Source: Halalkalicoccus subterraneus
GTDB taxonomy: Archaea > Halobacteriota > Halobacteria > Halobacteriales > Halalkalicoccaceae
DNA length: 64,000 nucleotides
NCBI RefSeq assembly: GCF_003697815.1
Contig: NZ_RDQG01000016.1
Span: 1-64,000 of the forward strand
Direction: 5' to 3'
Positions 1-64,000 of the stretch are shown here, piece after piece; the stretch's first letter is position 1; every line of letters begins with the position of its first letter. The translations under genes and the position numbers were made by a program. The notes under the pieces were generated by a model. The model made no database searches. It was not told the origin of the DNA and saw only the letters and a program-made list of their open reading frames with translations.

Positions 1-2
1 CG

Positions 3-413
3 GACCCTGGATATTTACATGAACTCGCAAACTTTATCTTCACTACGTGGGGTATGTTACATGTTGATTTCTTCATATTTGTTGACACGGATATTGATCC
101 CTTTGACCAGCGTGAGGTACTAGAAGCACTCGTTCTACACGCAGACCCCGATAGTGACTTTCACCAGTTCGGTGTCGAAACGATGCCAAAAGTGCCGTTG
201 AATATCTACCAGACTCCCAGTGAGAAAGGTAATGTTCAGACGGGAACCTCGAAGGCCAAAACAGCCAAAGCATATGTCGACGCGACAAAAAACGACGATG
301 CGAATATCGACATATCGGACGGCGAACTGCGCGAGTGGGCGCGATCCGTGCTCGTAGACGCAGGGGCCGACCCCGATGCAATCCACATCGATCCGATCAG
401 GGGGGCCCAATGA
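3..413 (+). CDS. UbiD-family decarboxylase, C-terminal part (5' end outside window)
   Basis: The frame is open to the first base, so the start lies upstream. The visible C-terminal part holds the FIFVDTDIDPFD segment typical of the UbiD C-terminal domain, followed by the region that pairs decarboxylase subunits. UbiD enzymes use prenylated FMN to carboxylate or decarboxylate aromatic and unsaturated acids. Only the end is visible, so the catalytic E-R-E residues cannot be checked. The stop overlaps the next UbiD-like start (ATGA), which indicates co-translation. The last 40 residues are charged and look specific to this lineage. An internal ATG at 54 is not the true start because the conserved fold continues in frame upstream of it. 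Confidence 0.85.
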   Translation, partial: DPGYLHELANFIFTTWGMLHVDFFIFVDTDIDPFDQREVLEALVLHADPDSDFHQFGVETMPKVPLNIYQTPSEKGNVQTGTSKAKTAKAYVDATKNDDANIDISDGELREWARSVLVDAGADPDAIHIDPIRGAQ

Positions 414-1801
414 CAACGTTTCGCGACCACCTGCAGGCTCTCGAAAGTGACGGAGACCTGCTGATGGTGAACGATCGAGTCCACTGGGATGAGGAGGCAG
501 CGGTCGTCGCTGCCGAAGCGCTTAAAGGCGGCTGTGGTGCCCTTAAATTTGTCTCTACACCTGGTAAGGTCAACTTGGCCAGCGGCGTGTACGCAGGTCA
601 CGCCCAGATTGCTAGTCGCCATCACCAACCGTGGTGCCGCCTTAAGAACTCGCTCAATCGTGATGGGAGCGATTACATACAACTCCTAAAATCACTCTCC
701 CGACGAGACACGCGCAAACTCGCAGATGTCGCCGTTGAGGACCCGATCGCGACGATCGATCCCTCCCTCGCTCCAACCTCGCTAGGACTCCCAACTATTG
801 AACCCAACGGGCGGCAGTTGATCACGCTCGGATCGCTCGCCGTTGAGCACGACGGAATCACTTCATGGGCACCGGTTCGTGGTGCGATCCACCGACGATC
901 CCGGCTTCGCCTCTCGATCCCGAAGTCGTTCGTCGAGTGGTGTGGCGACAGCCGACGAACGAGCGTCTCGCTTGGCGTCGGCGCAGCCCCACACGTTGCC
1001 GCGCTACAGGGCTGGACGCTAGATCGAACGACGCCAACTGTCCCAGAGATAGCAGCCGCCCTCGACGGAACCGCCATCTCGGACATTGATGGACGGATGG
1101 TTCCTACGCACGCAGAAGTACGGATCGACGGTTCAATCATTGATATCGATGACGGGGTTGGCGGGCCAGTCGCGATCTGGGAGCGAGGCTGTGAGATGGC
1201 GGGTATAACCGTTGAAGTCGAGACCATTGCAACACGTGAGGACCCTGTTGTCCCGTTTGTTCCCCTTGGGGAACCCCTAACTGATGATCTCCATCTGACC
1301 GCGCTCGTTGAGGCTGCGGCTCTATACCGACGTATCAACGGCTACTGGGGAGTCTCGCCGGTGTCCTGGATTCGACTACCTGTCGAGGGACGGCTCGGAC
1401 TCTGTCTTGTCTCTAGCGAAATCCTCTACTCGGGGTTCGAGTGGCAATTGGCAAACGTTTTATTCTCGTTCTCGAAATACTTTGATAAGGTATTGATACT
1501 GGATGAGCACACTGAACCTGACGACCTCGCGCGAGCGCTTGACGATATGTGGGTAAAAGCCCATCCAAGTAACGACTGGGTATTCAGTGAGCCCAACGCA
1601 CCCGCTGCCAGTACTCCAATGTATCGCAGCAACGGAGAGACTGGATCGCGCCTCTACATCGATGCGACCTGGGATCCTCGCTGGGACGAGGAGTACATTG
1701 CCCCACGTGTGACATTCGAGAATTCGTATCCTCAGGACGTTCGGAAATCAGCCTGTGAGAAGTGGGCCGCTCTCGAGTTGGAGGAGGAGTTAAATGAGTG
1801 A
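410..1801 (+). CDS. Divergent UbiD-like decarboxylase subunit
   Basis: 463 residues. An ATG at 410 overlaps the preceding UbiD stop and is preferred over an in-frame upstream start at 335, which would lie far inside the neighbour. The protein follows the UbiD layout: an N-terminal alpha/beta domain, a central split-barrel region, and a C-terminal domain with a KVLILDEHTEPDD stretch. The central segment, where active members usually read like EGPFGEFTG, reads roughly DDGVGGPVAIWERG here, so catalytic residues appear altered. It may be a non-catalytic partner of the upstream UbiD or act on an unusual substrate. No UbiX prenyltransferase is in the window, so prenylated FMN would come from elsewhere. 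It ends inside the MBL gene (8-nt overlap), giving a three-gene unit. Confidence 0.75.
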   Translation: MTTFRDHLQALESDGDLLMVNDRVHWDEEAAVVAAEALKGGCGALKFVSTPGKVNLASGVYAGHAQIASRHHQPWCRLKNSLNRDGSDYIQLLKSLSRRDTRKLADVAVEDPIATIDPSLAPTSLGLPTIEPNGRQLITLGSLAVEHDGITSWAPVRGAIHRRSRLRLSIPKSFVEWCGDSRRTSVSLGVGAAPHVAALQGWTLDRTTPTVPEIAAALDGTAISDIDGRMVPTHAEVRIDGSIIDIDDGVGGPVAIWERGCEMAGITVEVETIATREDPVVPFVPLGEPLTDDLHLTALVEAAALYRRINGYWGVSPVSWIRLPVEGRLGLCLVSSEILYSGFEWQLANVLFSFSKYFDKVLILDEHTEPDDLARALDDMWVKAHPSNDWVFSEPNAPAASTPMYRSNGETGSRLYIDATWDPRWDEEYIAPRVTFENSYPQDVRKSACEKWAALELEEELNE

Positions 1802-2732
1802 AGTAATCCGTATCTCGGTTGGGGCGGGTACGGCCGAAGGAGTCAACAGTGCTTACCACTTTCCCAACCGCGGTGTCGTCATCGATCCGGGGCCGCCGAC
1901 CGAAGCAGCGTGGACGGCGCTCACCGACGCAATCGACTCCGTAAAAACAGTTGAGCATGTGCTCGTGACACACTGGCATTCAGACCACGTCGGCCTTGCG
2001 TGTCGCCTTGCCGAGGCGGCGGACGCAACGCTTCATATGCATCTGGAGGACGCACCTCTTGTCAGAGACTACGCAGCCGCACGCGAGCGCCGCCTTGATC
2101 GAGATATCGAGACACTCCAGCAGTGGGGTGTCCCGAAGAAACAATGTAAGGCACTGCGTGAAGTGGACTCGCCGTCCCAGATTCCTACGACGTACCCGGT
2201 TACGGCCCATGAGGACGGCGAGACTGTCGCCGGTATAGAAGTTCTCCACACGCCTGGCCACACACTGGGTCACGCTTCGTTCGCCTGCGAAGGGACGCTG
2301 CTACTTGGCGATCTCCTCCTTCCAACATACACGCCAAACGTCGGGGGGAGCGACACGCGTACTGAGGACCCACTGGCAGCATACCTCACCTCTGTTGATC
2401 GGGTGAATGCCCGCTTCGACGAGGGCGAACCCGGCCACGGGACAAGAATGAATGTGACAAAAGCAGTCGACGAAGTCAAAGAGCATCACCGTGAGCGCGC
2501 TCACGCGGCTTTCCGCGCGCTGCGAACCGCTGAGGAGTCAACGCCATGGGCCGTCGCACGCCACCTCTTCGGCGAGATGAACGGCATCCATATCAAGTTT
2601 GGTGCCGGCGAAGCTGCGGCACATCTCAATCGACTGGCTGTCCTCGGTATCGTCGAACGACAGAACGGAGAGCCGATACGCTACCGCCCGCTCGTCGAGG
2701 ATTATCCGTCCGATCTGACCTTGACGCCGTAG
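1794..2732 (+). CDS. MBL-fold metallo-hydrolase with C-terminal helical domain
   Basis: 312 residues. The metal-binding motif HWHSDHVG (His60, His62, Asp64, His65) is complete, followed by an HTPGHTLGH motif near residue 155 and the bridging Asp in LLLGDLLLP. This is the two-metal site of glyoxalase II/LACTB2-like hydrolases. The last 80 residues look like the winged-helix tail common in LACTB2-like members and end in a predicted helix-turn-helix-like segment. It overlaps the UbiD-like gene by 8 nt, so the same transcript probably encodes both decarboxylase subunits. A role as thioesterase or lactonase on the decarboxylation substrate or product is an inference; nothing in the sequence fixes the substrate. 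Confidence 0.85.
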   Translation: MSEVIRISVGAGTAEGVNSAYHFPNRGVVIDPGPPTEAAWTALTDAIDSVKTVEHVLVTHWHSDHVGLACRLAEAADATLHMHLEDAPLVRDYAAARERRLDRDIETLQQWGVPKKQCKALREVDSPSQIPTTYPVTAHEDGETVAGIEVLHTPGHTLGHASFACEGTLLLGDLLLPTYTPNVGGSDTRTEDPLAAYLTSVDRVNARFDEGEPGHGTRMNVTKAVDEVKEHHRERAHAAFRALRTAEESTPWAVARHLFGEMNGIHIKFGAGEAAAHLNRLAVLGIVERQNGEPIRYRPLVEDYPSDLTLTP

Positions 2733-2825
2733 TAGACGATTCCTCGAAAGTTTCCTTGTATCCCCGACTATAGCCCGACCCGGCGCCGGTGACAGGCAAT
2801 AATACCACATTCGAATTCTTTGTCT

Positions 2826-4331
2826 TCAGGCTCGGCACCGTTCAAACGCATCTCCGGCTTGCAGTACCGTTGCATCATCAAACACCTCACCGACGAACAT
2901 CAATCCGACCGGCAGTCCCTCGCTTGTCCCCGCAGGAACTGAGAGCGCGGGATGTCCGGTGACATCGAATGGAGATGTATTGGCGAGCATGTTCACTGCC
3001 CGTTCGAGAATCTGGAGTCGTGAGGGGTTCTCAAGGCGCTTGTGGGCAGTCTGGGGCGTTGTCGGCATCGCAAGAACGTCGACCTCGGCGAGCGCCGCGT
3101 TGTAGGACGTAGCGAGATCCCGCGAGAGATTCTGGGCTTTCGCGTAATAACGCCCGTGGTATTCCTCAGTGAGGTACTCTCCGAGAGCCACCACGAATTT
3201 GACCGTTGGCGGGAACTCATTGGCGCGCTCCCGACGTGCCTGGCCGAACGCCGCCATCAGTTCAGTATCGTAGTAACCGTTGCCGAAGTGGCCGATTCCC
3301 TCTCCGGCGATAGTCGCGGCCGTTTCCTCGTTTGCGATTCCGTTCCAGATCGCGAGCCCGTCACGGTGCATTGGCACCGATATGTCTCGGAGTTTGGCGC
3401 CCGTGTCAGCGAGGTCTTCGAGTGCAGCGGTAACGGTCTCATCGACCCCAGCCTCGCTCTCGGCATGGTCGAACCCCTCCTTGAGGACGCCGATCGTGAG
3501 ATCGGCGGGGTCGGACGTGAGGGCCTTGCTATAGGATTCAGTAGGGACGGCCCCCTGGCGCGGATCCAACCCATCTGCGCCGGCGATCGCTTCGAGCGTA
3601 CGGGCACAGTCTGTCACTGAGCGCGCGAGGGGACCGGCGTGGTCGAATGAGCGACCGAGCCCAACGATTCCTGTGTAGGGGACAAGTCCATAAGTTGGTT
3701 TGTGCCCGACGCAACCGCTCCAGGAGGCTGGAATTCGGACAGAGCCGGCCTGGTCGGTACCGATGGCGATGTCGACGTCACCGCTGACGACTGCGGCGGC
3801 TGATCCGCTTGAAGAACCCCCGGCGAGGTACTCGGGGTCTCGCGGGTTCGGTACAGGGCCGTGGGCGGACATTTCTCCACTGCCCGAGAAGGCCATGTTT
3901 TCCATGTTGAGCTTCCCCGTGATCGTTGCACCCTCCTTGAGCAATCGCGTCGCGATCGTTGCGTCGGTGGAAGGAACGTATCCCGAGAATAGGGCCGAAC
4001 CGCAGGTCATCTCAATGCCGGCCAGAGAGATACTGTCCTTCAACCCGACGTCGTACCCTTCGAGGAGTCCCGACTCGTTTTTCGAAACTGAACAGCGCCG
4101 GACAAAGGCGTTTAATGGATCGTCATCTTCAGTCGGGACATTGTTGGCTCGATCTGCGTGGGCGGGCACTATCGGAGCCGATGATTCGATTTCTTCGAGT
4201 CGTTCATATGCTTCTAGTAGCCCGGGTGCGACGGCCGCGAATTCCTCACGTTCCGTCTCGGTGAGTTTGATGTGATGCACAGCAGCGTACCGTTCGAGAT
4301 CGTCTGGAGCCGGTGGTTCTATATCTTTCAT
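2826..4331 (-). CDS. Amidase (amidase signature family)
   Basis: 501 residues, full family length. The Ser-cisSer-Lys triad is visible: Lys98 in GLKDSI, the glycine/serine-rich GGSSSGSA around residue 173, and Ser197 in GTDQAGSVRIP. The C-terminal GLPVGLMFVGEVFDDATVLQ block is also canonical. Such enzymes hydrolyse amides to acid and ammonia; the partner acid here could feed the adjacent decarboxylase or CoA pathway. It is not GatA-like in context because no gatB or gatC is near. It is convergent with the UbiD/MBL unit and precedes (on its strand, downstream of) the DUF35-fusion and thiolase genes by 55 nt. A second, decayed amidase lies at 27.5-28.1 kb. Confidence 0.9.
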   Translation of the reverse strand: MKDIEPPAPDDLERYAAVHHIKLTETEREEFAAVAPGLLEAYERLEEIESSAPIVPAHADRANNVPTEDDDPLNAFVRRCSVSKNESGLLEGYDVGLKDSISLAGIEMTCGSALFSGYVPSTDATIATRLLKEGATITGKLNMENMAFSGSGEMSAHGPVPNPRDPEYLAGGSSSGSAAAVVSGDVDIAIGTDQAGSVRIPASWSGCVGHKPTYGLVPYTGIVGLGRSFDHAGPLARSVTDCARTLEAIAGADGLDPRQGAVPTESYSKALTSDPADLTIGVLKEGFDHAESEAGVDETVTAALEDLADTGAKLRDISVPMHRDGLAIWNGIANEETAATIAGEGIGHFGNGYYDTELMAAFGQARRERANEFPPTVKFVVALGEYLTEEYHGRYYAKAQNLSRDLATSYNAALAEVDVLAMPTTPQTAHKRLENPSRLQILERAVNMLANTSPFDVTGHPALSVPAGTSEGLPVGLMFVGEVFDDATVLQAGDAFERCRA

Positions 4332-4386
4332 GCACCTCCGTCACTTGTGGCACCGATAAGCGTGTCGATAGATCACACATTCAAGA

Positions 4387-5796
4387 TTATCCGGTCGGTT
4401 TAAACTTGACGCCGTAGCGTGGCACACCCTCTTGTGCGTAAATCTGCCGGATCGTTGTCCGGACCTCGTCGCCGACCACGACTGCCTCGGGATCGACGTC
4501 GGCCAACTGTGCCGGCAGTGTCGCCTCGCCGTCGCCGGCTTCCAGCGCGACAATAGCGACCGCGTACGCACCCTCGCGTTTCTGTAATTCGGCGAACTCT
4601 GGTGGGGCACCGCCCTGGCCGATGACCGTTAGCGCTTCGATCACCCCATCTCGGGCAGCCTCAATCCGCTCGAATTCGACCCGCGAGTGGCACTCTTGGC
4701 AAGCCCCCCGTGGCGGGAACGTGACTCCGCCGCAGTTGGGACACTGGCCAGCGACAAGCCGATAGCGCTGATCGAGTGATTTTTGCCAGTTCGGGAGACT
4801 GACGTTCGCACCGCCGCCAGCGACTTCGCTATCGACGACGTAGCCACGTTTGCGAAGGTAGGCTGTGTACTCTATTGACTCTCCGGCCTCAAGATCATCG
4901 ATCCCTCTAACCGGGAGGCTTCCTTCAAGACTGAACGCGACCGCACTGCCACCGCCAAAGAAACCGCCGATGGTCATGCCGCCCTCGCTTGCCTCTGAAA
5001 GCGCTACAAGCAGACCGATGGGGACCGTCGCGACCCCAGCGTCTCCGATCCGGTCAACTACGGTCCCAATTGCTACAGCCTCATTCGAGAGAGGCAGGTC
5101 GCCCGCGACCCGGTAAGGGAATTTCCCGTCACGTTGGTGAAGCGCTGCGGCGGTCGCTTCGGTCGTATCGCCTGCCAAGGCTGATACCGCCTCGGTTACA
5201 GCCTCGCGGACCGCGGTTCGCTCGTAGGTCGTAATATCGAGCGAAGCAACCTCGCGCTCGCCTCGAGGCCGAAATCGAATTCCCGGAGTTTCGTCATTAT
5301 GCCAAGCGACATCTCGGACGGGGACGGTTGCGTTGTCGTCGACCACGAAGGCGGCTGCGCCGGCACCCAGTGGGTGGTCGGCATCGGCGGGGTCTCCCTC
5401 CGGACAGTCAGCGGCGACGACCAGCGCTGGCCCGTCGGTATCAAGCGCGCGTGCAAGTGCCTCACCGCCAGCAGCGGTGTGCTGGGTCGAAATAGAGCCC
5501 GCAGCGTCATTTGGAAGTGCGACCATTCGGACGAACCGAGAGAGGAAGTCGCCTTCGGCCATAGGCGGAGTCGTCGTCGCCGCCGCTACGAGGTCGATCG
5601 CTGAACGGTCAACAGCTGCGTTTTCAAGGGCACGTTCGGCCGCCGCAACGGCCATCGTCAATGTGTCCTCATCAGCCGCAGGGACCGCCTTTTGATCGAT
5701 CCCGCCCGCGTCAGCATGACCCCACGCCGCGGCCGTCTCCTCGGTCGGCAACCGGAACCGAGGGAGGTAGACCCCAGCGGCGTCGATTCCCCTCAT
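4387..5796 (-). CDS. HMG-CoA synthase-like / DUF35 OB-fold zinc-ribbon fusion
   Basis: 469 residues. The first ~330 residues resemble the thiolase-superfamily HMG-CoA synthase/KAS III fold; the rest is a DUF35 module with a zinc ribbon (Cys352, Cys355, Cys366, Cys369 in CPNCG and CQECH) and an OB fold. In archaea, thiolase, HMG-CoA synthase and a separate DUF35 protein form a channeling complex; here two of the three are fused. The segment aligning with the nucleophile (normally Ala-Cys-Tyr/Ala-Gly-Gly) reads QHTAAGG, so the catalytic cysteine seems absent. It may therefore scaffold or support the partner thiolase, which starts 4 nt inside its own end (stop/start overlap). A role in mevalonate synthesis is unlikely given the missing cysteine and catabolic context. 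Confidence 0.85.
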   Translation of the reverse strand: MRGIDAAGVYLPRFRLPTEETAAAWGHADAGGIDQKAVPAADEDTLTMAVAAAERALENAAVDRSAIDLVAAATTTPPMAEGDFLSRFVRMVALPNDAAGSISTQHTAAGGEALARALDTDGPALVVAADCPEGDPADADHPLGAGAAAFVVDDNATVPVRDVAWHNDETPGIRFRPRGEREVASLDITTYERTAVREAVTEAVSALAGDTTEATAAALHQRDGKFPYRVAGDLPLSNEAVAIGTVVDRIGDAGVATVPIGLLVALSEASEGGMTIGGFFGGGSAVAFSLEGSLPVRGIDDLEAGESIEYTAYLRKRGYVVDSEVAGGGANVSLPNWQKSLDQRYRLVAGQCPNCGGVTFPPRGACQECHSRVEFERIEAARDGVIEALTVIGQGGAPPEFAELQKREGAYAVAIVALEAGDGEATLPAQLADVDPEAVVVGDEVRTTIRQIYAQEGVPRYGVKFKPTG

Positions 5797-6962
5797 GCTG
5801 CCTCCTCCCGCTCGAAGACGTGAACGGTTACCCCGCCGCCGGATCCGCCGACATTGTGTGTTAGTCCGTATTGGGGCTCCTCGACTTGCACGTGGGCCTC
5901 GCCCCGGAACTGATCGAACGCCTCAACAATCTGCCCAGTGCCCGTAGCGCCAATTGGGTGGCCCTTCGATTTGAGTCCGCCGCTTGTGTTGGTCGGCAAT
6001 TCGCCATCGGAATCGGTGATCCCTTCCCGAAGGAGCCGTCCGGCCTCACCGCGCTCGCAGAAGCTCAAATCCTCGTAGGCGAGCAGTTCGGCAATAGCAA
6101 AGCAGTCGTGGACCTCCGCGAAGTCGAGGTCCTCCGGGCCGATCTCGGCCTCCTTGTAGGCGGCCTCACCAGCCCGGACGCTTGCGGGGATACTCGTGAG
6201 CGTTTCACGTTGGAAGAGGCCTACCCGCCCGCTTGAGGCGCCCGCGCCCGCGACACGGATCAAGTCCTCACCGTGCTTGCGGGCAACCTCCTCGCTCGCG
6301 ACCAGCACCGCGCTCGCGCCGTCTGTGGTTGGACAGCAATGATACAGATTGAGTGGGTCAGCAACCGATGGCGCCGAAACGGCGTCGTCGAGTGTGCACT
6401 CGAATCCAAGGTGCGCCTTGGGGTTCTTTGCTCCATTCGCGTGGTTCTTGACTGCGACCCGCGAGAGGTCTTCAACGGTCGTGTCGTACGCATCCATATG
6501 GGCGCTTGCCATCTGAGCGTAGACGCCGGCAAAAGTGGTCCCGCTAATGCGTTCCCACTCTGTCTCGCCACTGACGCCGAGCCACCACTTTGTCTGGTCG
6601 CCACTTGTGTCAGTCATTACCTCGTACCCGCCCGCCAACGCCACGTCAACCATACCTGAGCGAACAGCAGTAACGGCTTGACGAAACGCGTAGCCGCTGG
6701 CCGCACAGGCGTTTTCAACTCGTGTAGTTGGAACGCCATGTAAGCCGATATGCTCGGTTACCGCCGGTCCCGAGAGACCGATCTGTCGGCCCCCGACGCC
6801 AAGTGTCCCTAGGTACGCCTCGTCGATCGCTCCTGTCGAGAGATTGCCCTCGCTGCTCTCGAGCGCTGTTTCGAAGGCATTCTCGAACAGCGAGAGGTAA
6901 GTCTCCTCGGGGAAGGAACCGAATGACGACTGTCCGGCTCCGATCACGTATGCATCTCGCAT
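5793..6962 (-). CDS. Thiolase / acetyl-CoA C-acyltransferase-like, SCP2 or archaeal type
   Basis: 389 residues. The nucleophile Cys86 lies in VENACAASG, and His335 lies in KSKGHPIGATG. The second cysteine of classical thiolases (CxGGG) is replaced in NVGGSGGG, as in archaeal/SCP2-type thiolases that work with DUF35 partners. Translation is coupled to the downstream HMGCS-like/DUF35 fusion by a 4-nt overlap. Known DUF35-thiolase pairs include the archaeal acetoacetyl-CoA thiolase complex, steroid side-chain aldolase Ltp2-ChsH2 and benzoylsuccinyl-CoA thiolase BbsAB. In this island, thiolytic or retro-aldol release of acetyl-, propionyl- or an aryl-CoA is plausible. The exact substrate cannot be read from sequence. 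Confidence 0.88.
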   Translation of the reverse strand: MRDAYVIGAGQSSFGSFPEETYLSLFENAFETALESSEGNLSTGAIDEAYLGTLGVGGRQIGLSGPAVTEHIGLHGVPTTRVENACAASGYAFRQAVTAVRSGMVDVALAGGYEVMTDTSGDQTKWWLGVSGETEWERISGTTFAGVYAQMASAHMDAYDTTVEDLSRVAVKNHANGAKNPKAHLGFECTLDDAVSAPSVADPLNLYHCCPTTDGASAVLVASEEVARKHGEDLIRVAGAGASSGRVGLFQRETLTSIPASVRAGEAAYKEAEIGPEDLDFAEVHDCFAIAELLAYEDLSFCERGEAGRLLREGITDSDGELPTNTSGGLKSKGHPIGATGTGQIVEAFDQFRGEAHVQVEEPQYGLTHNVGGSGGGVTVHVFEREEAA

Positions 6963-7035
6963 ATCGCCACGTTCCCGCCCATGTAACTTATAGAATTGGT
7001 TCGATCAGTGCCACGCGCAGTGGTAAGAGTCCATA

Positions 7036-8144
7036 CTATGGTTCGGTCACCCGGAGGACCGGCTTGACCACCTTACCGGCCTCCTGTTCTTCGACCGCTC
7101 GCTCGATCTCCTCGAAGTCATAGTAGGTGACGAGTTCGTCGAACGGGAACTTCCCGGCACGATAGAGGTCGATCAGGTCAGAGATGAACAGGTCCGGCGT
7201 GGAGTTGCCCTCGATAACTCTCTTGACGTTACGGCCGAGCAGGACGTTGTTCAAGTCGAGACTCACCTCGGTCCCCAGCAGTGGGGCGCCAACGACCGTA
7301 CAGTCGGCGTTCTGTCGCAGGCAGTCGACCGCCTGCCGGAGAACGGTCGTGTTGGCCGTCGTCTCGACGTTGTAGTCGGTGCCCCCACCGAGGTGGTCGT
7401 GGACGGCGTCGACCGTATTGTCGACGACGTCGGGATCGATGGCGTGAGTCGCACCCAACTTGAGCGCTGCCCCGCGACGAGACTCTATGAGGTCGACGGC
7501 GAGTATGTCCGTATAGTCCTTCAGGTCCGCGGCCATGACCGCGCTCAGCCCGGCTGACCCGGTCTCGAAGACGACGATAGAGGAGGCCGCCTGCGGATCA
7601 AGAGTATTGATGACGGCGCTCGCATCCGTCTGGATACCACACCCGAGCGGGCCCAGAAGTTCGAGCGAAACATCGTCCCCGTCAAGAACGATGTTTCGCT
7701 CGGTGGCCAGCGCGTGGATCCCGAAGGAGGACTGGCCGAAGAACATACCGCTTACCTCCTCACCGTTATCGTGAATCGGCGCCGACCTGTCCCCGACCCA
7801 CCGGCCGGCGAAGTTGTGCTTGAAGAACCCCTCGCAATACGTGACATCGCCCTCTCGTCAGTTTAGGCAGTTCCCGCCGTAGTCGAACGTGAGAACGACC
7901 CTGTCGCCGGGATTCACTTCTGTGACATCCTCCCCGATTCCCTCGACAACACCCGGTCCCTCGTGGCCGGTACCGCTGGCAGCGGAGTCGGGTAGTACTG
8001 CTCTCTGACTGTGATGTACGTGTGACACAGTCCGGCACCAACGGTGCGAACCTGAACCTCTCCAGGCCAGAGATCGTCTAATTCCAGTGATCCAATCTCG
8101 AATGATCCTGATTCTTCCCGTACGACTGCAGCTTCGATCTCTAT
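7036..8144 (-). pseudogene. Broken zinc-type aryl-alcohol dehydrogenase (XylB-like MDR)
   Basis: Conceptual translation gives a full zinc-dependent alcohol dehydrogenase, but in pieces. The likely start codon is ATA at 8142-8144 (MEIEAAV expected). The first zinc motif reads GLCHTYI instead of GLCHTDL. After TPLPAV near 7970 the frame shifts, then resumes as GHEGPGVVEGIGEDV. A structural-zinc cysteine (NCLNC) is now TGA near 7857. From 7746 to 7036 the Rossmann half is intact. Four independent lesions argue for true decay rather than one sequencing error. The neighbour aldehyde dehydrogenase is divergent, so the pair once probably oxidised an aromatic alcohol to the acid. Selenocysteine at TGA is unlikely because haloarchaea lack that system and other lesions exist. 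Confidence 0.85.
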
Positions 8145-8250
8145 AGATTCACATCAATAGTATTATATTTAATATATAAATATTTTGATATTTAATTCCA
8201 ATCGTGTGTTGTCATCAGGTATGATGTACTCTCAGTCGGTGCGAACCAAA

Positions 8251-8259
8251 TATTTTTAA
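8251..8259 (+). promoter_or_regulatory. TATA-like box before aldehyde dehydrogenase
   Basis: TATTTTTAA sits about 30 nt before the ATG at 8285, predicting a transcript start within a few bases of the start codon, as usual for haloarchaea. The 140-bp intergenic space is very AT-rich (8155-8195) and also served the now-broken divergent alcohol dehydrogenase. Confidence 0.55.
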
Positions 8260-8284
8260 TCGCCCTCTGAGAAGCCGTCTCCGG

Positions 8285-9736
8285 ATGAGCTATTCCGGTC
8301 CGACAGACCTGTTTATCGACGGCGAGTGGACAAGTTCCGAGAGCGGCGAGACGCTCGTCACAGAAGATCCAGCGACCGAGGAACCCTACGCGGAGGTCGC
8401 AGAAGCCACGACGGAGGACATCGACCGCGCCGTCTCAGCCGCGGAGAGAGCGGTCGGGCGCGAGGTGGAGTGGCGATCACTGGCCCCCCGGGAGCGTGGC
8501 GCACGGCTGTACGCCATGGCCGACGCGATCGAGGAACGAAAGGACGAGATCATCCGTGTCGAATCTCGAGACAACGGCAAGACTCCCTTCGAGGCGACCC
8601 TGGATGTCGACATGGTAATCGACACCTTCCGGTACTACGCCGGTTGGACCGACAAGATCCAGGGCAACGAGGTGCCGGTCCCCGGCGACAGGCTGAACTA
8701 CACGGTTCGCGAGCCGCTCGGCGTCACCGGCCACGTAATCCCATGGAACTACCCGTTCCAGCTCGCCGGCCGAAGCCTCGCGCCAGCGCTGGCCTGCGGG
8801 AACACGGCCGTCCTAAAACCCTCCAGTACGACGCCCCTGTCGGCGCTATACTACGCGATCGCGGCGGAGGAAGCGGACCTGCCCGACGGTGTCTTGAACG
8901 TCGTCCCCGGACGGGGGAGCACCGCCGGGAACCGCCTCGCCGAACACCCGGACGTCGATCACGTCGCGTTCACGGGCAGCACGGGCGTCGGCAAGGCCGT
9001 TATGGAGCACGCCTCGCGAAACGTCACGAGCGTCACGCTCGAACTCGGGGGGAAGGGGCCGAACCTCGTCTTCCCGGACGCCGACCTCGACGCCGCTGCC
9101 GGAGGGGTCCACTACGGCATCTTCATGAACGCCGGCCAGATGTGCTGGGCGGGGTCACGCCTGCTCGTCCACGAAGACGTCCACGACGAGGTGGTCGATC
9201 GAGTCGTCGAACGGGCTAAATCGACGCCGCTTGGAAGCGGGATTGACGACGACGGCCGAATGGGACCAACTGTCAGCGAAAGCCAACAGCAGGAGGTGCT
9301 CGAGTACATCGAGACGGGCAAAAACGAGGGTGCAACGGTCGCGACCGGCGGCAATATTCCCTCCGAGAAGGATGTCGGCCACTTTGTCGAGCCGACCGTG
9401 TTCACTGATGTTACCAATGATATGACGATCGCCCGTGAGGAGATCTTCGGACCCGTGCTGTCGGTGATTGAGTTCGCCGACCGTGAGGAGGCCATCGAGA
9501 TCGCCAACGATTCTCCCTACGGATTGATGGCCGGAATTTGGACTACAGACCTGAAGACGGCCCACTCGGTCGCCGATTATCTCGATTACGGGATGGTGAG
9601 CGTCAACGAATTTCCAGTTACCCAGCCTCAGACGCCCTTTGGCGGATTCGAGCAGAGCGGCCTCGGACGGGAGCAGGGTACCGAAGCCATCCACGAGTAC
9701 ACCCAGACAAAGAACGTCAACGTCAATCTTGAGTAG
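8285..9736 (+). CDS. NAD(P)-dependent aldehyde dehydrogenase
   Basis: 483 residues, the usual length. Catalytic Cys287 (NAGQMCWAGSR) and general base Glu253 (LELGGKGP) are present, along with the PWNYPFQL nucleotide-binding region, FTGSTGVGK, and the C-terminal NEFPVTQPQTPFGGF block. It oxidises aldehydes to acids, or in this context possibly an aromatic aldehyde such as benzaldehyde or phenylacetaldehyde. It lies divergent from the broken alcohol dehydrogenase with a shared AT-rich promoter region. A TATA-like box 30 nt upstream supports this start. The substrate is inferred only from neighbours; betaine-aldehyde-type activity cannot be excluded. Confidence 0.92.
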   Translation: MSYSGPTDLFIDGEWTSSESGETLVTEDPATEEPYAEVAEATTEDIDRAVSAAERAVGREVEWRSLAPRERGARLYAMADAIEERKDEIIRVESRDNGKTPFEATLDVDMVIDTFRYYAGWTDKIQGNEVPVPGDRLNYTVREPLGVTGHVIPWNYPFQLAGRSLAPALACGNTAVLKPSSTTPLSALYYAIAAEEADLPDGVLNVVPGRGSTAGNRLAEHPDVDHVAFTGSTGVGKAVMEHASRNVTSVTLELGGKGPNLVFPDADLDAAAGGVHYGIFMNAGQMCWAGSRLLVHEDVHDEVVDRVVERAKSTPLGSGIDDDGRMGPTVSESQQQEVLEYIETGKNEGATVATGGNIPSEKDVGHFVEPTVFTDVTNDMTIAREEIFGPVLSVIEFADREEAIEIANDSPYGLMAGIWTTDLKTAHSVADYLDYGMVSVNEFPVTQPQTPFGGFEQSGLGREQGTEAIHEYTQTKNVNVNLE

Positions 9737-10082
9737 CGTTCTCCCGCCGCACGTTTATCCCTGAGAACGGAGAGCCGGTTCCCGAGAAGACCGTACAAAA
9801 TCCCGTTGCTACCGACGTTCGCACGGATCTCAGCAAACCATCGGCTCCGCGCCTGGTAATTCAGACGACCGCTTCTGGGAGGAGCCAGCTGTGAAAAACA
9901 TTGTCGACCTGGGCGACAAGATCTATCGTGTACGGCGAAACCGGGTGTACGATTCGTGTGTCAACATTACGTCCACTGAGGAGTCACTCGGAAATCAGCC
10001 CCGCGAACCGGGATGGCTGCGCATACTGGTGCGGGGAGACCAACCGATCCAGCTGACGGTTCTCGAATCATCTCCGAGAAGC

Positions 10083-10088
10083 TTTATA
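10083..10088 (+). promoter_or_regulatory. TATA box before acyl-CoA dehydrogenase
   Basis: TTTATA lies 27-32 nt before the ATG at 10115, giving a near-leaderless transcript and fixing that start against an upstream in-frame ATG at 10013. The rest of the 378-bp stretch 9737-10114 holds no convincing gene; a GTG frame at 9891-10109 ends just before the acyl-CoA dehydrogenase and has no recognisable features. Confidence 0.6.
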
Positions 10089-10114
10089 GTGGCGTGTCCC
10101 AGGTATTGAACCGT

Positions 10115-11269
10115 ATGACCCTCATCGAGAGCGCGCTCTCCGAGGAGCACCGCGAAATCCGAGACCGGTCGGCGGCCTTCGCCGCCGACGTCGTCGAACC
10201 GGAGGCAGAACGCATCGAGCAGGACGATGAGTTCCCTCGCGAAGTGATCGAACAGGCGGGCGAATACGGTCTCCTGGGGATCATGGTTCCCGAAAAGTAC
10301 GGCGGCGAGGGGTCGGACTTCCTCTCGTACTGCCTGGCTGTCGAGCGGATCGCCGAGGCAAGCGGCGCGGTCGCCGAGACGATCCAGGGCCACACGTTCG
10401 CAGCGCTCCCGATCTTGAACTTCGGCACCGAGAAACAGAAATCCGAGTACCTCGAACCAATGGTCCGTGGAGAGCATGTCGGCGCGATGCTGTTGACCGA
10501 GCCTAGCGCAGGCAGTTCGCCGACGGAACTCGAGACGGTCGCCGAGGCCGACGACGGGGGCTACTCGATCGCCGGCGAGAAGTCCTTCGGGACGAATGCC
10601 GGCGTCGCAGATATCCACCTCGTCGTCGCGCGTAAGCGCCCTGCGCCCGAGGAGGGTCACGGTGTGAGTGTCTTTCTTGTTCCTGCCGTCGATGATCAGG
10701 AGGGATTCACCTTCGAACGCGAGATGTTTATGGGGATGCGTGGCCATGTCACTGGCGACTCAACGTTTGATGACGTCCACGTGAGCGAGAATGCACTGCT
10801 GGGCGAGATAGGTAGGGGCTTTCGGATCGCAATGGGAACTATCGACATGGCCCGAACAGGATTGGGCGCTATCGGGATAGGTATTGCCCGCGCTGCGTTA
10901 GATGAGGCAATCGACTACGCTGGCACGCGTGAGCAAGGTGGCCAGGCAGTCGGCCAGTACCAGGCAGTGCAGGTACTCGTCGCCGATATGGATGCTCAAC
11001 TAGACGGGGCGCGCCACCTTGTCTACGATTCGGCAAAGTCGATCACTGACGGTCAGGGCGACACACGCAAGTCGAGTAAGGCGAAGTTCGTCTCGAGCGA
11101 GGCTGCTGAGTTCATTACTCGTAACGCAATCCAAGTCTATGGCGGGAAAGGCTATCGAAAGGATCTGCCGCTTGAGCGCTACTACCGAGATGCGAAGATA
11201 CTGAGTATCATTGGCGGAACAAACGAGATTCAGCGAACAACCGTTGCAAGTGAAGTGCTGAATCTCTAG
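10115..11269 (+). CDS. Acyl-CoA dehydrogenase
   Basis: 384 residues, a standard three-domain flavoprotein: N-terminal helices, a middle beta domain with LLTEPSAGSS (FAD and substrate contacts), and a C-terminal helical domain with YGGKGYRKDLPLERYYRDA. It introduces a 2,3 double bond in an acyl-CoA and passes electrons to ETF. The usual catalytic Glu in IYEGT is Gly here (IIGGTNEIQ). The alternative isovaleryl/long-chain position, read by eye as LDLER in those enzymes, appears as IDMAR, so no canonical base is obvious. The start at 10115 fits a TATA box. It stands alone between the aldehyde dehydrogenase and the convergent hydratase of the paa-like operon. No ETF genes are in the window. Confidence 0.9.
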   Translation: MTLIESALSEEHREIRDRSAAFAADVVEPEAERIEQDDEFPREVIEQAGEYGLLGIMVPEKYGGEGSDFLSYCLAVERIAEASGAVAETIQGHTFAALPILNFGTEKQKSEYLEPMVRGEHVGAMLLTEPSAGSSPTELETVAEADDGGYSIAGEKSFGTNAGVADIHLVVARKRPAPEEGHGVSVFLVPAVDDQEGFTFEREMFMGMRGHVTGDSTFDDVHVSENALLGEIGRGFRIAMGTIDMARTGLGAIGIGIARAALDEAIDYAGTREQGGQAVGQYQAVQVLVADMDAQLDGARHLVYDSAKSITDGQGDTRKSSKAKFVSSEAAEFITRNAIQVYGGKGYRKDLPLERYYRDAKILSIIGGTNEIQRTTVASEVLNL

Positions 11270-11468
11270 TACCAAAACAAACCCTCGGGTAACGGCATTT
11301 GCCTCGTCCTATCTAGAAATACTATATCTTCAACGCCGTTCCGGTGAATTCATCGATTTTCAGCTAACCAGCCATGTCTCACAATTATTCCTCCCCTTTA
11401 TAGTTGGATGATCTAAAAACCGCACTGGTTAAAAACGGAATGGGATATACGTGGCCGCAAGTCAGCAG

Positions 11469-12320
11469 CTAGTCGTCGCTTGGTTCGCCAGGTTCTTTCT
11501 CGCCGAGTTCGACGGCCAGGAAGTCTGCTTCGTGATCTCCGAGAAATGCGTTAACACCTTCTTTCTCCACGTCGGAGCCGAGCAGACGATTTTGGAGTTC
11601 GCGCTCGTGGGAGAGAGCATCCCAAAGGGGCATTTCGAGGCCCTCGTTGACAGCCAGTTTGTTATGGCCAACAGCCATGTGGGACTTCTGGGCGATTTGC
11701 TGGGCGAACTCGCGGGCGGCGTCTTCAACCTCTCCAGCAGGGTGGAGCTCGTCGAAGATGCCGCGATCAGTCGCTTCTTCCGGTGAGATTGTCTCACCAG
11801 TAATCATCATTTTGAGTGCGGTGGACCGATCGATATAGCGGGGAAGCAGTTGTGTTCCCGCCTCACCAGCGATGAGACCGAGGTGAATCTCTGGCATGCC
11901 AACGTTGTAATTATCATCATTACCGACATATCGGAAGTCACAGGCCAGCGCGAGTTCTAACCCACCACCCATACAGTGACCATCCACTACCGCAATGAAG
12001 ATGGTATCGGTCGTCCGCATCTTCATGATGATCTCTTTGCTCGTCTGGCTTGCATAGCCTACTTGTTTACCCGATTCCTCCTGAAGTGCTTTGATATCAA
12101 AGCCCGTTGAGAAGAACTTCTCGTTAGCACTTCCGAACAGAACGGCTCGGACATCTTCATCAAATCGGACTGTCTCGACGGCTCGCTGCAATTCAAGGAG
12201 AACGTCGATATTATGGGCGTTAGCCGGTGGTCGATCGATACGGATGGTTCCGACATGATCCTCTAAGTCTGTCTGGAAGAATTCCAGGTCTAGCTCGCTA
12301 AACGCTTGCATACATCTCAT
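11469..12320 (-). CDS. Enoyl-CoA hydratase/isomerase family protein
   Basis: 283 residues, crotonase fold. The oxyanion-hole segments are visible as FSTGFDIKAL and GHCMGGGLELALACD, and the active-site loop as MPEIHLGLIAGEAGTQLLPR. One acidic residue is retained in PEIHLG; the second catalytic Glu position reads around GEAGTQ, consistent with hydratase or isomerase chemistry. It lies 123 nt downstream of the PaaD-type zinc ribbon on the same strand, so it is probably the last gene of the epoxidase operon. In the bacterial phenylacetate pathway PaaG isomerises the ring epoxide to an oxepin; a similar job is a reasonable inference. The C-terminal tail is acidic, as usual for halophiles. Confidence 0.85.
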   Translation of the reverse strand: MRCMQAFSELDLEFFQTDLEDHVGTIRIDRPPANAHNIDVLLELQRAVETVRFDEDVRAVLFGSANEKFFSTGFDIKALQEESGKQVGYASQTSKEIIMKMRTTDTIFIAVVDGHCMGGGLELALACDFRYVGNDDNYNVGMPEIHLGLIAGEAGTQLLPRYIDRSTALKMMITGETISPEEATDRGIFDELHPAGEVEDAAREFAQQIAQKSHMAVGHNKLAVNEGLEMPLWDALSHERELQNRLLGSDVEKEGVNAFLGDHEADFLAVELGEKEPGEPSDD

Positions 12321-12443
12321 TGATCAACAGTGGCGCATAAGTAACTTTCCATCATAATTGATCTCGGGAAACCCTTCGACTACTATAACTACTAAAAAAT
12401 ACTGTGACCACCTCTCGCGATGAATAGGGAAAACAGAGGATGA

Positions 12444-12617
12444 TTATTCGGTATCGGGCTGTTTACCATCGAACTTGATGCGTTCGAAAACGGTATTACA
12501 GCTATTGCAGTAGTACTGCATCTTCGATATCTCACTTCCGAACGCGGATTCCCGTTCGGTATCCGCTGAGTCACAGAATGGGCAGATGATGTTCAGATCC
12601 GAATCTTGGTCGTTCAT
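12444..12617 (-). CDS. PaaD C-terminal-type zinc-ribbon protein (split PaaD)
   Basis: 57 residues from the ATG at 12617, five nt after the PaaC stop; the longer frame would start at TTG. Four cysteines form CPFCDS and CNSCN, with the DTERESAFGS block between them that matches the C-terminal zinc domain of bacterial PaaD, which follows a DUF59/MIP18 domain in the same chain. Here that DUF59 half is a separate gene two positions upstream (13595-13990). PaaD helps mature or support the di-iron PaaABC oxygenase in bacteria. Splitting the protein suggests the two halves associate or act separately. The small size explains why it could be overlooked. Confidence 0.82.
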   Translation of the reverse strand: MNDQDSDLNIICPFCDSADTERESAFGSEISKMQYYCNSCNTVFERIKFDGKQPDTE

Positions 12618-12622
12618 GGCGA

Positions 12623-13387
12623 TCAATTCATCGCGAAGAGTTCGTTCTCGGTCCCCCGAAGCTGTCGGGTATCGGCGTCACTGATTGATCCGTCACCAAC
12701 GCGTCGTCTGACTTCGTTCCACTCGCTGAGTGCCGGACCGTCCCAATCGACGCTGTCAAGCGAAACGGCCGTATTCTTGAACAAGTCGCGGTAGTGTCCT
12801 TCGAATGCTTTGCGAATCTCGGTAATCGAACGGTTAGTGAACCCAGCTTGGAACAGTGGATCCGTTGCTTCGTTGTATTCTGCAGGTCCGATGAACGCAA
12901 GCGCTTGAGGCAATGTTGTTTCCAGAGTAGTCTGTATTGTGTCAGGATCTTCTTCGGCTAGTGCCTCTAAACGAGCGTCATGGTACTCGAGATGAAAGTA
13001 CTCATCTTCACCCATTTTGGTGATTAGTCCATCGAGATCATCCTTATCGATGGCATCGATTAGGTACCACGCTGCGCGGTCGGCTGGTGCGATTGAGGCT
13101 ACATATGCCGGCCAGTTCCCATCGATCCGATCAAGACAGGCGGCGTTATGGAACTCCTCTGCGTCGCGTTGACCGTTGAGCCAATCTAGATCCCGGCCTT
13201 GTGACTGCAGTTCATTGATGAACTGGCGGAAGTGACCGATTTCCTCTTGGGCGGCACTTGCCCCGCCGATATCGTCCTCAAGTGAGGGTCCAGCGAGGCT
13301 CCATTGAGCGTTCCGGTGCCCAAGGATGAGTTTGGTGTCTGCGATAGCTTGTACATAGTCGACCGCTGAGTCTGGCCATTTACTCAT
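12623..13387 (-). CDS. paaC: Phenylacetyl-CoA epoxidase-type structural subunit PaaC
   Basis: 254 residues from the ATG at 13387 (ATGAGTAA overlap with the PaaB stop; a GTG six nt earlier is possible). Ferritin-like helical protein. Early sequence TKLILGHRNAQWSLAGPSLEDDI and the AQEEIGH and EDEYFHLEYH helices match PaaC, the structural partner of the di-iron PaaA subunit. It contributes to the PaaAC heterodimer. Gene order is paaA, paaD-N, paaB, paaC, paaD-zinc, differing from bacterial paaABCDE. Tight spacing shows a single transcript. Confidence 0.9.
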   Translation of the reverse strand: MSKWPDSAVDYVQAIADTKLILGHRNAQWSLAGPSLEDDIGGASAAQEEIGHFRQFINELQSQGRDLDWLNGQRDAEEFHNAACLDRIDGNWPAYVASIAPADRAAWYLIDAIDKDDLDGLITKMGEDEYFHLEYHDARLEALAEEDPDTIQTTLETTLPQALAFIGPAEYNEATDPLFQAGFTNRSITEIRKAFEGHYRDLFKNTAVSLDSVDWDGPALSEWNEVRRRVGDGSISDADTRQLRGTENELFAMN

Positions 13388-13589
13388 CAGCACCCACCCT
13401 CATTGTAGGCTGCTTGCCGGTGACCTCAATCAGATTTTCCTCGCGAACGACTGCGAGGAAATCCCAGTCCTCTTCGTCGAACGTGTTGTGTGCATACATC
13501 CTTGCTAAGCGGTCACTCTGTGCCCGCACGTTACCGATATGGAGCGTCTCATCGCCTTGGTTGATCCGTGCAAATACTTCGTATTTCAT
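13380..13589 (-). CDS. paaB: Phenylacetyl-CoA epoxidase-type subunit PaaB
   Basis: 69 residues. The sequence MKYEVFARINQGDETLHIGNV, the ARMYAHNTF helix and the WDFLAVVREENLIEV end match PaaB, the small bridging subunit that joins PaaAC heterodimers in bacterial phenylacetyl-CoA epoxidase. It starts five nt after the paaD-N stop and its stop overlaps the paaC start, so it is co-translated with the oxygenase subunits. Length is slightly shorter than the bacterial ~95 residues; the difference lies in the tail. Confidence 0.88.
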   Translation of the reverse strand: MKYEVFARINQGDETLHIGNVRAQSDRLARMYAHNTFDEEDWDFLAVVREENLIEVTGKQPTMRVGADE

Positions 13590-13594
13590 CGATC

Positions 13595-13990
13595 TTAGAG
13601 GCTAATTCCCGCTTCCCGCATCTTCTCTCTGACCTCGGCGGTGAGCATATCTTTCGACCAGACTGGATCCCAAACCACCTCAATGTCGACGGTTTCGACG
13701 CCATCAAGGATGGTCAAACAACTTTCGATGTCGTTCTGGATCATGTCGTAGGCTGGACATCCCATACAAGGGTACGTCATCTCAACGGTGACTGCTCCAC
13801 TATCAGCCTCAATGTCGTAGATCATCGCCATTTCGACTAGGCTGACGGGAATGTGTGGATCGGGGATCTCATCAACAACATCCCAAAGATATCCTTCGAA
13901 GGGGGTTGCGTCCGCGCGGCGCCGCTCAACAAACTCGCTCGCGTGCGAAGAGTCGGATATACCTTTTGTTCGTGGTTGTACGCTCGACAT
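13595..13990 (-). CDS. PaaD N-terminal-type DUF59/MIP18 protein (split PaaD)
   Basis: 131 residues. The core VVDEIPDPHIPVSLVEMAM, the Pro-Cys segment TYPCMGCPAYDMI, and the ending VVWDPVWSKDML are typical of the DUF59 half of PaaD and of SufT/MIP18-type iron-sulfur assembly proteins. The zinc-ribbon tail normally fused to bacterial PaaD is missing and is encoded separately at 12444-12617. It sits between paaA and paaB, three nt after the paaA stop. A role in loading or protecting the metal centre of the oxygenase is inferred from PaaD family knowledge. The N-terminal 30 residues are a variable, probably flexible extension. Confidence 0.87.
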   Translation of the reverse strand: MSSVQPRTKGISDSSHASEFVERRRADATPFEGYLWDVVDEIPDPHIPVSLVEMAMIYDIEADSGAVTVEMTYPCMGCPAYDMIQNDIESCLTILDGVETVDIEVVWDPVWSKDMLTAEVREKMREAGISL

Positions 13991-13993
13991 AAG

Positions 13994-14914
13994 CTATACC
14001 TCGACCTCGACTTTACCTGATTGGATGAGCTCAACGTACTTTTCGTTGGCCGGACCGCGGGAACGCCAGCGGTCCATGACATCGCCCCACGAAATGGATT
14101 CGTTGTAGCGCCATTCTTTGTTCTCTGCGTCGAACGCGATCGGCATGTCATACTCGATGACGTACTCGTCCGCCTCTTCATCGTAGTGAGCTGGAACGTT
14201 TAGGTCGAGTTCGTTCATTAGAGGTAACGACCGCGAAAGCCAATCTTGACGGAGTTCGTCGTTGGACTTGCCTTTAATTTGGTACTCAAGTTGATCATCA
14301 TGTTTTTTCTTGTCGTCGGGCAATCCGAACCACTCGATTCCGATCGGGAACATCCAATCAACCGCTTCCTGCAGCTTTCGATGGGTTTTGTCGTTTTTGT
14401 TCGCAAGACGGCGCATCCACGTCTCTCCGTGGCGGAGGTGGAACTGTTCTTCCTTGTTGACTTTCGTCAGCGCGCGTTTCCAGGGCGCATATGAGGTATT
14501 TTCGTGGATATCGCCCAAGAGGACGATACCTGCACGGTCGAACAAGCCGTGGGCCGTCACGAGCTCCGCGAAATTCTCAATGTGCTGATCGAACCCGTAT
14601 GTATTGCGGAACTCATGAGGCTCGCGCCCGTAAATAAGGTCTTCGCGGTTCTCACCCAAGTCTTCAAGCAGGCGGTAAGCAATGTGGCCGTGGCCGAGTT
14701 CGTCCTGGATTACGCTGATACAGGACGCTCGTGCGTTAGGCGACGGTGCGTTGAGAGACTGATCATAGTACGCGGGCGCACTCATCAGCTCTGTATCTCC
14801 CGAGACCAGCAAAATCTGTTTCAAGGCTTTCTTGTAGCCTTCGGTCATCTCATCGGTCGATTCAATCATCTTTCCATTCTGAACTTGCTGTTTCAACTGT
14901 TTCTCTGTTGGCAT
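13994..14914 (-). CDS. paaA: Phenylacetyl-CoA epoxidase-type catalytic di-iron subunit PaaA
   Basis: 306 residues. The di-iron carboxylate pattern is visible: Glu42 (GDTELMS), Glu72-x-x-His75 (DELGHGHIAY), Glu117 region, and Glu156-x-x-His159 (NKEEQFHLRHG). This matches PaaA, which epoxidises the ring of phenylacetyl-CoA using O2 and electrons from PaaE in bacteria. No PaaE reductase is present; a stand-alone 2Fe-2S ferredoxin lies 675 nt away on the other strand. The gene heads a five- or six-gene operon. A degenerate copy of the GTATAC palindrome lies about 50 nt before the start, overlapping the likely promoter. Because the linked ligase looks benzoate/2-aminobenzoate-like, the substrate may be another aryl-CoA. 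Confidence 0.92.
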   Translation of the reverse strand: MPTEKQLKQQVQNGKMIESTDEMTEGYKKALKQILLVSGDTELMSAPAYYDQSLNAPSPNARASCISVIQDELGHGHIAYRLLEDLGENREDLIYGREPHEFRNTYGFDQHIENFAELVTAHGLFDRAGIVLLGDIHENTSYAPWKRALTKVNKEEQFHLRHGETWMRRLANKNDKTHRKLQEAVDWMFPIGIEWFGLPDDKKKHDDQLEYQIKGKSNDELRQDWLSRSLPLMNELDLNVPAHYDEEADEYVIEYDMPIAFDAENKEWRYNESISWGDVMDRWRSRGPANEKYVELIQSGKVEVEV

Positions 14915-14963
14915 GGTCTACCTCTACACTCCAATTGTTTGGCCAGCACTATAATTGTTTTCT

Positions 14964-14982
14964 GTATACGATTTTCGTATCC
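14964..14982. promoter_or_regulatory. Degenerate copy of the GTATAC palindromic operator before paaA
   Basis: GTATACGA-TTT-TCGTATCC is an imperfect version (one extra spacer base, one mismatch) of the 18-bp palindrome found twice upstream of the aryl-CoA ligase. It lies 50-68 nt before the paaA start in the 174-bp space to the divergent GNAT gene, so it could control either direction. Confidence 0.5.
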
Positions 14983-15088
14983 GATTGCCGAATTCAGATC
15001 CTCTTCAAGACCATTTAGGGAAAACCATCATCATTATGATGGAAGAGATGACAGGACCTTTTTGGTAGTTGGGAGCAGAAGAGAGAAC

Positions 15089-15583
15089 ATGACGTACGAA
15101 CTACGACACAGTACGGTCGATGACGGTAAGGAAATCCTCGAACTCTGGCACGGGTTCACAGAGCACCTTTCGAAGTACGATGATCGCTACCAGCATAAAG
15201 AGGACGCAGACAATCGATGGCTACAGTACTTCGAGAATCAACTTGTCGACTCAAAATACGGGACAGTGATCATCGCCGAACACGAAGAAACAGGCGAATT
15301 GATTGGCGTTCTTGAAGCACGTGTGATGGGTGATCATCCAATTTTTCGTCTCAAGGATCACGGGTACATTAATGGTCACTATGTTCGGGAGGACCATTGG
15401 AATGAGGGCGTTGGTAAGGCGTTGATTGAGGAGGCTCATACTTGGTTCGCTGACTCACCGCGTGACATCGACTTCTATCGAATTGACGTGGTTGACGGCG
15501 ACGAGAAGGCCGCAGAGGTGTACGAAAAACTCGGATTCGAACCAGTTGAACACGTCTTCGAACGCTCCATCGAGGAGCAGTAG
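15089..15583 (+). CDS. GNAT-family N-acetyltransferase
   Basis: 164 residues from the ATG at 15089; upstream in-frame sequence overlaps paaA antisense and is not coding. The GNAT core is visible: ELRHSTVDDGKEILELW at the start, the IIAEHEETGELIGVLEAR strands, the acetyl-CoA loop reading WNEGVGKALIEEA, and VYEKLGFEPVEHVFER at the end. It acetylates an amine or amino group using acetyl-CoA. The ferredoxin start lies 5 nt downstream, so the two are co-transcribed and divergent to the oxygenase operon. Why an acetyltransferase belongs to an aryl-CoA oxygenase locus is unclear; modification of an amino-aromatic or detoxification is only speculation. Confidence 0.88.
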   Translation: MTYELRHSTVDDGKEILELWHGFTEHLSKYDDRYQHKEDADNRWLQYFENQLVDSKYGTVIIAEHEETGELIGVLEARVMGDHPIFRLKDHGYINGHYVREDHWNEGVGKALIEEAHTWFADSPRDIDFYRIDVVDGDEKAAEVYEKLGFEPVEHVFERSIEEQ

Positions 15584-15588
15584 AACCC

Positions 15589-15870
15589 ATGGTTGAGACA
15601 TACACTATCGAGTTCGTCGATGAGGGGGTGACCCTTGAGGTGGACGAAAACGAATCAATCCTTGAGGCAGCAGAGGAAGCTGGACTTGATCTGCCCTACC
15701 AATGCCGGATGGGTGTCTGTGGCGTCTGTAGCGGGATGTGTGAGAAGGGCGAAACAGATCAGATGGAGGGAATGTTTCTCTCTGAAAGCGAAAAAGAGGA
15801 TGGCTATGTTCTCACCTGTATCGCGAAGCCTCGTTCAGACATGCAGATACGGACCAACGAGAGCCCTTAG
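15589..15870 (+). CDS. 2Fe-2S plant-type ferredoxin
   Basis: 93 residues. The cluster ligands are seen in YQCRMGVCGVCSGMC and the late LTCIAKP, giving the C-x4-C-x2-C...C spacing of plant-type ferredoxins. The YTIEFVDEGVTLEVDENESILEAAEEAG beginning is a typical beta-grasp. The length is that of a ferredoxin domain alone, without the flavin/NAD reductase of bacterial PaaE, which normally carries such a domain at its C-terminus. It is therefore the best candidate electron donor for PaaA here; a reductase must come from elsewhere. It is co-transcribed with the GNAT gene. Confidence 0.93.
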   Translation: MVETYTIEFVDEGVTLEVDENESILEAAEEAGLDLPYQCRMGVCGVCSGMCEKGETDQMEGMFLSESEKEDGYVLTCIAKPRSDMQIRTNESP

Positions 15871-16044
15871 CGTATTGTACATCGAACCAAGAGCCTCATG
15901 ATTGTTTATTCGTGATCGACGACCGAGTTCGATACATCTGAACTGATCTTGATTTCTGATTCCTCGTTCTAACTGTCGGCTGGAACCCCGTGACAGACCG
16001 CGTAGTATTCATTCAATCGTATTACCAAGTGTATGCTATTAGCC

Positions 16045-16062
16045 GTATACGAATTCGTATAC
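16045..16062. promoter_or_regulatory. Perfect 18-bp palindrome, operator copy 1
   Basis: GTATACGAATTCGTATAC is a perfect palindrome. An identical copy lies at 16330-16347 in the same 571-bp intergenic stretch (15871-16441) and a degenerate one before paaA. Exact repetition of an 18-mer in one gap is strong evidence for a protein-binding site. The rest of the gap is AT-rich and holds no visible gene. Confidence 0.75.
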
Positions 16063-16329
16063 ACGTGTTACCAGACCTCTAGAGCACGCTAGCACCCGAT
16101 AAAGATAGTAGATCTTATCGAAGCCAGTAGATGCTTTACAGAAATATGTTTGTAATATGTTTCCGGAGGGTAGAAGGCCTACTCCAGAATTATATTACAA
16201 ACATACATTAGTAATACTTGATGTCTATGTAAAATAGTATGTGAGACAATATCATAGGGGATAATAGATAACACTTCACAGCGTCAAATAATATGGCATT
16301 TCAGCGGCTGACCTGATTCTCTGTCGATG

Positions 16330-16347
16330 GTATACGAATTCGTATAC
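16330..16347. promoter_or_regulatory. Perfect 18-bp palindrome, operator copy 2
   Basis: Second identical copy of GTATACGAATTCGTATAC, 285 bp from the first. It lies downstream of (on the far side of) the aryl-CoA ligase stop at 16442, not at its promoter, because the ligase runs on the minus strand. It therefore more likely serves the ferredoxin/GNAT side, DNA looping, or a short transcript not recognised here. Confidence 0.72.
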
Positions 16348-16441
16348 ACTATTTGAATACATGCATGGGAAATACAGCGACGCTTTCGGGCCAGTGTAGT
16401 AACTAAAGAAAGCAGCATTCGGAAAACGGGGTTACGGCGGG

Positions 16442-18151
16442 TTATTGCGCTTTCTTCTCTATCTCCCGCTCGCGAAGCTCGATACGGCGAATCTTTCCCG
16501 TTTCAGTTCGTGGTAGTTCGCGTACGAACTCAACTTCACGTGGATACTTGTACGGTGCGAGCGTGTCCTTGACGTGACTCTGGATCTCGTCGACCAGATC
16601 GTCTCCCGAGAGAACACCGTCGGCGGTCACGACAAATGCCTTAACGATCGCGCCGCGTTCCTCGTTCGGGCTACCGACGACGGCAACCTCGCTGACGGAA
16701 CCGAGTTCCTCAATGACGGCCTCAACCTCCGGGCCTGGGATATTGTAGCCGCTAGATATGATAAGATCATCATTTCGGGACTTATACTCAAAACGACCGT
16801 CCTCCCGCTGGACGAAGATATCGCCTGGGTACGACCAGTTGTTCTTCACCGCGTTGGCCTGCTTTCGTGGTCGGTTCCAATACTCAATACCAGTCGGACC
16901 ACGAACGGCTAGCAACCCTGCTTCGCCGCGGTCGCATTCCTCGCCGGTCTCGGGATCGACGATCTTGCACTCATAGCCGGGAACCGGAAATCCGGTTGCG
17001 CTTGGATCGATCTCCTCGCCGTGACGGTGACTGATGAATATATGGAGCATCTCTGTTGTTCCAATCCCGTCGAGCAGTTCGATCCCATATTCCCTCTTGA
17101 ACGACTCGAACGTTGTTGGCGTTAACGGCTCACCGGCGCTCGCGCCCACGCGAAGGGAAGAGATGTCGTAATTTTCGGGACCGTCGGGGTACTTTGAGAG
17201 AATCTGATTAAATGCAGTCGGGATCGAACAGAGGATCGAAATTCCGTGGGCGTCGATAGCTTCCAGTAAATCCCCCGGTGTAGCGTCTTCAACAAGACTC
17301 GTACTGGCTCCGAAGCGAAGCGGGAACGTAACAAGATCGCCGTAGCCGTACGCGAATGGAAGCGGTGGGTTTCCACCGAAGACGTCCTCCTCAGTCGGTT
17401 CGAGACAGTACTGGGCGTAGGTATCCGCGCTCGCAAGCAAATTTCGGTGGGTGTGGACCGCGCCCTTGGGCTCGCCCGTCGTCCCACTCGTGTACAGCAT
17501 TAACGCTACATCGTCGCGTTCCGTTTTATGTGCGTCAAGATCGCTACTCGCATCATTAAGGAGCGTATCGTAGTCGTAGTGATCGTGTTCGACGCTATTG
17601 CGCTCGGCGACGATAACGTTCTCAACGGTTTCGAGGCTTGGCAATGCATTTTCGATTTCCTCAAGGAGGTCGTCGTAGACAACGACTGTCGTCGCCTCGG
17701 CATTATTGATGATATGATCGAGTTCCGCGGCCCGAAGGAGCTTCATCGAAGGAAGCGCGACGGCACCGATCTTTTGTGCGGCGAGGCAGGTTACGACCGC
17801 TTCGGGTCGGTTGGGGAATCTGGCGACAACCCGATCGCCGGGCTCGACCCCAAGACCGATGAGTGCGTTTCCCATCTGATTGACCGTATCTTGTAACTCC
17901 GCATAGGAGATAGTTTGATCCTCAAAGTGGACGGCAACATTATCTCCCCGTCCCTCGTGAACGTGTCTATCTACTAGCTCTTCCGCCACGTTGATTTGTC
18001 GAGGGTAGTGTACTTCCGGAACGGCGTGGACGTAATCCGGTCCGTTCGCCTCGTCCGGCAGGTACTCCGATGGTATACTGGACTGCATATCCGAATAGAT
18101 CATCATAGTTTCGGGAGAAATACCTAACGGTTCCTTTCCTGCAAGAGCCAA
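16442..18151 (-). CDS. Aryl-CoA ligase (benzoate/2-aminobenzoate-CoA ligase type)
   Basis: 569 residues, AMP-forming adenylate family. The P-loop-like LMLYTSGTTGEPKGAVHTHR, the GIGTTEMLHIF motif, the YKSRNDDLIISSGYNI hinge and the C-terminal LPRTETGKIRR lysine motif are all present. The early region (YPRQINVAEELVD, then PSMKLLRAAELDHI) resembles benzoate- and especially 2-aminobenzoate-CoA ligases rather than PaaK-type phenylacetate ligases. It activates an aromatic acid to its CoA thioester, which the nearby oxygenase could use. The start at 18151 gives a somewhat long N-terminus; internal ATGs exist within the first 27 codons. The CoA-transferase genes lie upstream on the same strand. Confidence 0.88.
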   Translation of the reverse strand: MALAGKEPLGISPETMMIYSDMQSSIPSEYLPDEANGPDYVHAVPEVHYPRQINVAEELVDRHVHEGRGDNVAVHFEDQTISYAELQDTVNQMGNALIGLGVEPGDRVVARFPNRPEAVVTCLAAQKIGAVALPSMKLLRAAELDHIINNAEATTVVVYDDLLEEIENALPSLETVENVIVAERNSVEHDHYDYDTLLNDASSDLDAHKTERDDVALMLYTSGTTGEPKGAVHTHRNLLASADTYAQYCLEPTEEDVFGGNPPLPFAYGYGDLVTFPLRFGASTSLVEDATPGDLLEAIDAHGISILCSIPTAFNQILSKYPDGPENYDISSLRVGASAGEPLTPTTFESFKREYGIELLDGIGTTEMLHIFISHRHGEEIDPSATGFPVPGYECKIVDPETGEECDRGEAGLLAVRGPTGIEYWNRPRKQANAVKNNWSYPGDIFVQREDGRFEYKSRNDDLIISSGYNIPGPEVEAVIEELGSVSEVAVVGSPNEERGAIVKAFVVTADGVLSGDDLVDEIQSHVKDTLAPYKYPREVEFVRELPRTETGKIRRIELREREIEKKAQ

Positions 18152-18272
18152 GAAAGGTTATGGGCAGAAATCGGATGCGTTTTCATATTCTCATAGTCCG
18201 AACAAGGCTCTTCTTCCGATTTCGGTTGTTCAACACAATTGGGTGAGGACGATCCCGGTACTCACATTACTC

Positions 18273-19052
18273 TCAGGATTGAGTCCAGAACCCGTCCGGG
18301 TCGAATGTCCGAATCAGTTTCAATTCCTCATCAGTGGGCTCGGGAGTCGTCATCACTGTACCTTTGCCGATATCCTCGGCAGTATTCATTTCCCAGGGGA
18401 AGTCGACTAGCACCTCCTCTGCTGAGATCCCTGGATGGACGCTCCGAAGGTAGAGTTCCCCGTCGGCATCGAAGCCGAATGTCGCCTTCGAAGTCACGAG
18501 TGCGCTGGGGCCGCCACCGGGTGCGGGGTGGTTCTTCCGCCTCCCACCGGTGTGGCTGTGACCCGGACTCGTCACGTAATGGACTTCCTCGGTAAACCGG
18601 CGTGGTTCGTGAGGCATGAGCAGCACGGTTCGACCAGCCATACAGGCAATATCGCATGCGCCACCGCTGCCAGGAAGGCGAATTTCGTCATCACCACTCT
18701 GAACCCACGTCGTGTTGAGATTGCCATACCGGTCTATCTCCGCGCCGCCGAGGAATCCGACATCTATGTCCCCACGCTGGAGACGGCTCATAATGCTCAT
18801 CATTCCCGTCGTCGACACCGCGTGATTCAGGTTCGGCAGATCACACATTGTGTGAATGAATCCGTTTGCAGGCGAATCCCTGACAACGCCGCTCTCGTAC
18901 ACCGCCATCGAATCTGGCGCATGAGTGCTAACAGCGACTTGGAATGCGATAAGCGGCAAGCGCATCCCAACGAATGCCGTGTCACCATCCTCGATCTCCG
19001 CGGCTGCCGCGCTAACCATCAGCTCTCGAGGGGAGTATCCCTCACTGGCCAT
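18273..19052 (-). CDS. CoA-transferase beta subunit (family I, glutaconate/3-oxoadipate type)
   Basis: 259 residues from the ATG at 19052 (MASEGYSP), which overlaps the alpha-subunit end by 11 nt; the longer upstream frame is less likely. The FVGMRLPLIAFQVA start and the GDIDVGFLGGAEIDRYGNLNTT block are typical of beta subunits, as is GSGGACDIAC. Beta subunits of this family carry a catalytic Glu near SENG in some members; here the corresponding YESGVVRD segment holds a Glu. It transfers CoA between an acyl-CoA and a free acid. Together with the ligase it offers two routes to activate acids in this island. Confidence 0.9.
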   Translation of the reverse strand: MASEGYSPRELMVSAAAAEIEDGDTAFVGMRLPLIAFQVAVSTHAPDSMAVYESGVVRDSPANGFIHTMCDLPNLNHAVSTTGMMSIMSRLQRGDIDVGFLGGAEIDRYGNLNTTWVQSGDDEIRLPGSGGACDIACMAGRTVLLMPHEPRRFTEEVHYVTSPGHSHTGGRRKNHPAPGGGPSALVTSKATFGFDADGELYLRSVHPGISAEEVLVDFPWEMNTAEDIGKGTVMTTPEPTDEELKLIRTFDPDGFWTQS

Positions 19053-19938
19053 AGCGCACCTCCGTAGCGACAGTCGGCTCGGTGATCGAAAGGTCGGCGT
19101 CGACTCTATTGATATATTCGGCTCGATCAGAGACGCCATAAACCCACTCGGCGGCCCATTTATCGAAGGCATCCTGTGTTTTAGTTTGCTGATGATAGGT
19201 CAAATAATAGTTGTTATCGCGGTTATAGTGGCCTGCCAATGGCGACGGATGGGCACCGAATGGGCACTCGACGACGGCTGTCACCTGTTCGCTTGTGATC
19301 GCGACCCGACTCGGATCAGCCGTAATCACCTCTGGATCAACAATTTCCTCGGCGGTGACCAAGATGTTCTCTGCAGCACCAACGGCTGGATCAAGAATAC
19401 CGGTGTTACCCCATAGGTGAACGTTGCCATCAGGACTCGCCCGCTGTGCATGAACGATCGTCCAGTCCGGTTCGATTGAAGGTACGAGAGCGAGTTCCTC
19501 CTCCGAAAATGGATCGATCTCCTTTTGGAACAGGTCGCTCCTCTCAAAAATATCGCTCCCCAACAAAGACCGAGTCGGGAGATAAGGGACACCCAAAGCT
19601 CCCGCCTGTAGCGCAAGCGCGATGCTGAAGTTCGAGTGATCTTCGATCTCAATTTCACCTTCTTCGATGGCTTCCCGGAATCGATAGCCGGTACCCGCAC
19701 TGACGTTTCCAACCCACGCGGCACGAATTCGGGACACTGTGTCACCGCCGATTAGCTGATCGAACAGGAGGTCACTGATCGGTCCGATTAGCGTGAGGTC
19801 GTCAGTCCCCTGTCGAAGGAGTTCGTGACCCGCAGCGAATGGGATCGCATGTTCGAGAGCAAGACCAATAGCTACCGAGCTGCCGGGCTTGATTCGAGAT
19901 ACTGCCTCCTCTAGTGTAGTTGTTGTTTGGTCTACCAT
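19042..19938 (-). CDS. CoA-transferase alpha subunit (GctA-like)
   Basis: 298 residues. The IKPGSSVAIGLALEHAIPFA start, the AWVGNVSAGTGYRFREAIEEG segment and HAQRASPDGNVHLWG match alpha subunits of glutaconate CoA-transferase-like enzymes. It heads the CoA-transferase pair, with the beta gene overlapping its 3' end. The divergent binding-protein gene starts 118 nt away, so the AT-rich gap between them is a two-way promoter region. Family members act on glutaconate, 3-oxoadipate or aromatic succinates; the substrate here is not evident. Confidence 0.9.
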   Translation of the reverse strand: MVDQTTTTLEEAVSRIKPGSSVAIGLALEHAIPFAAGHELLRQGTDDLTLIGPISDLLFDQLIGGDTVSRIRAAWVGNVSAGTGYRFREAIEEGEIEIEDHSNFSIALALQAGALGVPYLPTRSLLGSDIFERSDLFQKEIDPFSEEELALVPSIEPDWTIVHAQRASPDGNVHLWGNTGILDPAVGAAENILVTAEEIVDPEVITADPSRVAITSEQVTAVVECPFGAHPSPLAGHYNRDNNYYLTYHQQTKTQDAFDKWAAEWVYGVSDRAEYINRVDADLSITEPTVATEVRYGQ

Positions 19939-20024
19939 CCACTACTCCTTGTCGAACAATAACATATAAAATCGCCCCCTCGCATAATCCGTCTATAGAT
20001 CATATGAAACGAATGAGTAGAAAA

Positions 20025-20033
20025 TTATAAATA
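20025..20033 (+). promoter_or_regulatory. TATA box of the LivK-type transporter operon
   Basis: TTATAAATA lies 31 nt before the ATG at 20056 and 25 nt before an alternative ATG at 20050. Usual TATA-to-start spacing would put the transcript start near 20055, which favours 20056. Confidence 0.55.
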
Positions 20034-20055
20034 GTTTAGTATACCTCGAATGAGT

Positions 20056-21297
20056 ATGTCTCATAGAGGCGTGGATGTAATTACCACACAACGGCAGGGA
20101 TCCACAACAAGTTCATCAGGCATCTCGCGGCGACAGTACTTGCAAACGAGCGCGCTACTCGGGACGACGGCGGGGATCGCTGGCTGTCTCGGGGAAGGAG
20201 ATGACACCCTCACTGTCGGGTATGTGCTCCCGTTCACCGGCGTCTACTCGCTACTTGGCGACAGTATTGTAAACGGGTTCGAGATGTACGTCGATGAACA
20301 GGGTGGGGAAATCGACGGGCAAGAGGTCGAGTTCGTGAGCAGAGACACAGAGGCGGACACCGACACCGGTGTGTCGGTTGCCCGCGAACTACTCGTCGAA
20401 GCTGGCGCCGATGTTCTGGTCGGTCCGGTCTCGAGTGCCGTTGCAATCGCAATGATGCAGACAGTCGAAAATGAGTCAAGCGCAATCTGGCTTAACGCAA
20501 ACGCAGGCGATTACCGCGTTGTCCAGGATGGCTGCCTGCCGTATCATTTCCGTACATCATTCAATGATTGGCAGACGAGCGCACCGCTCGCACCGTGGGT
20601 CTACGAGAACGTCGCTGATAATATCGTTCTCACCTACGCCGACTACGCGTTCGGTCAGAACTCGCGTGACTTCTTCGCCGAGGCATTCGAGGAGGCTGGC
20701 GGCGAGGTCGTTGATGAGGTGACAGTCCCGCTTGGTACCGACGACTTTTCGCCATATATGGGAGATATCGAGGGAAGTGGAGCAGACGCAGTGTACTCGT
20801 TTTTCGCCGGTAGCGACGCAGTAAACTACATTACACAGTTCCACGAGTTCGGTCTTGACGAGGAGATGGTTCAGACAGGTAGTGGATTCTTATTAGACGA
20901 AGATTCGCTTCCAGCTCAGGGTAACGCCGCAGTCGGGAAGTACTCTCTGCTCCACTACGCATCGAATCATGAACGAACACAGGAATTCGTCGAGAGCTAT
21001 CGTGAAGAGCACGATGAGACACCGAACGTCTACGCCTGTCAAGGGTATGACTCCGCACAGGCGTTCGAGCTGGCCGTCACTGAGGGTGGAACGGATCCCG
21101 ACGCGATGGTGGAGGCGCTTCGTGGTGCAGAAATCGATAGCCCTCGGGGTGACTTCAGTTTCCATCCGGAGACGAATGACCCAGTTCAGGACATGTATGT
21201 TCGCGAGGTAGTTGAGGGAGAGGACGGACCTGAAAACGAGATCGTCGAAACACTCGAAACAGTCGAACCACCCACGTGGGGTTGCAGCCTAGATTGA
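20056..21297 (+). CDS. Branched-chain amino acid-type ABC substrate-binding lipoprotein (LivK family)
   Basis: About 413 residues. An N-terminal twin-arginine lipoprotein signal is seen: SRRQYLQTSALLGTTAGIAGC, with the Cys lipobox near residue 43, so the protein is exported folded and anchored outside. The mature part begins TLTVGYVLPFTGVYSLLGDS, the standard type I periplasmic-binding fold of LivK-like receptors. It likely captures the aromatic acid or a related carboxylate for the permease encoded next. In aromatic-degradation islands such binding proteins often bind benzoate-like acids rather than amino acids. It starts a five-gene transporter operon. Confidence 0.93.
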   Translation: MSHRGVDVITTQRQGSTTSSSGISRRQYLQTSALLGTTAGIAGCLGEGDDTLTVGYVLPFTGVYSLLGDSIVNGFEMYVDEQGGEIDGQEVEFVSRDTEADTDTGVSVARELLVEAGADVLVGPVSSAVAIAMMQTVENESSAIWLNANAGDYRVVQDGCLPYHFRTSFNDWQTSAPLAPWVYENVADNIVLTYADYAFGQNSRDFFAEAFEEAGGEVVDEVTVPLGTDDFSPYMGDIEGSGADAVYSFFAGSDAVNYITQFHEFGLDEEMVQTGSGFLLDEDSLPAQGNAAVGKYSLLHYASNHERTQEFVESYREEHDETPNVYACQGYDSAQAFELAVTEGGTDPDAMVEALRGAEIDSPRGDFSFHPETNDPVQDMYVREVVEGEDGPENEIVETLETVEPPTWGCSLD

Positions 21298-21345
21298 AAC
21301 GATGACACGATGCTTATTCGGCAATAGATTGGTCTGGAGGCGCGT

Positions 21346-22215
21346 ATGCTAGAGTCGCTCCTCCGAGCGACTCTTCTGGGCCTCCAACTTGGAGTGACGC
21401 TCGCGCTCATCGCCGCCGGACTTACACTGATCTTCGGAATGATGGATGTGATCAATTTCGCTCACGGAGCGCTATATATGCTCGGCGCGTACATCGGTCT
21501 GGTAATCGCAGATCTCCTCGGAAGCTTTTGGCTCGCGCTCTTGCTCGCCCCATTAGTCGTTGGGGTGATTGGAGCCGGTATTGAGATTTTCTCGCTACGC
21601 CCTCTGTACGGCCGCAATCCACTATATCACATCCTACTCACGTTCGGGCTTGCGATCATGGCCCAAGGAATTATCGTCGAAATATGGGGCGCACGCTCTC
21701 GGCGGATACCAGCTCCCGAGTTGCTCTCCGGGTCAGTGTCAGTTGGCCCCGTTACCTATCCAGTCTACTGGCTATTCGTACTCGCATTCAGTACTATCTT
21801 GATCGGGACGATCTGGATCGCCATTGAGCGCAGCGATCTCGGGATTCTCATGCGGGCGAGCGCCCATGATACCGAAATGGTCGATGCGCTCGGTGTCGAC
21901 GTTAAAAAGGTGTTTACTGCTGTGTTCGTCTTTGGGGCAGCGCTCGCAGCTATCGCTGGCGTGCTACTCGGTGCGTCGCGGTCGGTTCATCCAGGAATGG
22001 GCTTCGGTGTTATCATTGAGGCGTTTGTTATCGTCGTTATCGGCGGACTCGGCAGTTTCAAGGGCGCGATCTACGCGGCGCTGTTGATTGGGCTCGTTAT
22101 TGCATATGGCGCCCTAATCGCACCGGCACTGACCGACCTGTTCATCTTTACGCTGATGGCGGCAGTTCTAATCATTAAACCAAGCGGCCTGTTCGGCGCA
22201 ACGGAGGCGGCCTGA
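21346..22215 (+). CDS. LivH-type ABC permease
   Basis: 289 residues, mostly hydrophobic with about eight membrane segments. The MMDVINFAHGALYMLGAYIG segment and the GLGSFKGAIYAALLIGL loop are the hallmarks of LivH permeases. It forms the membrane channel with LivM and is placed between the binding protein and LivM in the usual order. LivM begins two nt after its stop. Confidence 0.92.
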   Translation: MLESLLRATLLGLQLGVTLALIAAGLTLIFGMMDVINFAHGALYMLGAYIGLVIADLLGSFWLALLLAPLVVGVIGAGIEIFSLRPLYGRNPLYHILLTFGLAIMAQGIIVEIWGARSRRIPAPELLSGSVSVGPVTYPVYWLFVLAFSTILIGTIWIAIERSDLGILMRASAHDTEMVDALGVDVKKVFTAVFVFGAALAAIAGVLLGASRSVHPGMGFGVIIEAFVIVVIGGLGSFKGAIYAALLIGLVIAYGALIAPALTDLFIFTLMAAVLIIKPSGLFGATEAA

Positions 22216-22217
22216 TC

Positions 22218-23321
22218 ATGAAGGCGATTACCGAGTATGCACACAACCTGAAGGAGGCGGTCGGACTCAGCGAAGTAACAGCTCCGGCCGGTGAGCAGGT
22301 TCTGTCCTCACAGGGTCGTATTGCAGCCCTAATCGTTGCTGGTGTCCTGGCTGCGTTCGCCCCGGTCGCACAGGCGTTCGAACCGTTCTGGTTGAATCTC
22401 TTGACGCGAATGCTCGTCTTCGCGTTACTTGCATTGAGTTTGGATTTCGTCTTCGGGTACGCTGGCCTCCTCTCGTTCGGGCATGCGGCAATGTTCGGTG
22501 CTGGCGGCTATACGGCCGCCCTCGTGGTACGAGAAATGACGACGAATGCGCTGATTGTCCTACCGATATCGATGCTGGTGGGGATCCTCGTCGCGGCATT
22601 CATTGGCTGGTTCAGCGTCCGTGCAAAAGGAATCTACTTCGCCATGCTGACGCTGGCGTTCGCTCAGATGTTCTACGTGATCATATTTACCGATCTTCCG
22701 GCAGCAGCACTAGGTGTCGAAACGATCACTGGCGGCGACGACGGCCTCTTTGGTATCCCGCTATACGACATCTTTGGAATCGATTTTGGCTCGCGACTAT
22801 TGTATTTCTACCTGACACTTGTATTCGTACTCTTATCGTTCGCCATCCTCGTCCGGGTGGCGAACTCACCATTTGGCCGTACAATGCAGGGGATCCGCGA
22901 GAACGAGGAACGTATGCAATTCATTGGCTACAATGTCCAGCGCTACAAATTGCTTGCCTTCGCGATCAGTGGTGGATTTGCCGGGCTTGCTGGGGGACTA
23001 TATGTTCCGTTCCAAAGTGTTGCCCAGCCTGGATTACTCCACTGGACGATCAGTGGCGAACTCGTCGTGATGCTATTGCTCGGCGGGATGGGAACTCTTT
23101 GGGGCCCAATGCTCGGCGGTGCGCTCGTGATCTACCTCGAGGAACGGCTCGCTGGCTTCGCCACCTGGGAGATTATCCTAGGAAGCGTGTTTGTCGTTGT
23201 TGTGATTTTCGCACCACGAGGGCTTGCCGGCACGCTAATTTCCATCAGAAACGACCCACGTAATGCAATCACCAATGCAAAGGGAGCGCTTCGAAATTAT
23301 ATAGAAAAGGTGAAAGGATGA
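22218..23321 (+). CDS. LivM-type ABC permease
   Basis: 367 residues with roughly ten hydrophobic segments. The GYAGLLSFGHAAMFGAGGY motif and the late LLGGMGTLWGPMLGGALV loop (EAA-like contact with the ATPases) are characteristic of LivM. A charged N-terminal extension of about 30 residues precedes the first membrane span. Its stop overlaps the LivG start by 4 nt, so translation is coupled. Confidence 0.92.
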   Translation: MKAITEYAHNLKEAVGLSEVTAPAGEQVLSSQGRIAALIVAGVLAAFAPVAQAFEPFWLNLLTRMLVFALLALSLDFVFGYAGLLSFGHAAMFGAGGYTAALVVREMTTNALIVLPISMLVGILVAAFIGWFSVRAKGIYFAMLTLAFAQMFYVIIFTDLPAAALGVETITGGDDGLFGIPLYDIFGIDFGSRLLYFYLTLVFVLLSFAILVRVANSPFGRTMQGIRENEERMQFIGYNVQRYKLLAFAISGGFAGLAGGLYVPFQSVAQPGLLHWTISGELVVMLLLGGMGTLWGPMLGGALVIYLEERLAGFATWEIILGSVFVVVVIFAPRGLAGTLISIRNDPRNAITNAKGALRNYIEKVKG

Positions 23322-24115
23322 CACAAAGCCACACTACAAACACTATCGAATCGACACGAGAGGACGGAGAGCCAATACTCTCGACTGAGAATTTGACTAA
23401 GAAATTTGGGACACTCACGGCAGTTGACGGAGTCTCACTCGAGATACCAGCCAATCGAATTACCTCAATAATTGGTCCGAATGGCGCGGGCAAAACTACG
23501 CTATTCAACCTCTTTACGGGTAAGTACGAACCGACTGACGGTCAAATAACGCTTCGCGGCGACCGGATCGACGGTGAGGAACCTCACCGTCTCGTTGAAC
23601 GCGGGCTAGTCCGCTCGTTCCAGATAACTAATTTTTTCGCAGACCTTACCGCCCGCGAGAATATTCGACTGGCGACTCAAGCTCCACACACCGGATTTCG
23701 GCCACGTGATTTTCTCGCCCACCATCGCGGCCTTGAGGCGGCAACTGAGTCTGCCGAGCAAATTCTCGAGCGCGTTCATTTGTCCCACGTGGCTGACGAG
23801 ACGGCGTCAAACCTCTCGTACGGCCAGCGTCGCCACTTGGAGATCGGAATTTCACTCGCGGCTGATCCTGACCTCTTTCTAATGGACGAGCCAACGGCTG
23901 GAATGAGCCCGGAGGAGACCCGGGAGACCGTCGAATTGATCGAAGAGATCGCATCAGATATCACGCTGATACTCATTGAACATGATATGCATATTGTTAT
24001 GGGGATCTCAGATCATATTGCAGTCATGAACGAAGGAATGGTACTTGCACGCGGCACTCCCGATCAGATCCGAAACGACGAACGGGTCCAGAAAGCCTAT
24101 TTGGGGGGTGAGTAA
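23318..24115 (+). CDS. LivG-type ABC ATPase
   Basis: 265 residues. Walker A GPNGAGKTT, signature region NLSYGQRRHLEIGISLA, Walker B LFLMDEPTAGMSPEE and the switch His in LILIEHDM are intact. The LSYGQ signature replaces LSGGQ, as usual in LivG proteins. It hydrolyses ATP on the cytoplasmic face together with LivF. It overlaps LivM by 4 nt. Confidence 0.93.
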   Translation: MTQSHTTNTIESTREDGEPILSTENLTKKFGTLTAVDGVSLEIPANRITSIIGPNGAGKTTLFNLFTGKYEPTDGQITLRGDRIDGEEPHRLVERGLVRSFQITNFFADLTARENIRLATQAPHTGFRPRDFLAHHRGLEAATESAEQILERVHLSHVADETASNLSYGQRRHLEIGISLAADPDLFLMDEPTAGMSPEETRETVELIEEIASDITLILIEHDMHIVMGISDHIAVMNEGMVLARGTPDQIRNDERVQKAYLGGE

Positions 24116-24116
24116 G

Positions 24117-24884
24117 ATGAGCGAACGCACCGAGATCGGCGGCCAAGGCGAAACGCAACCACGTACAAGTGGCAGTCAACGGTTGATCATCGATTCAATC
24201 GATACTTACTACGGGGACAGCCACGTACTGTTCGACGTCTCGCTTTCCGTCGGTGATGGGGAAATCGTCGCACTCGTCGGTCGGAACGGAGCCGGTAAGA
24301 CGACGACACTGCGAAGCATCATGGGGCTGACGCCGGCCCAATCGGGCCGAATCGAGAAGGACGGAGAGCCGATCGATGGATTAGATCCCCACCAAATACG
24401 GAAGCGTGGAATTTCGTGGATTCCCGAGGAACGGCGCGTTTTCGGCGGGCTAACCGTTGAGGAGAACCTCCGATTGGCGGCCCACAGCGCCGACACCGAC
24501 CAGCGAGAGAGTATCGAAGAGGTCTATAAGCGCTTCACCCGACTTGACGAGCGTCGGACCCAGAAGGCCGGAACGATGAGCGGCGGCGAACAACAGATGC
24601 TCGCAATCGCACGGGCGCTATTGGGGCCGGAGACCGACCTCCTGTTGCTTGACGAACCCAGTGAGGGACTTGCCCCACAGATCGTTGAAGATGTCGAAGC
24701 GATTATTCGTGAACTCAATGAGGAGGGCGTGACAATTCTACTCGTAGAACAGAATGCCGAGATGGCACTCGGGCTCGCGGACAGAGCGTACGTACTTGAG
24801 ACTGGAAAGGTAGTTCACGAATCATCGGCTGATGAACTGCTCGCGGATCGCGCGGCTATGGAGCAATATCTGGGGGTGCAGTAA
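24117..24884 (+). CDS. LivF-type ABC ATPase
   Basis: 255 residues from the ATG at 24117, one nt after the LivG stop; an in-frame start at 24045 would lie inside LivG. Walker A GRNGAGKTT, signature MSGGEQQMLAIARAL, Walker B LLLLDEPSEGLAP and LVEQNAEMAL are all typical of LivF. It completes the transporter. The N-terminal 20 residues are a polar extension not conserved in the family. Confidence 0.92.
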   Translation: MSERTEIGGQGETQPRTSGSQRLIIDSIDTYYGDSHVLFDVSLSVGDGEIVALVGRNGAGKTTTLRSIMGLTPAQSGRIEKDGEPIDGLDPHQIRKRGISWIPEERRVFGGLTVEENLRLAAHSADTDQRESIEEVYKRFTRLDERRTQKAGTMSGGEQQMLAIARALLGPETDLLLLDEPSEGLAPQIVEDVEAIIRELNEEGVTILLVEQNAEMALGLADRAYVLETGKVVHESSADELLADRAAMEQYLGVQ

Positions 24885-24915
24885 TGGTCCGAACGGATCT
24901 TGAGAGGGAGAACAG

Positions 24916-25725
24916 ATGACGTGTATTGAGTACGTTCACGACGAAGTCCGTATCGAGTACGTTGAGGATAGAACTGTCGCTCGGCTGGTGATGGAGCCAG
25001 GAGAAAGTCCGTTGAATACATTTGACCCACGGAAGGTCGAATCGATGGCGGCCGCCATCAGAGATCTCGATCCGGTCGGGTGTCTCGTGCTCTATGGGGA
25101 ATCAGGCTTTTCCGCCGGGGCCGACCTCGGTGCTATCAAGGGCACGCCACAAGAGATGCGCCCTGCCACGATCGATACAATCGCGGCAGCGTCAAACCGC
25201 TTTATCCGTGCGGTTCGAGACTTTCCTGCGCCCGTAATCGCGGCCGTTTCGAGGGTCGCTGCCGGTGGGGGGCTTGGATTTGTTCTCGCCTCTGACCTTG
25301 TTCTAATGCACGAGGATGCCATTCTCAACACCGGATATGCACGTGTCGGACTAACACCCGACAACGCCACGCCCTTCTTCCTTGTTAACACCGTCGGCCC
25401 CTACAAAGCCAGAGAACTACTGTTCGAACCGGAATCAATCACTGCTACCGAGGCGGTTGATCTCGGCCTCGCGAACGATGAGTACGTGGTTCCCGAATCG
25501 GAGTTTCTCAACGCAGTCACAGATCGAGCGGCGACGCTCGCCGCTGGCCCGACGGAAGTGTACGCGAAAACAAAAGTCTTGGTCGATACAACGTTCGAGG
25601 GCTCACTCGATCAGCATCTCGAGCAGGAACGGGCTGCGATCAAGGAAATAAGCGGATCGGATACATTCGATGAGGGATTATCGGCGTTTCTCGAGAAACG
25701 ATCACCCGAGTGGGATGAACTATAA
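24916..25725 (+). CDS. Enoyl-CoA hydratase/isomerase family protein
   Basis: 269 residues, crotonase fold. Oxyanion-hole segments SAGADLGAI and RVAAGGGLGFVLASD are present. The catalytic loop reads YARVGLTPDNATPFFL, lacking the two glutamates of classical hydratases (one position is Arg-Val, the other Asp-Asn) and close to 1,2-epoxyphenylacetyl-CoA isomerase (PaaG) and related isomerases, which carry a conserved Asp there. It follows LivF by 31 nt and is probably in the same transcript. Ring-epoxide to oxepin isomerisation is a good hypothesis because an epoxidase lies nearby. Confidence 0.88.
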   Translation: MTCIEYVHDEVRIEYVEDRTVARLVMEPGESPLNTFDPRKVESMAAAIRDLDPVGCLVLYGESGFSAGADLGAIKGTPQEMRPATIDTIAAASNRFIRAVRDFPAPVIAAVSRVAAGGGLGFVLASDLVLMHEDAILNTGYARVGLTPDNATPFFLVNTVGPYKARELLFEPESITATEAVDLGLANDEYVVPESEFLNAVTDRAATLAAGPTEVYAKTKVLVDTTFEGSLDQHLEQERAAIKEISGSDTFDEGLSAFLEKRSPEWDEL

Positions 25726-25749
25726 CCCCTGGGAGACGATAGCCGAGAC

Positions 25750-26529
25750 ATGCAATTCGACACGCTCGATTTAACGGTCGAGGAAAATGGGATTGCGACG
25801 CTTCAGCTCACGAACGATCCAGTTAACGCGATTAGCCAGCGGATGCGCCACGAACTGGCCAAGGCGCTCGAGACACTACGCGAGGACCGCATCCGCGTCG
25901 TAATCGTTACAGGCACCGAGGACGTGTTCTCGGTCGGCGCGGACGTTTCCCTTTTTGAGGAAGCACAAGAGTGGACGAGCGCAGAGTTTCGAACGAACTC
26001 GCGGGTGCTTGGTCGTGTCTTTGACGGGCTCGAAGGGATGGAAAAACCGGTCCTTGCGGCTATCAACGGAACCTGCGTTGGCGGTGGCCTCGAACTCGCA
26101 TTAGCATGTGACGTCCGTCTCGCCGCTCCCGACGCGACGCTCGGTTTCCCGGAGCACAACATCGGGTTAATCCCCGGTCTTGGGGGCTGTTCGCGGTTTG
26201 TCCACCTTGTGGGCCCTGGGCAAGCCAAGGATATGATCTTCAGCAAGGAGCTGGTCGATGGCGAGCGCGCGGATGTGATCGGATTGGTTGAGCGCGTTGA
26301 GGATGACCCCGAGGCGGCCGCTCGGGCGTATGCCGAATCGTTGCTCGACCGACCCCCACAGGCGCTGGGGCTCACAAAGCGGGTCGTCAACGCGGCACGC
26401 GATACGGACACCCGGTCGGCCGGCCTGCTCGAATCTCTCGCACAGAGCACTCTGTTGGAAACTGATGACCACCGCGAAGGGATCACGGCCTTCCGCGAGA
26501 AGCGCGACCCCGAGTTTACCGGGGAGTAG
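25750..26529 (+). CDS. Enoyl-CoA hydratase
   Basis: 259 residues. Full crotonase fold: SVGADVSLFE, NGTCVGGGLELALACD, and FPEHNIGLIPGLGGCSRF, which holds one catalytic Glu; the second position is Gly-Gly-Cys rather than Gly-Gly-Thr-Gln. The C-terminal FREKRDPEFTGE is normal. It lies 24 nt after the previous hydratase. It probably hydrates an enoyl-CoA formed from the ring-opened product. Confidence 0.88.
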   Translation: MQFDTLDLTVEENGIATLQLTNDPVNAISQRMRHELAKALETLREDRIRVVIVTGTEDVFSVGADVSLFEEAQEWTSAEFRTNSRVLGRVFDGLEGMEKPVLAAINGTCVGGGLELALACDVRLAAPDATLGFPEHNIGLIPGLGGCSRFVHLVGPGQAKDMIFSKELVDGERADVIGLVERVEDDPEAAARAYAESLLDRPPQALGLTKRVVNAARDTDTRSAGLLESLAQSTLLETDDHREGITAFREKRDPEFTGE

Positions 26530-26615
26530 CAAGCCGTTGGTCGACGCCGTTTCGAGTCGCTCCGTCGTTTGCCGGTTCCTGTAGACTAGTAGTAATCGGC
26601 GATAGAAGGTGATCC

Positions 26616-27455
26616 GTGCAAACGATTACCTCCCATCGAGTGCAGTTCGGCGAGCTCGCGGGACCCTTGATACACGGCGCAACGGTCTTCGACTGGCAAT
26701 TGATTGCTACCCAACGGGTGGCCGCGGCCGTCGAGTACTCCTTCGGCGAGATCCTTGACGATGGCGGGATTCCCTTTGCGCCGGTCGTTGTGAGTACCAC
26801 TATCGAACGATACCCCACTATTGGGGACGAAGTCGACGTTGAGGTCATTCCTCTGAACGTCGGAACCTCTAGCGTTGAGTTGCTCTACGAGATGACCGAC
26901 CGCAAGAGCGACCCCCTCGTGAGCGCGCGAATGACCCACGTAACGATCGGACCGGACGGCAACGCCCTCCCGCTTCCCGATCGGGTACACTCGGCGTTCA
27001 CTGACCGACTCGTCAACCGGAGCCCCGCGGTCGGCCCAAACAAGGCGGCCGACAGTCGGGATCTCCCGACGTTCGAGTCTTCCGTCCCGATCCGGAGCCC
27101 GCACATCGAGGGGGCAGAGCTGGCGTACTTCGAAGAGTACCCCCGATTTGCCGGGATCGCTTTGGAGGAGTTTCTTCGCGAGCAGGGAACGAGCCTCGGG
27201 GAATTGAGCGGCGAGAAACAGCCGTTCCGACTGCGTGACTGGCGCTGGGAACATAAGGCACCGGTCCCTTTCGAATCGACCCTGCGTGTCGAGTGTGACG
27301 TGGTTGGTATCGATCGCGAGACAGTCCGTATCAAGCACACCCTACTCGCGGATGGTCGGGTCGGTATCGAAGGAATCACCGAGTACGGCTGTTTCGACCG
27401 TTCCGGGGCGGCCGTATTGTTCGACGACCGGATGCTCGCTCCCTTTGAGTCTTGA
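26616..27455 (+). CDS. Two-domain hot-dog-fold protein (acyl-CoA thioesterase-like)
   Basis: 279 residues with a GTG start. Two similar halves can be read: residues ~1-120 (GATVFDWQLIATQRV ... TIGDEVDVEVIPLNVGTSSVELLY) and ~165-275 (YFEEYPRFAGIALEEFL ... FESTLRVECDVVGIDRETVRI), each with the hot-dog pattern of 4HBT thioesterases. It may release the acid from a CoA ester or act as a dehydratase-like binder. It follows the second hydratase in the same direction, 87 nt away. The fold call rests on pattern only, so the function is tentative. Confidence 0.65.
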   Translation: MQTITSHRVQFGELAGPLIHGATVFDWQLIATQRVAAAVEYSFGEILDDGGIPFAPVVVSTTIERYPTIGDEVDVEVIPLNVGTSSVELLYEMTDRKSDPLVSARMTHVTIGPDGNALPLPDRVHSAFTDRLVNRSPAVGPNKAADSRDLPTFESSVPIRSPHIEGAELAYFEEYPRFAGIALEEFLREQGTSLGELSGEKQPFRLRDWRWEHKAPVPFESTLRVECDVVGIDRETVRIKHTLLADGRVGIEGITEYGCFDRSGAAVLFDDRMLAPFES

Positions 27456-27469
27456 TTCCGACGGATCAC

Positions 27470-28064
27470 CGACCCTGCCACGCGGACTCGAAATTCTCGA
27501 AGAACGCATTCGAGACACTCGATGCACCGGTAGAAGAAGTCGAGATTGGAATCGAACAGACATCCAATGACCTTTGGCATGCCTTTATCGACCACTGGAG
27601 GGTCACGATGGTCAGTATCAACAAAAGTGTGAAAACAGAACACGAAATTGATATGTACGATAACCACCAAGACGAATTACTCAACTCAGTGACCAAGAAA
27701 ATAGAGGAAGGACAGGAGGTAGCTGTTCTTGAGTCGGTCCGCACAAGGTACGATAACGTCGTTCTTCGACACGATTCAGAACCTCTTCGAGGAATATGAT
27801 CTATTGGTGACACCGACGCTGTCAATAAAACCCTCAAGTACGGAATATATATCTGATCCACCCGAAATAGATGGTGAAGAGACCCGCGAAGCATTAGGAT
27901 GGTTCCTCACGTGGCCGTTCAATCTGACAGCAATTCCAAGCGCGTCTATCCCGGCCAGGTTTACAGATGACGATCTTCCTATCGGACTTCAGATCGTCGG
28001 ACCTCGCTACAAGGACGAGCGGATTTTCGCCGCGAGTGTTGGCTTTGAGAGAGTCCGCCCGTAG
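27470..28064 (+). pseudogene. Amidase remnant (C-terminal half)
   Basis: Two overlapping frames together encode the C-terminal half of an amidase-signature enzyme: first EVEIGIEQTSNDLWHAFIDHW, then after a frameshift near 27740 the stretch FEEYDLLVTPTLSIKPS, WPFNLTAIPSASIPA and DDLPIGLQIVGPRYKDE. The catalytic N-terminal half with Lys and the serines is missing. It is a decayed gene, unlike the intact amidase at 2826-4331. It sits at the start of a run of decayed genes. Confidence 0.75.
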
Positions 28065-28145
28065 GCTGATGGATATCCGCCGAGATAGGCGAAAACTCTG
28101 CGTACGGTAGTTCCGCGAATTGTGGATTATCGTGGCGACTCAACG

Positions 28146-28826
28146 CTATCGGCTCCGTTCGTTCCGGGGCCACGTTAGAACCTCCCCGACTCTCTGTGCG
28201 GTCGGCAGCTCCCAACCGTAGGTGACCGCTGCCAATCGGGTTCCGACCGTGACCACGGCACACAGCGCGGCGGCGACGCTTTCGGCGCCACCGAGTGCCG
28301 TGACGGTCCAGAAAACCCCTCCACCCAACACGGCACAGCTCGCGTAGAAGTCGGTGAGGAGAATGAAGGGCGGCCGATCCAAGAGGATGTCCGCACACGC
28401 GCCTCCACCGACTGCGTTGATCGTCGCGATGACGACAATCCCGAAGCCCGGCAGTCCCGTATCTGCCGCGACGATTGACCCGGCCGTGGCGAACGCGGCG
28501 AGGCCAATGGCGTCCGAGATGACCGTCACAGGGTGATCGTCCGGCGACTCGAGTGCAGCACTCAACCCGACCGCGAGGGACACGCCGAACAGTCCGAGCG
28601 CAATCTCGCCGAGCGAACTCAACACCAGCGGTACCCGGTTTACGAGGACGTCACGGGTCGCGCCGCCCGCGAAGGCCGTCGCGAGTCCGACAACGACGAC
28701 GCCCAACAGATCGAACCGCTCACGTATCGCCTTTACAGCACCTACGAGTGCGAACGCGATCAGCCCGATCGCGTTCATAATCGCGAACGGATCCGTGAGG
28801 ATACCCTGGATGACTACTTGCATCAC
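28146..28826 (-). CDS. TRIC/UPF0126-family membrane protein
   Basis: 226 residues, about seven membrane helices, with two repeated halves (residues ~15-95 and ~100-180). Each contains the motif pattern AIGLIAFALVGAVKA / AIGLAAFATAGSIVA and FAGGATRDVLVNRVP / AVGGGACADILLDRPP. This is the TRIC-type (UPF0126, YadS/YicG) channel family, thought to conduct cations. It appears intact and is not functionally linked to its decayed neighbours. Confidence 0.9.
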   Translation of the reverse strand: MMQVVIQGILTDPFAIMNAIGLIAFALVGAVKAIRERFDLLGVVVVGLATAFAGGATRDVLVNRVPLVLSSLGEIALGLFGVSLAVGLSAALESPDDHPVTVISDAIGLAAFATAGSIVAADTGLPGFGIVVIATINAVGGGACADILLDRPPFILLTDFYASCAVLGGGVFWTVTALGGAESVAAALCAVVTVGTRLAAVTYGWELPTAQRVGEVLTWPRNERSR

Positions 28827-28881
28827 TACTCCCGGCCTCGAGATCCGAGTGCTTGAACGCCCCGATTCGAATCCGCATTAG

Positions 28882-29055
28882 GACGCGACCTACCTGATGC
28901 GAACCGTCAGTCAGAATGGTGGCACCGCTACCTACCTCGGTATCGGTGCAAGCAACCCAAGCGGTCACCATACGCCGCGGTTCGACATCGACGAGGCTGC
29001 TCTCACGATCGGTGTCTCGATCCTCTCGACGTCGGTCTTAGAGTTGCTCGCGTGA
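28882..29055 (+). pseudogene. M20-family amidohydrolase/peptidase remnant (C-terminus)
   Basis: The frame encodes DATYLMRTVSQNGGTATY, GIGASNPSGHHTPRFDID and a VLELLA end, which is the C-terminus of M20 amidohydrolases (including the metal-site His region before PRFDID). Nothing upstream encodes the rest of the enzyme, so this is a terminal fragment. It supports the view that this segment is decaying. Confidence 0.75.
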
Positions 29056-29229
29056 GTGGCAATCGGTGGGTACCACCCGTTTTGCTGCTTGGATACAAAC
29101 ATGGTCTTCGAACGTGCCAATTCGTAGCACGACGATTATATTGTCTATGAGTGGGTTCGAATCGGAGCGTAGTGTACAAAATTATGAAAAATTAAAAACT
29201 ACTTTGAGAGACGTCGGGCTAGCTTTCGT

Positions 29230-29680
29230 ATGCGTCGATCAGACGATCTCGTCCGGTTCGAGGGAATCGAACCCGGAACCACGATTGACTGCGGTTCAAC
29301 GATTGTTTCCGAATTAGAGATCGTCGAGTTCGCCGAGCGGTACGATCTGCTTGAGATCCACATGGACCCGTCGGCTGCAGCCGAGAGCCACTTCGGCGGC
29401 ATCATTGCGAGCGGCTATCACACACTTTGTCTCTTGGTTAGATTCCTCGTTGAGGGTATCAGAACAGAGCGCGCAGTCGTCGGCGGTCTAGGGATTGACG
29501 ACGTGCGTTGGCATCAGCCGGCCGAGCCAGGCGATACGATCTCCGTGAAAAATGAAATTCTCGATACCCGTCTCTTGAAAGTGACCCGAGCGTGGGGATC
29601 GTCCACGAGGTGATCACCGTGACGAACCAGCGGGAGGAGACTGTGCTCACCTACGAGAATTACGAACTCGTTACGCGGTA
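29230..29680 (+). pseudogene. MaoC-like (R)-hydratase with a frameshift
   Basis: The first ~115 codons read as a MaoC-like hot-dog dehydratase with the catalytic pattern YDLLEIHMD (Asp then His) and HFGGIIASGYHT. Near 29573 one base appears lost: the frame should continue as ESDPSVGIVHEVITVTNQ and end TYENYELVTR at 29680, which is seen in another frame. A similar intact gene is at 31960 and a more decayed copy at 32941-33333. A sequencing error cannot be excluded from this read alone. Confidence 0.72.
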
Positions 29681-30000
29681 GAAACGTTATCTTTTTGTTC
29701 GAAGGATGACACTGGGGGGACGCTTACGAACAGTTCGGTCTACAATGTAAATTTGCTTGGGATCGTAGTTCTCGGTATTTTTATATCTATGTCGTTGAAC
29801 TGTCTTTTTCTCTAAGCCGTACTTCAATATCGAGTGATCTGAGTCAACTTGCTGTTCGGAACGCTTCCAATTTGTTGGTCAACGCTCCGGAGACACTGAT
29901 CACGAGCATGTAGAGTTTGTGAACGATCGCGTTTGGTCAAGACAACGATTCTACTTCCCATGGCATCTATTTATGCCGTTAGCAATAGCACAGTGAGTTC
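29681..30000. other. 320-bp stretch with no recognised gene
   Basis: Between the frameshifted MaoC and the convergent hydratase gene. No open frame with family features was seen on either strand. It is AT-rich near 29760-29800. Confidence 0.5.
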
Positions 30001-30828
30001 TTATTTTCCCTGCCAGTTCGGATCGCGGTCTTCGAAGAACGCGTCGATCCCTTCGTTCTTGTCCTCGGTCGCGAACAGTTGCGAGAACAGTTCGGCCTCG
30101 TACTCGATACCCGATGACAGATCCATCTCTACACTTGCCTGGATGGCTGTTTTCGCGAACTCTAGGGCGACCGGGCTCTTCTCAGCCATTGACTTTGCCA
30201 GCCCGTAAACGCGCTCGTCGAGGCTTTCCTCATTATGGACCTCGTCGACGAGGCCGATCTCCGCTGCCTCCTGTGCGTCGATGAGTTCGCCAGAGAGAAT
30301 TAGCCGCATTGCTTGTCCTTCGCCGACAAGTCGGGGCAGACGCTGGGTACCGCCGCCGCCAGGGATGATGCCAAGATTGATTTCTGGCTGGCCAAGCTTT
30401 GCCTGTTCGTGGGCAATTCGGATGTCACAGGCCTGCGCGAGTTCGCACCCACCGCCGAGCGCGTGACCGTTAATATGGGCGATTACCGGCTTTGGGAAGT
30501 CTGCGATCGTCTCGTAAATCCTCGGTCGCTTACTCACCTCGCGCTGTTCGAGCGTGCCGCGTTCGCGAAGTTCGGTCACGTCAGCCCCGGCGACAAACGC
30601 CTTCCCTTCGTCGTCGCCGGTCAGAACGACTACCCGGCAACAGTCGTCGTCGGCGATCGCCGCAAGGACGTCGCTCAGCTCCGAGCGCAACCGTGCGTCG
30701 AGCGCGTTTCTGGCCTCCGGGCGCGAGAGCGTGACGGTCACAACGCCCTCAATTCGGTCGCTGACAGCCACCGAGACGGTTTCGCATTCGTCACCAACGG
30801 CCTCAGGATTCGTATCGCCGTTGTTCAT
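30001..30828 (-). CDS. Enoyl-CoA hydratase
   Basis: 275 residues. Classical crotonase: AFVAGADVTELRER, NGHALGGGCELAQACD, and GQPEINLGIIPGGGGTQRLPR, with the catalytic Glu in PEINLG; the second position is Gly rather than Glu. C-terminal FFEDRDPNWQGK. It overlaps the upstream 3-hydroxyacyl-CoA dehydrogenase by 4 nt, so the pair forms a beta-oxidation-type unit: hydration then oxidation. The N-terminal 25 residues are an acidic extension. Confidence 0.93.
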   Translation of the reverse strand: MNNGDTNPEAVGDECETVSVAVSDRIEGVVTVTLSRPEARNALDARLRSELSDVLAAIADDDCCRVVVLTGDDEGKAFVAGADVTELRERGTLEQREVSKRPRIYETIADFPKPVIAHINGHALGGGCELAQACDIRIAHEQAKLGQPEINLGIIPGGGGTQRLPRLVGEGQAMRLILSGELIDAQEAAEIGLVDEVHNEESLDERVYGLAKSMAEKSPVALEFAKTAIQASVEMDLSSGIEYEAELFSQLFATEDKNEGIDAFFEDRDPNWQGK

Positions 30829-31712
30829 CGACCCCCCTCCAAGTCGCCGCTGACACCAACGCGTTCGCCGTTCTCCCAGAGGTAAAAACCCTCACCGGTC
30901 TTCTTGCCGAGCTTCCCAGCGCGGACTTTCTGGCGCAACAACTGTGGCGGCCGAAATCGCTCGCCTAATTCCTCTTGAAGATATTCAAGGATATCAAGTC
31001 GGATGTCAAGCCCAACAACATCCGTGAGCTCGATCGGTCCCATTGGATGATTGTAACCGAGTTCCATTGCCCGATCGATGGCTTGAGGACTGGCGACACC
31101 TGTCTCTAGCATCCGAACCGCTTCCACGCCGAGGGAGACACCGAGTCGAGATGAAGCAAACCCGGCTGAATCCCGAACAGTGACGGGCTCCTTTCCGATG
31201 TCCTTGATGAACTCTTCGGCAAACGCAATCGTTTCGTCGTCCGTTTGCTCGGCGACGACAATTTCGACAAGACCCATGATGTGCACTGGATTGAAAAAGT
31301 GAAGGCCAATAGCCCGTTCAGATCGATCGAGGGCACTCGCAATTTCGGTCACCGATAGTGAGGAGGTATTCGACGCGATGATCGTGTCTTCTGGGGCCGC
31401 GTTCTCGACCTCTTGGAAAGTGTCGTGTTTGACCTCAAGAATCTCTGGAACCGCTTCAATGACGAGATCCGCGTCCACGACGGCGTTTGACAGTGATGTC
31501 GTTGTCGTGATTTGATCGAGCGTCGCCGCTTTCTGCTTCTTACTAACTTTCCCGCGTTCGATACCGCCCTGGAGATTCGATGCGATTGCATTGACTCCTT
31601 CTTCGAGGATTCCTTCTTCGAGGTCCCGGATCGTGACTTCATTGTTAGCCATTGCCGCTGCCTGTGCGATCCCATGGCCCATGGTACCGGCTCCTAATAC
31701 TGCGATTCGCAT
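30825..31712 (-). CDS. 3-hydroxyacyl-CoA dehydrogenase
   Basis: 295 residues. The NAD-binding GAGTMGHGIAQAAAM (Rossmann glycine motif) begins the protein. The catalytic pair is seen as His in GLHFFNPVHIMGLVEIV and Glu in the same block, with NTSSLSVTEIA before and GFASSRLG after. The C-terminal domain ends KLGKKTGEGFYLW. It oxidises L-3-hydroxyacyl-CoA, working with the co-transcribed hydratase; in PaaH-like roles it would act after ring opening. Confidence 0.95.
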   Translation of the reverse strand: MRIAVLGAGTMGHGIAQAAAMANNEVTIRDLEEGILEEGVNAIASNLQGGIERGKVSKKQKAATLDQITTTTSLSNAVVDADLVIEAVPEILEVKHDTFQEVENAAPEDTIIASNTSSLSVTEIASALDRSERAIGLHFFNPVHIMGLVEIVVAEQTDDETIAFAEEFIKDIGKEPVTVRDSAGFASSRLGVSLGVEAVRMLETGVASPQAIDRAMELGYNHPMGPIELTDVVGLDIRLDILEYLQEELGERFRPPQLLRQKVRAGKLGKKTGEGFYLWENGERVGVSGDLEGGR

Positions 31713-31959
31713 AATGGTCCATATATTCAGCAGCCACTTAAATCAGGTATGTTCGGGTAGACAATATCTTGCTAAAATGCTTATTAGGAATTTTGTCGGG
31801 CTTCTTAGAATCAGCAAGCACTTATCAAGATAATAATGAAAATTATGTCTGTAGAGTACAGTTATTCGGTGTTCAGTAGTATTATACATATTATTAAAAA
31901 TAGTATATTATAAATAAAATTAATATACTTTATGCCAATGGAGGTTGAACGCCTGCTTG

Positions 31960-32412
31960 ATGACAAATATTTACTTCGAAGATACAACGGCTGGGACAGT
32001 CCGAGATCTCGGAAACTACACTATTCCGGAAGACGAGATGATGGCATTCTCCGAGCGGTACGATCCTCAACCAATACATATCGACAAAGACGCAGCAACA
32101 GAGTCTGTATTTGGGGCAGTGATCGCTAGCGGTTGGTACACTGCGAGCGTCTGCATGCGCTTATTTGTCGATGAGTTCCTTGCTGAAACCGCGAGCATCG
32201 GTTCACCTGGGTTAGACGAACTTTCTTGGTTAACACCCGTGTATGCTAATGACACTCTGACCGTAGAGAACGAAATTCTCGAAACGCGACCGTCGAAAAG
32301 TCGTGATGACCGAGGCTACGTCCGAAATCAAACCCGCGCGTATAACCAAGAAGGCGATAAGGTGCTTACTTGGATTGGAACGAACATCATACTTTGCTGC
32401 CATGCTGATTGA
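31960..32412 (+). CDS. MaoC-like dehydratase, intact copy
   Basis: 150 residues. Hot-dog fold of the MaoC/(R)-specific hydratase family: FEDTTAGTVRDLGNYTIPEDE, the Asp-His pair in YDPQPIHID, and FGAVIASGWYTAS. ATG 31960 is preferred because GGAGGT at 31940-31945 precedes it and upstream ATGs at 31932 and 31938 run in another frame. It is the only intact member of three related sequences in 4 kb. The last residues (NIILCCHAD) are unusual and may be altered. Confidence 0.82.
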   Translation: MTNIYFEDTTAGTVRDLGNYTIPEDEMMAFSERYDPQPIHIDKDAATESVFGAVIASGWYTASVCMRLFVDEFLAETASIGSPGLDELSWLTPVYANDTLTVENEILETRPSKSRDDRGYVRNQTRAYNQEGDKVLTWIGTNIILCCHAD

Positions 32413-32546
32413 TTACTGCCCCATCATTCGATTTTAATAGAATAATTATTACTTTATTAGTTCTCTATTCGACAAAAATATGGTGGTCGATACCAACTAT
32501 AGTAATAATTAAGATTGGTGAAATAGCATTTGTAGAGACGAGACAC

Positions 32547-32813
32547 ATGAACTCATATACCAAGGAGCAGTTTGTGATGATACTCATAGAAAATTTTGAG
32601 TGCAATCGCAAAGAAGCAGAATCAGTCGTAGAAATGGCACTTGAAATGGAAGATGATGGAATTTGGCAAGAATTTTTTAGTGAAAGCTTATCACCTCAGT
32701 TACTCAAGCAAATAATCAATGACTTTCCTTCTTATGGAACTCTTAGTTATCGCTGGAACTGGTGTGCCGGTTTACAGGGGAGTTTTGAATATTTAGAGGG
32801 ATATCGAATATAG
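32547..32813 (+). CDS. Small hypothetical protein
   Basis: 88 residues from the ATG at 32547 (MNSYTKEQFV); a longer in-frame start at 32409 adds a hydrophobic, AT-rich stretch with no support. The product is acidic and helical (EAESVVEMALEMEDDG) with an aromatic end (RWNWCAGLQGSF). Base composition is much more AT-rich than neighbours, suggesting recent acquisition. No family is recognised. Confidence 0.5.
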   Translation: MNSYTKEQFVMILIENFECNRKEAESVVEMALEMEDDGIWQEFFSESLSPQLLKQIINDFPSYGTLSYRWNWCAGLQGSFEYLEGYRI

Positions 32814-32940
32814 TGATACTATCAAGACCTTCGAATCTCAGAACAATTCAAGCATCATACGCTCCTTTGTTAGATGTCTATTCTGTCTGTAGGGACAAAT
32901 ATTTAGTAGAAATTGACTGATTTAATTTAACAATCCGATT

Positions 32941-33333
32941 CAATGCGGTTCAGTGACTATCTTCGAAGGCGAGACGTTGAGCTTACCAAGCAATGTAATC
33001 TGCTTCAATCCATACCTATCCAATGGCAGCACTTAAGTGGCAATTTAGTGGCCTCATCGCCGGCGGCTATCGCACACTCGGTCTCTCGGTTAGACTCCTC
33101 GTTGGAGGTATCAGAACGAAGCGTGCTGTCGTTGGCGGGCTCGGAACCGACAAGGTGACTTACTACCGGTCGATTAAGCCGGGCGATGCATTCACGGTCC
33201 GAGCAGAAATTCTTGATACATGACTATCAGAAAGCAACCCAAATCACGAATTATCCGTGAGAGGATCATCATGAGTAACCAGCCCGACGAGACGACGCTC
33301 ACCTACGAGAATCACGAATTCGTATCTCATTGA
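32941..33333 (+). pseudogene. Heavily decayed MaoC-like hydratase
   Basis: DNA here aligns by eye with the 29230 MaoC copy. Parts readable in different frames are CGSVTIFEGETLSLPS, then GLIAGGYRTLGLSVRLLVGG, KPGDAFTVRAEILDT followed by an in-frame TGA, then LSESNP, and finally TLTYENHEFVSH ending at 33333. Several frameshifts and a stop show clear decay. Confidence 0.75.
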
Positions 33334-33418
33334 AATTAATGTTGAGGAAAACGGCGAACTAGAAGAATTGAAACGTGCTATTGGTGATCGTCACTGGCGG
33401 TTGTTCGCTCGTAGAGTG

Positions 33419-33820
33419 TTAAGTATCTGAGTTCCCACCACAGACAAGTACGGGACGGTCAGTTCCTAAGATAACGTCCTGCGTGACGCTACCGAACAAG
33501 GCTTTGCCCGTGGGAGAACGTTTCCGTCCGCCGAGGCAGATGAGGTTGATATCATTGTTCTCGATATATCGAAGTATCATCTCGGACGGATCCCCGCTCG
33601 TCTCATCCATTGTCACGCGGCCGTCAATATCAGCTAATTCGTCTTCGGCCGTTCGTGCCGCTTTTATTTGACCGATCGACGCCCCGGATGTGTTGTTAGT
33701 GAACACGTGAAGGAGGATAATCTCTGTATCAACTCTCTGAGCTGACAATTGTTTAATTGTCTCGGCCTGCGTTCTGGCATGATCTACATTGTCGTCGATT
33801 GCTAGTAGGACTCGATACAT
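33419..33820 (-). CDS. Universal stress protein (UspA family)
   Basis: 133 residues. MYRVLLAIDDNVDHA opens the alpha/beta fold. The ATP-binding motif is seen as GGRKRSPTGKALFGSVTQDVI (Gly-2x-Gly-9x-Gly-Ser type) near the end, followed by DRPVLVCGG. Family members bind ATP and respond to stress. The gene stands alone at the edge of the decay zone with an AT-rich upstream region. Confidence 0.92.
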   Translation of the reverse strand: MYRVLLAIDDNVDHARTQAETIKQLSAQRVDTEIILLHVFTNNTSGASIGQIKAARTAEDELADIDGRVTMDETSGDPSEMILRYIENNDINLICLGGRKRSPTGKALFGSVTQDVILGTDRPVLVCGGNSDT

Positions 33821-34247
33821 ATCTCCCTAATAAGGGTTCAACAGTAGCGCATATAAAACATTATTTAAAATAATTGAGTAAATAGGGATATCTATCGAGA
33901 CTGTTTTGATATTTTGTTTATACGAATTTTACGGTCGATTTTATTAGGAAAATTTAAAATATGGATCAAGTGGGATTATGCCATTACAATGGGTGTTGGA
34001 ATATAGTATGGAATTCAAACTTTCTGCCAGAGTTTTCTAAAAGAGATATTTCCATGTGAAGTAACTGCTGTTCTGAAACTGCAGCCAGCGTATTGAGATG
34101 ATATTCTCTCCGCTGCCTGTAGACTAATCTGTCGGCACCATGAGAACGAGATAGTGGAAACACGCAGCAAAGAACACACTGTAGTAGACCTATTTGCCAA
34201 AGAATTCCATGGAATTACGTGCCGTCGCCTACAGAGGACACCTATCC

Positions 34248-34480
34248 ATGGTTTCAATTCCAGATCGTCTGCAGGCGCTGATTACGGCTCGGCCGACCGA
34301 GATAGAGGGAAGAAGGTAGATTGAGATTCCCGAAGAGCTGGTCGAACACGCGACGGTCGATCCAGAAGCGGTCTATCAGGTCGCCGTACTTCCGGCAGAG
34401 ACTGAGGACGCAGCAAACGACAGTCGCGACACAATGTTACCTGCTGATGCCTGTGACCAGTTCCTCGCAGTCTCTACTTT
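34248..34480 (+). pseudogene. Remnant of haloarchaeal TRAM-domain protein (N-terminal part)
   Basis: The frame begins MVSIPDRLQALITARPTEIE, meets a TAG at 34317, and continues IEIPEELVEHATVDPEAVYQ and VAVLPAETED. This resembles the N-terminal domain that precedes the TRAM domain in small haloarchaeal proteins. The TRAM domain itself (QGDGIARVERGYVV-like) is not found. The upstream stretch 33821-34247 holds no convincing gene, only a weak frame near 34120-34250. Confidence 0.5.
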
Positions 34481-34499
34481 GACGCCGGTTTACATCATC

Positions 34500-34592
34500 G
34501 TTTGCTGGAAAGTTTTCTACTTAGAAATATATACAGTTTACCAGAAAGACATCCAGTAAACTCGCTAGCAAACTTTCCAGTAAACTCGCTGG
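34500..34592. repeat. Direct and inverted repeats upstream of parA (possible partition site)
   Basis: CCAGTAAACTCGCT occurs at 34553 and 34577 (24-bp spacing, followed by AG or GG). Related inverted copies GTTTGCTGGAAAG (34500) and GTTTACCAGAAAG (34536) lie just before. Tight repeats next to a ParA-type gene fit a centromere/parS or an autoregulatory operator. Confidence 0.6.
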
Positions 34593-34611
34593 AACGCCTA
34601 CAAGCCAGCCA

Positions 34612-34629
34612 GTCAGACACATGTCTGAC
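34612..34629. promoter_or_regulatory. Perfect 18-bp palindrome before parA
   Basis: GTCAGACACATGTCTGAC has perfect 8-bp arms around CA. It lies 39-56 nt before the ParA start, at promoter distance, suggesting autoregulation by the partition proteins. Confidence 0.55.
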
Positions 34630-34667
34630 AAACCTTCAAGACAGCCCGCTCCGTGGACACATAGCAG

Positions 34668-35597
34668 ATGACCCAAGCATTCGTCTGGTGGTCAGAATCA
34701 GGCGGCCCCGGCAAAACCACAAACACAATGCAAACCGCCGCCGCCATCGGCCGCGACGGCTACAACGTGCTCGCACTAGACCTTGATCCACAACGGGGCG
34801 CACTCACCCACTACGCCGGCTACGATCATCTTGACCACGACACACCCGACAAGACGGTTGAACCGACCGTCATGGACACCTTCTTCGGTGACACCAAACT
34901 CGAGGACATCATCGTCTCCACACCATACTTTGACCTTGTGCCCGGCCACGAAGACCTCTCAAACTTTGAATCCGCACTTAACAGTTCAGATCGCCGTGGC
35001 GTCGACGAATACTGGGTAATCCGCGAACAGCTCGAGCAACTCAGCGACCAGTACGACGTGTTCATCCTTGACGTCCAGGCCACATTGAACGATCTCGTGG
35101 ACAACGCTATCATCGCCGCCCGCAACATCATGGTCCCAATCGAACTCACACCGAAAGGTGACGCCTCCCAACAAGGGCTAGAATCCACGGTCGATGCCAT
35201 GGATTCCGGATTCTCCAAGATGGGCGTCGACATCGTGATCAAAGGCACCGTCCCCAGCCGCGTCGGGAACGCCAAAATCTTCGAACAGTACCGCGATTCC
35301 ATGTCTGACCGTGGCGTCCCACTCAGTCCGTTCTCCATCCCAGAGCACTCCCTACTGCGGTACACGTGGGATCAGCAGATGGATCTCTTCTCCTTTATCG
35401 AGTCCAGTGAGACGCGTGACCTCCGCAGCTACGAGGAGCACGTTCCGCTCGCATTCAAGGTGATTGGCCGGTGGATGACTGGCGACTACACGTACGATGA
35501 AGCGGTTGCACAGTGGGATGCAGTCAAGGACATGGAAATGGGTGATGCCACGCCAGAGAAGCTGCTAGGCGACCGTAAACAGGAGGTGAACGCCTGA
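34668..35597 (+). CDS. ParA/Soj-family partition ATPase with altered Walker A
   Basis: 309 residues. Walker A reads ESGGPGKTTNT, with Ser11 where ParA/MinD proteins have the signature Lys of KGGxGK. The catalytic Lys16 and Thr17 are present. Walker A' is seen as LALDLDPQRGALTHYAG and Walker B-like as VFILDVQATLNDL. It likely segregates a plasmid, binding DNA non-specifically with ATP. The next gene starts within its stop (TGATG). Repeats and a palindrome precede it. Many haloarchaeal ParA paralogs exist; the missing signature Lys makes this one atypical. Confidence 0.85.
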   Translation: MTQAFVWWSESGGPGKTTNTMQTAAAIGRDGYNVLALDLDPQRGALTHYAGYDHLDHDTPDKTVEPTVMDTFFGDTKLEDIIVSTPYFDLVPGHEDLSNFESALNSSDRRGVDEYWVIREQLEQLSDQYDVFILDVQATLNDLVDNAIIAARNIMVPIELTPKGDASQQGLESTVDAMDSGFSKMGVDIVIKGTVPSRVGNAKIFEQYRDSMSDRGVPLSPFSIPEHSLLRYTWDQQMDLFSFIESSETRDLRSYEEHVPLAFKVIGRWMTGDYTYDEAVAQWDAVKDMEMGDATPEKLLGDRKQEVNA

Positions 35598-36010
35598 TGG
35601 GCAAACAGGACCGGTACAATTTCGACGGCGCTGACGACTCGTTCGACACCGATACGTCCGCTTCCGCTGCCGACACGCGACCAGACGACTCCGAACCGGA
35701 CACTGGATCAGAGACCGATACACCGTCTAATCCTGCAACCACCGAGCCGCAACACGAACCAGAACGACCTGCCACTATCCCACATCGGGTTCGGTATGAT
35801 AGTCCCAAGGATGGGCGGAAGGCGAAAACATTCTACCTCGATACGGACGAGGATCTATCCCGGCTCCGAGAGCTGCAGTCACTGGCCGAAACCGAGTTTG
35901 AGGAAACCGTCCACCGACTGGACGTGTACTTGGCAGCGTTCCGCTCCGACCTCAGTGACGACAGCTTCCTGAACGAGATGCGACACATCGGGTACGGCTA
36001 TTTCGATTAA
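35597..36010 (+). CDS. Small partner protein of ParA (possible ParB-like)
   Basis: 137 residues. The N-terminal 60 residues are disordered and Asp/Thr-rich; the rest (KTFYLDTDEDLSRLRELQSL, then EETVHRLDVYLAAFRSDL) looks helical and could form a ribbon-helix-helix or small DNA-binding unit. Its start overlaps the parA stop by one base, so it is translated with ParA. Plasmid partition pairs usually contain such a small adaptor. No known family is recognised. Confidence 0.6.
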   Translation: MGKQDRYNFDGADDSFDTDTSASAADTRPDDSEPDTGSETDTPSNPATTEPQHEPERPATIPHRVRYDSPKDGRKAKTFYLDTDEDLSRLRELQSLAETEFEETVHRLDVYLAAFRSDLSDDSFLNEMRHIGYGYFD

Positions 36011-36097
36011 GAATCAAACCCAGTCAGAATGACTATAGAGACGCTCTGTCGTGCCAAATACCTACCTCATTTGCGCGTTCTATACGGGACTCGATCG

Positions 36098-36607
36098 TCA
36101 GTCACAGAGACAGACGCCACCTTCCCGGATTTGACTCACCGAGAACTCGTGGACAGCGATCGCTAATTCAGTCATTGCCTCCGCTTGCTCTGCTGTCGGT
36201 CGGCTCCCTCCGTAGTAACTCTCAGTCCGATTGTCGCTATAGAGTGCTTTCATCGCTTCTGCGGTATCTCTCTCGAACAGTCCGATCTGGTGTGCGCGGT
36301 CGTAACTGAACTGGTGATCCTGGAAGTCTTGGAGTGTATCATCCGTCATTGAGAGCGCATACGCCTCGATCGAGCGTTCGATAGCCCCAAAACAGAGCTC
36401 GATGACGGCAATATAATACCCGTCCTGTAGTTGGATTATTTCGATGACTTCGAGGAGCCGGCATGCTTTTGTCAACTGTGTCTTCCAGTCTGTATCGGCA
36501 CTAATCCCTTTCTCGAACTCTGTCCGACCTCGTCCAACCATCTCGAAGGCATCCTGAGCACGTTCAAGTGCGGTGAGAATAGCGTTCGGATCTGAACCAC
36601 TACTCAT
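36098..36607 (-). CDS. HEPN-domain protein, toxin of an MNT/HEPN pair
   Basis: 169 residues from the ATG at 36607, which overlaps the upstream MNT stop by 8 nt. All-helical; HEPN features are the helix around residues 65-85 (YYIAVIELCFGAIERSIEAYA) and the active-site segment NRTESYYGG at residues 126-134. Classic HEPN RNases have R-x4-6-H there; here Arg127 is followed by Tyr131-Tyr132 and no His. In type VII pairs the MNT partner adds AMP to a Tyr in this motif; these tyrosines would be candidates. The missing His leaves RNase activity uncertain. Confidence 0.82.
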   Translation of the reverse strand: MSSGSDPNAILTALERAQDAFEMVGRGRTEFEKGISADTDWKTQLTKACRLLEVIEIIQLQDGYYIAVIELCFGAIERSIEAYALSMTDDTLQDFQDHQFSYDRAHQIGLFERDTAEAMKALYSDNRTESYYGGSRPTAEQAEAMTELAIAVHEFSVSQIREGGVCLCD

Positions 36608-37295
36608 CGTCGCCTCCTTCCTCCAACAGGAGGTTTTCGACGGTTTCGAAGTCACTCGTTTTGTAGATCGGGATTCCCGAGACGACAATCTCCCGGATAT
36701 CCTCAGTGTAAGTTGGAATTGCTTGGACAGCCTCGACGTCAATATCATATGCATACCGGTCTCCATCGAACGACACCTCCTTGAGATCACGAGCAACAGC
36801 GTTCGCTTCCCGTTGACCTTCAGCCCGTCCAGATCGAGTAAGCACCCAGAGATCGATATCACTTCGTCGGTCAGCCTCCCCTCGGGCCACACTCCCATAG
36901 AGGACAACACCAACTACGTCACTGATTTTCTCGCGAAGCTCTTCTACCGCCGCTTTTACGGGACGGTGGTATTCTGGTTGCGGGATCCGGAGAATTGGAT
37001 CGTCTGGGATAGTGAGCCGATCGCGGTTTATCTGAACGAGTCGCTGGTTGCTCTCCGGTGATTCAACGACCAGTCCATTCGAACCGAGGACATTCACCGC
37101 TCGTCGCACAGACTGGTGTGAATGACCAGTCTGACTTGCGATCTCTCGAAGCGAAAAGCCGCCAAACCGGTGGTTGGTTAAAAAGAGGAGCACATCGCTG
37201 GTTGCTTTGTGCTTGAATAGATCCGGATCGCGAGTTGGTATAGAGAGCGAAATAGAAGATCCGAGATGACTCCTAGTTTTCGTCTCGTGGTTCAT
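36600..37295 (-). CDS. Winged-helix/MNT nucleotidyltransferase antitoxin
   Basis: 231 residues. Residues ~30-80 form a winged helix-turn-helix (FSLREIASQTGHSHQSVRRA). Residues ~115-200 form a minimal nucleotidyltransferase: Gly134-Ser135 in LYGSVARGEAD and the acidic pair Asp146, Asp148 in RRSDIDLWVLT. The protein probably represses its own promoter and adenylylates the HEPN partner. The pair lies next to parA, consistent with plasmid addiction. The fusion of DNA binding to MNT is common in haloarchaea but still little studied. Confidence 0.85.
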   Translation of the reverse strand: MNHETKTRSHLGSSISLSIPTRDPDLFKHKATSDVLLFLTNHRFGGFSLREIASQTGHSHQSVRRAVNVLGSNGLVVESPESNQRLVQINRDRLTIPDDPILRIPQPEYHRPVKAAVEELREKISDVVGVVLYGSVARGEADRRSDIDLWVLTRSGRAEGQREANAVARDLKEVSFDGDRYAYDIDVEAVQAIPTYTEDIREIVVSGIPIYKTSDFETVENLLLEEGGDDE

Positions 37296-37532
37296 ATGCC
37301 GTGTTACGGACCACTAGTATAAGAACTTTATACGTAATCGGCTTGTTGCTTAAGTTCTCAGTAGAGGTTGACGGTAACGTAGTCAGAGCGAGGAGAGGCA
37401 TCCATTAGCTGCAGGCTAGCCAGCTCGGCCACGGTCTCGTTCGCGAACGACGAGCCCGAGAGTCGAATGTGGCGCTATCGGCATCTACCTGAGTCGTCGC
37501 CTTTGGCTTTCACTTCGAGAAACTGCGTAAGC

Positions 37533-37549
37533 CCATCGTGAAGCGATGG
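37533..37549. repeat. Short hairpin in a 610-bp gene-free gap
   Basis: CCATCG-TGAAG-CGATGG forms a 6-bp stem. The surrounding gap 37296-37905 shows no convincing gene; a minus-strand frame at 37475-37657 (SHVTEGSPSLHDGLTQF) may be the tail of an IS200/IS605-type tnpB or its right end, but this is uncertain. Confidence 0.35.
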
Positions 37550-37875
37550 AGAGCCTTCTGTAACGTGTGAACCCTGGGGGTTGGGGTCTGGCATGGGGTT
37601 GGATGAGTTGAGGGCGTGAGGGTTGGCAAATCTACTTATGACTTGTGACTTAATCAAAAGTGGACCACGAATCAGCTGAATCGGCTATATTCCATAGACA
37701 CGGTGCTGTTACTGCGAGGATAGCAATTTATAAACTCTATAGTACTACATGAAACTGAACCATTTGGAAGTTGAGACTACAGGGGTTTAGCGTAGCTGTG
37801 ATGCGTGGTCTTGAGCTGACTGAGGGAACGGATCTCCGAGCATGCCACGGTTCACGTAGTGCTATATTAATAAAC

Positions 37876-37883
37876 TATAAATA
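37876..37883 (+). promoter_or_regulatory. TATA box before the GH13 glucosidase
   Basis: TATAAATA lies 30 nt before the ATG at 37906 and fixes this start against the longer in-frame start at 37771. Confidence 0.55.
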
Positions 37884-37905
37884 TAGTAAATTATTATCAG
37901 TCGGT

Positions 37906-39621
37906 ATGCGTACAACTGCACCGATAGATGAAGGAGAACTAGACCGCCAGTGGTGGAAAGAGGCGATCGTTTACCAGATCTATCCGCGGAGCTTCAACGA
38001 CTCAGACGGTGACGGGGTGGGCGACATCCAGGGGATCGTCGAGAAGGTCGACTATCTCGACTCGCTGGGGATCGACGTCGTCTGGCTCTGTCCGGTCTAT
38101 GACTCGCCGAACGCCGACAACGGCTACGACATTGCCGACTACCGCTCGGTCCACCCTGAATTTGGAACGATAGACGACTGGGAGATACTCCTCGAAGAGC
38201 TCCACGCGCAGGACATGCGCCTGATTATGGATCTCGTGATCAACCACACCTCCGATGAACACGAGTGGTTCGAGCGTTCCCGCCAGTGCGAGGGGAGATA
38301 CGAAGACTACTACCACTGGCGCGACGGTAGCCCCGATGAGCCGCCGAACAACTGGACCTCCGTCTTCGGCGGGCCGGCATGGACCTACGACGATGAGCGC
38401 AGGGAGTGGTACCTCCACCTCTTCGACAAGAAACAGCCCGACCTGAACTGGCGCAACCGCGACGTTCGTGCAGACATCACGGAGATGATCACGTGGTGGC
38501 TTGAGAAGGGTATCGACGGCTTCCGGATGGACGCCATCGACTTTCTCTCGAAGGCCGAAGGGCTCCCCGATGGCGATCCGAGTTCCTCGCTCGTGGGCTC
38601 CGAACACTATATCCAGGGCCCGCAGATCCACGAGCACTTGCGGGAACTGTATAATGCGACATTCTCGAACTACGACGTGATGCTCGTCGGCGAGATGGGC
38701 CAGACGAACATCGAAGAGGTCGCCGCCCACCTTGGCGAGGACGGTGACGGGCTGGACATGGTGTTCCAGTTCGACCACATGGGCGTCGACGCGGGCTCCA
38801 GCGGCCAGTGGGACCTTGACGAGTGGGGCGAGTGGGACCTCCGGGAGTTCAAGCAGATCATCACCCGGGCGCAGAACGAGCTCGAGGACGGTGGCTGGAA
38901 CGCACTGTTCATGGGGAACCACGACCTGCCGCGGATCGTCTCGCGATTCGGCGACGACGCCGACTACCGGGCGGAGAGCGCGAAACTCGTTGCTACCTTC
39001 CTGTTGACGATGCGTGGGACGCCGTACGTCTACCAGGGTCAGGAGATCGGCATGACGAACGCCGACTTCCGGACCTTGGAGGAAGTCGACGACACTATGA
39101 CCGTCGGGAAGGTCGATGAATTCCTGGCGGCGGGCGTCGTCGACTCCTACGAGGAAGTGCGCGACCTCGTGAACTACTGGAGCCGGGATCACTCACGGAC
39201 GCCGATGCAGTGGTCCGGGGCGGAACACGCCGGTTTCACCACTGGCAATCCGTGGCTCGCAGTCAACGCGAACCACTCCGAGATCAACGTCGAATCGGCG
39301 CTCGACGACGAAAGCTCGGTCTGGCACCACTACCAGGATCTGATCGACCTTAGGGACGACAGGGACGCGCTGGTCTACGGTGAATACGACCTCCTAATCC
39401 CCGACGACGAGCAGCTCTACGCCTACACGCGTACGCTTGACGACGAAACGTGGCTGGTCGTCCTCAACTGGTCTGACCGGCCAAAGGCCTTTGATGGCTC
39501 CATCGAGACCGACGACATGGAGGCAGTGATCGGCAACTACGATGATGCTCAGGCCGATCCCGCTTGTACTGAGTTCCGGCCCTACGAGGCGGTTGTCTAC
39601 CGGATCGGAGTCGGCTCATAA
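37906..39621 (+). CDS. Alpha-glucosidase / oligo-1,6-glucosidase, GH13
   Basis: 571 residues. The TIM-barrel motifs are complete: VYQIYPRSFNDSDGDGVGD, DLVINHTSDEHEWF, nucleophile Asp209 in GFRMDAID, acid/base Glu263 in LVGEMG, and Asp340 in GNHDLPR, followed by TPYVYQGQEIGMTN. This set fits the oligo-1,6-glucosidase/alpha-glucosidase subfamilies. No signal peptide is visible, so it acts inside the cell on imported oligosaccharides. It is separated from the rest of the sugar island by an IS remnant, and no repeat of the TTCA-N7-TGAA type was seen at its promoter. Confidence 0.95.
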   Translation: MRTTAPIDEGELDRQWWKEAIVYQIYPRSFNDSDGDGVGDIQGIVEKVDYLDSLGIDVVWLCPVYDSPNADNGYDIADYRSVHPEFGTIDDWEILLEELHAQDMRLIMDLVINHTSDEHEWFERSRQCEGRYEDYYHWRDGSPDEPPNNWTSVFGGPAWTYDDERREWYLHLFDKKQPDLNWRNRDVRADITEMITWWLEKGIDGFRMDAIDFLSKAEGLPDGDPSSSLVGSEHYIQGPQIHEHLRELYNATFSNYDVMLVGEMGQTNIEEVAAHLGEDGDGLDMVFQFDHMGVDAGSSGQWDLDEWGEWDLREFKQIITRAQNELEDGGWNALFMGNHDLPRIVSRFGDDADYRAESAKLVATFLLTMRGTPYVYQGQEIGMTNADFRTLEEVDDTMTVGKVDEFLAAGVVDSYEEVRDLVNYWSRDHSRTPMQWSGAEHAGFTTGNPWLAVNANHSEINVESALDDESSVWHHYQDLIDLRDDRDALVYGEYDLLIPDDEQLYAYTRTLDDETWLVVLNWSDRPKAFDGSIETDDMEAVIGNYDDAQADPACTEFRPYEAVVYRIGVGS

Positions 39622-39942
39622 ACCGGCAGCCGGGTGCAGGAGTCGCCCCGCTTTTCGCGTTGGTCATGGAAAACGGAGTATCGGTACTTTCCGACTCGAT
39701 CTCAAAGCCGCGCTGCGTGCTGCGGTTGATGTGGCATCTCTCGTTATGAGGACGACTTCAGGAACCACCTGAATTCATAGCTAGAGATTACGACTGGAGA
39801 GGGCGAAATCACGCTGTCACTTGCGGAAGTCGTAACCCATCTGGTCTCAGCCCGCGGCTGGCGCGTACAATGCTGGCACACATATGCCGCTTGTCTCGAT
39901 CTCTCAGCGCCGCTCTAACCCTTCCTTCAGTATATACCTGAT

Positions 39943-40260
39943 TCACCCACAGAACACCGTGAACGTAAACTCCTTGGGCAGGTCTCGTCCGCTCCTCGCA
40001 GCACCAGCCACAGATTCTTTAGCAAGAACTCGACCAGCACGATCGCAAATCGGATGATCGGACCCTGTGCCGTTGTTATCGCTCGCACCTAGCGAAACAC
40101 CCCGTAATTCGTCTCGATGGCCGAGCATTTCTGATAGAGCTGTTCGACTTGTTTGGGCGTGCGATCTCCAAGATCGCACGTCACGTACCCTCGGATGACC
40201 TCGCGGTGTTTACCTCGGTCTCTGGCATGATAGGAGACACTCACGAGCAGGAACTGAAGG
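39943..40260 (-). mobile_element. IS4-like (ISH) transposase remnant
   Basis: On the minus strand the frame reads HARDRGKHREVIRGYVTCDL, GDRTPKQVEQLYQKCSAIET and NYGVFR, then TAG at 40089-40091 (normally Glu of the catalytic region), then RAITTAQGPIIRFAIV and FLLKNLWLVLRGA, and finally LPKEFTFTVFC in another frame. This is the C-terminal catalytic part of an IS4-type haloarchaeal transposase with a nonsense mutation and a frameshift. The flanking stretch 39622-39942 contains nothing else recognisable. Confidence 0.7.
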
Positions 40261-40291
40261 CTTCGGCCTCTCTATGAATTAGTAATGATGA

Positions 40292-40316
40292 ATATTTTCA
40301 TAAAGCATGAAAATAT
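40292..40316. promoter_or_regulatory. Inverted repeat at the IclR promoter (operator copy 1)
   Basis: ATATTTTCAT-AAAGC-ATGAAAATAT is a perfect 10-bp inverted repeat overlapping the AT-rich promoter of the IclR gene, 27-51 nt before its ATG. Its inner part TTTTCA-N7-TGAAAA has the same TTCA-N7-TGAA layout as two sites at 42496 and 42582. Autoregulation by IclR is likely. Confidence 0.7.
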
Positions 40317-40342
40317 ATGTGGCAAGCGACGAACGATAGATT

Positions 40343-41149
40343 ATGGCCCAAACTCCCAACTGGGACCCACCGAATACAAACACTCCGACAGCAAAAACGA
40401 CCGTCACCAGCTTTCGTGTAATTGAAGCCCTACTGCAGCACAAAACGTCAGGCGTAAGTGAATTAGCTGCTGAGGTTGATCTTGCGAAAGGAACGGTTCA
40501 CAAACATCTCAATACTCTTAGACAACTTGGATACGTCGTTAAAGACGGAACGACTTATCGATTGAGCCTCTCTTTTCTCCGAATCGGTACCACTATTCGG
40601 GCAGCAATCCCCTTGTATTCTATTTCACAGGCACCGCTTGAATCTCTTGCAGAGGCAACTAGTGAAGTAGCAAGTATTGTAGTACCCGAAAACGACTGGG
40701 GGATATATCTCAGTCGCGTTCAAACGGACGAAGAGAGAGTGCTAAGTATCCAAGAAGGGGAACGTATCCCTCTCCATGCTACAGCTGGGGGGAAAGCGAT
40801 CCTCGCATATATGTCCGAAGCGGAACGGGACCGCATACTCGAGGAACGCGGTCTTCCCGCTATTACGGACAAAACCATCACTGACGCCGAGAAACTGAAA
40901 AAGGAACTCCAGTATATCTACGACAAGAGGAGCGCAACCGATCGGGGCGAACATCGGATCGATCGCCACTGTATTGCTACTCCGATCGTCGATACAGATG
41001 GTCGGGCAATGGGGGCTGTAACTCTCTCAGGGCCTGCCGAGAGAATGGCACAGAAAGTCGAAGAGTACGATATTCCATCCATTGTGAGTAGCACGGCGAA
41101 CAATATTCAGACGCAGTTCTCACGGTCCGTGAATTCGGCACAACAATGA
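40343..41149 (+). CDS. IclR-family transcriptional regulator
   Basis: 268 residues. Residues ~20-85 form a winged helix (SELAAEVDLAKGTVHKHLNT) and residues ~95-260 the IclR ligand-binding domain (IPLHATAGGKAILAYMS is the conserved effector pocket entry; HCIATPIVDTDGRAMGAVT follows). Such proteins sense small sugar or aromatic acids and regulate adjacent catabolic genes. It overlaps the sulfatase start by 4 nt. An inverted repeat covers its own promoter. It is the only clear regulator for the sugar island. Confidence 0.95.
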   Translation: MAQTPNWDPPNTNTPTAKTTVTSFRVIEALLQHKTSGVSELAAEVDLAKGTVHKHLNTLRQLGYVVKDGTTYRLSLSFLRIGTTIRAAIPLYSISQAPLESLAEATSEVASIVVPENDWGIYLSRVQTDEERVLSIQEGERIPLHATAGGKAILAYMSEAERDRILEERGLPAITDKTITDAEKLKKELQYIYDKRSATDRGEHRIDRHCIATPIVDTDGRAMGAVTLSGPAERMAQKVEEYDIPSIVSSTANNIQTQFSRSVNSAQQ

Positions 41150-42480
41150 GCGAGAAACCGAACGTATTGGCCGTAGTTACGGACCAACAGCGCTGGGACA
41201 GTCTGGGCCTCTACGGCTGTCCCCATGACCTGACACCTAACCTTGATGCGATTGGCGAGAGGGGGACAGTGATTGAAGAGGCGATAACACCCCAGCCGAC
41301 GTGCAGCCCCTATCGTGCTACATTCCATACAGGCAAGTACGCGACTGAAACGGGTGTTTGGCGAGAATCTCAACCACTGCCCGAGGACGAGCGGACGCTA
41401 GCAGACGTATTTGGAGACGCCGGATACGATGTTGGATTCGTTGGTAATTGGCATCTCGGCGGATCATTTGCCGATCCTGTTCCCGAGCAACAACGGGGCG
41501 GATACGACGATTTCTGGCTCGCTGCGGATATTCCCGAGTTCACCACTGCTCCCTATGAGGGCCGCCTCTTCAATGGGGAAGGCGATCCATTCGAGTTCAA
41601 CGAGTACCGCGTTGATGCGTTCACCCGATTCGCGAAGACCGCGATCGAGTCGCTCACTGAGCCGTTCTTCCTCGTTGTATCGTATCTAGAGCCCCATGAT
41701 CAGAACGATCAGTGGACCTTCGTTGCTCCGGAAGACTATGCGGATCGATATCGAAACCACCCGTATGTTCCACCGGATCTCTCGAATCGACCTGGAGTAT
41801 GGTATCAGGAGCTCCCTGACTACTACGGTATCGTCCGACGCATCGACGAGTGTATCGGGAAACTAGTTGACTACCTCAAAGACGAGCGGTTGTACGGGGA
41901 TACCGTCTTTGCCTATACTTCTGATCACGGGTGTCACTTCCGGACCAGACCGGGCGAGTTCAAGCGTAGCCCGCACGATTCGGCCGTCAGGGTTCCGCTT
42001 CTGTTCTCTGGACCTGATTTTGACAGGAACGAGCGAATTCGGAAAACCACGAGTACTATTGATATAGCCCCCACACTTCTCGATGCCGCAGATATCGATC
42101 CACCTGATAGGATGCATGGCGCGAGTCTCTTACCGGTCATCAGAGGCGACGAGCTTGACCGTGACGGCGAGGCATTCGTTCAGATCAGTGAATCACAGAT
42201 CGGCCGGGCGATTAGAACTGACGGCTGGTTGTACGCCGTGGCTGCCCCCTCACTCACCGGCTGGCGAGGCGGGGACGGCCAGGCATCCAGCGAATTATAC
42301 GTTGAACGGTACCTATATGACCTCAAGCGAGACCCCCATCAATCGACCAATCTTGTGGGCCGACCGGATTACCGGCCAATAGCCGACGATCTCCGGGCGC
42401 GACTTCGAAATTATCTTTCAGACGTCGAAACTGTCGAACCCGATATCGAATCCCAGGACAGGGGGTACTACGAGTACTGA
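41146..42480 (+). CDS. Sulfatase (formylglycine-dependent type)
   Basis: 444 residues. Metal ligand Asp13 in VTDQQRWDSLGLYG, and the modification motif CSPYRATFHTGKY with Cys53 and Arg57. The usual motif is C-x-P-S-R; here Tyr replaces Ser, although the essential C-x-P-x-R core is kept. Later ligands appear in EPHDQND and TSDHGCHF. It hydrolyses sulfate esters, probably on a sugar, since it is coupled to IclR and adjacent to galactoside genes. No signal peptide is seen, so it acts in the cytoplasm. A formylglycine-generating enzyme is not in the window. Confidence 0.92.
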   Translation: MSEKPNVLAVVTDQQRWDSLGLYGCPHDLTPNLDAIGERGTVIEEAITPQPTCSPYRATFHTGKYATETGVWRESQPLPEDERTLADVFGDAGYDVGFVGNWHLGGSFADPVPEQQRGGYDDFWLAADIPEFTTAPYEGRLFNGEGDPFEFNEYRVDAFTRFAKTAIESLTEPFFLVVSYLEPHDQNDQWTFVAPEDYADRYRNHPYVPPDLSNRPGVWYQELPDYYGIVRRIDECIGKLVDYLKDERLYGDTVFAYTSDHGCHFRTRPGEFKRSPHDSAVRVPLLFSGPDFDRNERIRKTTSTIDIAPTLLDAADIDPPDRMHGASLLPVIRGDELDRDGEAFVQISESQIGRAIRTDGWLYAVAAPSLTGWRGGDGQASSELYVERYLYDLKRDPHQSTNLVGRPDYRPIADDLRARLRNYLSDVETVEPDIESQDRGYYEY

Positions 42481-42495
42481 GTGCGTGAGATACAG

Positions 42496-42514
42496 CGTTC
42501 ACAAATTATGAACA
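42496..42514. promoter_or_regulatory. TTCA-N7-TGAA inverted repeat (operator copy 2)
   Basis: CGTTCA-CAAATTA-TGAACA, 16 nt after the sulfatase stop. Same half-sites and spacing as the IclR promoter repeat. Since it lies between convergent genes, it could also act as a terminator hairpin. Confidence 0.5.
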
Positions 42515-42581
42515 GAATACCGAGACCCTATAATCGAATTACACACATACAAATGTAACACCGTCTTACTTCTGACTTGCC

Positions 42582-42600
42582 TGTTCACATTATATGAACA
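42582..42600. promoter_or_regulatory. TTCA-N7-TGAA inverted repeat (operator copy 3)
   Basis: TGTTCA-CATTATA-TGAACA, a perfect 6-bp inverted repeat, 35 nt beyond the DgoD stop. The identical 7-nt spacing in three copies suggests one dimeric regulator. Confidence 0.52.
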
Positions 42601-42634
42601 AATTCCCCTTTTCGAGAGATCGAGCGTTTTGCTA

Positions 42635-43789
42635 CTACCACTCTGCGACGCTGCCGTCGTCATGGCGCCAGACGGGGTTGTGCCAGTTGACCGTTTTCTC
42701 GGCTTGGCGTTCGATGTACTCCTCGTTGAGCTCGATCCCCAAACCAGGGCCAGTAGGAATCTCGATGTATCCTTCATCGTACTCGAAGACTCCTGAGTCG
42801 ACCAAGTAATCGAGGACATCGCCACCTCGATTGTAGTGGATGTCGAGGCTTTGTTCTTGGATCAGTGCGTTCGGCGAACAGGCGTCGACTTGGACGCATG
42901 ACGCTAGTGCGATCGGGCCTAGCGGACAGTGCGGTGCCAGTGCCACGTCGTAGGCCTCAGCCATGTCCGCGATCTTCTTGACCTCGGTGATCCCGCCGGC
43001 GTGCGAGAGGTCCGGCTGAATGACGTCGACACTACCGTCCTCGAAGACCTCCTTGAAGTCCCACCGTGAGAACATCCGCTCGCCCGTGGCAATCGGGATC
43101 GATGTGTGGGCGGCGATCGCCGGCAGAGCGTCGTTGTGCTCGGGAAGGACGGGCTCCTCGATGAACATCGGCTCGTAGGGCTCGAGGGCCTCGGCGAGCC
43201 GTTTGGCCATCGGCTTGGTGACCCGTCCGTGAAAGTCGACCCCAATGTCGACCTCGGGGCCGACCGCCTCGCGGACTTCCCCGAGGCGCTCTTCGGCCTC
43301 CCGGACGGCAGCGGATGTGTCCACCCGCCGAAGCTCGCTGGTCGCGTTCATCTTCAGACCGGTGAAGCCCTCCGAGACCTTCTCGGCCGCTGCTTCGCCG
43401 ACCTCGCTAGGGCGATCGCCGCCGATCCACTGATACACTCTAATCCGGTCGCGCGCCCGCCCACCGAGCAGTTCGTAGACCGGCGCGCCGAAGCGCTTAC
43501 CCTTAACGTCCCAGAGTGCTTGATCGATCCCGGCAATCGCGCTCATCAATACCGGTCCGCCACGATAGAAACCGCCACGGTACATCGTCTGCCAGTGATT
43601 CTCGATCTGTGCGGGGTCCTCGCCAATGAGGTAGTTGTCGAGCAGCTCCTCGACCGCTGCACGGACGGTCTTCGCCCGTCCCTCGACAACGGGCTCGCCC
43701 CAACCCACCAGTCCGTCGCTCGTTTCAAGGCGGAGAAATAGCCAGCGCGGCGGTACCTCGTATAAGTTGTAATCGGCGATTTCGCTCAT
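42635..43789 (-). CDS. dgoD: D-galactonate dehydratase-type enolase-superfamily enzyme
   Basis: 384 residues. Family hallmarks of galactonate dehydratase are visible: VGWGEPVVEGRA, WQTMYRGGFYRGGPVLMSAI, GIDQALWDVKGK, RVYQWIGGDRP. Metal ligands are Asp in VDFHGR, Glu in FIEEPV and Glu in ATGERMFSR; the His base lies in LAPHCPLGPI. It converts galactonate (or a close sugar acid) to the 2-keto-3-deoxy acid. The start overlaps the GH4 gene by 4 nt, so hydrolysis and sugar-acid dehydration are co-expressed. Confidence 0.88.
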   Translation of the reverse strand: MSEIADYNLYEVPPRWLFLRLETSDGLVGWGEPVVEGRAKTVRAAVEELLDNYLIGEDPAQIENHWQTMYRGGFYRGGPVLMSAIAGIDQALWDVKGKRFGAPVYELLGGRARDRIRVYQWIGGDRPSEVGEAAAEKVSEGFTGLKMNATSELRRVDTSAAVREAEERLGEVREAVGPEVDIGVDFHGRVTKPMAKRLAEALEPYEPMFIEEPVLPEHNDALPAIAAHTSIPIATGERMFSRWDFKEVFEDGSVDVIQPDLSHAGGITEVKKIADMAEAYDVALAPHCPLGPIALASCVQVDACSPNALIQEQSLDIHYNRGGDVLDYLVDSGVFEYDEGYIEIPTGPGLGIELNEEYIERQAEKTVNWHNPVWRHDDGSVAEW

Positions 43790-45093
43790 GCAAGCTCGGG
43801 GAGGTATTCCCGATTGGCTTCGATCAGTTCTTCGGTCATCTTGTGGGCCTCGTCAAGCGTCAACTCTGCAGCCGTCAGCGGGTCGAGCTTAACTGCCTGT
43901 TGGATTGCTTCGCGATCGTTCTCCAAGGCACCCTTGACTGTGAGCTGCTGGACCGTGATGTTCGTTCGATTCAAGCCCGCGAGCTGTGGGGGAAGCCTCC
44001 CGATACTACATGGACGAATCCCTGTCGCATCGACCAGACACGGAACCTCGACGCAGGCCTCTGTGGGGAGGTTCTGTATTGCGTCTGTCTCGTTGCTGAC
44101 GTTGAGGTTGAACCGGCGGGTCGTGTCGGTCTCCAGTGAGTGGATAATTCGGGATGCGTATTCCTCGGAGCGTTCGATCTCTAGTTCTTCGAGATCGATG
44201 TCGTGTTCGGGCTGGTCCCGCTGATCAGATCGTTCTTTCCACCCCTCGAGATACGTTGCTGTTGGCATGCGCTCGGCGTAATCGGTGCCGGTCAGCCGTT
44301 CGATCTCTGCAGGATCTGTTCGGAAGTACGGGTGATACTCACTGTTGTGGTGACTCGATTCGGTAACGAATGCCCCGAAATGCTTCAGGAGGTCGAATCG
44401 AACCGTATCCCGACGATAGATCTCCTCGTCGTCGATTGACGCCTTCAGACGGGGATAGAGGTCTTCGCCATCGTGCTCGCAGGTGAGAAACCACGCCATG
44501 TGGTTGATACCTGCGACCCAGTAGTCAAGTTCGTCTTCGGGAACATCGACGTAGTCAGCGATCGCCTCCGCCGTGTGGGGAACGCTATGACAGAGCCCGA
44601 CCGTTTCGACCTCGGTCGCCTCAAACAGGGTCCAACAGATGATCGCCATCGGGTTAGTGTAGTTTAATAATAGAGCATCCGGGCAGAGCTCCTCCATATC
44701 TCGGGCGAGGTCGAGCATTGTCGGAATCGTCCGCAACCCACGGAAGACGCCGCCAGGTCCGAGGGTGTCACCGATGGCCTGTTTGACACCGTACTTCTCA
44801 GGAATGCGAATCTCATTCTCGAAGGGTTCGGTACCGCCGACGTTGATCATGTTTAGCACGTAGTCCGCATCGTCGAGTGCCTGTCGCCGGTCGGTCGTCG
44901 ATTCTATCGTCGCGTCGACGTCGCCGTTTTCGACCATCGCTTCGGCTACCTCGGTTGTCTTCGCGAGACGTCCTTCGTCGATATCCATCAGCCTAATTGT
45001 GCTGTCCGCCAGCTCTGGGAACGAAAGGATGTCTCCGATTAGCTTTCGAGCAAACACCATGCTACCGGCCCCGATAAACGATATTCTGACCAT
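43786..45093 (-). CDS. GH4 alpha-galactosidase-type glycosidase
   Basis: 435 residues. NAD-binding start VRISFIGAGSMVFARKLIGD; metal and catalytic residues in GLCHSVPHT (Cys168, His169) and AGINHMAWF (Asn197, His198); NYTNPMAI is also conserved. GH4 enzymes cleave by an NAD- and metal-dependent redox-elimination mechanism. The CHSV motif points to alpha-galactosidase/galacturonidase members rather than phospho-glucosidases. It starts opposite the ABC ATPase gene, leaving a 214-bp two-way promoter region. Confidence 0.92.
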   Translation of the reverse strand: MVRISFIGAGSMVFARKLIGDILSFPELADSTIRLMDIDEGRLAKTTEVAEAMVENGDVDATIESTTDRRQALDDADYVLNMINVGGTEPFENEIRIPEKYGVKQAIGDTLGPGGVFRGLRTIPTMLDLARDMEELCPDALLLNYTNPMAIICWTLFEATEVETVGLCHSVPHTAEAIADYVDVPEDELDYWVAGINHMAWFLTCEHDGEDLYPRLKASIDDEEIYRRDTVRFDLLKHFGAFVTESSHHNSEYHPYFRTDPAEIERLTGTDYAERMPTATYLEGWKERSDQRDQPEHDIDLEELEIERSEEYASRIIHSLETDTTRRFNLNVSNETDAIQNLPTEACVEVPCLVDATGIRPCSIGRLPPQLAGLNRTNITVQQLTVKGALENDREAIQQAVKLDPLTAAELTLDEAHKMTEELIEANREYLPELA

Positions 45094-45307
45094 ACACTCT
45101 CCATGGCATGTTCCCTGATATAAATTTACTGCCTTGTAGGTATCATTATAGTTACTACTTTGAAAGTATACATAGCGCGATAATAACTCGCCATTTCACT
45201 GAATAGGGTCTGATGCCCCGTTACTACCCGTCTAAGCGAACGTTCTTAGCCGGAAACCAATACTATAAAACATAATAGTTATACGGTGGGGTCCGTACGC
45301 AGAGGGT

Positions 45308-46432
45308 ATGGGACGAATCGATATGGAGGGCGTGACCAAAGTGTTCGGCGAGGGTGGCGAGGAGATTGTCGCCGTCGACCACCTCGATCTCACCATTAAC
45401 GACGGAGAGTTCCTCGTTCTCGTTGGCCCCTCTGGCTGTGGGAAGTCGACCACACTTCGAACCATCGCCGGGTTGGAGGAAGTAAGCGACGGGACAATCA
45501 GTATCGACGGAGAGGATATCACCGACGAGAAGCCCAAGGACCGGGACATCGCGATGGTGTTCCAGAACTACGCACTCTATCCCCACATGACCGCCCGGGA
45601 GAACATGTCCTTCGGCCTCAAAATGACAACTGATCTCCATGATGAGGAGATCGACGACCGTGTCCGGAGCGCGGCGGGGATGATGGGGATTGAGGACCTG
45701 CTCGAAAGTAAGCCGGGTGAACTCTCCGGAGGCCAACAACAGCGCGTCGCGCTCGGACGGGCGATTGTTCGGGAACCGAAGGTGTTCCTGATGGACGAAC
45801 CCCTCTCGAACCTCGATGCGAAGCTCAGGACGACCATGCGAACTGAACTCCAGGACCTCCAACAGCGTCTCGAAACAACGGCGGTCTACGTCACGCACGA
45901 CCAGACCGAGGCGATGACGATGGGTGACCGGATCGTCGTTCTTGACGAAGGGGACCTCCAGCAGGTCGGTACTCCCTTGGAGTGCTACCAGAAGCCAAAC
46001 AACGTGTTCGTCGCCGGCTTCATCGGCTCGCCCGGGATGAATTTCCTTGACGTCACGCTCGAAAACGGGACGCTGGTCCACGAGGCGTTCGCCTACGAAA
46101 TCTCCGAGGAGACAGCCGCCGAGCTCCGAGAAGCCGGTCCGGACCTGATTCTCGGCGTTCGACCGGAGGACATCGAGGTGGTCACGGGGATGGCCGAGCC
46201 GAACCGGATTACGGTCCAGCCGAAAGTCGTTGAGCCGGTCGGCGATATGACCTATGTCCACTTCGAACTGGGCGGGACCGACATGACCGCCACGGTTAGC
46301 GGTGACCGCCACGTTCAGGTCGGAATGGATCTGGACGTCGTCTTCCCCGAAGAGCGGATCCACGTTTTCGACGCCGAAACCACGGAGGCGGTCAAGAACA
46401 GTCGCCGGGAACTGCTTAGTATGCCGAGTTAA
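45308..46432 (+). CDS. Sugar ABC transporter ATPase (MalK/UgpC type)
   Basis: 374 residues. Walker A GPSGCGKST, Q-loop MVFQNYALYPHMT, signature LSGGQQQRVALGRAI, Walker B VFLMDEPLSNLDAKLR, switch VTHDQTEAM, then a C-terminal TOBE/OB domain (residues ~240-370) typical of MalK-like subunits. It energises the permease encoded downstream. It begins the ABC operon here rather than ending it, as is common in haloarchaea. Confidence 0.95.
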   Translation: MGRIDMEGVTKVFGEGGEEIVAVDHLDLTINDGEFLVLVGPSGCGKSTTLRTIAGLEEVSDGTISIDGEDITDEKPKDRDIAMVFQNYALYPHMTARENMSFGLKMTTDLHDEEIDDRVRSAAGMMGIEDLLESKPGELSGGQQQRVALGRAIVREPKVFLMDEPLSNLDAKLRTTMRTELQDLQQRLETTAVYVTHDQTEAMTMGDRIVVLDEGDLQQVGTPLECYQKPNNVFVAGFIGSPGMNFLDVTLENGTLVHEAFAYEISEETAAELREAGPDLILGVRPEDIEVVTGMAEPNRITVQPKVVEPVGDMTYVHFELGGTDMTATVSGDRHVQVGMDLDVVFPEERIHVFDAETTEAVKNSRRELLSMPS

Positions 46433-46540
46433 CACTGGGTTCGAAACGGCGACCGTATCGGTGTACGGACTGGTGAGATGGTTCCAAATCTCAAACGAAA
46501 GACCAACAACTTTAATAGTAATTGATTCACAGTGAGTGCC

Positions 46541-47854
46541 ATGGATGGTAACGGTCTATCACGGCGAAGGCTGATCAAGATCACAGCAGGCGGCTCGGTG
46601 GTCGCCCTCGCGGGCTGCCTCGGGGGTAACGGCGAAGACGACGGGAACGGGGGAGAAGACGACAACGTCGAAGAAGTCGAACTCGGGGAGGGAGACATCA
46701 CCCTTGAGTTCTCCGGATGGGGCGAGGGTGTTGAGCGCCAAGCCGTCGAAGACATGCTCGAATCATTTGCCGAGCAGAACGACGAGGTCGGCGTTCAGTT
46801 CCAGCACGTTCCCGCGGACTTCGAGGACCGACTCAGGACCCAGTTCGGGGCCGGCGAGGAACCTGACGTCTTCTATATGCCGATGGACTACGTCGGGGAG
46901 TTCGAGGAGGTGCTCGTTGACCTCGAACCCGAACTAGACAACGAACTGCTAAATGATCTCGACGAGCCGGTGGTCGATGCCGCAACGCTCCCCGAGGGGG
47001 TACATTTCGTCCCAAAGGATTTCCAGTATAATGCGCTCGTCCACAATACAGAGATGATGGCAAATGCGGGCTATGACGAGATGCCCGAAAATTGGGACGA
47101 GTTCCGCGAGATGCTTGAAGCGATTGACGAGGAGGGCGAGGTTGAGTACCCGCTCGTGGAATGGAACATCGACGGCCACAACTCGCTTGCGTACCCGTTT
47201 ATGCACGCGAACAGTGGGCAAGTGATGAACGGGGACAACACTGAGTGTGTGATCAACTCGTCAGAGAACGTAGAAGCCCTCGAATTCCTACAGGGGCTCC
47301 GAGAGGACGGCTTGATGGGGCTCGGATCCGAGGTCGCGTCCGATGCCGAACACGCGATGATCGGTGAACAACAGACAGCAATGCTTTCAGGTGGTGGTTG
47401 GATCTTTGCTGAACTCAAAAACGATTACGAGGAGATCGATGAAGTAACCGACATTGCAGGGATGCCAATTCCCGAGGGAGGGGAGCAGACCGTAGCGATC
47501 TCCTGTGTTGGATATGCGGTCTCCGAGAACACGGAACACCAGGACGAGGCAGTCGATCTGGTTGAATACCTGATGGGCGAAGGGATCTTCCCGTGGCTCG
47601 AAACAGGGATTGCCCTCTCGATCCGAGAATCCCATCGCGAGGAAGTCGAACTGTACGAGGAGGACGAACGCTACGAGCGCTGGTTTGAGATGGGCGAGTT
47701 TGAGAACGTTATCGCGTTGCAGTACGGTCCAAACACGAGCGAGATCGTCAACGCGATCTACCCTCAGTTCGAGGGAGTCTACCAGGGCGAAGTCGAACCC
47801 GCTGATGCGCTCGCGACAATCGAGGAAGAAGTTAACAATAACATCCTCGGCTGA
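46541..47854 (+). CDS. Extracellular sugar-binding lipoprotein of ABC transporter
   Basis: 437 residues from the ATG at 46541; a GTG at 46532 is in frame, but a TTTAATAG box at 46511 predicts a leaderless message near 46540. The twin-arginine lipoprotein signal LSRRRLIKITAGGSVVALAGC is followed by an acidic, Gly-Asp-rich linker. The rest is a type II solute-binding fold (ITLEFSGWGEGVERQAVEDM, FYMPMDYVGEFEEVL, NAGYDEMPENWDEFREML). It captures sugars for the importer. Confidence 0.92.
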   Translation: MDGNGLSRRRLIKITAGGSVVALAGCLGGNGEDDGNGGEDDNVEEVELGEGDITLEFSGWGEGVERQAVEDMLESFAEQNDEVGVQFQHVPADFEDRLRTQFGAGEEPDVFYMPMDYVGEFEEVLVDLEPELDNELLNDLDEPVVDAATLPEGVHFVPKDFQYNALVHNTEMMANAGYDEMPENWDEFREMLEAIDEEGEVEYPLVEWNIDGHNSLAYPFMHANSGQVMNGDNTECVINSSENVEALEFLQGLREDGLMGLGSEVASDAEHAMIGEQQTAMLSGGGWIFAELKNDYEEIDEVTDIAGMPIPEGGEQTVAISCVGYAVSENTEHQDEAVDLVEYLMGEGIFPWLETGIALSIRESHREEVELYEEDERYERWFEMGEFENVIALQYGPNTSEIVNAIYPQFEGVYQGEVEPADALATIEEEVNNNILG

Positions 47855-47875
47855 TCACTGAAATTCAGATAAAAC

Positions 47876-48850
47876 ATGGCAACGCAAGACTCACAATCGA
47901 CCGAGGGGGGCTGGGCGAGGTTCGGATCGCTCGAGGCGATTAGGCGAAAGGACAACTTAGCGGCGCTTCTGTTCATCCTGCCGAATCTCATCGTCTTCAC
48001 CGCGTTCCTGTTCGTCCCCGTGTTGTTCGCGGTCTACCTCTCGTTTGCGGAATGGCAGGTGCTTACCGGCGACCTCCAGTTCGTCGGCCTCGACAACTAC
48101 CGCAGCCTCATTTACCCCCTTCCCTGGGAGAACGACTGGGCCGTGTTGAGTACGCCGACGGTCAACCTCTGGTGGTGGGCCGTCTCGCGGACGATGATCT
48201 ACACGTTCGGCGTCGTCCCGGTCGCGATCGCCGGCGGGCTGGCCGTCGCGCTCGTGCTCGATCGGCAGATCCGATTCAAAAAGGTGTTTCGCGCCGCGTA
48301 CTTCCTACCCGTGATGCTCTCGGGGGCGATCAGCGCGATCATCTGGGGCTGGATCCTCAACCTCAACGGGATCGTCAACAACATCCTCGGCCCGGTCGGG
48401 TTGGCGCACAACTGGATCGGCGACCCCTCGACCGCGCTCGGTGTGATCATGCTCATCGCGATCTGGGCGGGGATCGGGTTCAACATGATCATCTTCCTCG
48501 CGGGCCTCCAGAACATCCCCGACGAGCTCTACGAGGCGGCTCGCATCGACGGAACCAACGGCTGGCAGCGCTTTCGACACGTCACGTGGCCGAACCTCCA
48601 GAACACGTACTTCTTCGTGATCGTACTCGCGATCATCTCCTCGTTTCAGGTGTTCGCGATCGCCTACGCGCTGACCAGCGGCGGACCGTACTACGCGACG
48701 ACGACGATCGTCGTCCTGATCTACCAGGAGGCGTTCCAGCACGACAGCATGGGACTGGCCGCCGCGATGGCGATGATCCTCTTCGCCATCATCTTCGTGT
48801 TCAGCTACTACCAGTACCGCACGCGCGGTAACGACGAGGTGACCTACTAA
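47876..48850 (+). CDS. Sugar ABC permease, MalF/UgpA type
   Basis: 324 residues with six membrane spans. The EAA loop is visible as LYEAARIDGTNGWQRFRHVTWP. The N-terminus is a cytoplasmic stretch of 30 residues. The MalG-type gene overlaps its stop by one base. Together they form the membrane channel. Confidence 0.94.
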   Translation: MATQDSQSTEGGWARFGSLEAIRRKDNLAALLFILPNLIVFTAFLFVPVLFAVYLSFAEWQVLTGDLQFVGLDNYRSLIYPLPWENDWAVLSTPTVNLWWWAVSRTMIYTFGVVPVAIAGGLAVALVLDRQIRFKKVFRAAYFLPVMLSGAISAIIWGWILNLNGIVNNILGPVGLAHNWIGDPSTALGVIMLIAIWAGIGFNMIIFLAGLQNIPDELYEAARIDGTNGWQRFRHVTWPNLQNTYFFVIVLAIISSFQVFAIAYALTSGGPYYATTTIVVLIYQEAFQHDSMGLAAAMAMILFAIIFVFSYYQYRTRGNDEVTY

Positions 48851-49710
48851 TGGTTCGCTCGAACTACGACTATCCGGGGTACGAACGGTCGGGACCGGTG
48901 TACTGGGCGAAGAAGACAACGCTCTACGCGGGCGTGATATTCGGCGCGCTGTTGATGATCGCGCCGTTTTACTGGACGGTGACGACGGCGCTCTCGGCGA
49001 ATCCGAGCGTCGGGATCGTCACGATCCTTCCCGAGACGATCACGTTCGAGCACTTCCGTGCCCTGTTCGCCGAGAACCCCGTCGAGCGGTGGTTCTTCAA
49101 CGCGATCGTCTTCGCGGGCGCGGTTACCCTATTCAACGTCGCGTTCGATACGCTTGCGGGCTACGCCTTCGCGAAACTGGATTTCTTCGCCCGCGAGAAG
49201 GTGTTTCTCCTCTTCATCGGGACGATGATGATCCCCGGAATGGTGACGCTCATTCCGGTGTACATCATCCTCGCCGAACTCGGTTGGGTAAACACCTATC
49301 GTGGGCTGATCGTCCCCTTCATCGCGAGCCCGTTCGGGATCTTCCTGCTTCGCCAGTACTTCCTCGGGCTGCCCGACTCGCTCGGCGAGGCCGCTCGGAT
49401 AGACGGCTGTAACAAGTTCCAGGCCTTTTACCACATCTACCTCCCGCTCGCGAAGCCGGCGGTGGCTACCCTGGGAATCTTCGCGTTCATGGGCGCGTGG
49501 AACAACTTCGAGTGGCCGCTGATTATCGCGACCTCCCAGGAGCTCTATACGCTCCCGGTCGCGCTGTTCCTCGTCCAAGGCCAGTACACACAGAACTGGG
49601 GGCTGGTGATGGCGACGGCGGCGATCATGGTGCTGCCCGTGATCCTCGCGTTCCTCTCGGCCCAACAGTACTTCATCCGCGGGATGACCCTGAGCGGCAT
49701 GAAGGGGTAA
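48850..49710 (+). CDS. Sugar ABC permease, MalG/UgpE type
   Basis: 286 residues, six membrane spans, with EAA loop LGEAARIDGCNKFQAFYHIYLP. Typical C-terminal partner of MalF-like permeases. It starts in the stop of the previous gene. Confidence 0.94.
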   Translation: MVRSNYDYPGYERSGPVYWAKKTTLYAGVIFGALLMIAPFYWTVTTALSANPSVGIVTILPETITFEHFRALFAENPVERWFFNAIVFAGAVTLFNVAFDTLAGYAFAKLDFFAREKVFLLFIGTMMIPGMVTLIPVYIILAELGWVNTYRGLIVPFIASPFGIFLLRQYFLGLPDSLGEAARIDGCNKFQAFYHIYLPLAKPAVATLGIFAFMGAWNNFEWPLIIATSQELYTLPVALFLVQGQYTQNWGLVMATAAIMVLPVILAFLSAQQYFIRGMTLSGMKG

Positions 49711-49713
49711 TCC

Positions 49714-50367
49714 GTGGCGCGGATCCCGAACCTCACCGGATCGCTCGTCGTGGCGGTGAAGTTCACCTACCGCCAGATCGTGCTGCTGGTTCTACTCAGC
49801 CTCGCGTTCTCCCTTCTGTCCGTCCTCCTCGTCCCGGCCGGTGCGGCCGTCCTCGCCCTGTTTGAGACGATCCGTATCGTCCCGGAGGACCACCGCTCCG
49901 ATCTCGCGCGGCTGAAAACGTACCTCCGATCTGTGCGGCGAAACCTCGTTTCGGGCCTCTCACTTTCGGTCCTACTGGTCGTACCCCCGATCGCTACGCT
50001 CCTGTACATCAACCTCGCGCTCGCGGAGCTCTCGGGCTACCTTTTTCTCGCGGGTCTCGTCTGTGCGTATCTCTCCCTCGTGGCCTTCTTCCTCGTCTTC
50101 CGGGTCGCGAACGTCCGCTCGCTTGAACCGGAAATCGGAACGAATGCGGCGTTTCGACGGGCCGTCGACGTTTCGAGTGCCCACCCCCACTTCGCGGTGC
50201 TCCACTCCTGTCTTATCGTCGCCGCCGCGACGCTCACGGTCGTCCTCCCGCCGTTCGTCTTCCTCCTGTTTCCCGGGTTCGTCGCCGTACTGGAGATCGT
50301 AATGTATGAGCAGGCCGCAGAAACGCAAGAATCACCTATCCGGCAATACCTGAGCACGACACCATGA
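49714..50367 (+). CDS. YesL/DUF624-like membrane protein
   Basis: 217 residues, GTG start three nt after the permease stop. About five or six hydrophobic segments with short basic loops (LARLKTYLRSVRRNL). This resembles the YesL/DUF624 proteins encoded beside sugar ABC importers in many bacteria; the match is by layout only. It may assist the transporter. Its stop overlaps the next gene by 4 nt. Confidence 0.6.
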   Translation: MARIPNLTGSLVVAVKFTYRQIVLLVLLSLAFSLLSVLLVPAGAAVLALFETIRIVPEDHRSDLARLKTYLRSVRRNLVSGLSLSVLLVVPPIATLLYINLALAELSGYLFLAGLVCAYLSLVAFFLVFRVANVRSLEPEIGTNAAFRRAVDVSSAHPHFAVLHSCLIVAAATLTVVLPPFVFLLFPGFVAVLEIVMYEQAAETQESPIRQYLSTTP

Positions 50368-50816
50368 CGACGCGAAAAGTCCACGTCTTCTCGACGATAC
50401 CGACCGCGCTGCTCGCACTCGTCATCGGACACCATCCCGTCTTCCTCCTCTTCCTCGTCGTCGGCGTCCTGCTGCCCGAGGTCGATACGTTTTGGCAATG
50501 GTTCCACCGTTCGTGGATCTTTCATACGTTCCTCCCGCCGGCGATCGCGTTCCAGGTGGCCCTCCTGCTCGGCGTCGAAACCGGCGGCGTCTACACCGGG
50601 ATCCATTTTGTGACCGTCGGAATGGGGCTTCACTTCCTGTTCGACTACGTCTACCCGAAGACTCAGACCCATCCGGGCGCGGAGTGGCCCGTCCGTCCGT
50701 CGATCTGGTCGGCCCCCTGGGGGCTGATGTGGCTCGGACTCTCGTGGTTTGCCCAGTGGTTCCTCTACCTCTCGGTGGCGTTTCTCCCGTGGTTGTTCGG
50801 GATCCCGATCGAATGA
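50364..50816 (+). CDS. Membrane-bound metal-dependent hydrolase-like protein (YdjM/DUF457 type)
   Basis: 150 residues with four hydrophobic segments and conserved-looking histidines: VIGHHPVFLLFLVVG, LLPEVDTFWQWFHRSWIFHT, GLHFLFDYVYPKTQTHPG. The G-x-LLP-E/D-x-D ... HR ... H pattern recalls the YdjM/DUF457 membrane metal-dependent hydrolases. It ends the ABC operon. Function is unknown. Confidence 0.55.
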   Translation: MTTRKVHVFSTIPTALLALVIGHHPVFLLFLVVGVLLPEVDTFWQWFHRSWIFHTFLPPAIAFQVALLLGVETGGVYTGIHFVTVGMGLHFLFDYVYPKTQTHPGAEWPVRPSIWSAPWGLMWLGLSWFAQWFLYLSVAFLPWLFGIPIE

Positions 50817-50980
50817 TGGTTGATAGCTCATAGATCCCTTTACCACGATATAATCGCACACCTCTATCGCTACTCCTTCACAATCGAATTTGTAGACCAA
50901 CTCTGGATTACTAAAAGTCTGTTTTAACTATATAACGTTGAGATACGATCATTTATTTGAGCGCCCATTGATTATGTAGC

Positions 50981-52051
50981 ATGGGTTTTCAACAGACTAT
51001 CAACTCCTTCACGTATCGAGACTGGGAGGAGGCCTCCGACGGAACCATTCGACTTGCACTGATTGGCCTTGGGTGGTGGACTATTGAAGAGGCAATTCCC
51101 GCTATCCGCGATACTGACCTCTGTAAGACTACGGTACTCGTAAGCCGATCACAAGAGAAAGCACAGCGGCTTGCCGACGAAGCGGATATCCCGTATGCAA
51201 TTTCAGATGAAGAGTATCACGATGGACAGTGTGCTGCGGAATATGACGCGGTCTACATTGCAACACCAAATGCATACCACCTCGAATATGTGGAGACTGC
51301 TGCCGAATTCGATAAGGCTGTTCTCTGCGAAAAACCGATGGAGGCGAGTACTGAGCGTGCTGAGCAAATGGTAGAGATAGCGGGCAGCAAAGACATACCG
51401 CTGATGATCGCCTATAGAATGCATACGGAGCCATTGGTCAGGCGTGCACGTGACCTCGTTGAAGACGGCGCTATCGGCGATCCAGTACAAGTGTACGGGA
51501 ACAACTCACAATCATTACTCGACATCATTCGAGACCCAGATCAATGGCGGCTTGACCCAGATGTAAGCGGCTATGGTACGTCTATGATGGACCTCGGAAT
51601 TTATCCGATTAATACAGTACGATTTATTCTCTCCGCTGATCCGATTTCTGTACAGGCACAAATGACGTCGATACACGATGCCTTTGCAGATGTACCAGAT
51701 GAGCGTTCGACGGCAACTGCTGTCTACGAGGGAAGTGTGCACGCCGCATTTACAGCAACACAGAACGCGTACAACGACACGGAATTAACTATTACCGGGA
51801 CAAGGGGACAAATCAAACTATCACCGGCGTTCCACATGGAATGTCAGATATCCGTTGAGACTGAAGATCAGACGTTCTCAATGTCCAGCGACAATACAAA
51901 TGAGATGACCGAGGAGTTCGACTACTTCGCCGATCGATTGCTCTCCAAAGCACCGATCTACGCAGATGGTGAACATGGCCTTTATGACATGCGTATCCTC
52001 GAAGCGCTCTACGAATCTGCATCTGAAGGGACGACGGTAACACTCAAATAG
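50981..52051 (+). CDS. gfo6: Gfo6-type sugar 1-dehydrogenase (Gfo/Idh/MocA family)
   Basis: 356 residues. NAD(P)-binding segment LALIGLGWWTIEEAIPAI, then VLCEKPMEAS with the conserved Lys of the EKP motif, and AYRMHTEP in the substrate domain. The whole pattern closely resembles haloarchaeal Gfo6, an NADP-dependent D-xylose 1-dehydrogenase that oxidises aldoses to lactones. In this island galactose or another aldose is a possible substrate, feeding the DgoD-type dehydratase. A TATA-like ATTTATTTG lies 30 nt upstream. Confidence 0.85.
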   Translation: MGFQQTINSFTYRDWEEASDGTIRLALIGLGWWTIEEAIPAIRDTDLCKTTVLVSRSQEKAQRLADEADIPYAISDEEYHDGQCAAEYDAVYIATPNAYHLEYVETAAEFDKAVLCEKPMEASTERAEQMVEIAGSKDIPLMIAYRMHTEPLVRRARDLVEDGAIGDPVQVYGNNSQSLLDIIRDPDQWRLDPDVSGYGTSMMDLGIYPINTVRFILSADPISVQAQMTSIHDAFADVPDERSTATAVYEGSVHAAFTATQNAYNDTELTITGTRGQIKLSPAFHMECQISVETEDQTFSMSSDNTNEMTEEFDYFADRLLSKAPIYADGEHGLYDMRILEALYESASEGTTVTLK

Positions 52052-52136
52052 GTGAATCTGTGGACCTGCCACTGTGAACACCACGTTCAAAATACCCTCC
52101 GTATTATGTTCTACTGTTCTTAGCCTTGTAAGCGAT

Positions 52137-52514
52137 CTATCTGACGCTTACAATACAAAAGAGCGGTGCCGCGAAGGCAATCATCTCTCGGTCCTCAAGC
52201 GCGGTCGCCATTTCGTCGTAGGCCCGCTGCATATGACCTAGTTCCTTGGTAACCCGGTCGAACGAGACATATCGGAACACGTCGGCGTCGAACTCCTTCT
52301 CGAAATCGACGCCGGTGTCCACTTCTGGTCGATGAACTGCTCGAATCGGTCGCGCGTCGAGAAGTGCTCCGGGGTGGGGCCGTCTGCTTGGCGTAGCCGG
52401 TAATCGCCGAGAGCACCTCATCGTCACTCTTCCGCTCGCTAAGGTCGTAGCAAATCTGCGCGTGCCAGGCCGTGTATTGTATCTAGGGGGTGTTGCCAGC
52501 GTACTAGTGGACAT
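52137..52514 (-). pseudogene. Decayed gene fragment of unknown family
   Basis: Minus-strand frames read AWHAQICYDLSERKSDDEVL, SAITGYAKQ, then HFSTRDRFEQFIDQKWTP in another frame and FEKEFDADVFRYVSFDRVTK, ELGHMQRAYDEMATALEDRE in a third. The composition is clearly coding and haloarchaeal, but with two frameshifts. The family was not recognised. The remainder of the gap to 52639 is empty. Confidence 0.45.
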
Positions 52515-52639
52515 GGTGGTCGTGATGGAAGCCTACAACCGCTAGAGACCGCCCAGCTGTGGGTCCTTCAGGCTCGCCTGCCAATATGGCTGCTACCTAA
52601 TACGAATATATAAATAGTCGCTAGTAGTCATTCACTGTA

Positions 52640-52804
52640 GTGAATTCTATAAACGAACATCCACGATCCGCGAACAGAAGGGCCTCTACACTCCAAGACG
52701 GAGGGAGACGGTTCAACGTCCAGACAGGCGAGGATATCACGCTGTTTGGCGATATCACGGAGATCATTTCGGTGAGTCCGCCCGATGACTGGGATATGAA
52801 CTGA
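52640..52804 (+). CDS. Small ORF, possibly the tail of a truncated gene
   Basis: 54 residues with a GTG start, ending two nt before the isomerase ATG. The product (STLQDGGRRFNVQTGEDITL, then FGDITEIISVSPPDDWDMN) looks like a beta-rich C-terminus of a larger protein. A palindrome ATTCAC-TGTA-GTGAAT (52630-52645) covers its GTG, which suggests the GTG may not be a real start and the gene was cut there. No family recognised. Confidence 0.4.
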   Translation: MNSINEHPRSANRRASTLQDGGRRFNVQTGEDITLFGDITEIISVSPPDDWDMN

Positions 52805-52806
52805 CG

Positions 52807-53619
52807 ATGCGCTACGGATTCAACCAGTGTGGATTTCCCGCAGACGAGTTCGAGCATATGTGCTCGATCCTCGCGAAAGCCGGCTACGACGGCGTCGAAC
52901 CGAACGTCGAGCACGGGGGGCCCCTGACGACCGAAGAGGGACGTCTAGAGGCCGCCAAGATAGCCGAAGAGCATGACCTGCGTGTTCCCGCCATCTCGAC
53001 GATTAGCCACTGGGAGTATCCGCTCTCGAGCAGTGATGATGAACTGCGTCGGATCGGGCTGGATATCAGTCGTGATATGATCGACGCCGCTGCGATGCTG
53101 GGCGCTGAGGACGTCCTGATCGTCCCCGCTGTAATCCAAGACGGTACAACCTACGACGCTGACTACGAACGCGCCGTCGAATCAGTCCGCGAGATCGCGA
53201 ACTACGCGGCCGATCGTGATGTTGGCGTGTCAATCGAGAACGTTCAAAACAACTTCCTGCTTTCTCCAGATGAATTCGCAGCGTTTCTCGATGACGTCGA
53301 GGACGCCGGCCCCGTTGGGGCATACTTCGATATTGCAAACGCGCTTCGCTCCGGACTACCGAGTCGGTGGCTACGCGCGCTCGACGGCCGAATTTCGAAG
53401 ATCCACGTCAAAGACTGGCTCACAGACGCCCACCGCGTGACGTACCCGCCCCAAGGCGACGTAAACTGGGAACGCGTGCTTGATGCCGTCGATGCCATCG
53501 GGTACGACGGCTGGATCACCGCCGAGGTGCCGGCCTATCAATCATTCCCCGAGCGGATGCCTGTGGACGTACTTGAGACCATGCAGTTCCTCTTTGAAGA
53601 CGGAGGTGACCAGCGATAA
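52807..53619 (+). CDS. Sugar phosphate isomerase/epimerase-like TIM barrel
   Basis: 270 residues. AP endonuclease 2-type TIM barrel: MRYGFNQCGFPADEFEHMC, GYDGVEPNVEHG with Glu, VSIENVQNNFLLSP, GAYFDIANAL, SKIHVKDW (His-Lys) and ITAEVPAY with Glu. The Glu, Asp, His and Glu ligands for a divalent metal are all placed as in xylose isomerase-like epimerases. It likely interconverts keto sugars in the same pathway as Gfo6. The start follows the small ORF stop by two nt. Confidence 0.85.
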   Translation: MRYGFNQCGFPADEFEHMCSILAKAGYDGVEPNVEHGGPLTTEEGRLEAAKIAEEHDLRVPAISTISHWEYPLSSSDDELRRIGLDISRDMIDAAAMLGAEDVLIVPAVIQDGTTYDADYERAVESVREIANYAADRDVGVSIENVQNNFLLSPDEFAAFLDDVEDAGPVGAYFDIANALRSGLPSRWLRALDGRISKIHVKDWLTDAHRVTYPPQGDVNWERVLDAVDAIGYDGWITAEVPAYQSFPERMPVDVLETMQFLFEDGGDQR

Positions 53620-53998
53620 CCCGACTGATCGTCGTCGAGCCGCTGTTCGAGGACGTCTGACCGCTCGCAGCCAACATTCTCGGAATCTGTGGGCCGAGTA
53701 CGGCCCCGTCAAGCTTCGGCAATTCGACGAGACGCCGAGTCGGCTCCTTGAGGTGCTGGACAACCCGAGCGAGCTGACCGAACTCGCCGCGCTTGGCATT
53801 CCGATCGCCGATGAGTGCACTGCCCGGCTGACGACCCTCATATTAGCGTTCGTGATGACTGACTCGATATTCGTGGAATCTGTTGGACAGCGAATCTCTT
53901 CTGACCACACTTCCGCCGAACTATTTAATGAGTTCTCGGGTAGCACCCACTGTTTCTTGGGCTCCGGATTCGGTCGTGGGCGATTGCGAATAACCGTA
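53620..53998. other. 379-bp gap with a possible coding fragment
   Basis: A plus-strand frame at about 53640-53850 reads NLWAEYGPVKLRQFDETPSR and LLEVLDNPSELTELAALGIP, which looks coding but has no start and no recognised family. The rest, up to the SprT-like stop, holds nothing. It may be a plasmid-gene remnant. Confidence 0.4.
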
Positions 53999-54583
53999 CT
54001 ACGCTTCTTCAATCGAGATCGAACCACCACACCGACCGCATGAATACTTCTCAGGTTGTTTCACAACTTTCGACCGGCGATATCGGGGATCACGACTCTC
54101 ACACGCCTCACAGATGACCCAGTAGTTGGGCTCAGCGTACTGCTCGCAATGACGATCCGTCTTCAGCGGTTCAATCCACTGGTGAAACGTCGACCCGTGG
54201 TCGGCCTCATCGTACTCGTGATACTGCCAGGCATGGATCAGCTCGTGACGAACGACTCGAGAAAACTGCTCCCATCCATATGACTCATAGGCATCCCACG
54301 AGAGACAAATTGTGATCTGCTCACACTGGTGGTCGTAGATCGCGACCCCGGCGGAGCGCTCCATCCGCGTCGAGGTTTCCCAGTCAATAGCGTTGACTGG
54401 CAGTTCCGGAAAGTGTTCGGCTGCAACCTCTCTAGCATGAGTCGCTGCGTGCTCGCACAGCGCTACTTTCGTCTCCGGATACGTCTCATCACTCGTCTGT
54501 TCCGCACTGCTCTGAGCAGGTGCTAATTGGCTCTCAGCCGCCGAGGTAGTCCAGTCGCCGTCCGTCAATCGCGCTTGTTTCAT
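53999..54583 (-). CDS. SprT-like zinc metalloprotease-type protein
   Basis: 194 residues. The zinc motif HELIHAWQYHEYDEADHG gives HExxH plus a third His about ten residues later, as in SprT/Spartan-type proteins. A C-terminal zinc ribbon follows (CEACES and CGRCG). The N-terminal 45 residues are polar and disordered. Such proteins bind DNA and may process DNA-protein crosslinks; they are common on haloarchaeal plasmids. Confidence 0.85.
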   Translation of the reverse strand: MKQARLTDGDWTTSAAESQLAPAQSSAEQTSDETYPETKVALCEHAATHAREVAAEHFPELPVNAIDWETSTRMERSAGVAIYDHQCEQITICLSWDAYESYGWEQFSRVVRHELIHAWQYHEYDEADHGSTFHQWIEPLKTDRHCEQYAEPNYWVICEACESRDPRYRRSKVVKQPEKYSCGRCGGSISIEEA

Positions 54584-54639
54584 CGATCAAATATTGTTGT
54601 CGTGTTGGCTAGCGAGTGATCCAACCACTCGAAACCGCT

Positions 54640-55020
54640 TTAGTCCTCGGTCTCACCCTCCGGGTTTGGATTCGGCGTCCGGAATCCCTCGCGATAACAG
54701 GGCCAGCAGGGAAGATCCTCAATTCCTGGGATGCAGTCACAATCGCTTGGGCGCTTCTCCACATTGTGTTCACTGATTCCCGACCGTTCAACAGTCGTTC
54801 CGCCGTCGGTGGCTACCTCCTGTTCTTGCTCTCCGCTACTCTCGTAGTCGCTTGCAGCCTCAAGAACGGGCTCACGAATCGCAACCGCAACACGATGCTT
54901 GCATGCTCCGTCGTGATACGTATCGGATGGGCATTCACAGGCGACCGGAATCCCGTCCTCGACGTTCACGCGATAGCTGTGTTCGTCGGCGTTCTCGTGG
55001 CTCTCGTTGCGCACGGTCAC
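54640..55020 (-). CDS. SWIM zinc-finger protein, start uncertain
   Basis: 126 residues from the GTG at 55020. SWIM motif CECPSDTYHDGACKHRVAVA (C-x-C-xn-C-x-H) is complete, and a Cys-rich tail CDCIPGIEDLPCWPC follows. The frame stays open upstream to 55155 and reads ETLAALEFDASTRKRAQYEA, FDFELEAPGL, which matches the normal N-terminal part of haloarchaeal SWIM proteins, yet no ATG, GTG or TTG is seen there before the TGA at 55156. The 5' end may therefore be damaged. SWIM proteins bind DNA or protein. Confidence 0.7.
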   Translation of the reverse strand: MTVRNESHENADEHSYRVNVEDGIPVACECPSDTYHDGACKHRVAVAIREPVLEAASDYESSGEQEQEVATDGGTTVERSGISEHNVEKRPSDCDCIPGIEDLPCWPCYREGFRTPNPNPEGETED

Positions 55021-55301
55021 GAGCCCGGGCGCTTCGAGCTCAAAGTCGAAGGCTTCGTACTGGGCGCGTTTTCTGGTCGATGCGTCGAACTCAAGTGCGG
55101 CGAGTGTTTCTTTGCATATGGTCTGGTTCTCCTGAAACAGACCAGCTCGCGTGTCTCAGCACGCGGGCATTCCTTCTAACTCCGAAATGCCCCGAGGAGC
55201 GGGTCTGTCTCTACCTATTGCTACGTACCAATAGGTAATAAACCTTGCCCACTTGTTTCGGGGCAATAGGGTTATGGCCCTCGGATTCCATAGCCTAGCA
55301 C

Positions 55302-55691
55302 ATGAGTTCCGATCGGAAGCGCAACGAAGAGGGGAGATATGTCGAGACGGTCAGCCCCGATACCGTTCTCGAGGTTATCCAACATGCAGCGGATCCGATC
55401 GTCACCGCAAAAGAAGTCGGTGAGAAACTCGACTGTACGTCCGAAGCCGCCCGCCAGAAACTCCTCCGATTACAGGATCAAGGGATTGTCGCTCGCCGGA
55501 AGGTTGGCGCCGGGGCAGTCGTCTGGTGGCTCGTCGACGACGACCAGTCTACAACTTCTACTGAGTTCGACGCGGACGATTCGCTCTTTACTGACCCGGC
55601 AACGTTCGCAAGCGGTGAATCCGACGTCTCTCGAAACACTGACGAGTATCTGGCCGCTGCGATCGGCGACGACAGTGATCCCGACGAATGA
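55302..55691 (+). CDS. Winged-helix antitoxin-like protein of a PIN pair
   Basis: 129 residues. The N-terminal 75 residues form a winged helix (VTAKEVGEKLDCTSEAARQK, then RLQDQGIVARRKVGAGAV), followed by an acidic tail. It overlaps the PIN gene by 4 nt, the usual arrangement of an antitoxin before a VapC-type toxin, and likely represses the pair's promoter. Confidence 0.82.
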   Translation: MSSDRKRNEEGRYVETVSPDTVLEVIQHAADPIVTAKEVGEKLDCTSEAARQKLLRLQDQGIVARRKVGAGAVVWWLVDDDQSTTSTEFDADDSLFTDPATFASGESDVSRNTDEYLAAAIGDDSDPDE

Positions 55692-56137
55692 CTACCGATC
55701 CTAGTATATCACCGCTATTCGTAGACACGAGTGCCTGGTATGCGATCTTCGATGAAGACGACGCCGAGCACACGCGGGCAACCGCTGTCCGTGAAGCAAT
55801 CCACAGCGGCGACCTCCAGCACCGCCCGATCTATACAACCAGCCACGTACTCGGCGAGCTCGCAACGCTGCTTCTTCGCTTTAGTCACGACATCGCTTCA
55901 CGAACACTCACCCAGATACGAGACTCGCCGAACGTGACTGTGATTCACCCTGACCGGGTGGCATTCGACGCCGCTGTCACGCAGTTCGACCGCTACGATG
56001 ATCAAGCGATTTCGTTTGTCGATCACCTTACCGGTGTACTTGCCGATGAGCGTGACGTCGATCGTATTTTTGCGTTCGACAGTGACTTTCGAACACTGGG
56101 TTTCACGCTTACTCCTGACGATATCACAGAACTATAA
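55688..56137 (+). CDS. vapC: PIN-domain ribonuclease (VapC-like toxin)
   Basis: 149 residues. The PIN acidic residues are visible: Asp in LFVDTSAWYAIFD, Glu in HVLGELATLLL, Asp in SFVDHLTGVLA and Asp in IFAFDSDFRTLGF. Such proteins cut RNA with Mg2+. The winged-helix partner upstream is unlike AbrB-type VapB. The pair is probably a plasmid-maintenance module. Confidence 0.9.
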   Translation: MTTDPSISPLFVDTSAWYAIFDEDDAEHTRATAVREAIHSGDLQHRPIYTTSHVLGELATLLLRFSHDIASRTLTQIRDSPNVTVIHPDRVAFDAAVTQFDRYDDQAISFVDHLTGVLADERDVDRIFAFDSDFRTLGFTLTPDDITEL

Positions 56138-56178
56138 GGGCTATCTGCATGGAAACGCACCGAACGCTAAACCAACGC

Positions 56179-56877
56179 TTACACAGTAATAACGAGCATT
56201 TCGTCTGCACCCTGCTGAAACTCGAATGGGACGTTTTCAACTGCTACTTGATGGCCGTCCTCAGTCAGTTCTCGTAGAAGATCATCTAGTCGTGGATACC
56301 GCTCAGTATCTAACCCAACAAGTGGGAAGATGCGTACTTGCTCTGTGGCGACTCGGATGAGCTCTCGTAGCGTTGCTAGATGAAACTCATAGTCTAAGCG
56401 GTCACCGTAGAGGAAGAGAAAATGCGCAGAGAGAACAAGCGAAAACGAGTTCGGTGCAAAGGGGAGTGTTGGCAACTCACCGTAGAGATATCGTCCTTGT
56501 TTTCGCCCTTCAGTATAGTCACTGATGAACGTCTCATAGGCCTTTTTCAATAATTTCGTTCGCCCCTCAATATCGCCGTAGAACTCCCACTTGAACAAGT
56601 CACTCTTCTCAGCCAATTGCGCTGCGACGGCCTCGTAGTCTTCTTGACATCGTTGCTGGAGCTCTGTCGGTGGTTGTGAATACATCATGTCGACCCCCGT
56701 TATCGACGCACCCGATTCATAGGCGGTCGCAACGAATGAATCCGCACCAGATGGACAGTCGAGTATCGTCTCTCCCTCGATTGAGTCGAGCTCGAGGTCG
56801 AACATCTGGCAATACTCGTCGAACGTTCGTCCGATGAACGCAAAATCAGTGACCGCAAATGCGTTGTTCGAGTTCAT
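56179..56877 (-). CDS. SAM-dependent methyltransferase-like protein
   Basis: 232 residues. Motif I reads ILDCPSGADSFVATA, followed by the acidic-end strand ITGVDMMY; a later LPFAPNSFSLVLSAHFLFLY segment fits motif IV. This is the class I methyltransferase layout, with Asp-Cys-Pro-Ser-Gly-Ala replacing Gly-x-Gly-x-Gly, so SAM binding is uncertain. It is often seen as a stand-alone gene in haloarchaea; substrate unknown. AT-rich upstream DNA holds TGTACATATATGTACTTTACTGTAC-type repeats near the start. Confidence 0.75.
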   Translation of the reverse strand: MNSNNAFAVTDFAFIGRTFDEYCQMFDLELDSIEGETILDCPSGADSFVATAYESGASITGVDMMYSQPPTELQQRCQEDYEAVAAQLAEKSDLFKWEFYGDIEGRTKLLKKAYETFISDYTEGRKQGRYLYGELPTLPFAPNSFSLVLSAHFLFLYGDRLDYEFHLATLRELIRVATEQVRIFPLVGLDTERYPRLDDLLRELTEDGHQVAVENVPFEFQQGADEMLVITV

Positions 56878-58618
56878 ATAGAAGACAAGACGTAGTGTAC
56901 ATATATGTACTTTACTGTACTACAATGAGCATACCCTATCTCCTGGAGTGCTACCATGTGAGCGGACCGGTCTCTTGATTAGTACTTCAGTCTCGAATAG
57001 TACTGCAACACCATCTGTTGAAGGGTCGGCACGTACGATGCTCCGCGATGAGCTCAAACCATGGGAAATCGTGTTTCGATAGAGGTTGGGGTCCACCTCA
57101 TTAAGAGTAGACCGGGGTCCCTCCACTACAGCTCGCAGGGGGTCCACTCTTCTCGCTCGCTGTCGCTACCCAACGTGGAGAATATGTCAGACCACGCAAG
57201 TGCAACGAGAACTACTATTAGATAGAACTTTGATAGTAAGCTGTCGCCCTGCTCTCTCAGTGTCAGAGGCACTGCTCCCCCCTTTCGAGCGTCTCACTCG
57301 GGACCAACGGCTAGAGGAGGAAGTGAGCTCAGAGTACCACAGGAAGTCTACTACTCTCTGTCAACAGCGACCGATAAAAAACACCACTGAGATTGGAGCA
57401 CTGCCGTCGTTGTTCCTACACGGCTCAACTGGGAAGTCAGAGGGCTACTGCCTTACTGGGAGTCCCACGTCATAGATCGATTCGCACTGATCGACTACTC
57501 TCTCAGATCCCGGTAGTACACCCACTCCTCCTGACTTTCTCGGTCAGTGGCGCTAGTCTCCTCTGGGAGTCAGACAGCTGTTCTGTGGCGGTCTCTTGCT
57601 TTTATTGGTGATGTCATTTATTTTCGTCCCGGCACTGCTAAGACGACGCATTTCTCGATACTGCCTTCTTTTGTGCAGCTTAGCTGGCTGTGGAATCGTC
57701 GATCCGGCTAGTGGTGTTTCGACTGTCACTGACGCTGCTGTCTGTCGGTGATTGCTTATGCCTTATTTCGCTGATGAGGTACCCCTCTTCGAAGGCAGAT
57801 GGATACCCAGGCTCTGCTGAAACCTATTTGAAAAGTTTGCGTCGAGGCACTTCTTGTTCTTCTGCCTTCGCTCCTGGGGACCCCCACACTTGCTTTGCTC
57901 TTCTTGGACCCCTACTGGTGCTCGCTCACCTATTACTTAGTATGGAACTCGTGGTGCCTCTCCCATCGTCTATTCTAGAGTCCTCTGTACCAGCGGGACT
58001 ACTGGCTATTCGGAGTAGTGAATGAGGCATGCTACTGTTCTTTTAGAGCACAGCGCTTCCGATAAACAACTACCTATTCCGATAGTTTTTGAGACACGCC
58101 TCTATCGAGGTGAAGATCCCTTTGTCTCGCATTGATTGACTCCTCTGTATTGCTGTATCGCTTCTCGCTCTACCGGTGCTGAATCGGCCCTATCTCATTG
58201 CTTTCTCAGAGTCACTCTATTCTTCTCGGATCGAGTAGGTATCATCTCTCATAATTGAGTTTAGTGTTGTAAGGGCTGCTCTTGTTCCGCTGCTCTCGCT
58301 TTTGGGACTCCCCCTTGTTTGAGCTTGGTCTGACTCCCAGCCTTGCTGTCTCGAGGTTGACCCCCAGGGATCTCGCTTCGCCAGCTTATATTCTTTTTCT
58401 GAGAGTCTGTTGGCTCGCTTGTGCACCAGCCCCTGGGGGTATCCTTCTTCTCGACCTACTGGGTACCTTTCCCGACTCTTAGCTAACGCGCCGCCTTACT
58501 GGGCGAGAAACGCCGAGAAATATTCAGAGAAATATCCCTACAGGACTCTTCTTGAAGAACTCTTCTTTGAGAATATTCTTGAAGAAGATATATCTGTCTG
58601 GTTCTAGTAGGATTTGAT
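56878..58618. other. 1.74-kb stretch without convincing genes, rich in GGGGTCC
   Basis: Open frames here have no family features and unusual codon use. GGGGTCC occurs on the plus strand at 57088, 57114 and 57139 and on the minus strand at 57878-57884 and 57906-57912; GGGAGTC-type words also recur (57458, 57570, 58307, 58332). TCTTGAAGAA is repeated near 58550 and 58579 just before the next gene. It could be an origin, a decayed segment, or a structured RNA region. Confidence 0.55.
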
Positions 58619-59251
58619 ATGAGTACTCCAGCTGACTCACTTGACTGGAAATCCATCGAGATCCTGCGCGCCCTTGCCGAGGCTGAGACAGCGCTCACCA
58701 CAACGGAGGTACGGGAGGCAACTGACCTTAGCGAGAATCGGATCATCCTTTATCGAATTTCTGAGTATTTAGAGCCGCAGGGACTCGTCACGACCCATCA
58801 ACCTGAGGCCACGGGGACGGTCGTTCCCGCTAAAGAAATAGAACTCACAGAGTCCGGACAAGAGCTCACGACTGATCTTGAGACAACAGACGAGACCGGG
58901 CTGACACTATCCGATCTCCCAGAAAAAGTACACCAACTCTCGGAGCGAGTCGACCAGACCCAGACGGAGATCGACCAGCTTCAATCACAGGACCAGTCCA
59001 CCGATGAAGCTACTCTCGAAGAGTTGAGTGAGCAGGTCGAGAACCAACAGGAGCAATTAGCGCGCCTCGCCCAGACCGTCGCCAGTAATGATGCAGACCC
59101 ATACGGGGCCTGGAGTGAAGACCAGCAAGAAGAGTTCCATCGACTCCGACGTGGGATGTATGCACTGCGGGACTACCTCTTCGACGAAACAGATCTCGAT
59201 CCAAAGCGCCTTGAGGAGTATCTCGATGATGTGACGGTCAATAAAGCGTGA
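58619..59251 (+). CDS. Winged-helix protein with coiled coil
   Basis: 210 residues. Residues 1-85 form a winged helix (ALTTTEVREATDLSENRIIL, YRISEYLEPQGLV). Residues ~105-165 form a coiled coil (VHQLSERVDQTQTEIDQLQS, LSEQVENQQEQLARLA), and a short helical end follows. It faces the large ATPase gene in convergent orientation (13 nt apart). It probably regulates plasmid genes; no precise family is recognised. Confidence 0.75.
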   Translation: MSTPADSLDWKSIEILRALAEAETALTTTEVREATDLSENRIILYRISEYLEPQGLVTTHQPEATGTVVPAKEIELTESGQELTTDLETTDETGLTLSDLPEKVHQLSERVDQTQTEIDQLQSQDQSTDEATLEELSEQVENQQEQLARLAQTVASNDADPYGAWSEDQQEEFHRLRRGMYALRDYLFDETDLDPKRLEEYLDDVTVNKA

Positions 59252-59264
59252 TGCAGTACTGAAG

Positions 59265-61598
59265 TTAGCGACCTGACCAGGCAAAGCTCACTCCATCGTC
59301 TTCGTCCTCCTTCTCCGATGGTTCCTGCTGCGGTGGCGCTTGAGCTTGCTCGTCAGTCTCCTTTGTCTCCGCTTCCATATCGGTAGAATCGTCTGCTGGT
59401 TCCTTCGTGTCCACTTTCTCTTTCGTCTCCCAGGCAGTGTTCGTGGGTAGCAGCGGCCGAGTCTTGCCCTGTTCACTGATCATCGGCTCGGTGTACTCCT
59501 CCGTGTCATCGTCGGGGAACACCACGAACAGGAAGTCCTCCGGTGTCGGCATCCGATCGAATTCGTTTTCTGGAATGAACGGCGCTCGAACCACCATCCA
59601 GTCGTCTTCTAACTCCTCGCGCGAGCCATAGACCAGCTTCTCACCGCTGGCTCGAACCGTGTACTCGCGCTCAGAGGCATCGTACTCGGAGTAGGCAGGG
59701 ACGTTTGATTTCGAGGGATTAGCCGCTGCCTCAAGGCTCTCAAAGCGAGCGTGCTCAGTACCGCCTTCATCACTCATCACGACCTCTTGGCCTTCCTCAC
59801 GCCAGACGAGATTCGCCTCACTTCGCGGACGCAGGGCGTACGTGTCCGATGCGACCGCGAGTGTTTCGACTTTGTTGTAGAACGTCCGATTGTCCTCCTC
59901 ATCAACGTCAGCAGCGAACGTCATCCGATCGTAGTTGATCGTCCGATTCGCACCTCGGCCTGTGGTATTGTAGATAATCCCCTCACCACGCCGCGGCCAG
60001 TAGTCGAATCGGCCGTGCTTCGCACTCCCGTCCTTACAGGCAAAGACGCATAGCTTGTGCTCATCGATTGCTTTTCGGAGATTTGTTAGTGTCTGCATTG
60101 GCTTTTCTAACGTCGAGGTCTCGGCCTCGATGCTGATGTTCAATCCATCCGTAAGCTCAGCGAGGTAGGGATACTCCTCTGCAAGTCGCTCCTCACGGGC
60201 GTGGACCTCGCGGATATTCTCGGCTGCCATTGGATCGATTGGGAGGTCGGCGATTCCATCTGGATCTTCCTCGCCCTCTTGAGTCGGGAGTTCGACGAAC
60301 ATCCCGAGTTTCGTGAACGCTCGGTAGGCTTCTGTGAGCACCCAGCGGTGTTCGTCGCCGCCACCGCTCGCGCTACTGCCGGTATCCTGGGCTAGTCCGG
60401 CATACTCGAGGCCCTCGGGTGTCACCTTCATCACCGAGTCACCATCTCGCCGCTGGCGTTGAAGATACTCATCAGGTGCTTGCTCAATCACATTCGAGAC
60501 TTCCGATGAGAAGCCAAGCTCACCGGCTCGACGCTGCCATTCGTCTTTCACTGCCTCGCTCTCGACGAACTCACCGATTGCGTCCTGTTTAATTTGCACT
60601 GTATAGGCCGCTTCGTACAATGCTTGTTCGGCGGGATCGCTCGTTATGTCTACCTGTTCCTCGCTTCCTTCAGCAGCTGTTGCTTCAGCTGTACTGGACG
60701 AAACTGCCCCACCGGCATCGAAGTGCATTTCGTCAAGAATCTCCTCGCCACTCTGCACTGGCGAGCCGTAGTTCTCGAGCGAGGTAACGATCAGCTCATA
60801 GGCTTCTTCGATCGTGTGCCGTGGCGGATAGGGCGGGATCAGCTTCGCCAGGAACGGATCGTCCTCACTGTTGAGCTGAGTCTGTGCATGGTAGTCGGGT
60901 GTTCGCTGCAAATCCTCGGTATCCATCCCTCCGAACCGGTTCGCGATTTCACGCGCTTCTTCGGGATGGTTTGGCGTGAGCGAGAGGATCGTATTGCAAT
61001 TGGAGATAATTGCGTCAGCGGCATCATCGGGAAGCGACCTGAGGACCTGGGTCGAGAGCATCAAGCCGAGCTTCTTCGAGCGGGCCTCCATGAGCATCGT
61101 CTCGATCTCGTCTCCATCAGTGAGAACGGAATGACACTCGTCGATCGCGAGGAAGAACGGAGCATACTCGCTGCCGACGTCGTCCATACCTGCCAGTTCC
61201 ATCATCTGTTGTTCAGAGGGATCTTTCCGGGAGGTGACGGCCGTCCAGATCCCACTGACCACTGCATTGGCGGTCATGACCTTCGCTTCCTTTGGAAGGT
61301 CGTTGTTGACGATCAAGATCTTCTGCTCGTTGACGATCTGGCCCAGCGTGACCTCGGCGCCACGCATCGCGATGATTTTGCGGGTGATCGGGTTCTCAAC
61401 CCAGTCTTTCAGTCGTCCCAGCAAAGGATCGAGTTCGTCGGCGCTGAGTTCCTCAGCGATTCGCCGGGTGAATCCCTCGAGGAACATGATGTCGTCATCA
61501 TCGATCGTCAGGTTTGACCACGAATACGGGCGGTAGATGGGATATGAGTCGACTGGAGCCTTGTGCAACAACACTGTAGAAGTGGTTTTGTTGCACAA
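59265..61598 (-). CDS. Conjugation-type ATPase, 5'-truncated (Walker A missing)
   Basis: 777 residues as an open frame starting at TTG. The N-terminal 300 residues match the C-terminal half of a VirB4/TraC or VirD4-like motor: DWVENPITRKIIAMRGAEVT, Walker B FFLAIDECHSVL (Asp153, Glu154), RSKKLGLMLSTQVLRSLPDD and NCNTILSLTPN. A Walker A motif is absent. The first codons (CNKTTSTVLLHKA) lie inside an IS-like inverted repeat, and a TGA sits directly upstream, so the 5' part was lost. The C-terminal 450 residues are acidic, with coiled and beta-rich segments of unknown function. It is probably non-functional as a motor. Confidence 0.75.
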   Translation of the reverse strand: MCNKTTSTVLLHKAPVDSYPIYRPYSWSNLTIDDDDIMFLEGFTRRIAEELSADELDPLLGRLKDWVENPITRKIIAMRGAEVTLGQIVNEQKILIVNNDLPKEAKVMTANAVVSGIWTAVTSRKDPSEQQMMELAGMDDVGSEYAPFFLAIDECHSVLTDGDEIETMLMEARSKKLGLMLSTQVLRSLPDDAADAIISNCNTILSLTPNHPEEAREIANRFGGMDTEDLQRTPDYHAQTQLNSEDDPFLAKLIPPYPPRHTIEEAYELIVTSLENYGSPVQSGEEILDEMHFDAGGAVSSSTAEATAAEGSEEQVDITSDPAEQALYEAAYTVQIKQDAIGEFVESEAVKDEWQRRAGELGFSSEVSNVIEQAPDEYLQRQRRDGDSVMKVTPEGLEYAGLAQDTGSSASGGGDEHRWVLTEAYRAFTKLGMFVELPTQEGEEDPDGIADLPIDPMAAENIREVHAREERLAEEYPYLAELTDGLNISIEAETSTLEKPMQTLTNLRKAIDEHKLCVFACKDGSAKHGRFDYWPRRGEGIIYNTTGRGANRTINYDRMTFAADVDEEDNRTFYNKVETLAVASDTYALRPRSEANLVWREEGQEVVMSDEGGTEHARFESLEAAANPSKSNVPAYSEYDASEREYTVRASGEKLVYGSREELEDDWMVVRAPFIPENEFDRMPTPEDFLFVVFPDDDTEEYTEPMISEQGKTRPLLPTNTAWETKEKVDTKEPADDSTDMEAETKETDEQAQAPPQQEPSEKEDEDDGVSFAWSGR

Positions 61599-61600
61599 GG
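61559..61600. repeat. 13-bp inverted repeat at the truncation point, IS-end-like
   Basis: CCTTGTGCAACAA (61559-61571) and TTGTTGCACAAGG (61588-61600) are perfect inverted arms around 16 nt. The arms resemble insertion-sequence ends. They occupy exactly the first codons of the truncated ATPase, suggesting that an IS inserted or was deleted here. Confidence 0.6.
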
Positions 61601-61681
61601 TATCTCACACTTGACGAAGAGACGCGTGCATACCAAACATTCTTTACTGCTTCGCTGTAATCTGTAATCGGGATCGAACTC

Positions 61682-62281
61682 ATGTCACGCACCTCAAACC
61701 GGACGAACGGTGACATCGTCCGCGATTTCCTCTCCGTTGCAGGCCTGCTTGAAGACCCCCAGTTGGCCCACCTCTACACCTATCTCGATCACGAGGGTGA
61801 GGCGACCGTTCAAGATGTCATCGATGATCTCGAACTCGCCCAGGGAACTGCCTATACCTACGTCAATCGGCTCGTTGAGGCTGGCGTTGTCGAGATCACA
61901 CATGAGGAACAGCCTCGACGGTACGCCGCCCGCGAGATCGATTTGACTGTCACGGCGGCCGCCGGCGATCGAGAGTATACGATCACGCCGGCACTCATCG
62001 ACGCTGTCGGACGACGCGAGACCAACAGCGATATCGATACGTACATCGACCGTCACGGTATCGCTGGCCTCGCGACAGCACTCACCTACGCCGTCGCGCG
62101 GGAACAGGGTGAGACAACCCATCGACTGATGGCCCAAGACCTCGACATTTCACCACTGGCTGCGGAGATCATTCTCCAAGCACTTCGTCCCGTCGTCCAC
62201 GACTACTACGAGATCGAGGAGGCGGGAGCGTCGCTTGAGGCGATTAGCGTTGACGACCACGATGCGACTGACGACGCGTGA
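61682..62281 (+). CDS. Winged-helix regulator, antitoxin-like partner
   Basis: 199 residues. An N-terminal winged helix is visible (ATVQDVIDDLELAQGTAYTY, VNRLVEAGVVEITHEEQPRR), followed by a helical domain (residues ~95-175). It overlaps the PIN-like gene by 4 nt. This pairing recurs in haloarchaeal plasmids. It likely binds its own promoter in the 80 bp before the start and restrains the downstream protein. Confidence 0.8.
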   Translation: MSRTSNRTNGDIVRDFLSVAGLLEDPQLAHLYTYLDHEGEATVQDVIDDLELAQGTAYTYVNRLVEAGVVEITHEEQPRRYAAREIDLTVTAAAGDREYTITPALIDAVGRRETNSDIDTYIDRHGIAGLATALTYAVAREQGETTHRLMAQDLDISPLAAEIILQALRPVVHDYYEIEEAGASLEAISVDDHDATDDA

Positions 62282-62787
62282 GCCGTCTCCATATTGCTGA
62301 TACTGGGTTGTTCGTTGCAATGGGCCAGTCATCGAACAGCCGGTATCAAGCCGTTCGACGGTTTGCCCGCCGCAACGACATCACGTTCGTCCTCCCTGGG
62401 CGGGTGTATGACGAACTTGCCACCGACGATCCCGCCGTCCAGACACCGCCCGTCGATACAGCGATCAAAGAAGGGTGGACAACAGTTGCGGCGCCACTTG
62501 AGTTCTCTCAGCCCATTGTTTCCCGAGCAATGGATGGGGTTCAACGATACATCGCGAACGCTGACGACCGGCCAGCGGACGAGGTCGAGCGGGCTGATGC
62601 CGCCCTCGCTGCGCTCGCGGCCCAGCATCTCAGTACAGGGACAGCGACCGAGGCCTACATCTACACAACTGATAGTGCCGCTGGTGAAGGAGCTGAAACC
62701 GTCCTGGCTAGTGAGGGATATGGTGACTCGATCACGTTTATGAACGGCTTTCGGTTCATTGAGGATTTGCTCGCAGACGATCTGTAG
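62278..62787 (+). CDS. PIN-like domain protein, toxin-like partner
   Basis: 169 residues with a GTG start. LHIADTGLFVAMG holds the first PIN Asp; YDELAT could carry the Glu, and AYIYTTDSAAGEGAETVL the later Asp. This fits a diverged PIN fold. The second acidic site is less clear than in the VapC at 55688. Translation is coupled to the regulator. RNase toxin function is inferred only from the arrangement. Confidence 0.72.
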   Translation: MSRLHIADTGLFVAMGQSSNSRYQAVRRFARRNDITFVLPGRVYDELATDDPAVQTPPVDTAIKEGWTTVAAPLEFSQPIVSRAMDGVQRYIANADDRPADEVERADAALAALAAQHLSTGTATEAYIYTTDSAAGEGAETVLASEGYGDSITFMNGFRFIEDLLADDL

Positions 62788-62979
62788 CAGGACCACTCCA
62801 TGGACAGCCGGTGTCGGGAGGGGAACCTCTCAAGGGGGTCCCTGGCTAGAGCCGTCAACAGCCGTTCAAGAAACGTACCCACTAGTAATCGTACCGTACA
62901 ACCAACCGCTTGCGTGGGAGTAGAGTCGTGTCCTGTTAGAGGGTTGACCCGCTCTCGCGGAGATTAGGGCCCGGGGACA

Positions 62980-63873
62980 TCACTCGCCACCGACGTCAGC
63001 TGTCTCCGGAGAGTCCGTCTCGAACGTTGTCTCTCCAGGGATCTCCGATTCTTCCGGGAGGACGACACGACGTTCCTTGTACGAGAGGCCGTCCTTCCGG
63101 CGATTCTTTCGTTCTATGTACAGCCGGCTCTTTGTGAGGTCAAGTAAGGCGTCAATCGTTCGGCCGGCCAGTTTCTGGCTGTATTCTTTGTTCACGCCCG
63201 GTTCGTTGTGTCTGAGCCACTGGGCGAGTTCGCCGGCATCGATGTACTCGCGAACGCCATTGCAGCCCTGATTCCAGAGCTTGCTCTGGTGTTGTTCGTG
63301 ATCCTGCCAGACTTCGGCAGCGAGGCGAACGGGTTTCGATGAGGCGGCCGAGTGAAGCATATCGTCATCCATCCGCGCAAGTTGCTGGATCGGAAGGAGA
63401 TCGCCCGGCGTGAGTGTGGGCTTGCCGCCGCGATTGAGTGGGTCGTCGCTGCCGGGAATGCGGGCGTAGGTCTCGCCATCGTCCTTCGTGAACTTCTCGA
63501 AGTGTTCGGCGGAGATCTCAAGCTCCTTCCGATGGGGATAGACGTTCTCCCAACGCAGGTGCGCGTTTTTCTCGAGTTCGCGTTCCTGGAGTTCTTGCAC
63601 CATCGCACGCGTGTTGCCAGTTTTCTTTCTGACCGCGCCCAGAATAACGTCTTGTTCGGTGACCGTGCTTTCGAGATCATCGATGCGCTCGTCTTTCTGT
63701 GTGAGTTCCGCTTCGAGTTTGTTGATGCGCTTGTCTTTTTGTGTGAGCTCTGTTTCGAGCTCGTCGACACGGACGGTGAGCTGATTGAGACGCTCACAAA
63801 CGGTCTCAAGCGTGGAGGTGTTGGTCGTCGGTTGATCAGTAGCGATGCTTGCGGTCGTCGTAGCGTCGGTCAT
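62980..63873 (-). CDS. Coiled-coil plasmid/provirus protein
   Basis: 297 residues. A polar N-terminus is followed by a heptad-like coiled coil with duplicated units (ELTQKDKRINKLEAELTQKD, then ERIDDLESTVTEQDVILGAV). The rest is helical (LTPGDLLPIQQLARMDDDML, and EYSQKLAGRTIDALLDLTKS), maybe DNA-binding. Such proteins are typical of haloarchaeal plasmids and proviruses, but no function is known. The 192-bp gap before the PIN-like gene holds nothing but a GGGGGTCC word near 62830. Confidence 0.75.
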   Translation of the reverse strand: MTDATTTASIATDQPTTNTSTLETVCERLNQLTVRVDELETELTQKDKRINKLEAELTQKDERIDDLESTVTEQDVILGAVRKKTGNTRAMVQELQERELEKNAHLRWENVYPHRKELEISAEHFEKFTKDDGETYARIPGSDDPLNRGGKPTLTPGDLLPIQQLARMDDDMLHSAASSKPVRLAAEVWQDHEQHQSKLWNQGCNGVREYIDAGELAQWLRHNEPGVNKEYSQKLAGRTIDALLDLTKSRLYIERKNRRKDGLSYKERRVVLPEESEIPGETTFETDSPETADVGGE

Positions 63874-63952
63874 TGGAAAGAGAGTTCAGCTGATAGTGAG
63901 ACGGTCAGGCCTGTCTCGTGGCTGGCGGCCGATACGAACGCGTGGATGGGCG

Positions 63953-63984
63953 GAGAGGCCTCGCTGGCTAGAGGTGGGCCTCTC
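63953..63984. repeat. 8-bp inverted repeat near the window end
   Basis: GAGAGGCC (63953-63960) and GGCCTCTC (63977-63984) can form a hairpin. It lies upstream of the coiled-coil gene. The last 127 bases show no gene. Confidence 0.4.
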
Positions 63985-64000
63985 GGTCGGCAGCGAGCGC

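Follow-up and report, generated by a model that had tools for sequence, protein, structure and literature searches.

The closest described systems to the locus studied here are the bacterial PaaABCDE complex, the haloarchaeal Paa set and the benzoyl-CoA epoxidase BoxB (with BoxA and BoxC). In bacteria, PaaD is one protein, and PaaE is a flavin reductase fused to a ferredoxin domain. In the haloarchaeal set, modeled in NCBIfam as NF041867, NF041868 and NF041869, PaaD consists of a stand-alone DUF59 protein, named "PaaD," and a separate 56-residue zinc ribbon, labeled "PaaE." Residues Lys68 and Glu49 form a lysine bridge in PaaA, and BoxB needs no structural subunit (PMC4498308). BoxB residues close to benzoyl-CoA include Thr119 and Ser123 (PMC5489048). 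Among GNAT proteins, BadL of Rhodopseudomonas palustris is required for benzoate use, acetylating aminobenzoates and thereby releasing a repressor (PMC6191541).

Gene content of the locus

We analyzed a window of 64,000 nucleotides from the haloarchaeon Halalkalicoccus subterraneus. A preliminary description had placed five Paa-like genes on one strand, divergent from genes for a GNAT protein and a 2Fe-2S ferredoxin, and all seven were recovered at or near the positions it gave. The annotated features are as follows.

8285-9736, plus strand: aldehyde dehydrogenase, linked in many relatives
10118-11269, plus strand: acyl-CoA dehydrogenase, linked in many relatives
11469-12320, minus strand: crotonase (enoyl-CoA hydratase family; PF00378), adjoining the zinc ribbon gene
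12444-12620, minus strand: separate PaaD zinc ribbon, 58 aa, CxxC...CxxC (PF23451, 62 bits; TIGR02159 positions 104-144)
12623-13393, minus strand: PaaC-like structural subunit, 256 aa, GTG start (PF05138, 68 bits; TIGR02158, 45 bits; PDB 3pvr_B)
13380-13589, minus strand: PaaB-like bridging subunit, short, 69 aa (TIGR02157, 23.6 bits; NF041867, 21 bits; syntenic in relatives)
13595-13990, minus strand: DUF59 (FeS_assembly_P) half of PaaD, 131 aa (PF01883, 56 bits; TIGR02159 positions 1-89; NF041868, 104 bits, cut-off 180)
13994-14914, minus strand: PaaA-like catalytic di-iron subunit of a divergent clade, 306 aa (PF05138, 201 bits)
15089-15583, plus strand: GNAT-fold protein, 164 aa (PF00583; AF2 pLDDT 91.5)
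15589-15870, plus strand: single-domain plant-type 2Fe-2S ferredoxin, 93 aa, downstream of the GNAT gene (TIGR02008, 95.9 bits, cut-off 81)
16442-18151, minus strand: benzoate-CoA-ligase-like AMP-forming ligase (TIGR02262, 370 bits, cut-off 375; PDB 2v7b, 4eat)
18273-19172, minus strand: CoA-transferase subunit B, glutaconate-CoA-transferase-like (PDB 1poi_B)
19042-19938, minus strand: CoA-transferase subunit A (PDB 1poi_A)
20050-24884, plus strand: branched-chain-type ABC transporter with a binding protein, two permeases and two ATPases; a similar set occurs in Thermus loci

The PaaB-like call is weak by score alone, and synteny in relatives backs the assignment. The set running from PaaA to the zinc ribbon, plus the GNAT protein and the ferredoxin, occurs together in 31 of 31 haloarchaeal loci belonging to this clade (L042 to L072); thus, the grouping is not due to chance. 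UbiD, amidase and CoA-transferase genes are also found near the locus. Across the organism's own genome, no second PF05138 pair was detected. A promoter and terminator scan returned sites no commoner than in shuffled sequence.

The PaaA-like subunit belongs to a separate clade

The locus shares with PaaABCDE the PaaA/PaaC fold, the six di-iron ligands (E42, E72, H75, D126, E156 and H159 in the window PaaA's own numbering), PaaB and both PaaD domains. It differs from that system in having a split PaaD, a benzoate-CoA-ligase-like partner and a GNAT protein, in lacking PaaE and the lysine bridge, and in scoring far below every equivalog cut-off (127 against 280 bits for PaaA, 23.6 against 85 for PaaB, 45 against 133 for PaaC and 71 against 108 for PaaD). 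Scores against the haloarchaeal models are also below their cut-offs, namely, 21 versus 150 bits for NF041867, 104 versus 180 for NF041868 and 42 versus 100 for NF041869. Members of the clade share about 30% identity with canonical haloarchaeal PaaA, from which they separate in the PaaA tree (canonical PaaA, 100/99; the rest, 95/86), and several genomes hold both a clade PaaA and a canonical Paa set. The PaaA of this locus is therefore a member of a separate clade and not the canonical phenylacetyl-CoA enzyme.

In place of E49 and K68, the window protein carries Y49 and V68, so that the lysine bridge is lost. The same pair occurs in most haloarchaeal clade members, and Thermus and each of the 47 bacterial loci checked have I68 with Y49, whereas canonical haloarchaeal PaaA keeps K68 and E/D49. 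A PaaA mutant with both bridge residues replaced (E49Q K68Q) has been crystallized with benzoyl-CoA (PDB 4ii4).

Could the locus encode an ordinary, though diverged, 1,2-phenylacetyl-CoA epoxidase in which PaaD is split and PaaE replaced, a reading close to the preliminary description? Family and fold agree with it, as the best Foldseek matches are PaaA structures (TM 0.84, against 0.56 for BoxB), and F108 is kept. F108 and the overall fold, both kept from PaaA, do not discriminate. The equivalog scores, the lost bridge, the canonical Paa sets that some genomes possess besides and the link to a benzoate-CoA-ligase-like gene all speak against it; we regard this explanation as improbable.

Comparison with BoxB was made by mapping positions through the identical spacing of the ligands (PMC5489048), so that residue equivalences are inferred from that spacing. 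Within the substrate-side set Gln116, Thr119, Ser123 and Phe193, T41 and S45 fall at the positions of Thr119 and Ser123, and F108 falls at that of Phe193; S38 differs. Haloarchaeal members have S38, unlike BoxB, while Gemmatimonadota members have Q38, corresponding to Gln116. BoxB is nevertheless a larger single chain (about 470 aa in PDB chains), in contrast to the 306-aa window PaaA with its PaaC partner.

Overall, we lean toward the locus encoding an O2-dependent di-iron oxygenase of the PaaA fold that attacks the ring of an aryl-CoA and belongs to a clade apart from 1,2-phenylacetyl-CoA epoxidase, its substrate most likely being benzoyl-CoA, as for BoxB, or a simple derivative substituted on the ring. 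With PaaB and PaaC holding it, PaaA would epoxidize or hydroxylate the ring.

A split PaaD occurs in haloarchaea and some bacteria

On the 146-position bacterial PaaD model TIGR02159, the DUF59 protein aligns to positions 1 to 89 and the zinc ribbon to positions 104 to 144; hence, the two together cover one bacterial PaaD end to end. Neither a fused PaaD nor a further PaaD zinc ribbon was found in the organism's own genome. The two-protein PaaD proposed earlier thus stands, while its interpretation as an archaeal version does not: the NCBIfam models already describe it in haloarchaea, and canonical haloarchaeal paa loci share it with the bacterial loci of Thermus, Agrobacterium and Gemmatimonadota. 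The split is neither new nor archaeal; the newer point is the distinctness of the clade from the canonical phenylacetyl-CoA enzyme. The two halves probably help to load or maintain the metal center.

Electron supply and the GNAT-ferredoxin pair

As the preliminary description had proposed, PaaE is missing: a PaaE-type fused reductase was detected in none of the 43 clade genomes at an E value of ≤1e-25, with the Escherichia coli control matched, and the organism's own genome encodes separate pieces only, with no full-length PaaE. The single-domain ferredoxin reported beside the locus adjoins it in 31 of 31 clade haloarchaeal loci. A stand-alone FAD/NAD reductase is encoded in the same genome, along with several other 2Fe-2S ferredoxin-type proteins. 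Electrons may pass from an unlinked flavin reductase to the free ferredoxin and on to PaaA, in place of the fused PaaE.

The GNAT protein is present in 43/43 haloarchaeal clade genomes versus 4/351 others, and in each of those four, one or more copies lie in a Paa-type locus. It is a constant companion of the clade, not a chance neighbor. The GNAT-ferredoxin pair persists at identities as low as about 40% and also accompanies one canonical-type PaaA, so that it occurs with two different PaaA lineages. The five canonical haloarchaeal loci examined (L077 to L081), which keep the lysine bridge, are without the pair.

This distribution bears on whether the ferredoxin and GNAT genes might be neighbors that take no part in the oxygenase reaction, with electrons drawn from a housekeeping ferredoxin. 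The pair is absent from the Thermus, Agrobacterium and Gemmatimonadota loci and from haloarchaeal locus L073, and the genome's other ferredoxin-type proteins could suit such an arrangement; with the GNAT gene so restricted to genomes carrying Paa-type loci and the pair conserved at such low identity, we think it rather doubtful.

We prefer to see the GNAT protein as an accessory of the oxygenase. Tentatively, it might be a dedicated functional part of the haloarchaeal di-iron aryl-CoA oxygenase, paired with the ferredoxin and acting on the oxygenase, the ligase or an aromatic effector. To our knowledge, no GNAT protein has been recognized as part of this enzyme family. The protein had no sequence match in the PDB, and a structure search gave generic GNAT folds only. 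It can be likened, by fold and context, to BadL, a GNAT-fold protein tied to a benzoate gene set, but unlike BadL, it tracks the oxygenase itself, including beside a canonical-type PaaA.

The ligase and the exits of the pathway

A benzoate-CoA-ligase-like gene is present in 42 of the 43 clade genomes versus 1 of 37 controls. The window ligase falls 5 bits short of the TIGR02262 cut-off, and that of the Thermus locus exceeds it (588 versus 375 bits). Most Gemmatimonadota loci have no ligase nearby; therefore, function may not be uniform across the clade.

Alternatively, the enzyme could act on a different aryl-CoA, for example, a benzoyl-CoA bearing a hydroxy, amino or carboxy group, or a CoA ester formed after UbiD decarboxylation or CoA transfer. 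The ligase family includes 3-hydroxybenzoate and anthranilate ligases, and the nearby UbiD, amidase and CoA-transferase genes would fit; however, the CoA-transferase is missing at some clade loci, and we found no feature singling out another substrate. We hold this alternative to be unlikely, though it deserves some weight.

With benzoyl-CoA as the favored substrate, benzoate would enter through the ABC transporter or arise from side-chain precursors, and the adjacent ligase would then activate it. The adjacent crotonase, together with beta-oxidation-type enzymes, might open the oxygenated product; in some lineages, this product might instead be converted to gentisate. The crotonase gene, next to the zinc ribbon gene here, is found in 36/43 clade genomes against 0/37 controls, and its product may catalyze the step that follows ring oxygenation. 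Haloferax sp. D1227 is described as growing on benzoate through gentisate (PMC4005966), and in two Haloferax species, a gentisate dioxygenase gene lies about 16 kb away from the clade locus. Gentisate cannot be the only exit, since gentisate dioxygenase is missing from 22 of the 43 clade genomes, including that of H. subterraneus. A search for BoxC matched none of the 43 clade genomes and no control genome either.

We also considered the CoA-transferase pair as an IpdAB-type ring hydrolase and rejected this assignment. Glutaconate CoA-transferase is its closest relative of known structure, and the catalytic-Glu region retains its ESG motif; the pair thus looks like a true transferase.

Significance

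The preliminary description was right about the split PaaD, the missing PaaE and the adjacent ferredoxin; it overlooked the separate clade, the link to the ligase, the lost lysine bridge and the constancy of the GNAT protein. Our literature searches found no paper on the clade and none naming the oxygenase of the first ring attack in archaeal growth on benzoate. These results suggest that an annotation as phenylacetate degradation is wrong for the genes of this clade. Present in two Haloferax genomes, the clade is a testable candidate for the first oxygenase of archaeal benzoate degradation, and it would extend PaaA-type chemistry to an enzyme naturally without the lysine bridge.

Clade membership and active site of the PaaA-like subunit

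Sequence comparison places the window's oxygenase in a clade apart from canonical PaaA, the 1,2-phenylacetyl-CoA epoxidase subunit, and its proteins score far under every cut-off of the Paa equivalog models. The features considered are as follows.

410-1801, UbiD-like decarboxylase
1794-2732, metallo-beta-lactamase-fold protein
4387-6962, thiolase-like protein beside a protein with a ChsH2-type zinc ribbon and an OB fold
11469-12320, minus strand, crotonase
12444-14914, minus strand, paaA, DUF59 protein, paaB, paaC (12623-13393) and zinc ribbon (12444-12620)
15089-15870, plus strand, GNAT and 2Fe-2S ferredoxin
16442-18151, minus strand, benzoate-CoA-ligase-like gene

The UbiD-like and metallo-beta-lactamase-fold genes recur in the Halalkalicoccus jeotgali and Haloarcula JP-L23 loci. 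The thiolase-like pair is reminiscent of DUF35-thiolase pairs, and many relatives have it linked to their oxygenase locus as well.

Across 394 sampled genomes of the class, 43 encode a PaaA at least 57% identical to the window's; the remaining PaaA are canonical, near 30% identity, bar a few intermediates at 32-44%, and several genomes hold both types. Named genomes with clade members include Halalkalicoccus, Natronococcus, Halorubrum, Halobellus, Haladaptatus, Haloferax and others. Many Gemmatimonadota carry further members at 55-59% identity, as do a few proteobacterial MAGs. In a 54-row tree, canonical PaaA from haloarchaea, E. coli and Klebsiella form one group (support 100/99), and the window clade falls into another (95/86) along with sequences from Thermus, Gemmatimonadota, Agrobacterium and others; deep placement in this tree is provisional because long branches were flagged.

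The six iron ligands named for PaaA (PMC4498308) are retained in all sequences checked, the sole exception being one ligand in locus L073. The lysine bridge, Lys68/Glu49, has become Val/Tyr in the window and in almost every haloarchaeal member; three haloarchaeal loci (L070-L072) have Thr/Leu instead, and Thermus and all 47 bacterial loci from the named-genome scan have Ile/Tyr. Canonical haloarchaeal PaaA retains the lysine, with Glu or Asp. Positions 41/45 are Ser/Gly in canonical PaaA but Thr/Ser in the window, as they are in Thermus, the 47 bacterial loci and almost all haloarchaeal members. In the benzoyl-CoA epoxidase BoxB, Thr119 and Ser123 lie close to benzoyl-CoA (PMC5489048, which also gives the ligand spacing), and the clade residues fall at these positions when matched by ligand spacing alone. 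The same spacing puts Gln at the BoxB Gln116 position in the 47 bacterial members, versus Ser in haloarchaeal members. The PaaC-like subunit, aligned with PaaA, retains five of six di-iron ligand positions and has Lys at position 42.

Gene layout and the divided PaaD

The preliminary description of the seven genes holds: paaA, DUF59, paaB, paaC and zinc ribbon follow in order, with GNAT and ferredoxin divergent and the start codons 174 bases apart. The arrangement is also conserved: in 31 of 31 loci of the haloarchaeal clade the seven genes form one cluster. A second survey, with simpler gene calling, overlooked a short gene here and there, and its haloarchaeal loci came in large part from the same genomes.

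PaaD is genuinely in two pieces, as had been proposed, since the bacterial PaaD model, 146 positions long, is matched by the DUF59 protein over 1-89 and by the zinc ribbon over 104-144. Searches of the H. subterraneus genome found neither another PaaD zinc ribbon nor a second PF05138 pair, and the suggested lack of PaaE was confirmed, there being no full-length copy. A candidate for the proposed unlinked reductase, a FAD/NAD protein of 237 residues, is encoded on a different contig.

The division is not, as had been thought, an archaeal novelty. Haloarchaeal NCBIfam models already cover the DUF59-only PaaD and a 56-residue zinc ribbon; both pieces are separate in the five canonical haloarchaeal loci examined (L077-L081), and the same build occurs at two plasmid-borne Thermus loci, at one on an Agrobacterium plasmid and in Gemmatimonadota, where many loci carry a DUF59 gene on either side of paaA. 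The zinc-ribbon model, NF041869, bears the name PaaE although the protein is equivalent to the C-terminal portion of PaaD in bacteria, a label that can mislead annotation. Loci L127-L174, from Gemmatimonadota and other MAGs, carry split-PaaD modules mostly without detected aromatic catabolic neighbours; L130 has a FeoB-type gene upstream.

The GNAT-ferredoxin pair

The GNAT occurs in 43 of 43 clade genomes versus 4 of 351 others (p about 3e-53, shared ancestry ignored), and each of those four has at least one copy within a Paa-type locus. In G214, one of the four, two PaaABCD modules stand in tandem (locus L188, 4312-12035); the PaaA of each keeps the lysine bridge, and the second module has GNAT and ferredoxin after it. 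Because such a module also has the pair, what the pair accompanies is the oxygenase, not a particular type of active site. Neither the Thermus, Agrobacterium and Gemmatimonadota loci nor L073 has the pair, so it is a trait of haloarchaea and does not define the clade.

The GNAT structure, predicted with confidence (pLDDT 91.5), matches only generic GNATs. Conservation is strongest in the N-terminal half, with W20, Y34, W44, Y47, F48 and HPIF 83-86 invariant; within the acetyl-CoA loop, glycine 107 never varies, whereas residue 109 is Glu in loci L074-L076. Rhodopseudomonas palustris BadL, a GNAT making acetamidobenzoates required for derepression of benzoate genes (PMC6191541), serves as a precedent rather than as an established relative.

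Probable substrate and possible fates of the product

Of the 43 clade genomes, 42 have the benzoate-CoA-ligase-like gene and 36 the crotonase next to the locus; among 37 controls the counts are 1 and 0 (Fisher p about 2e-20 for the ligase, p about 4e-16 for the crotonase). These figures ignore shared ancestry, and the controls, as for gentisate dioxygenase, were hand-picked to favour the same genera rather than drawn at random. The Thermus locus, through a benzoate-CoA ligase family protein above cut-off (588 bits against 375), offers independent support for the proposed substrate, probably benzoyl-CoA or a simple ring-substituted form of it; the locus also holds aldehyde dehydrogenases and an ABC transporter resembling the window's. 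Ligase, aldehyde dehydrogenase and transporter neighbours are absent from most Gemmatimonadota loci within the flank examined; one, L140, has an aldehyde dehydrogenase and PaaF/PaaH-like genes nearby. Searches for BoxC, the ring-opening partner of BoxB, gave no match in the 43 clade genomes or in the controls.

Gentisate dioxygenase, absent from the H. subterraneus genome, occurs in 21 of 43 clade genomes, including all seven that lack the crotonase (p about 0.004); four of these seven have it on the paaA contig, at a distance of about 11-16 kb. In Haloferax sulfurifontis, the intervening stretch encodes a fumarylacetoacetate-hydrolase-type protein and ADP-forming acyl-CoA synthetase subunits. 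Haloferax sp. D1227 is cited in PMC4005966 as growing on benzoate via gentisate. Because every crotonase-less clade genome has gentisate dioxygenase, the correlation fits two exits from a shared oxygenated benzoyl-CoA, one of which would run through the crotonase and the other through gentisate.
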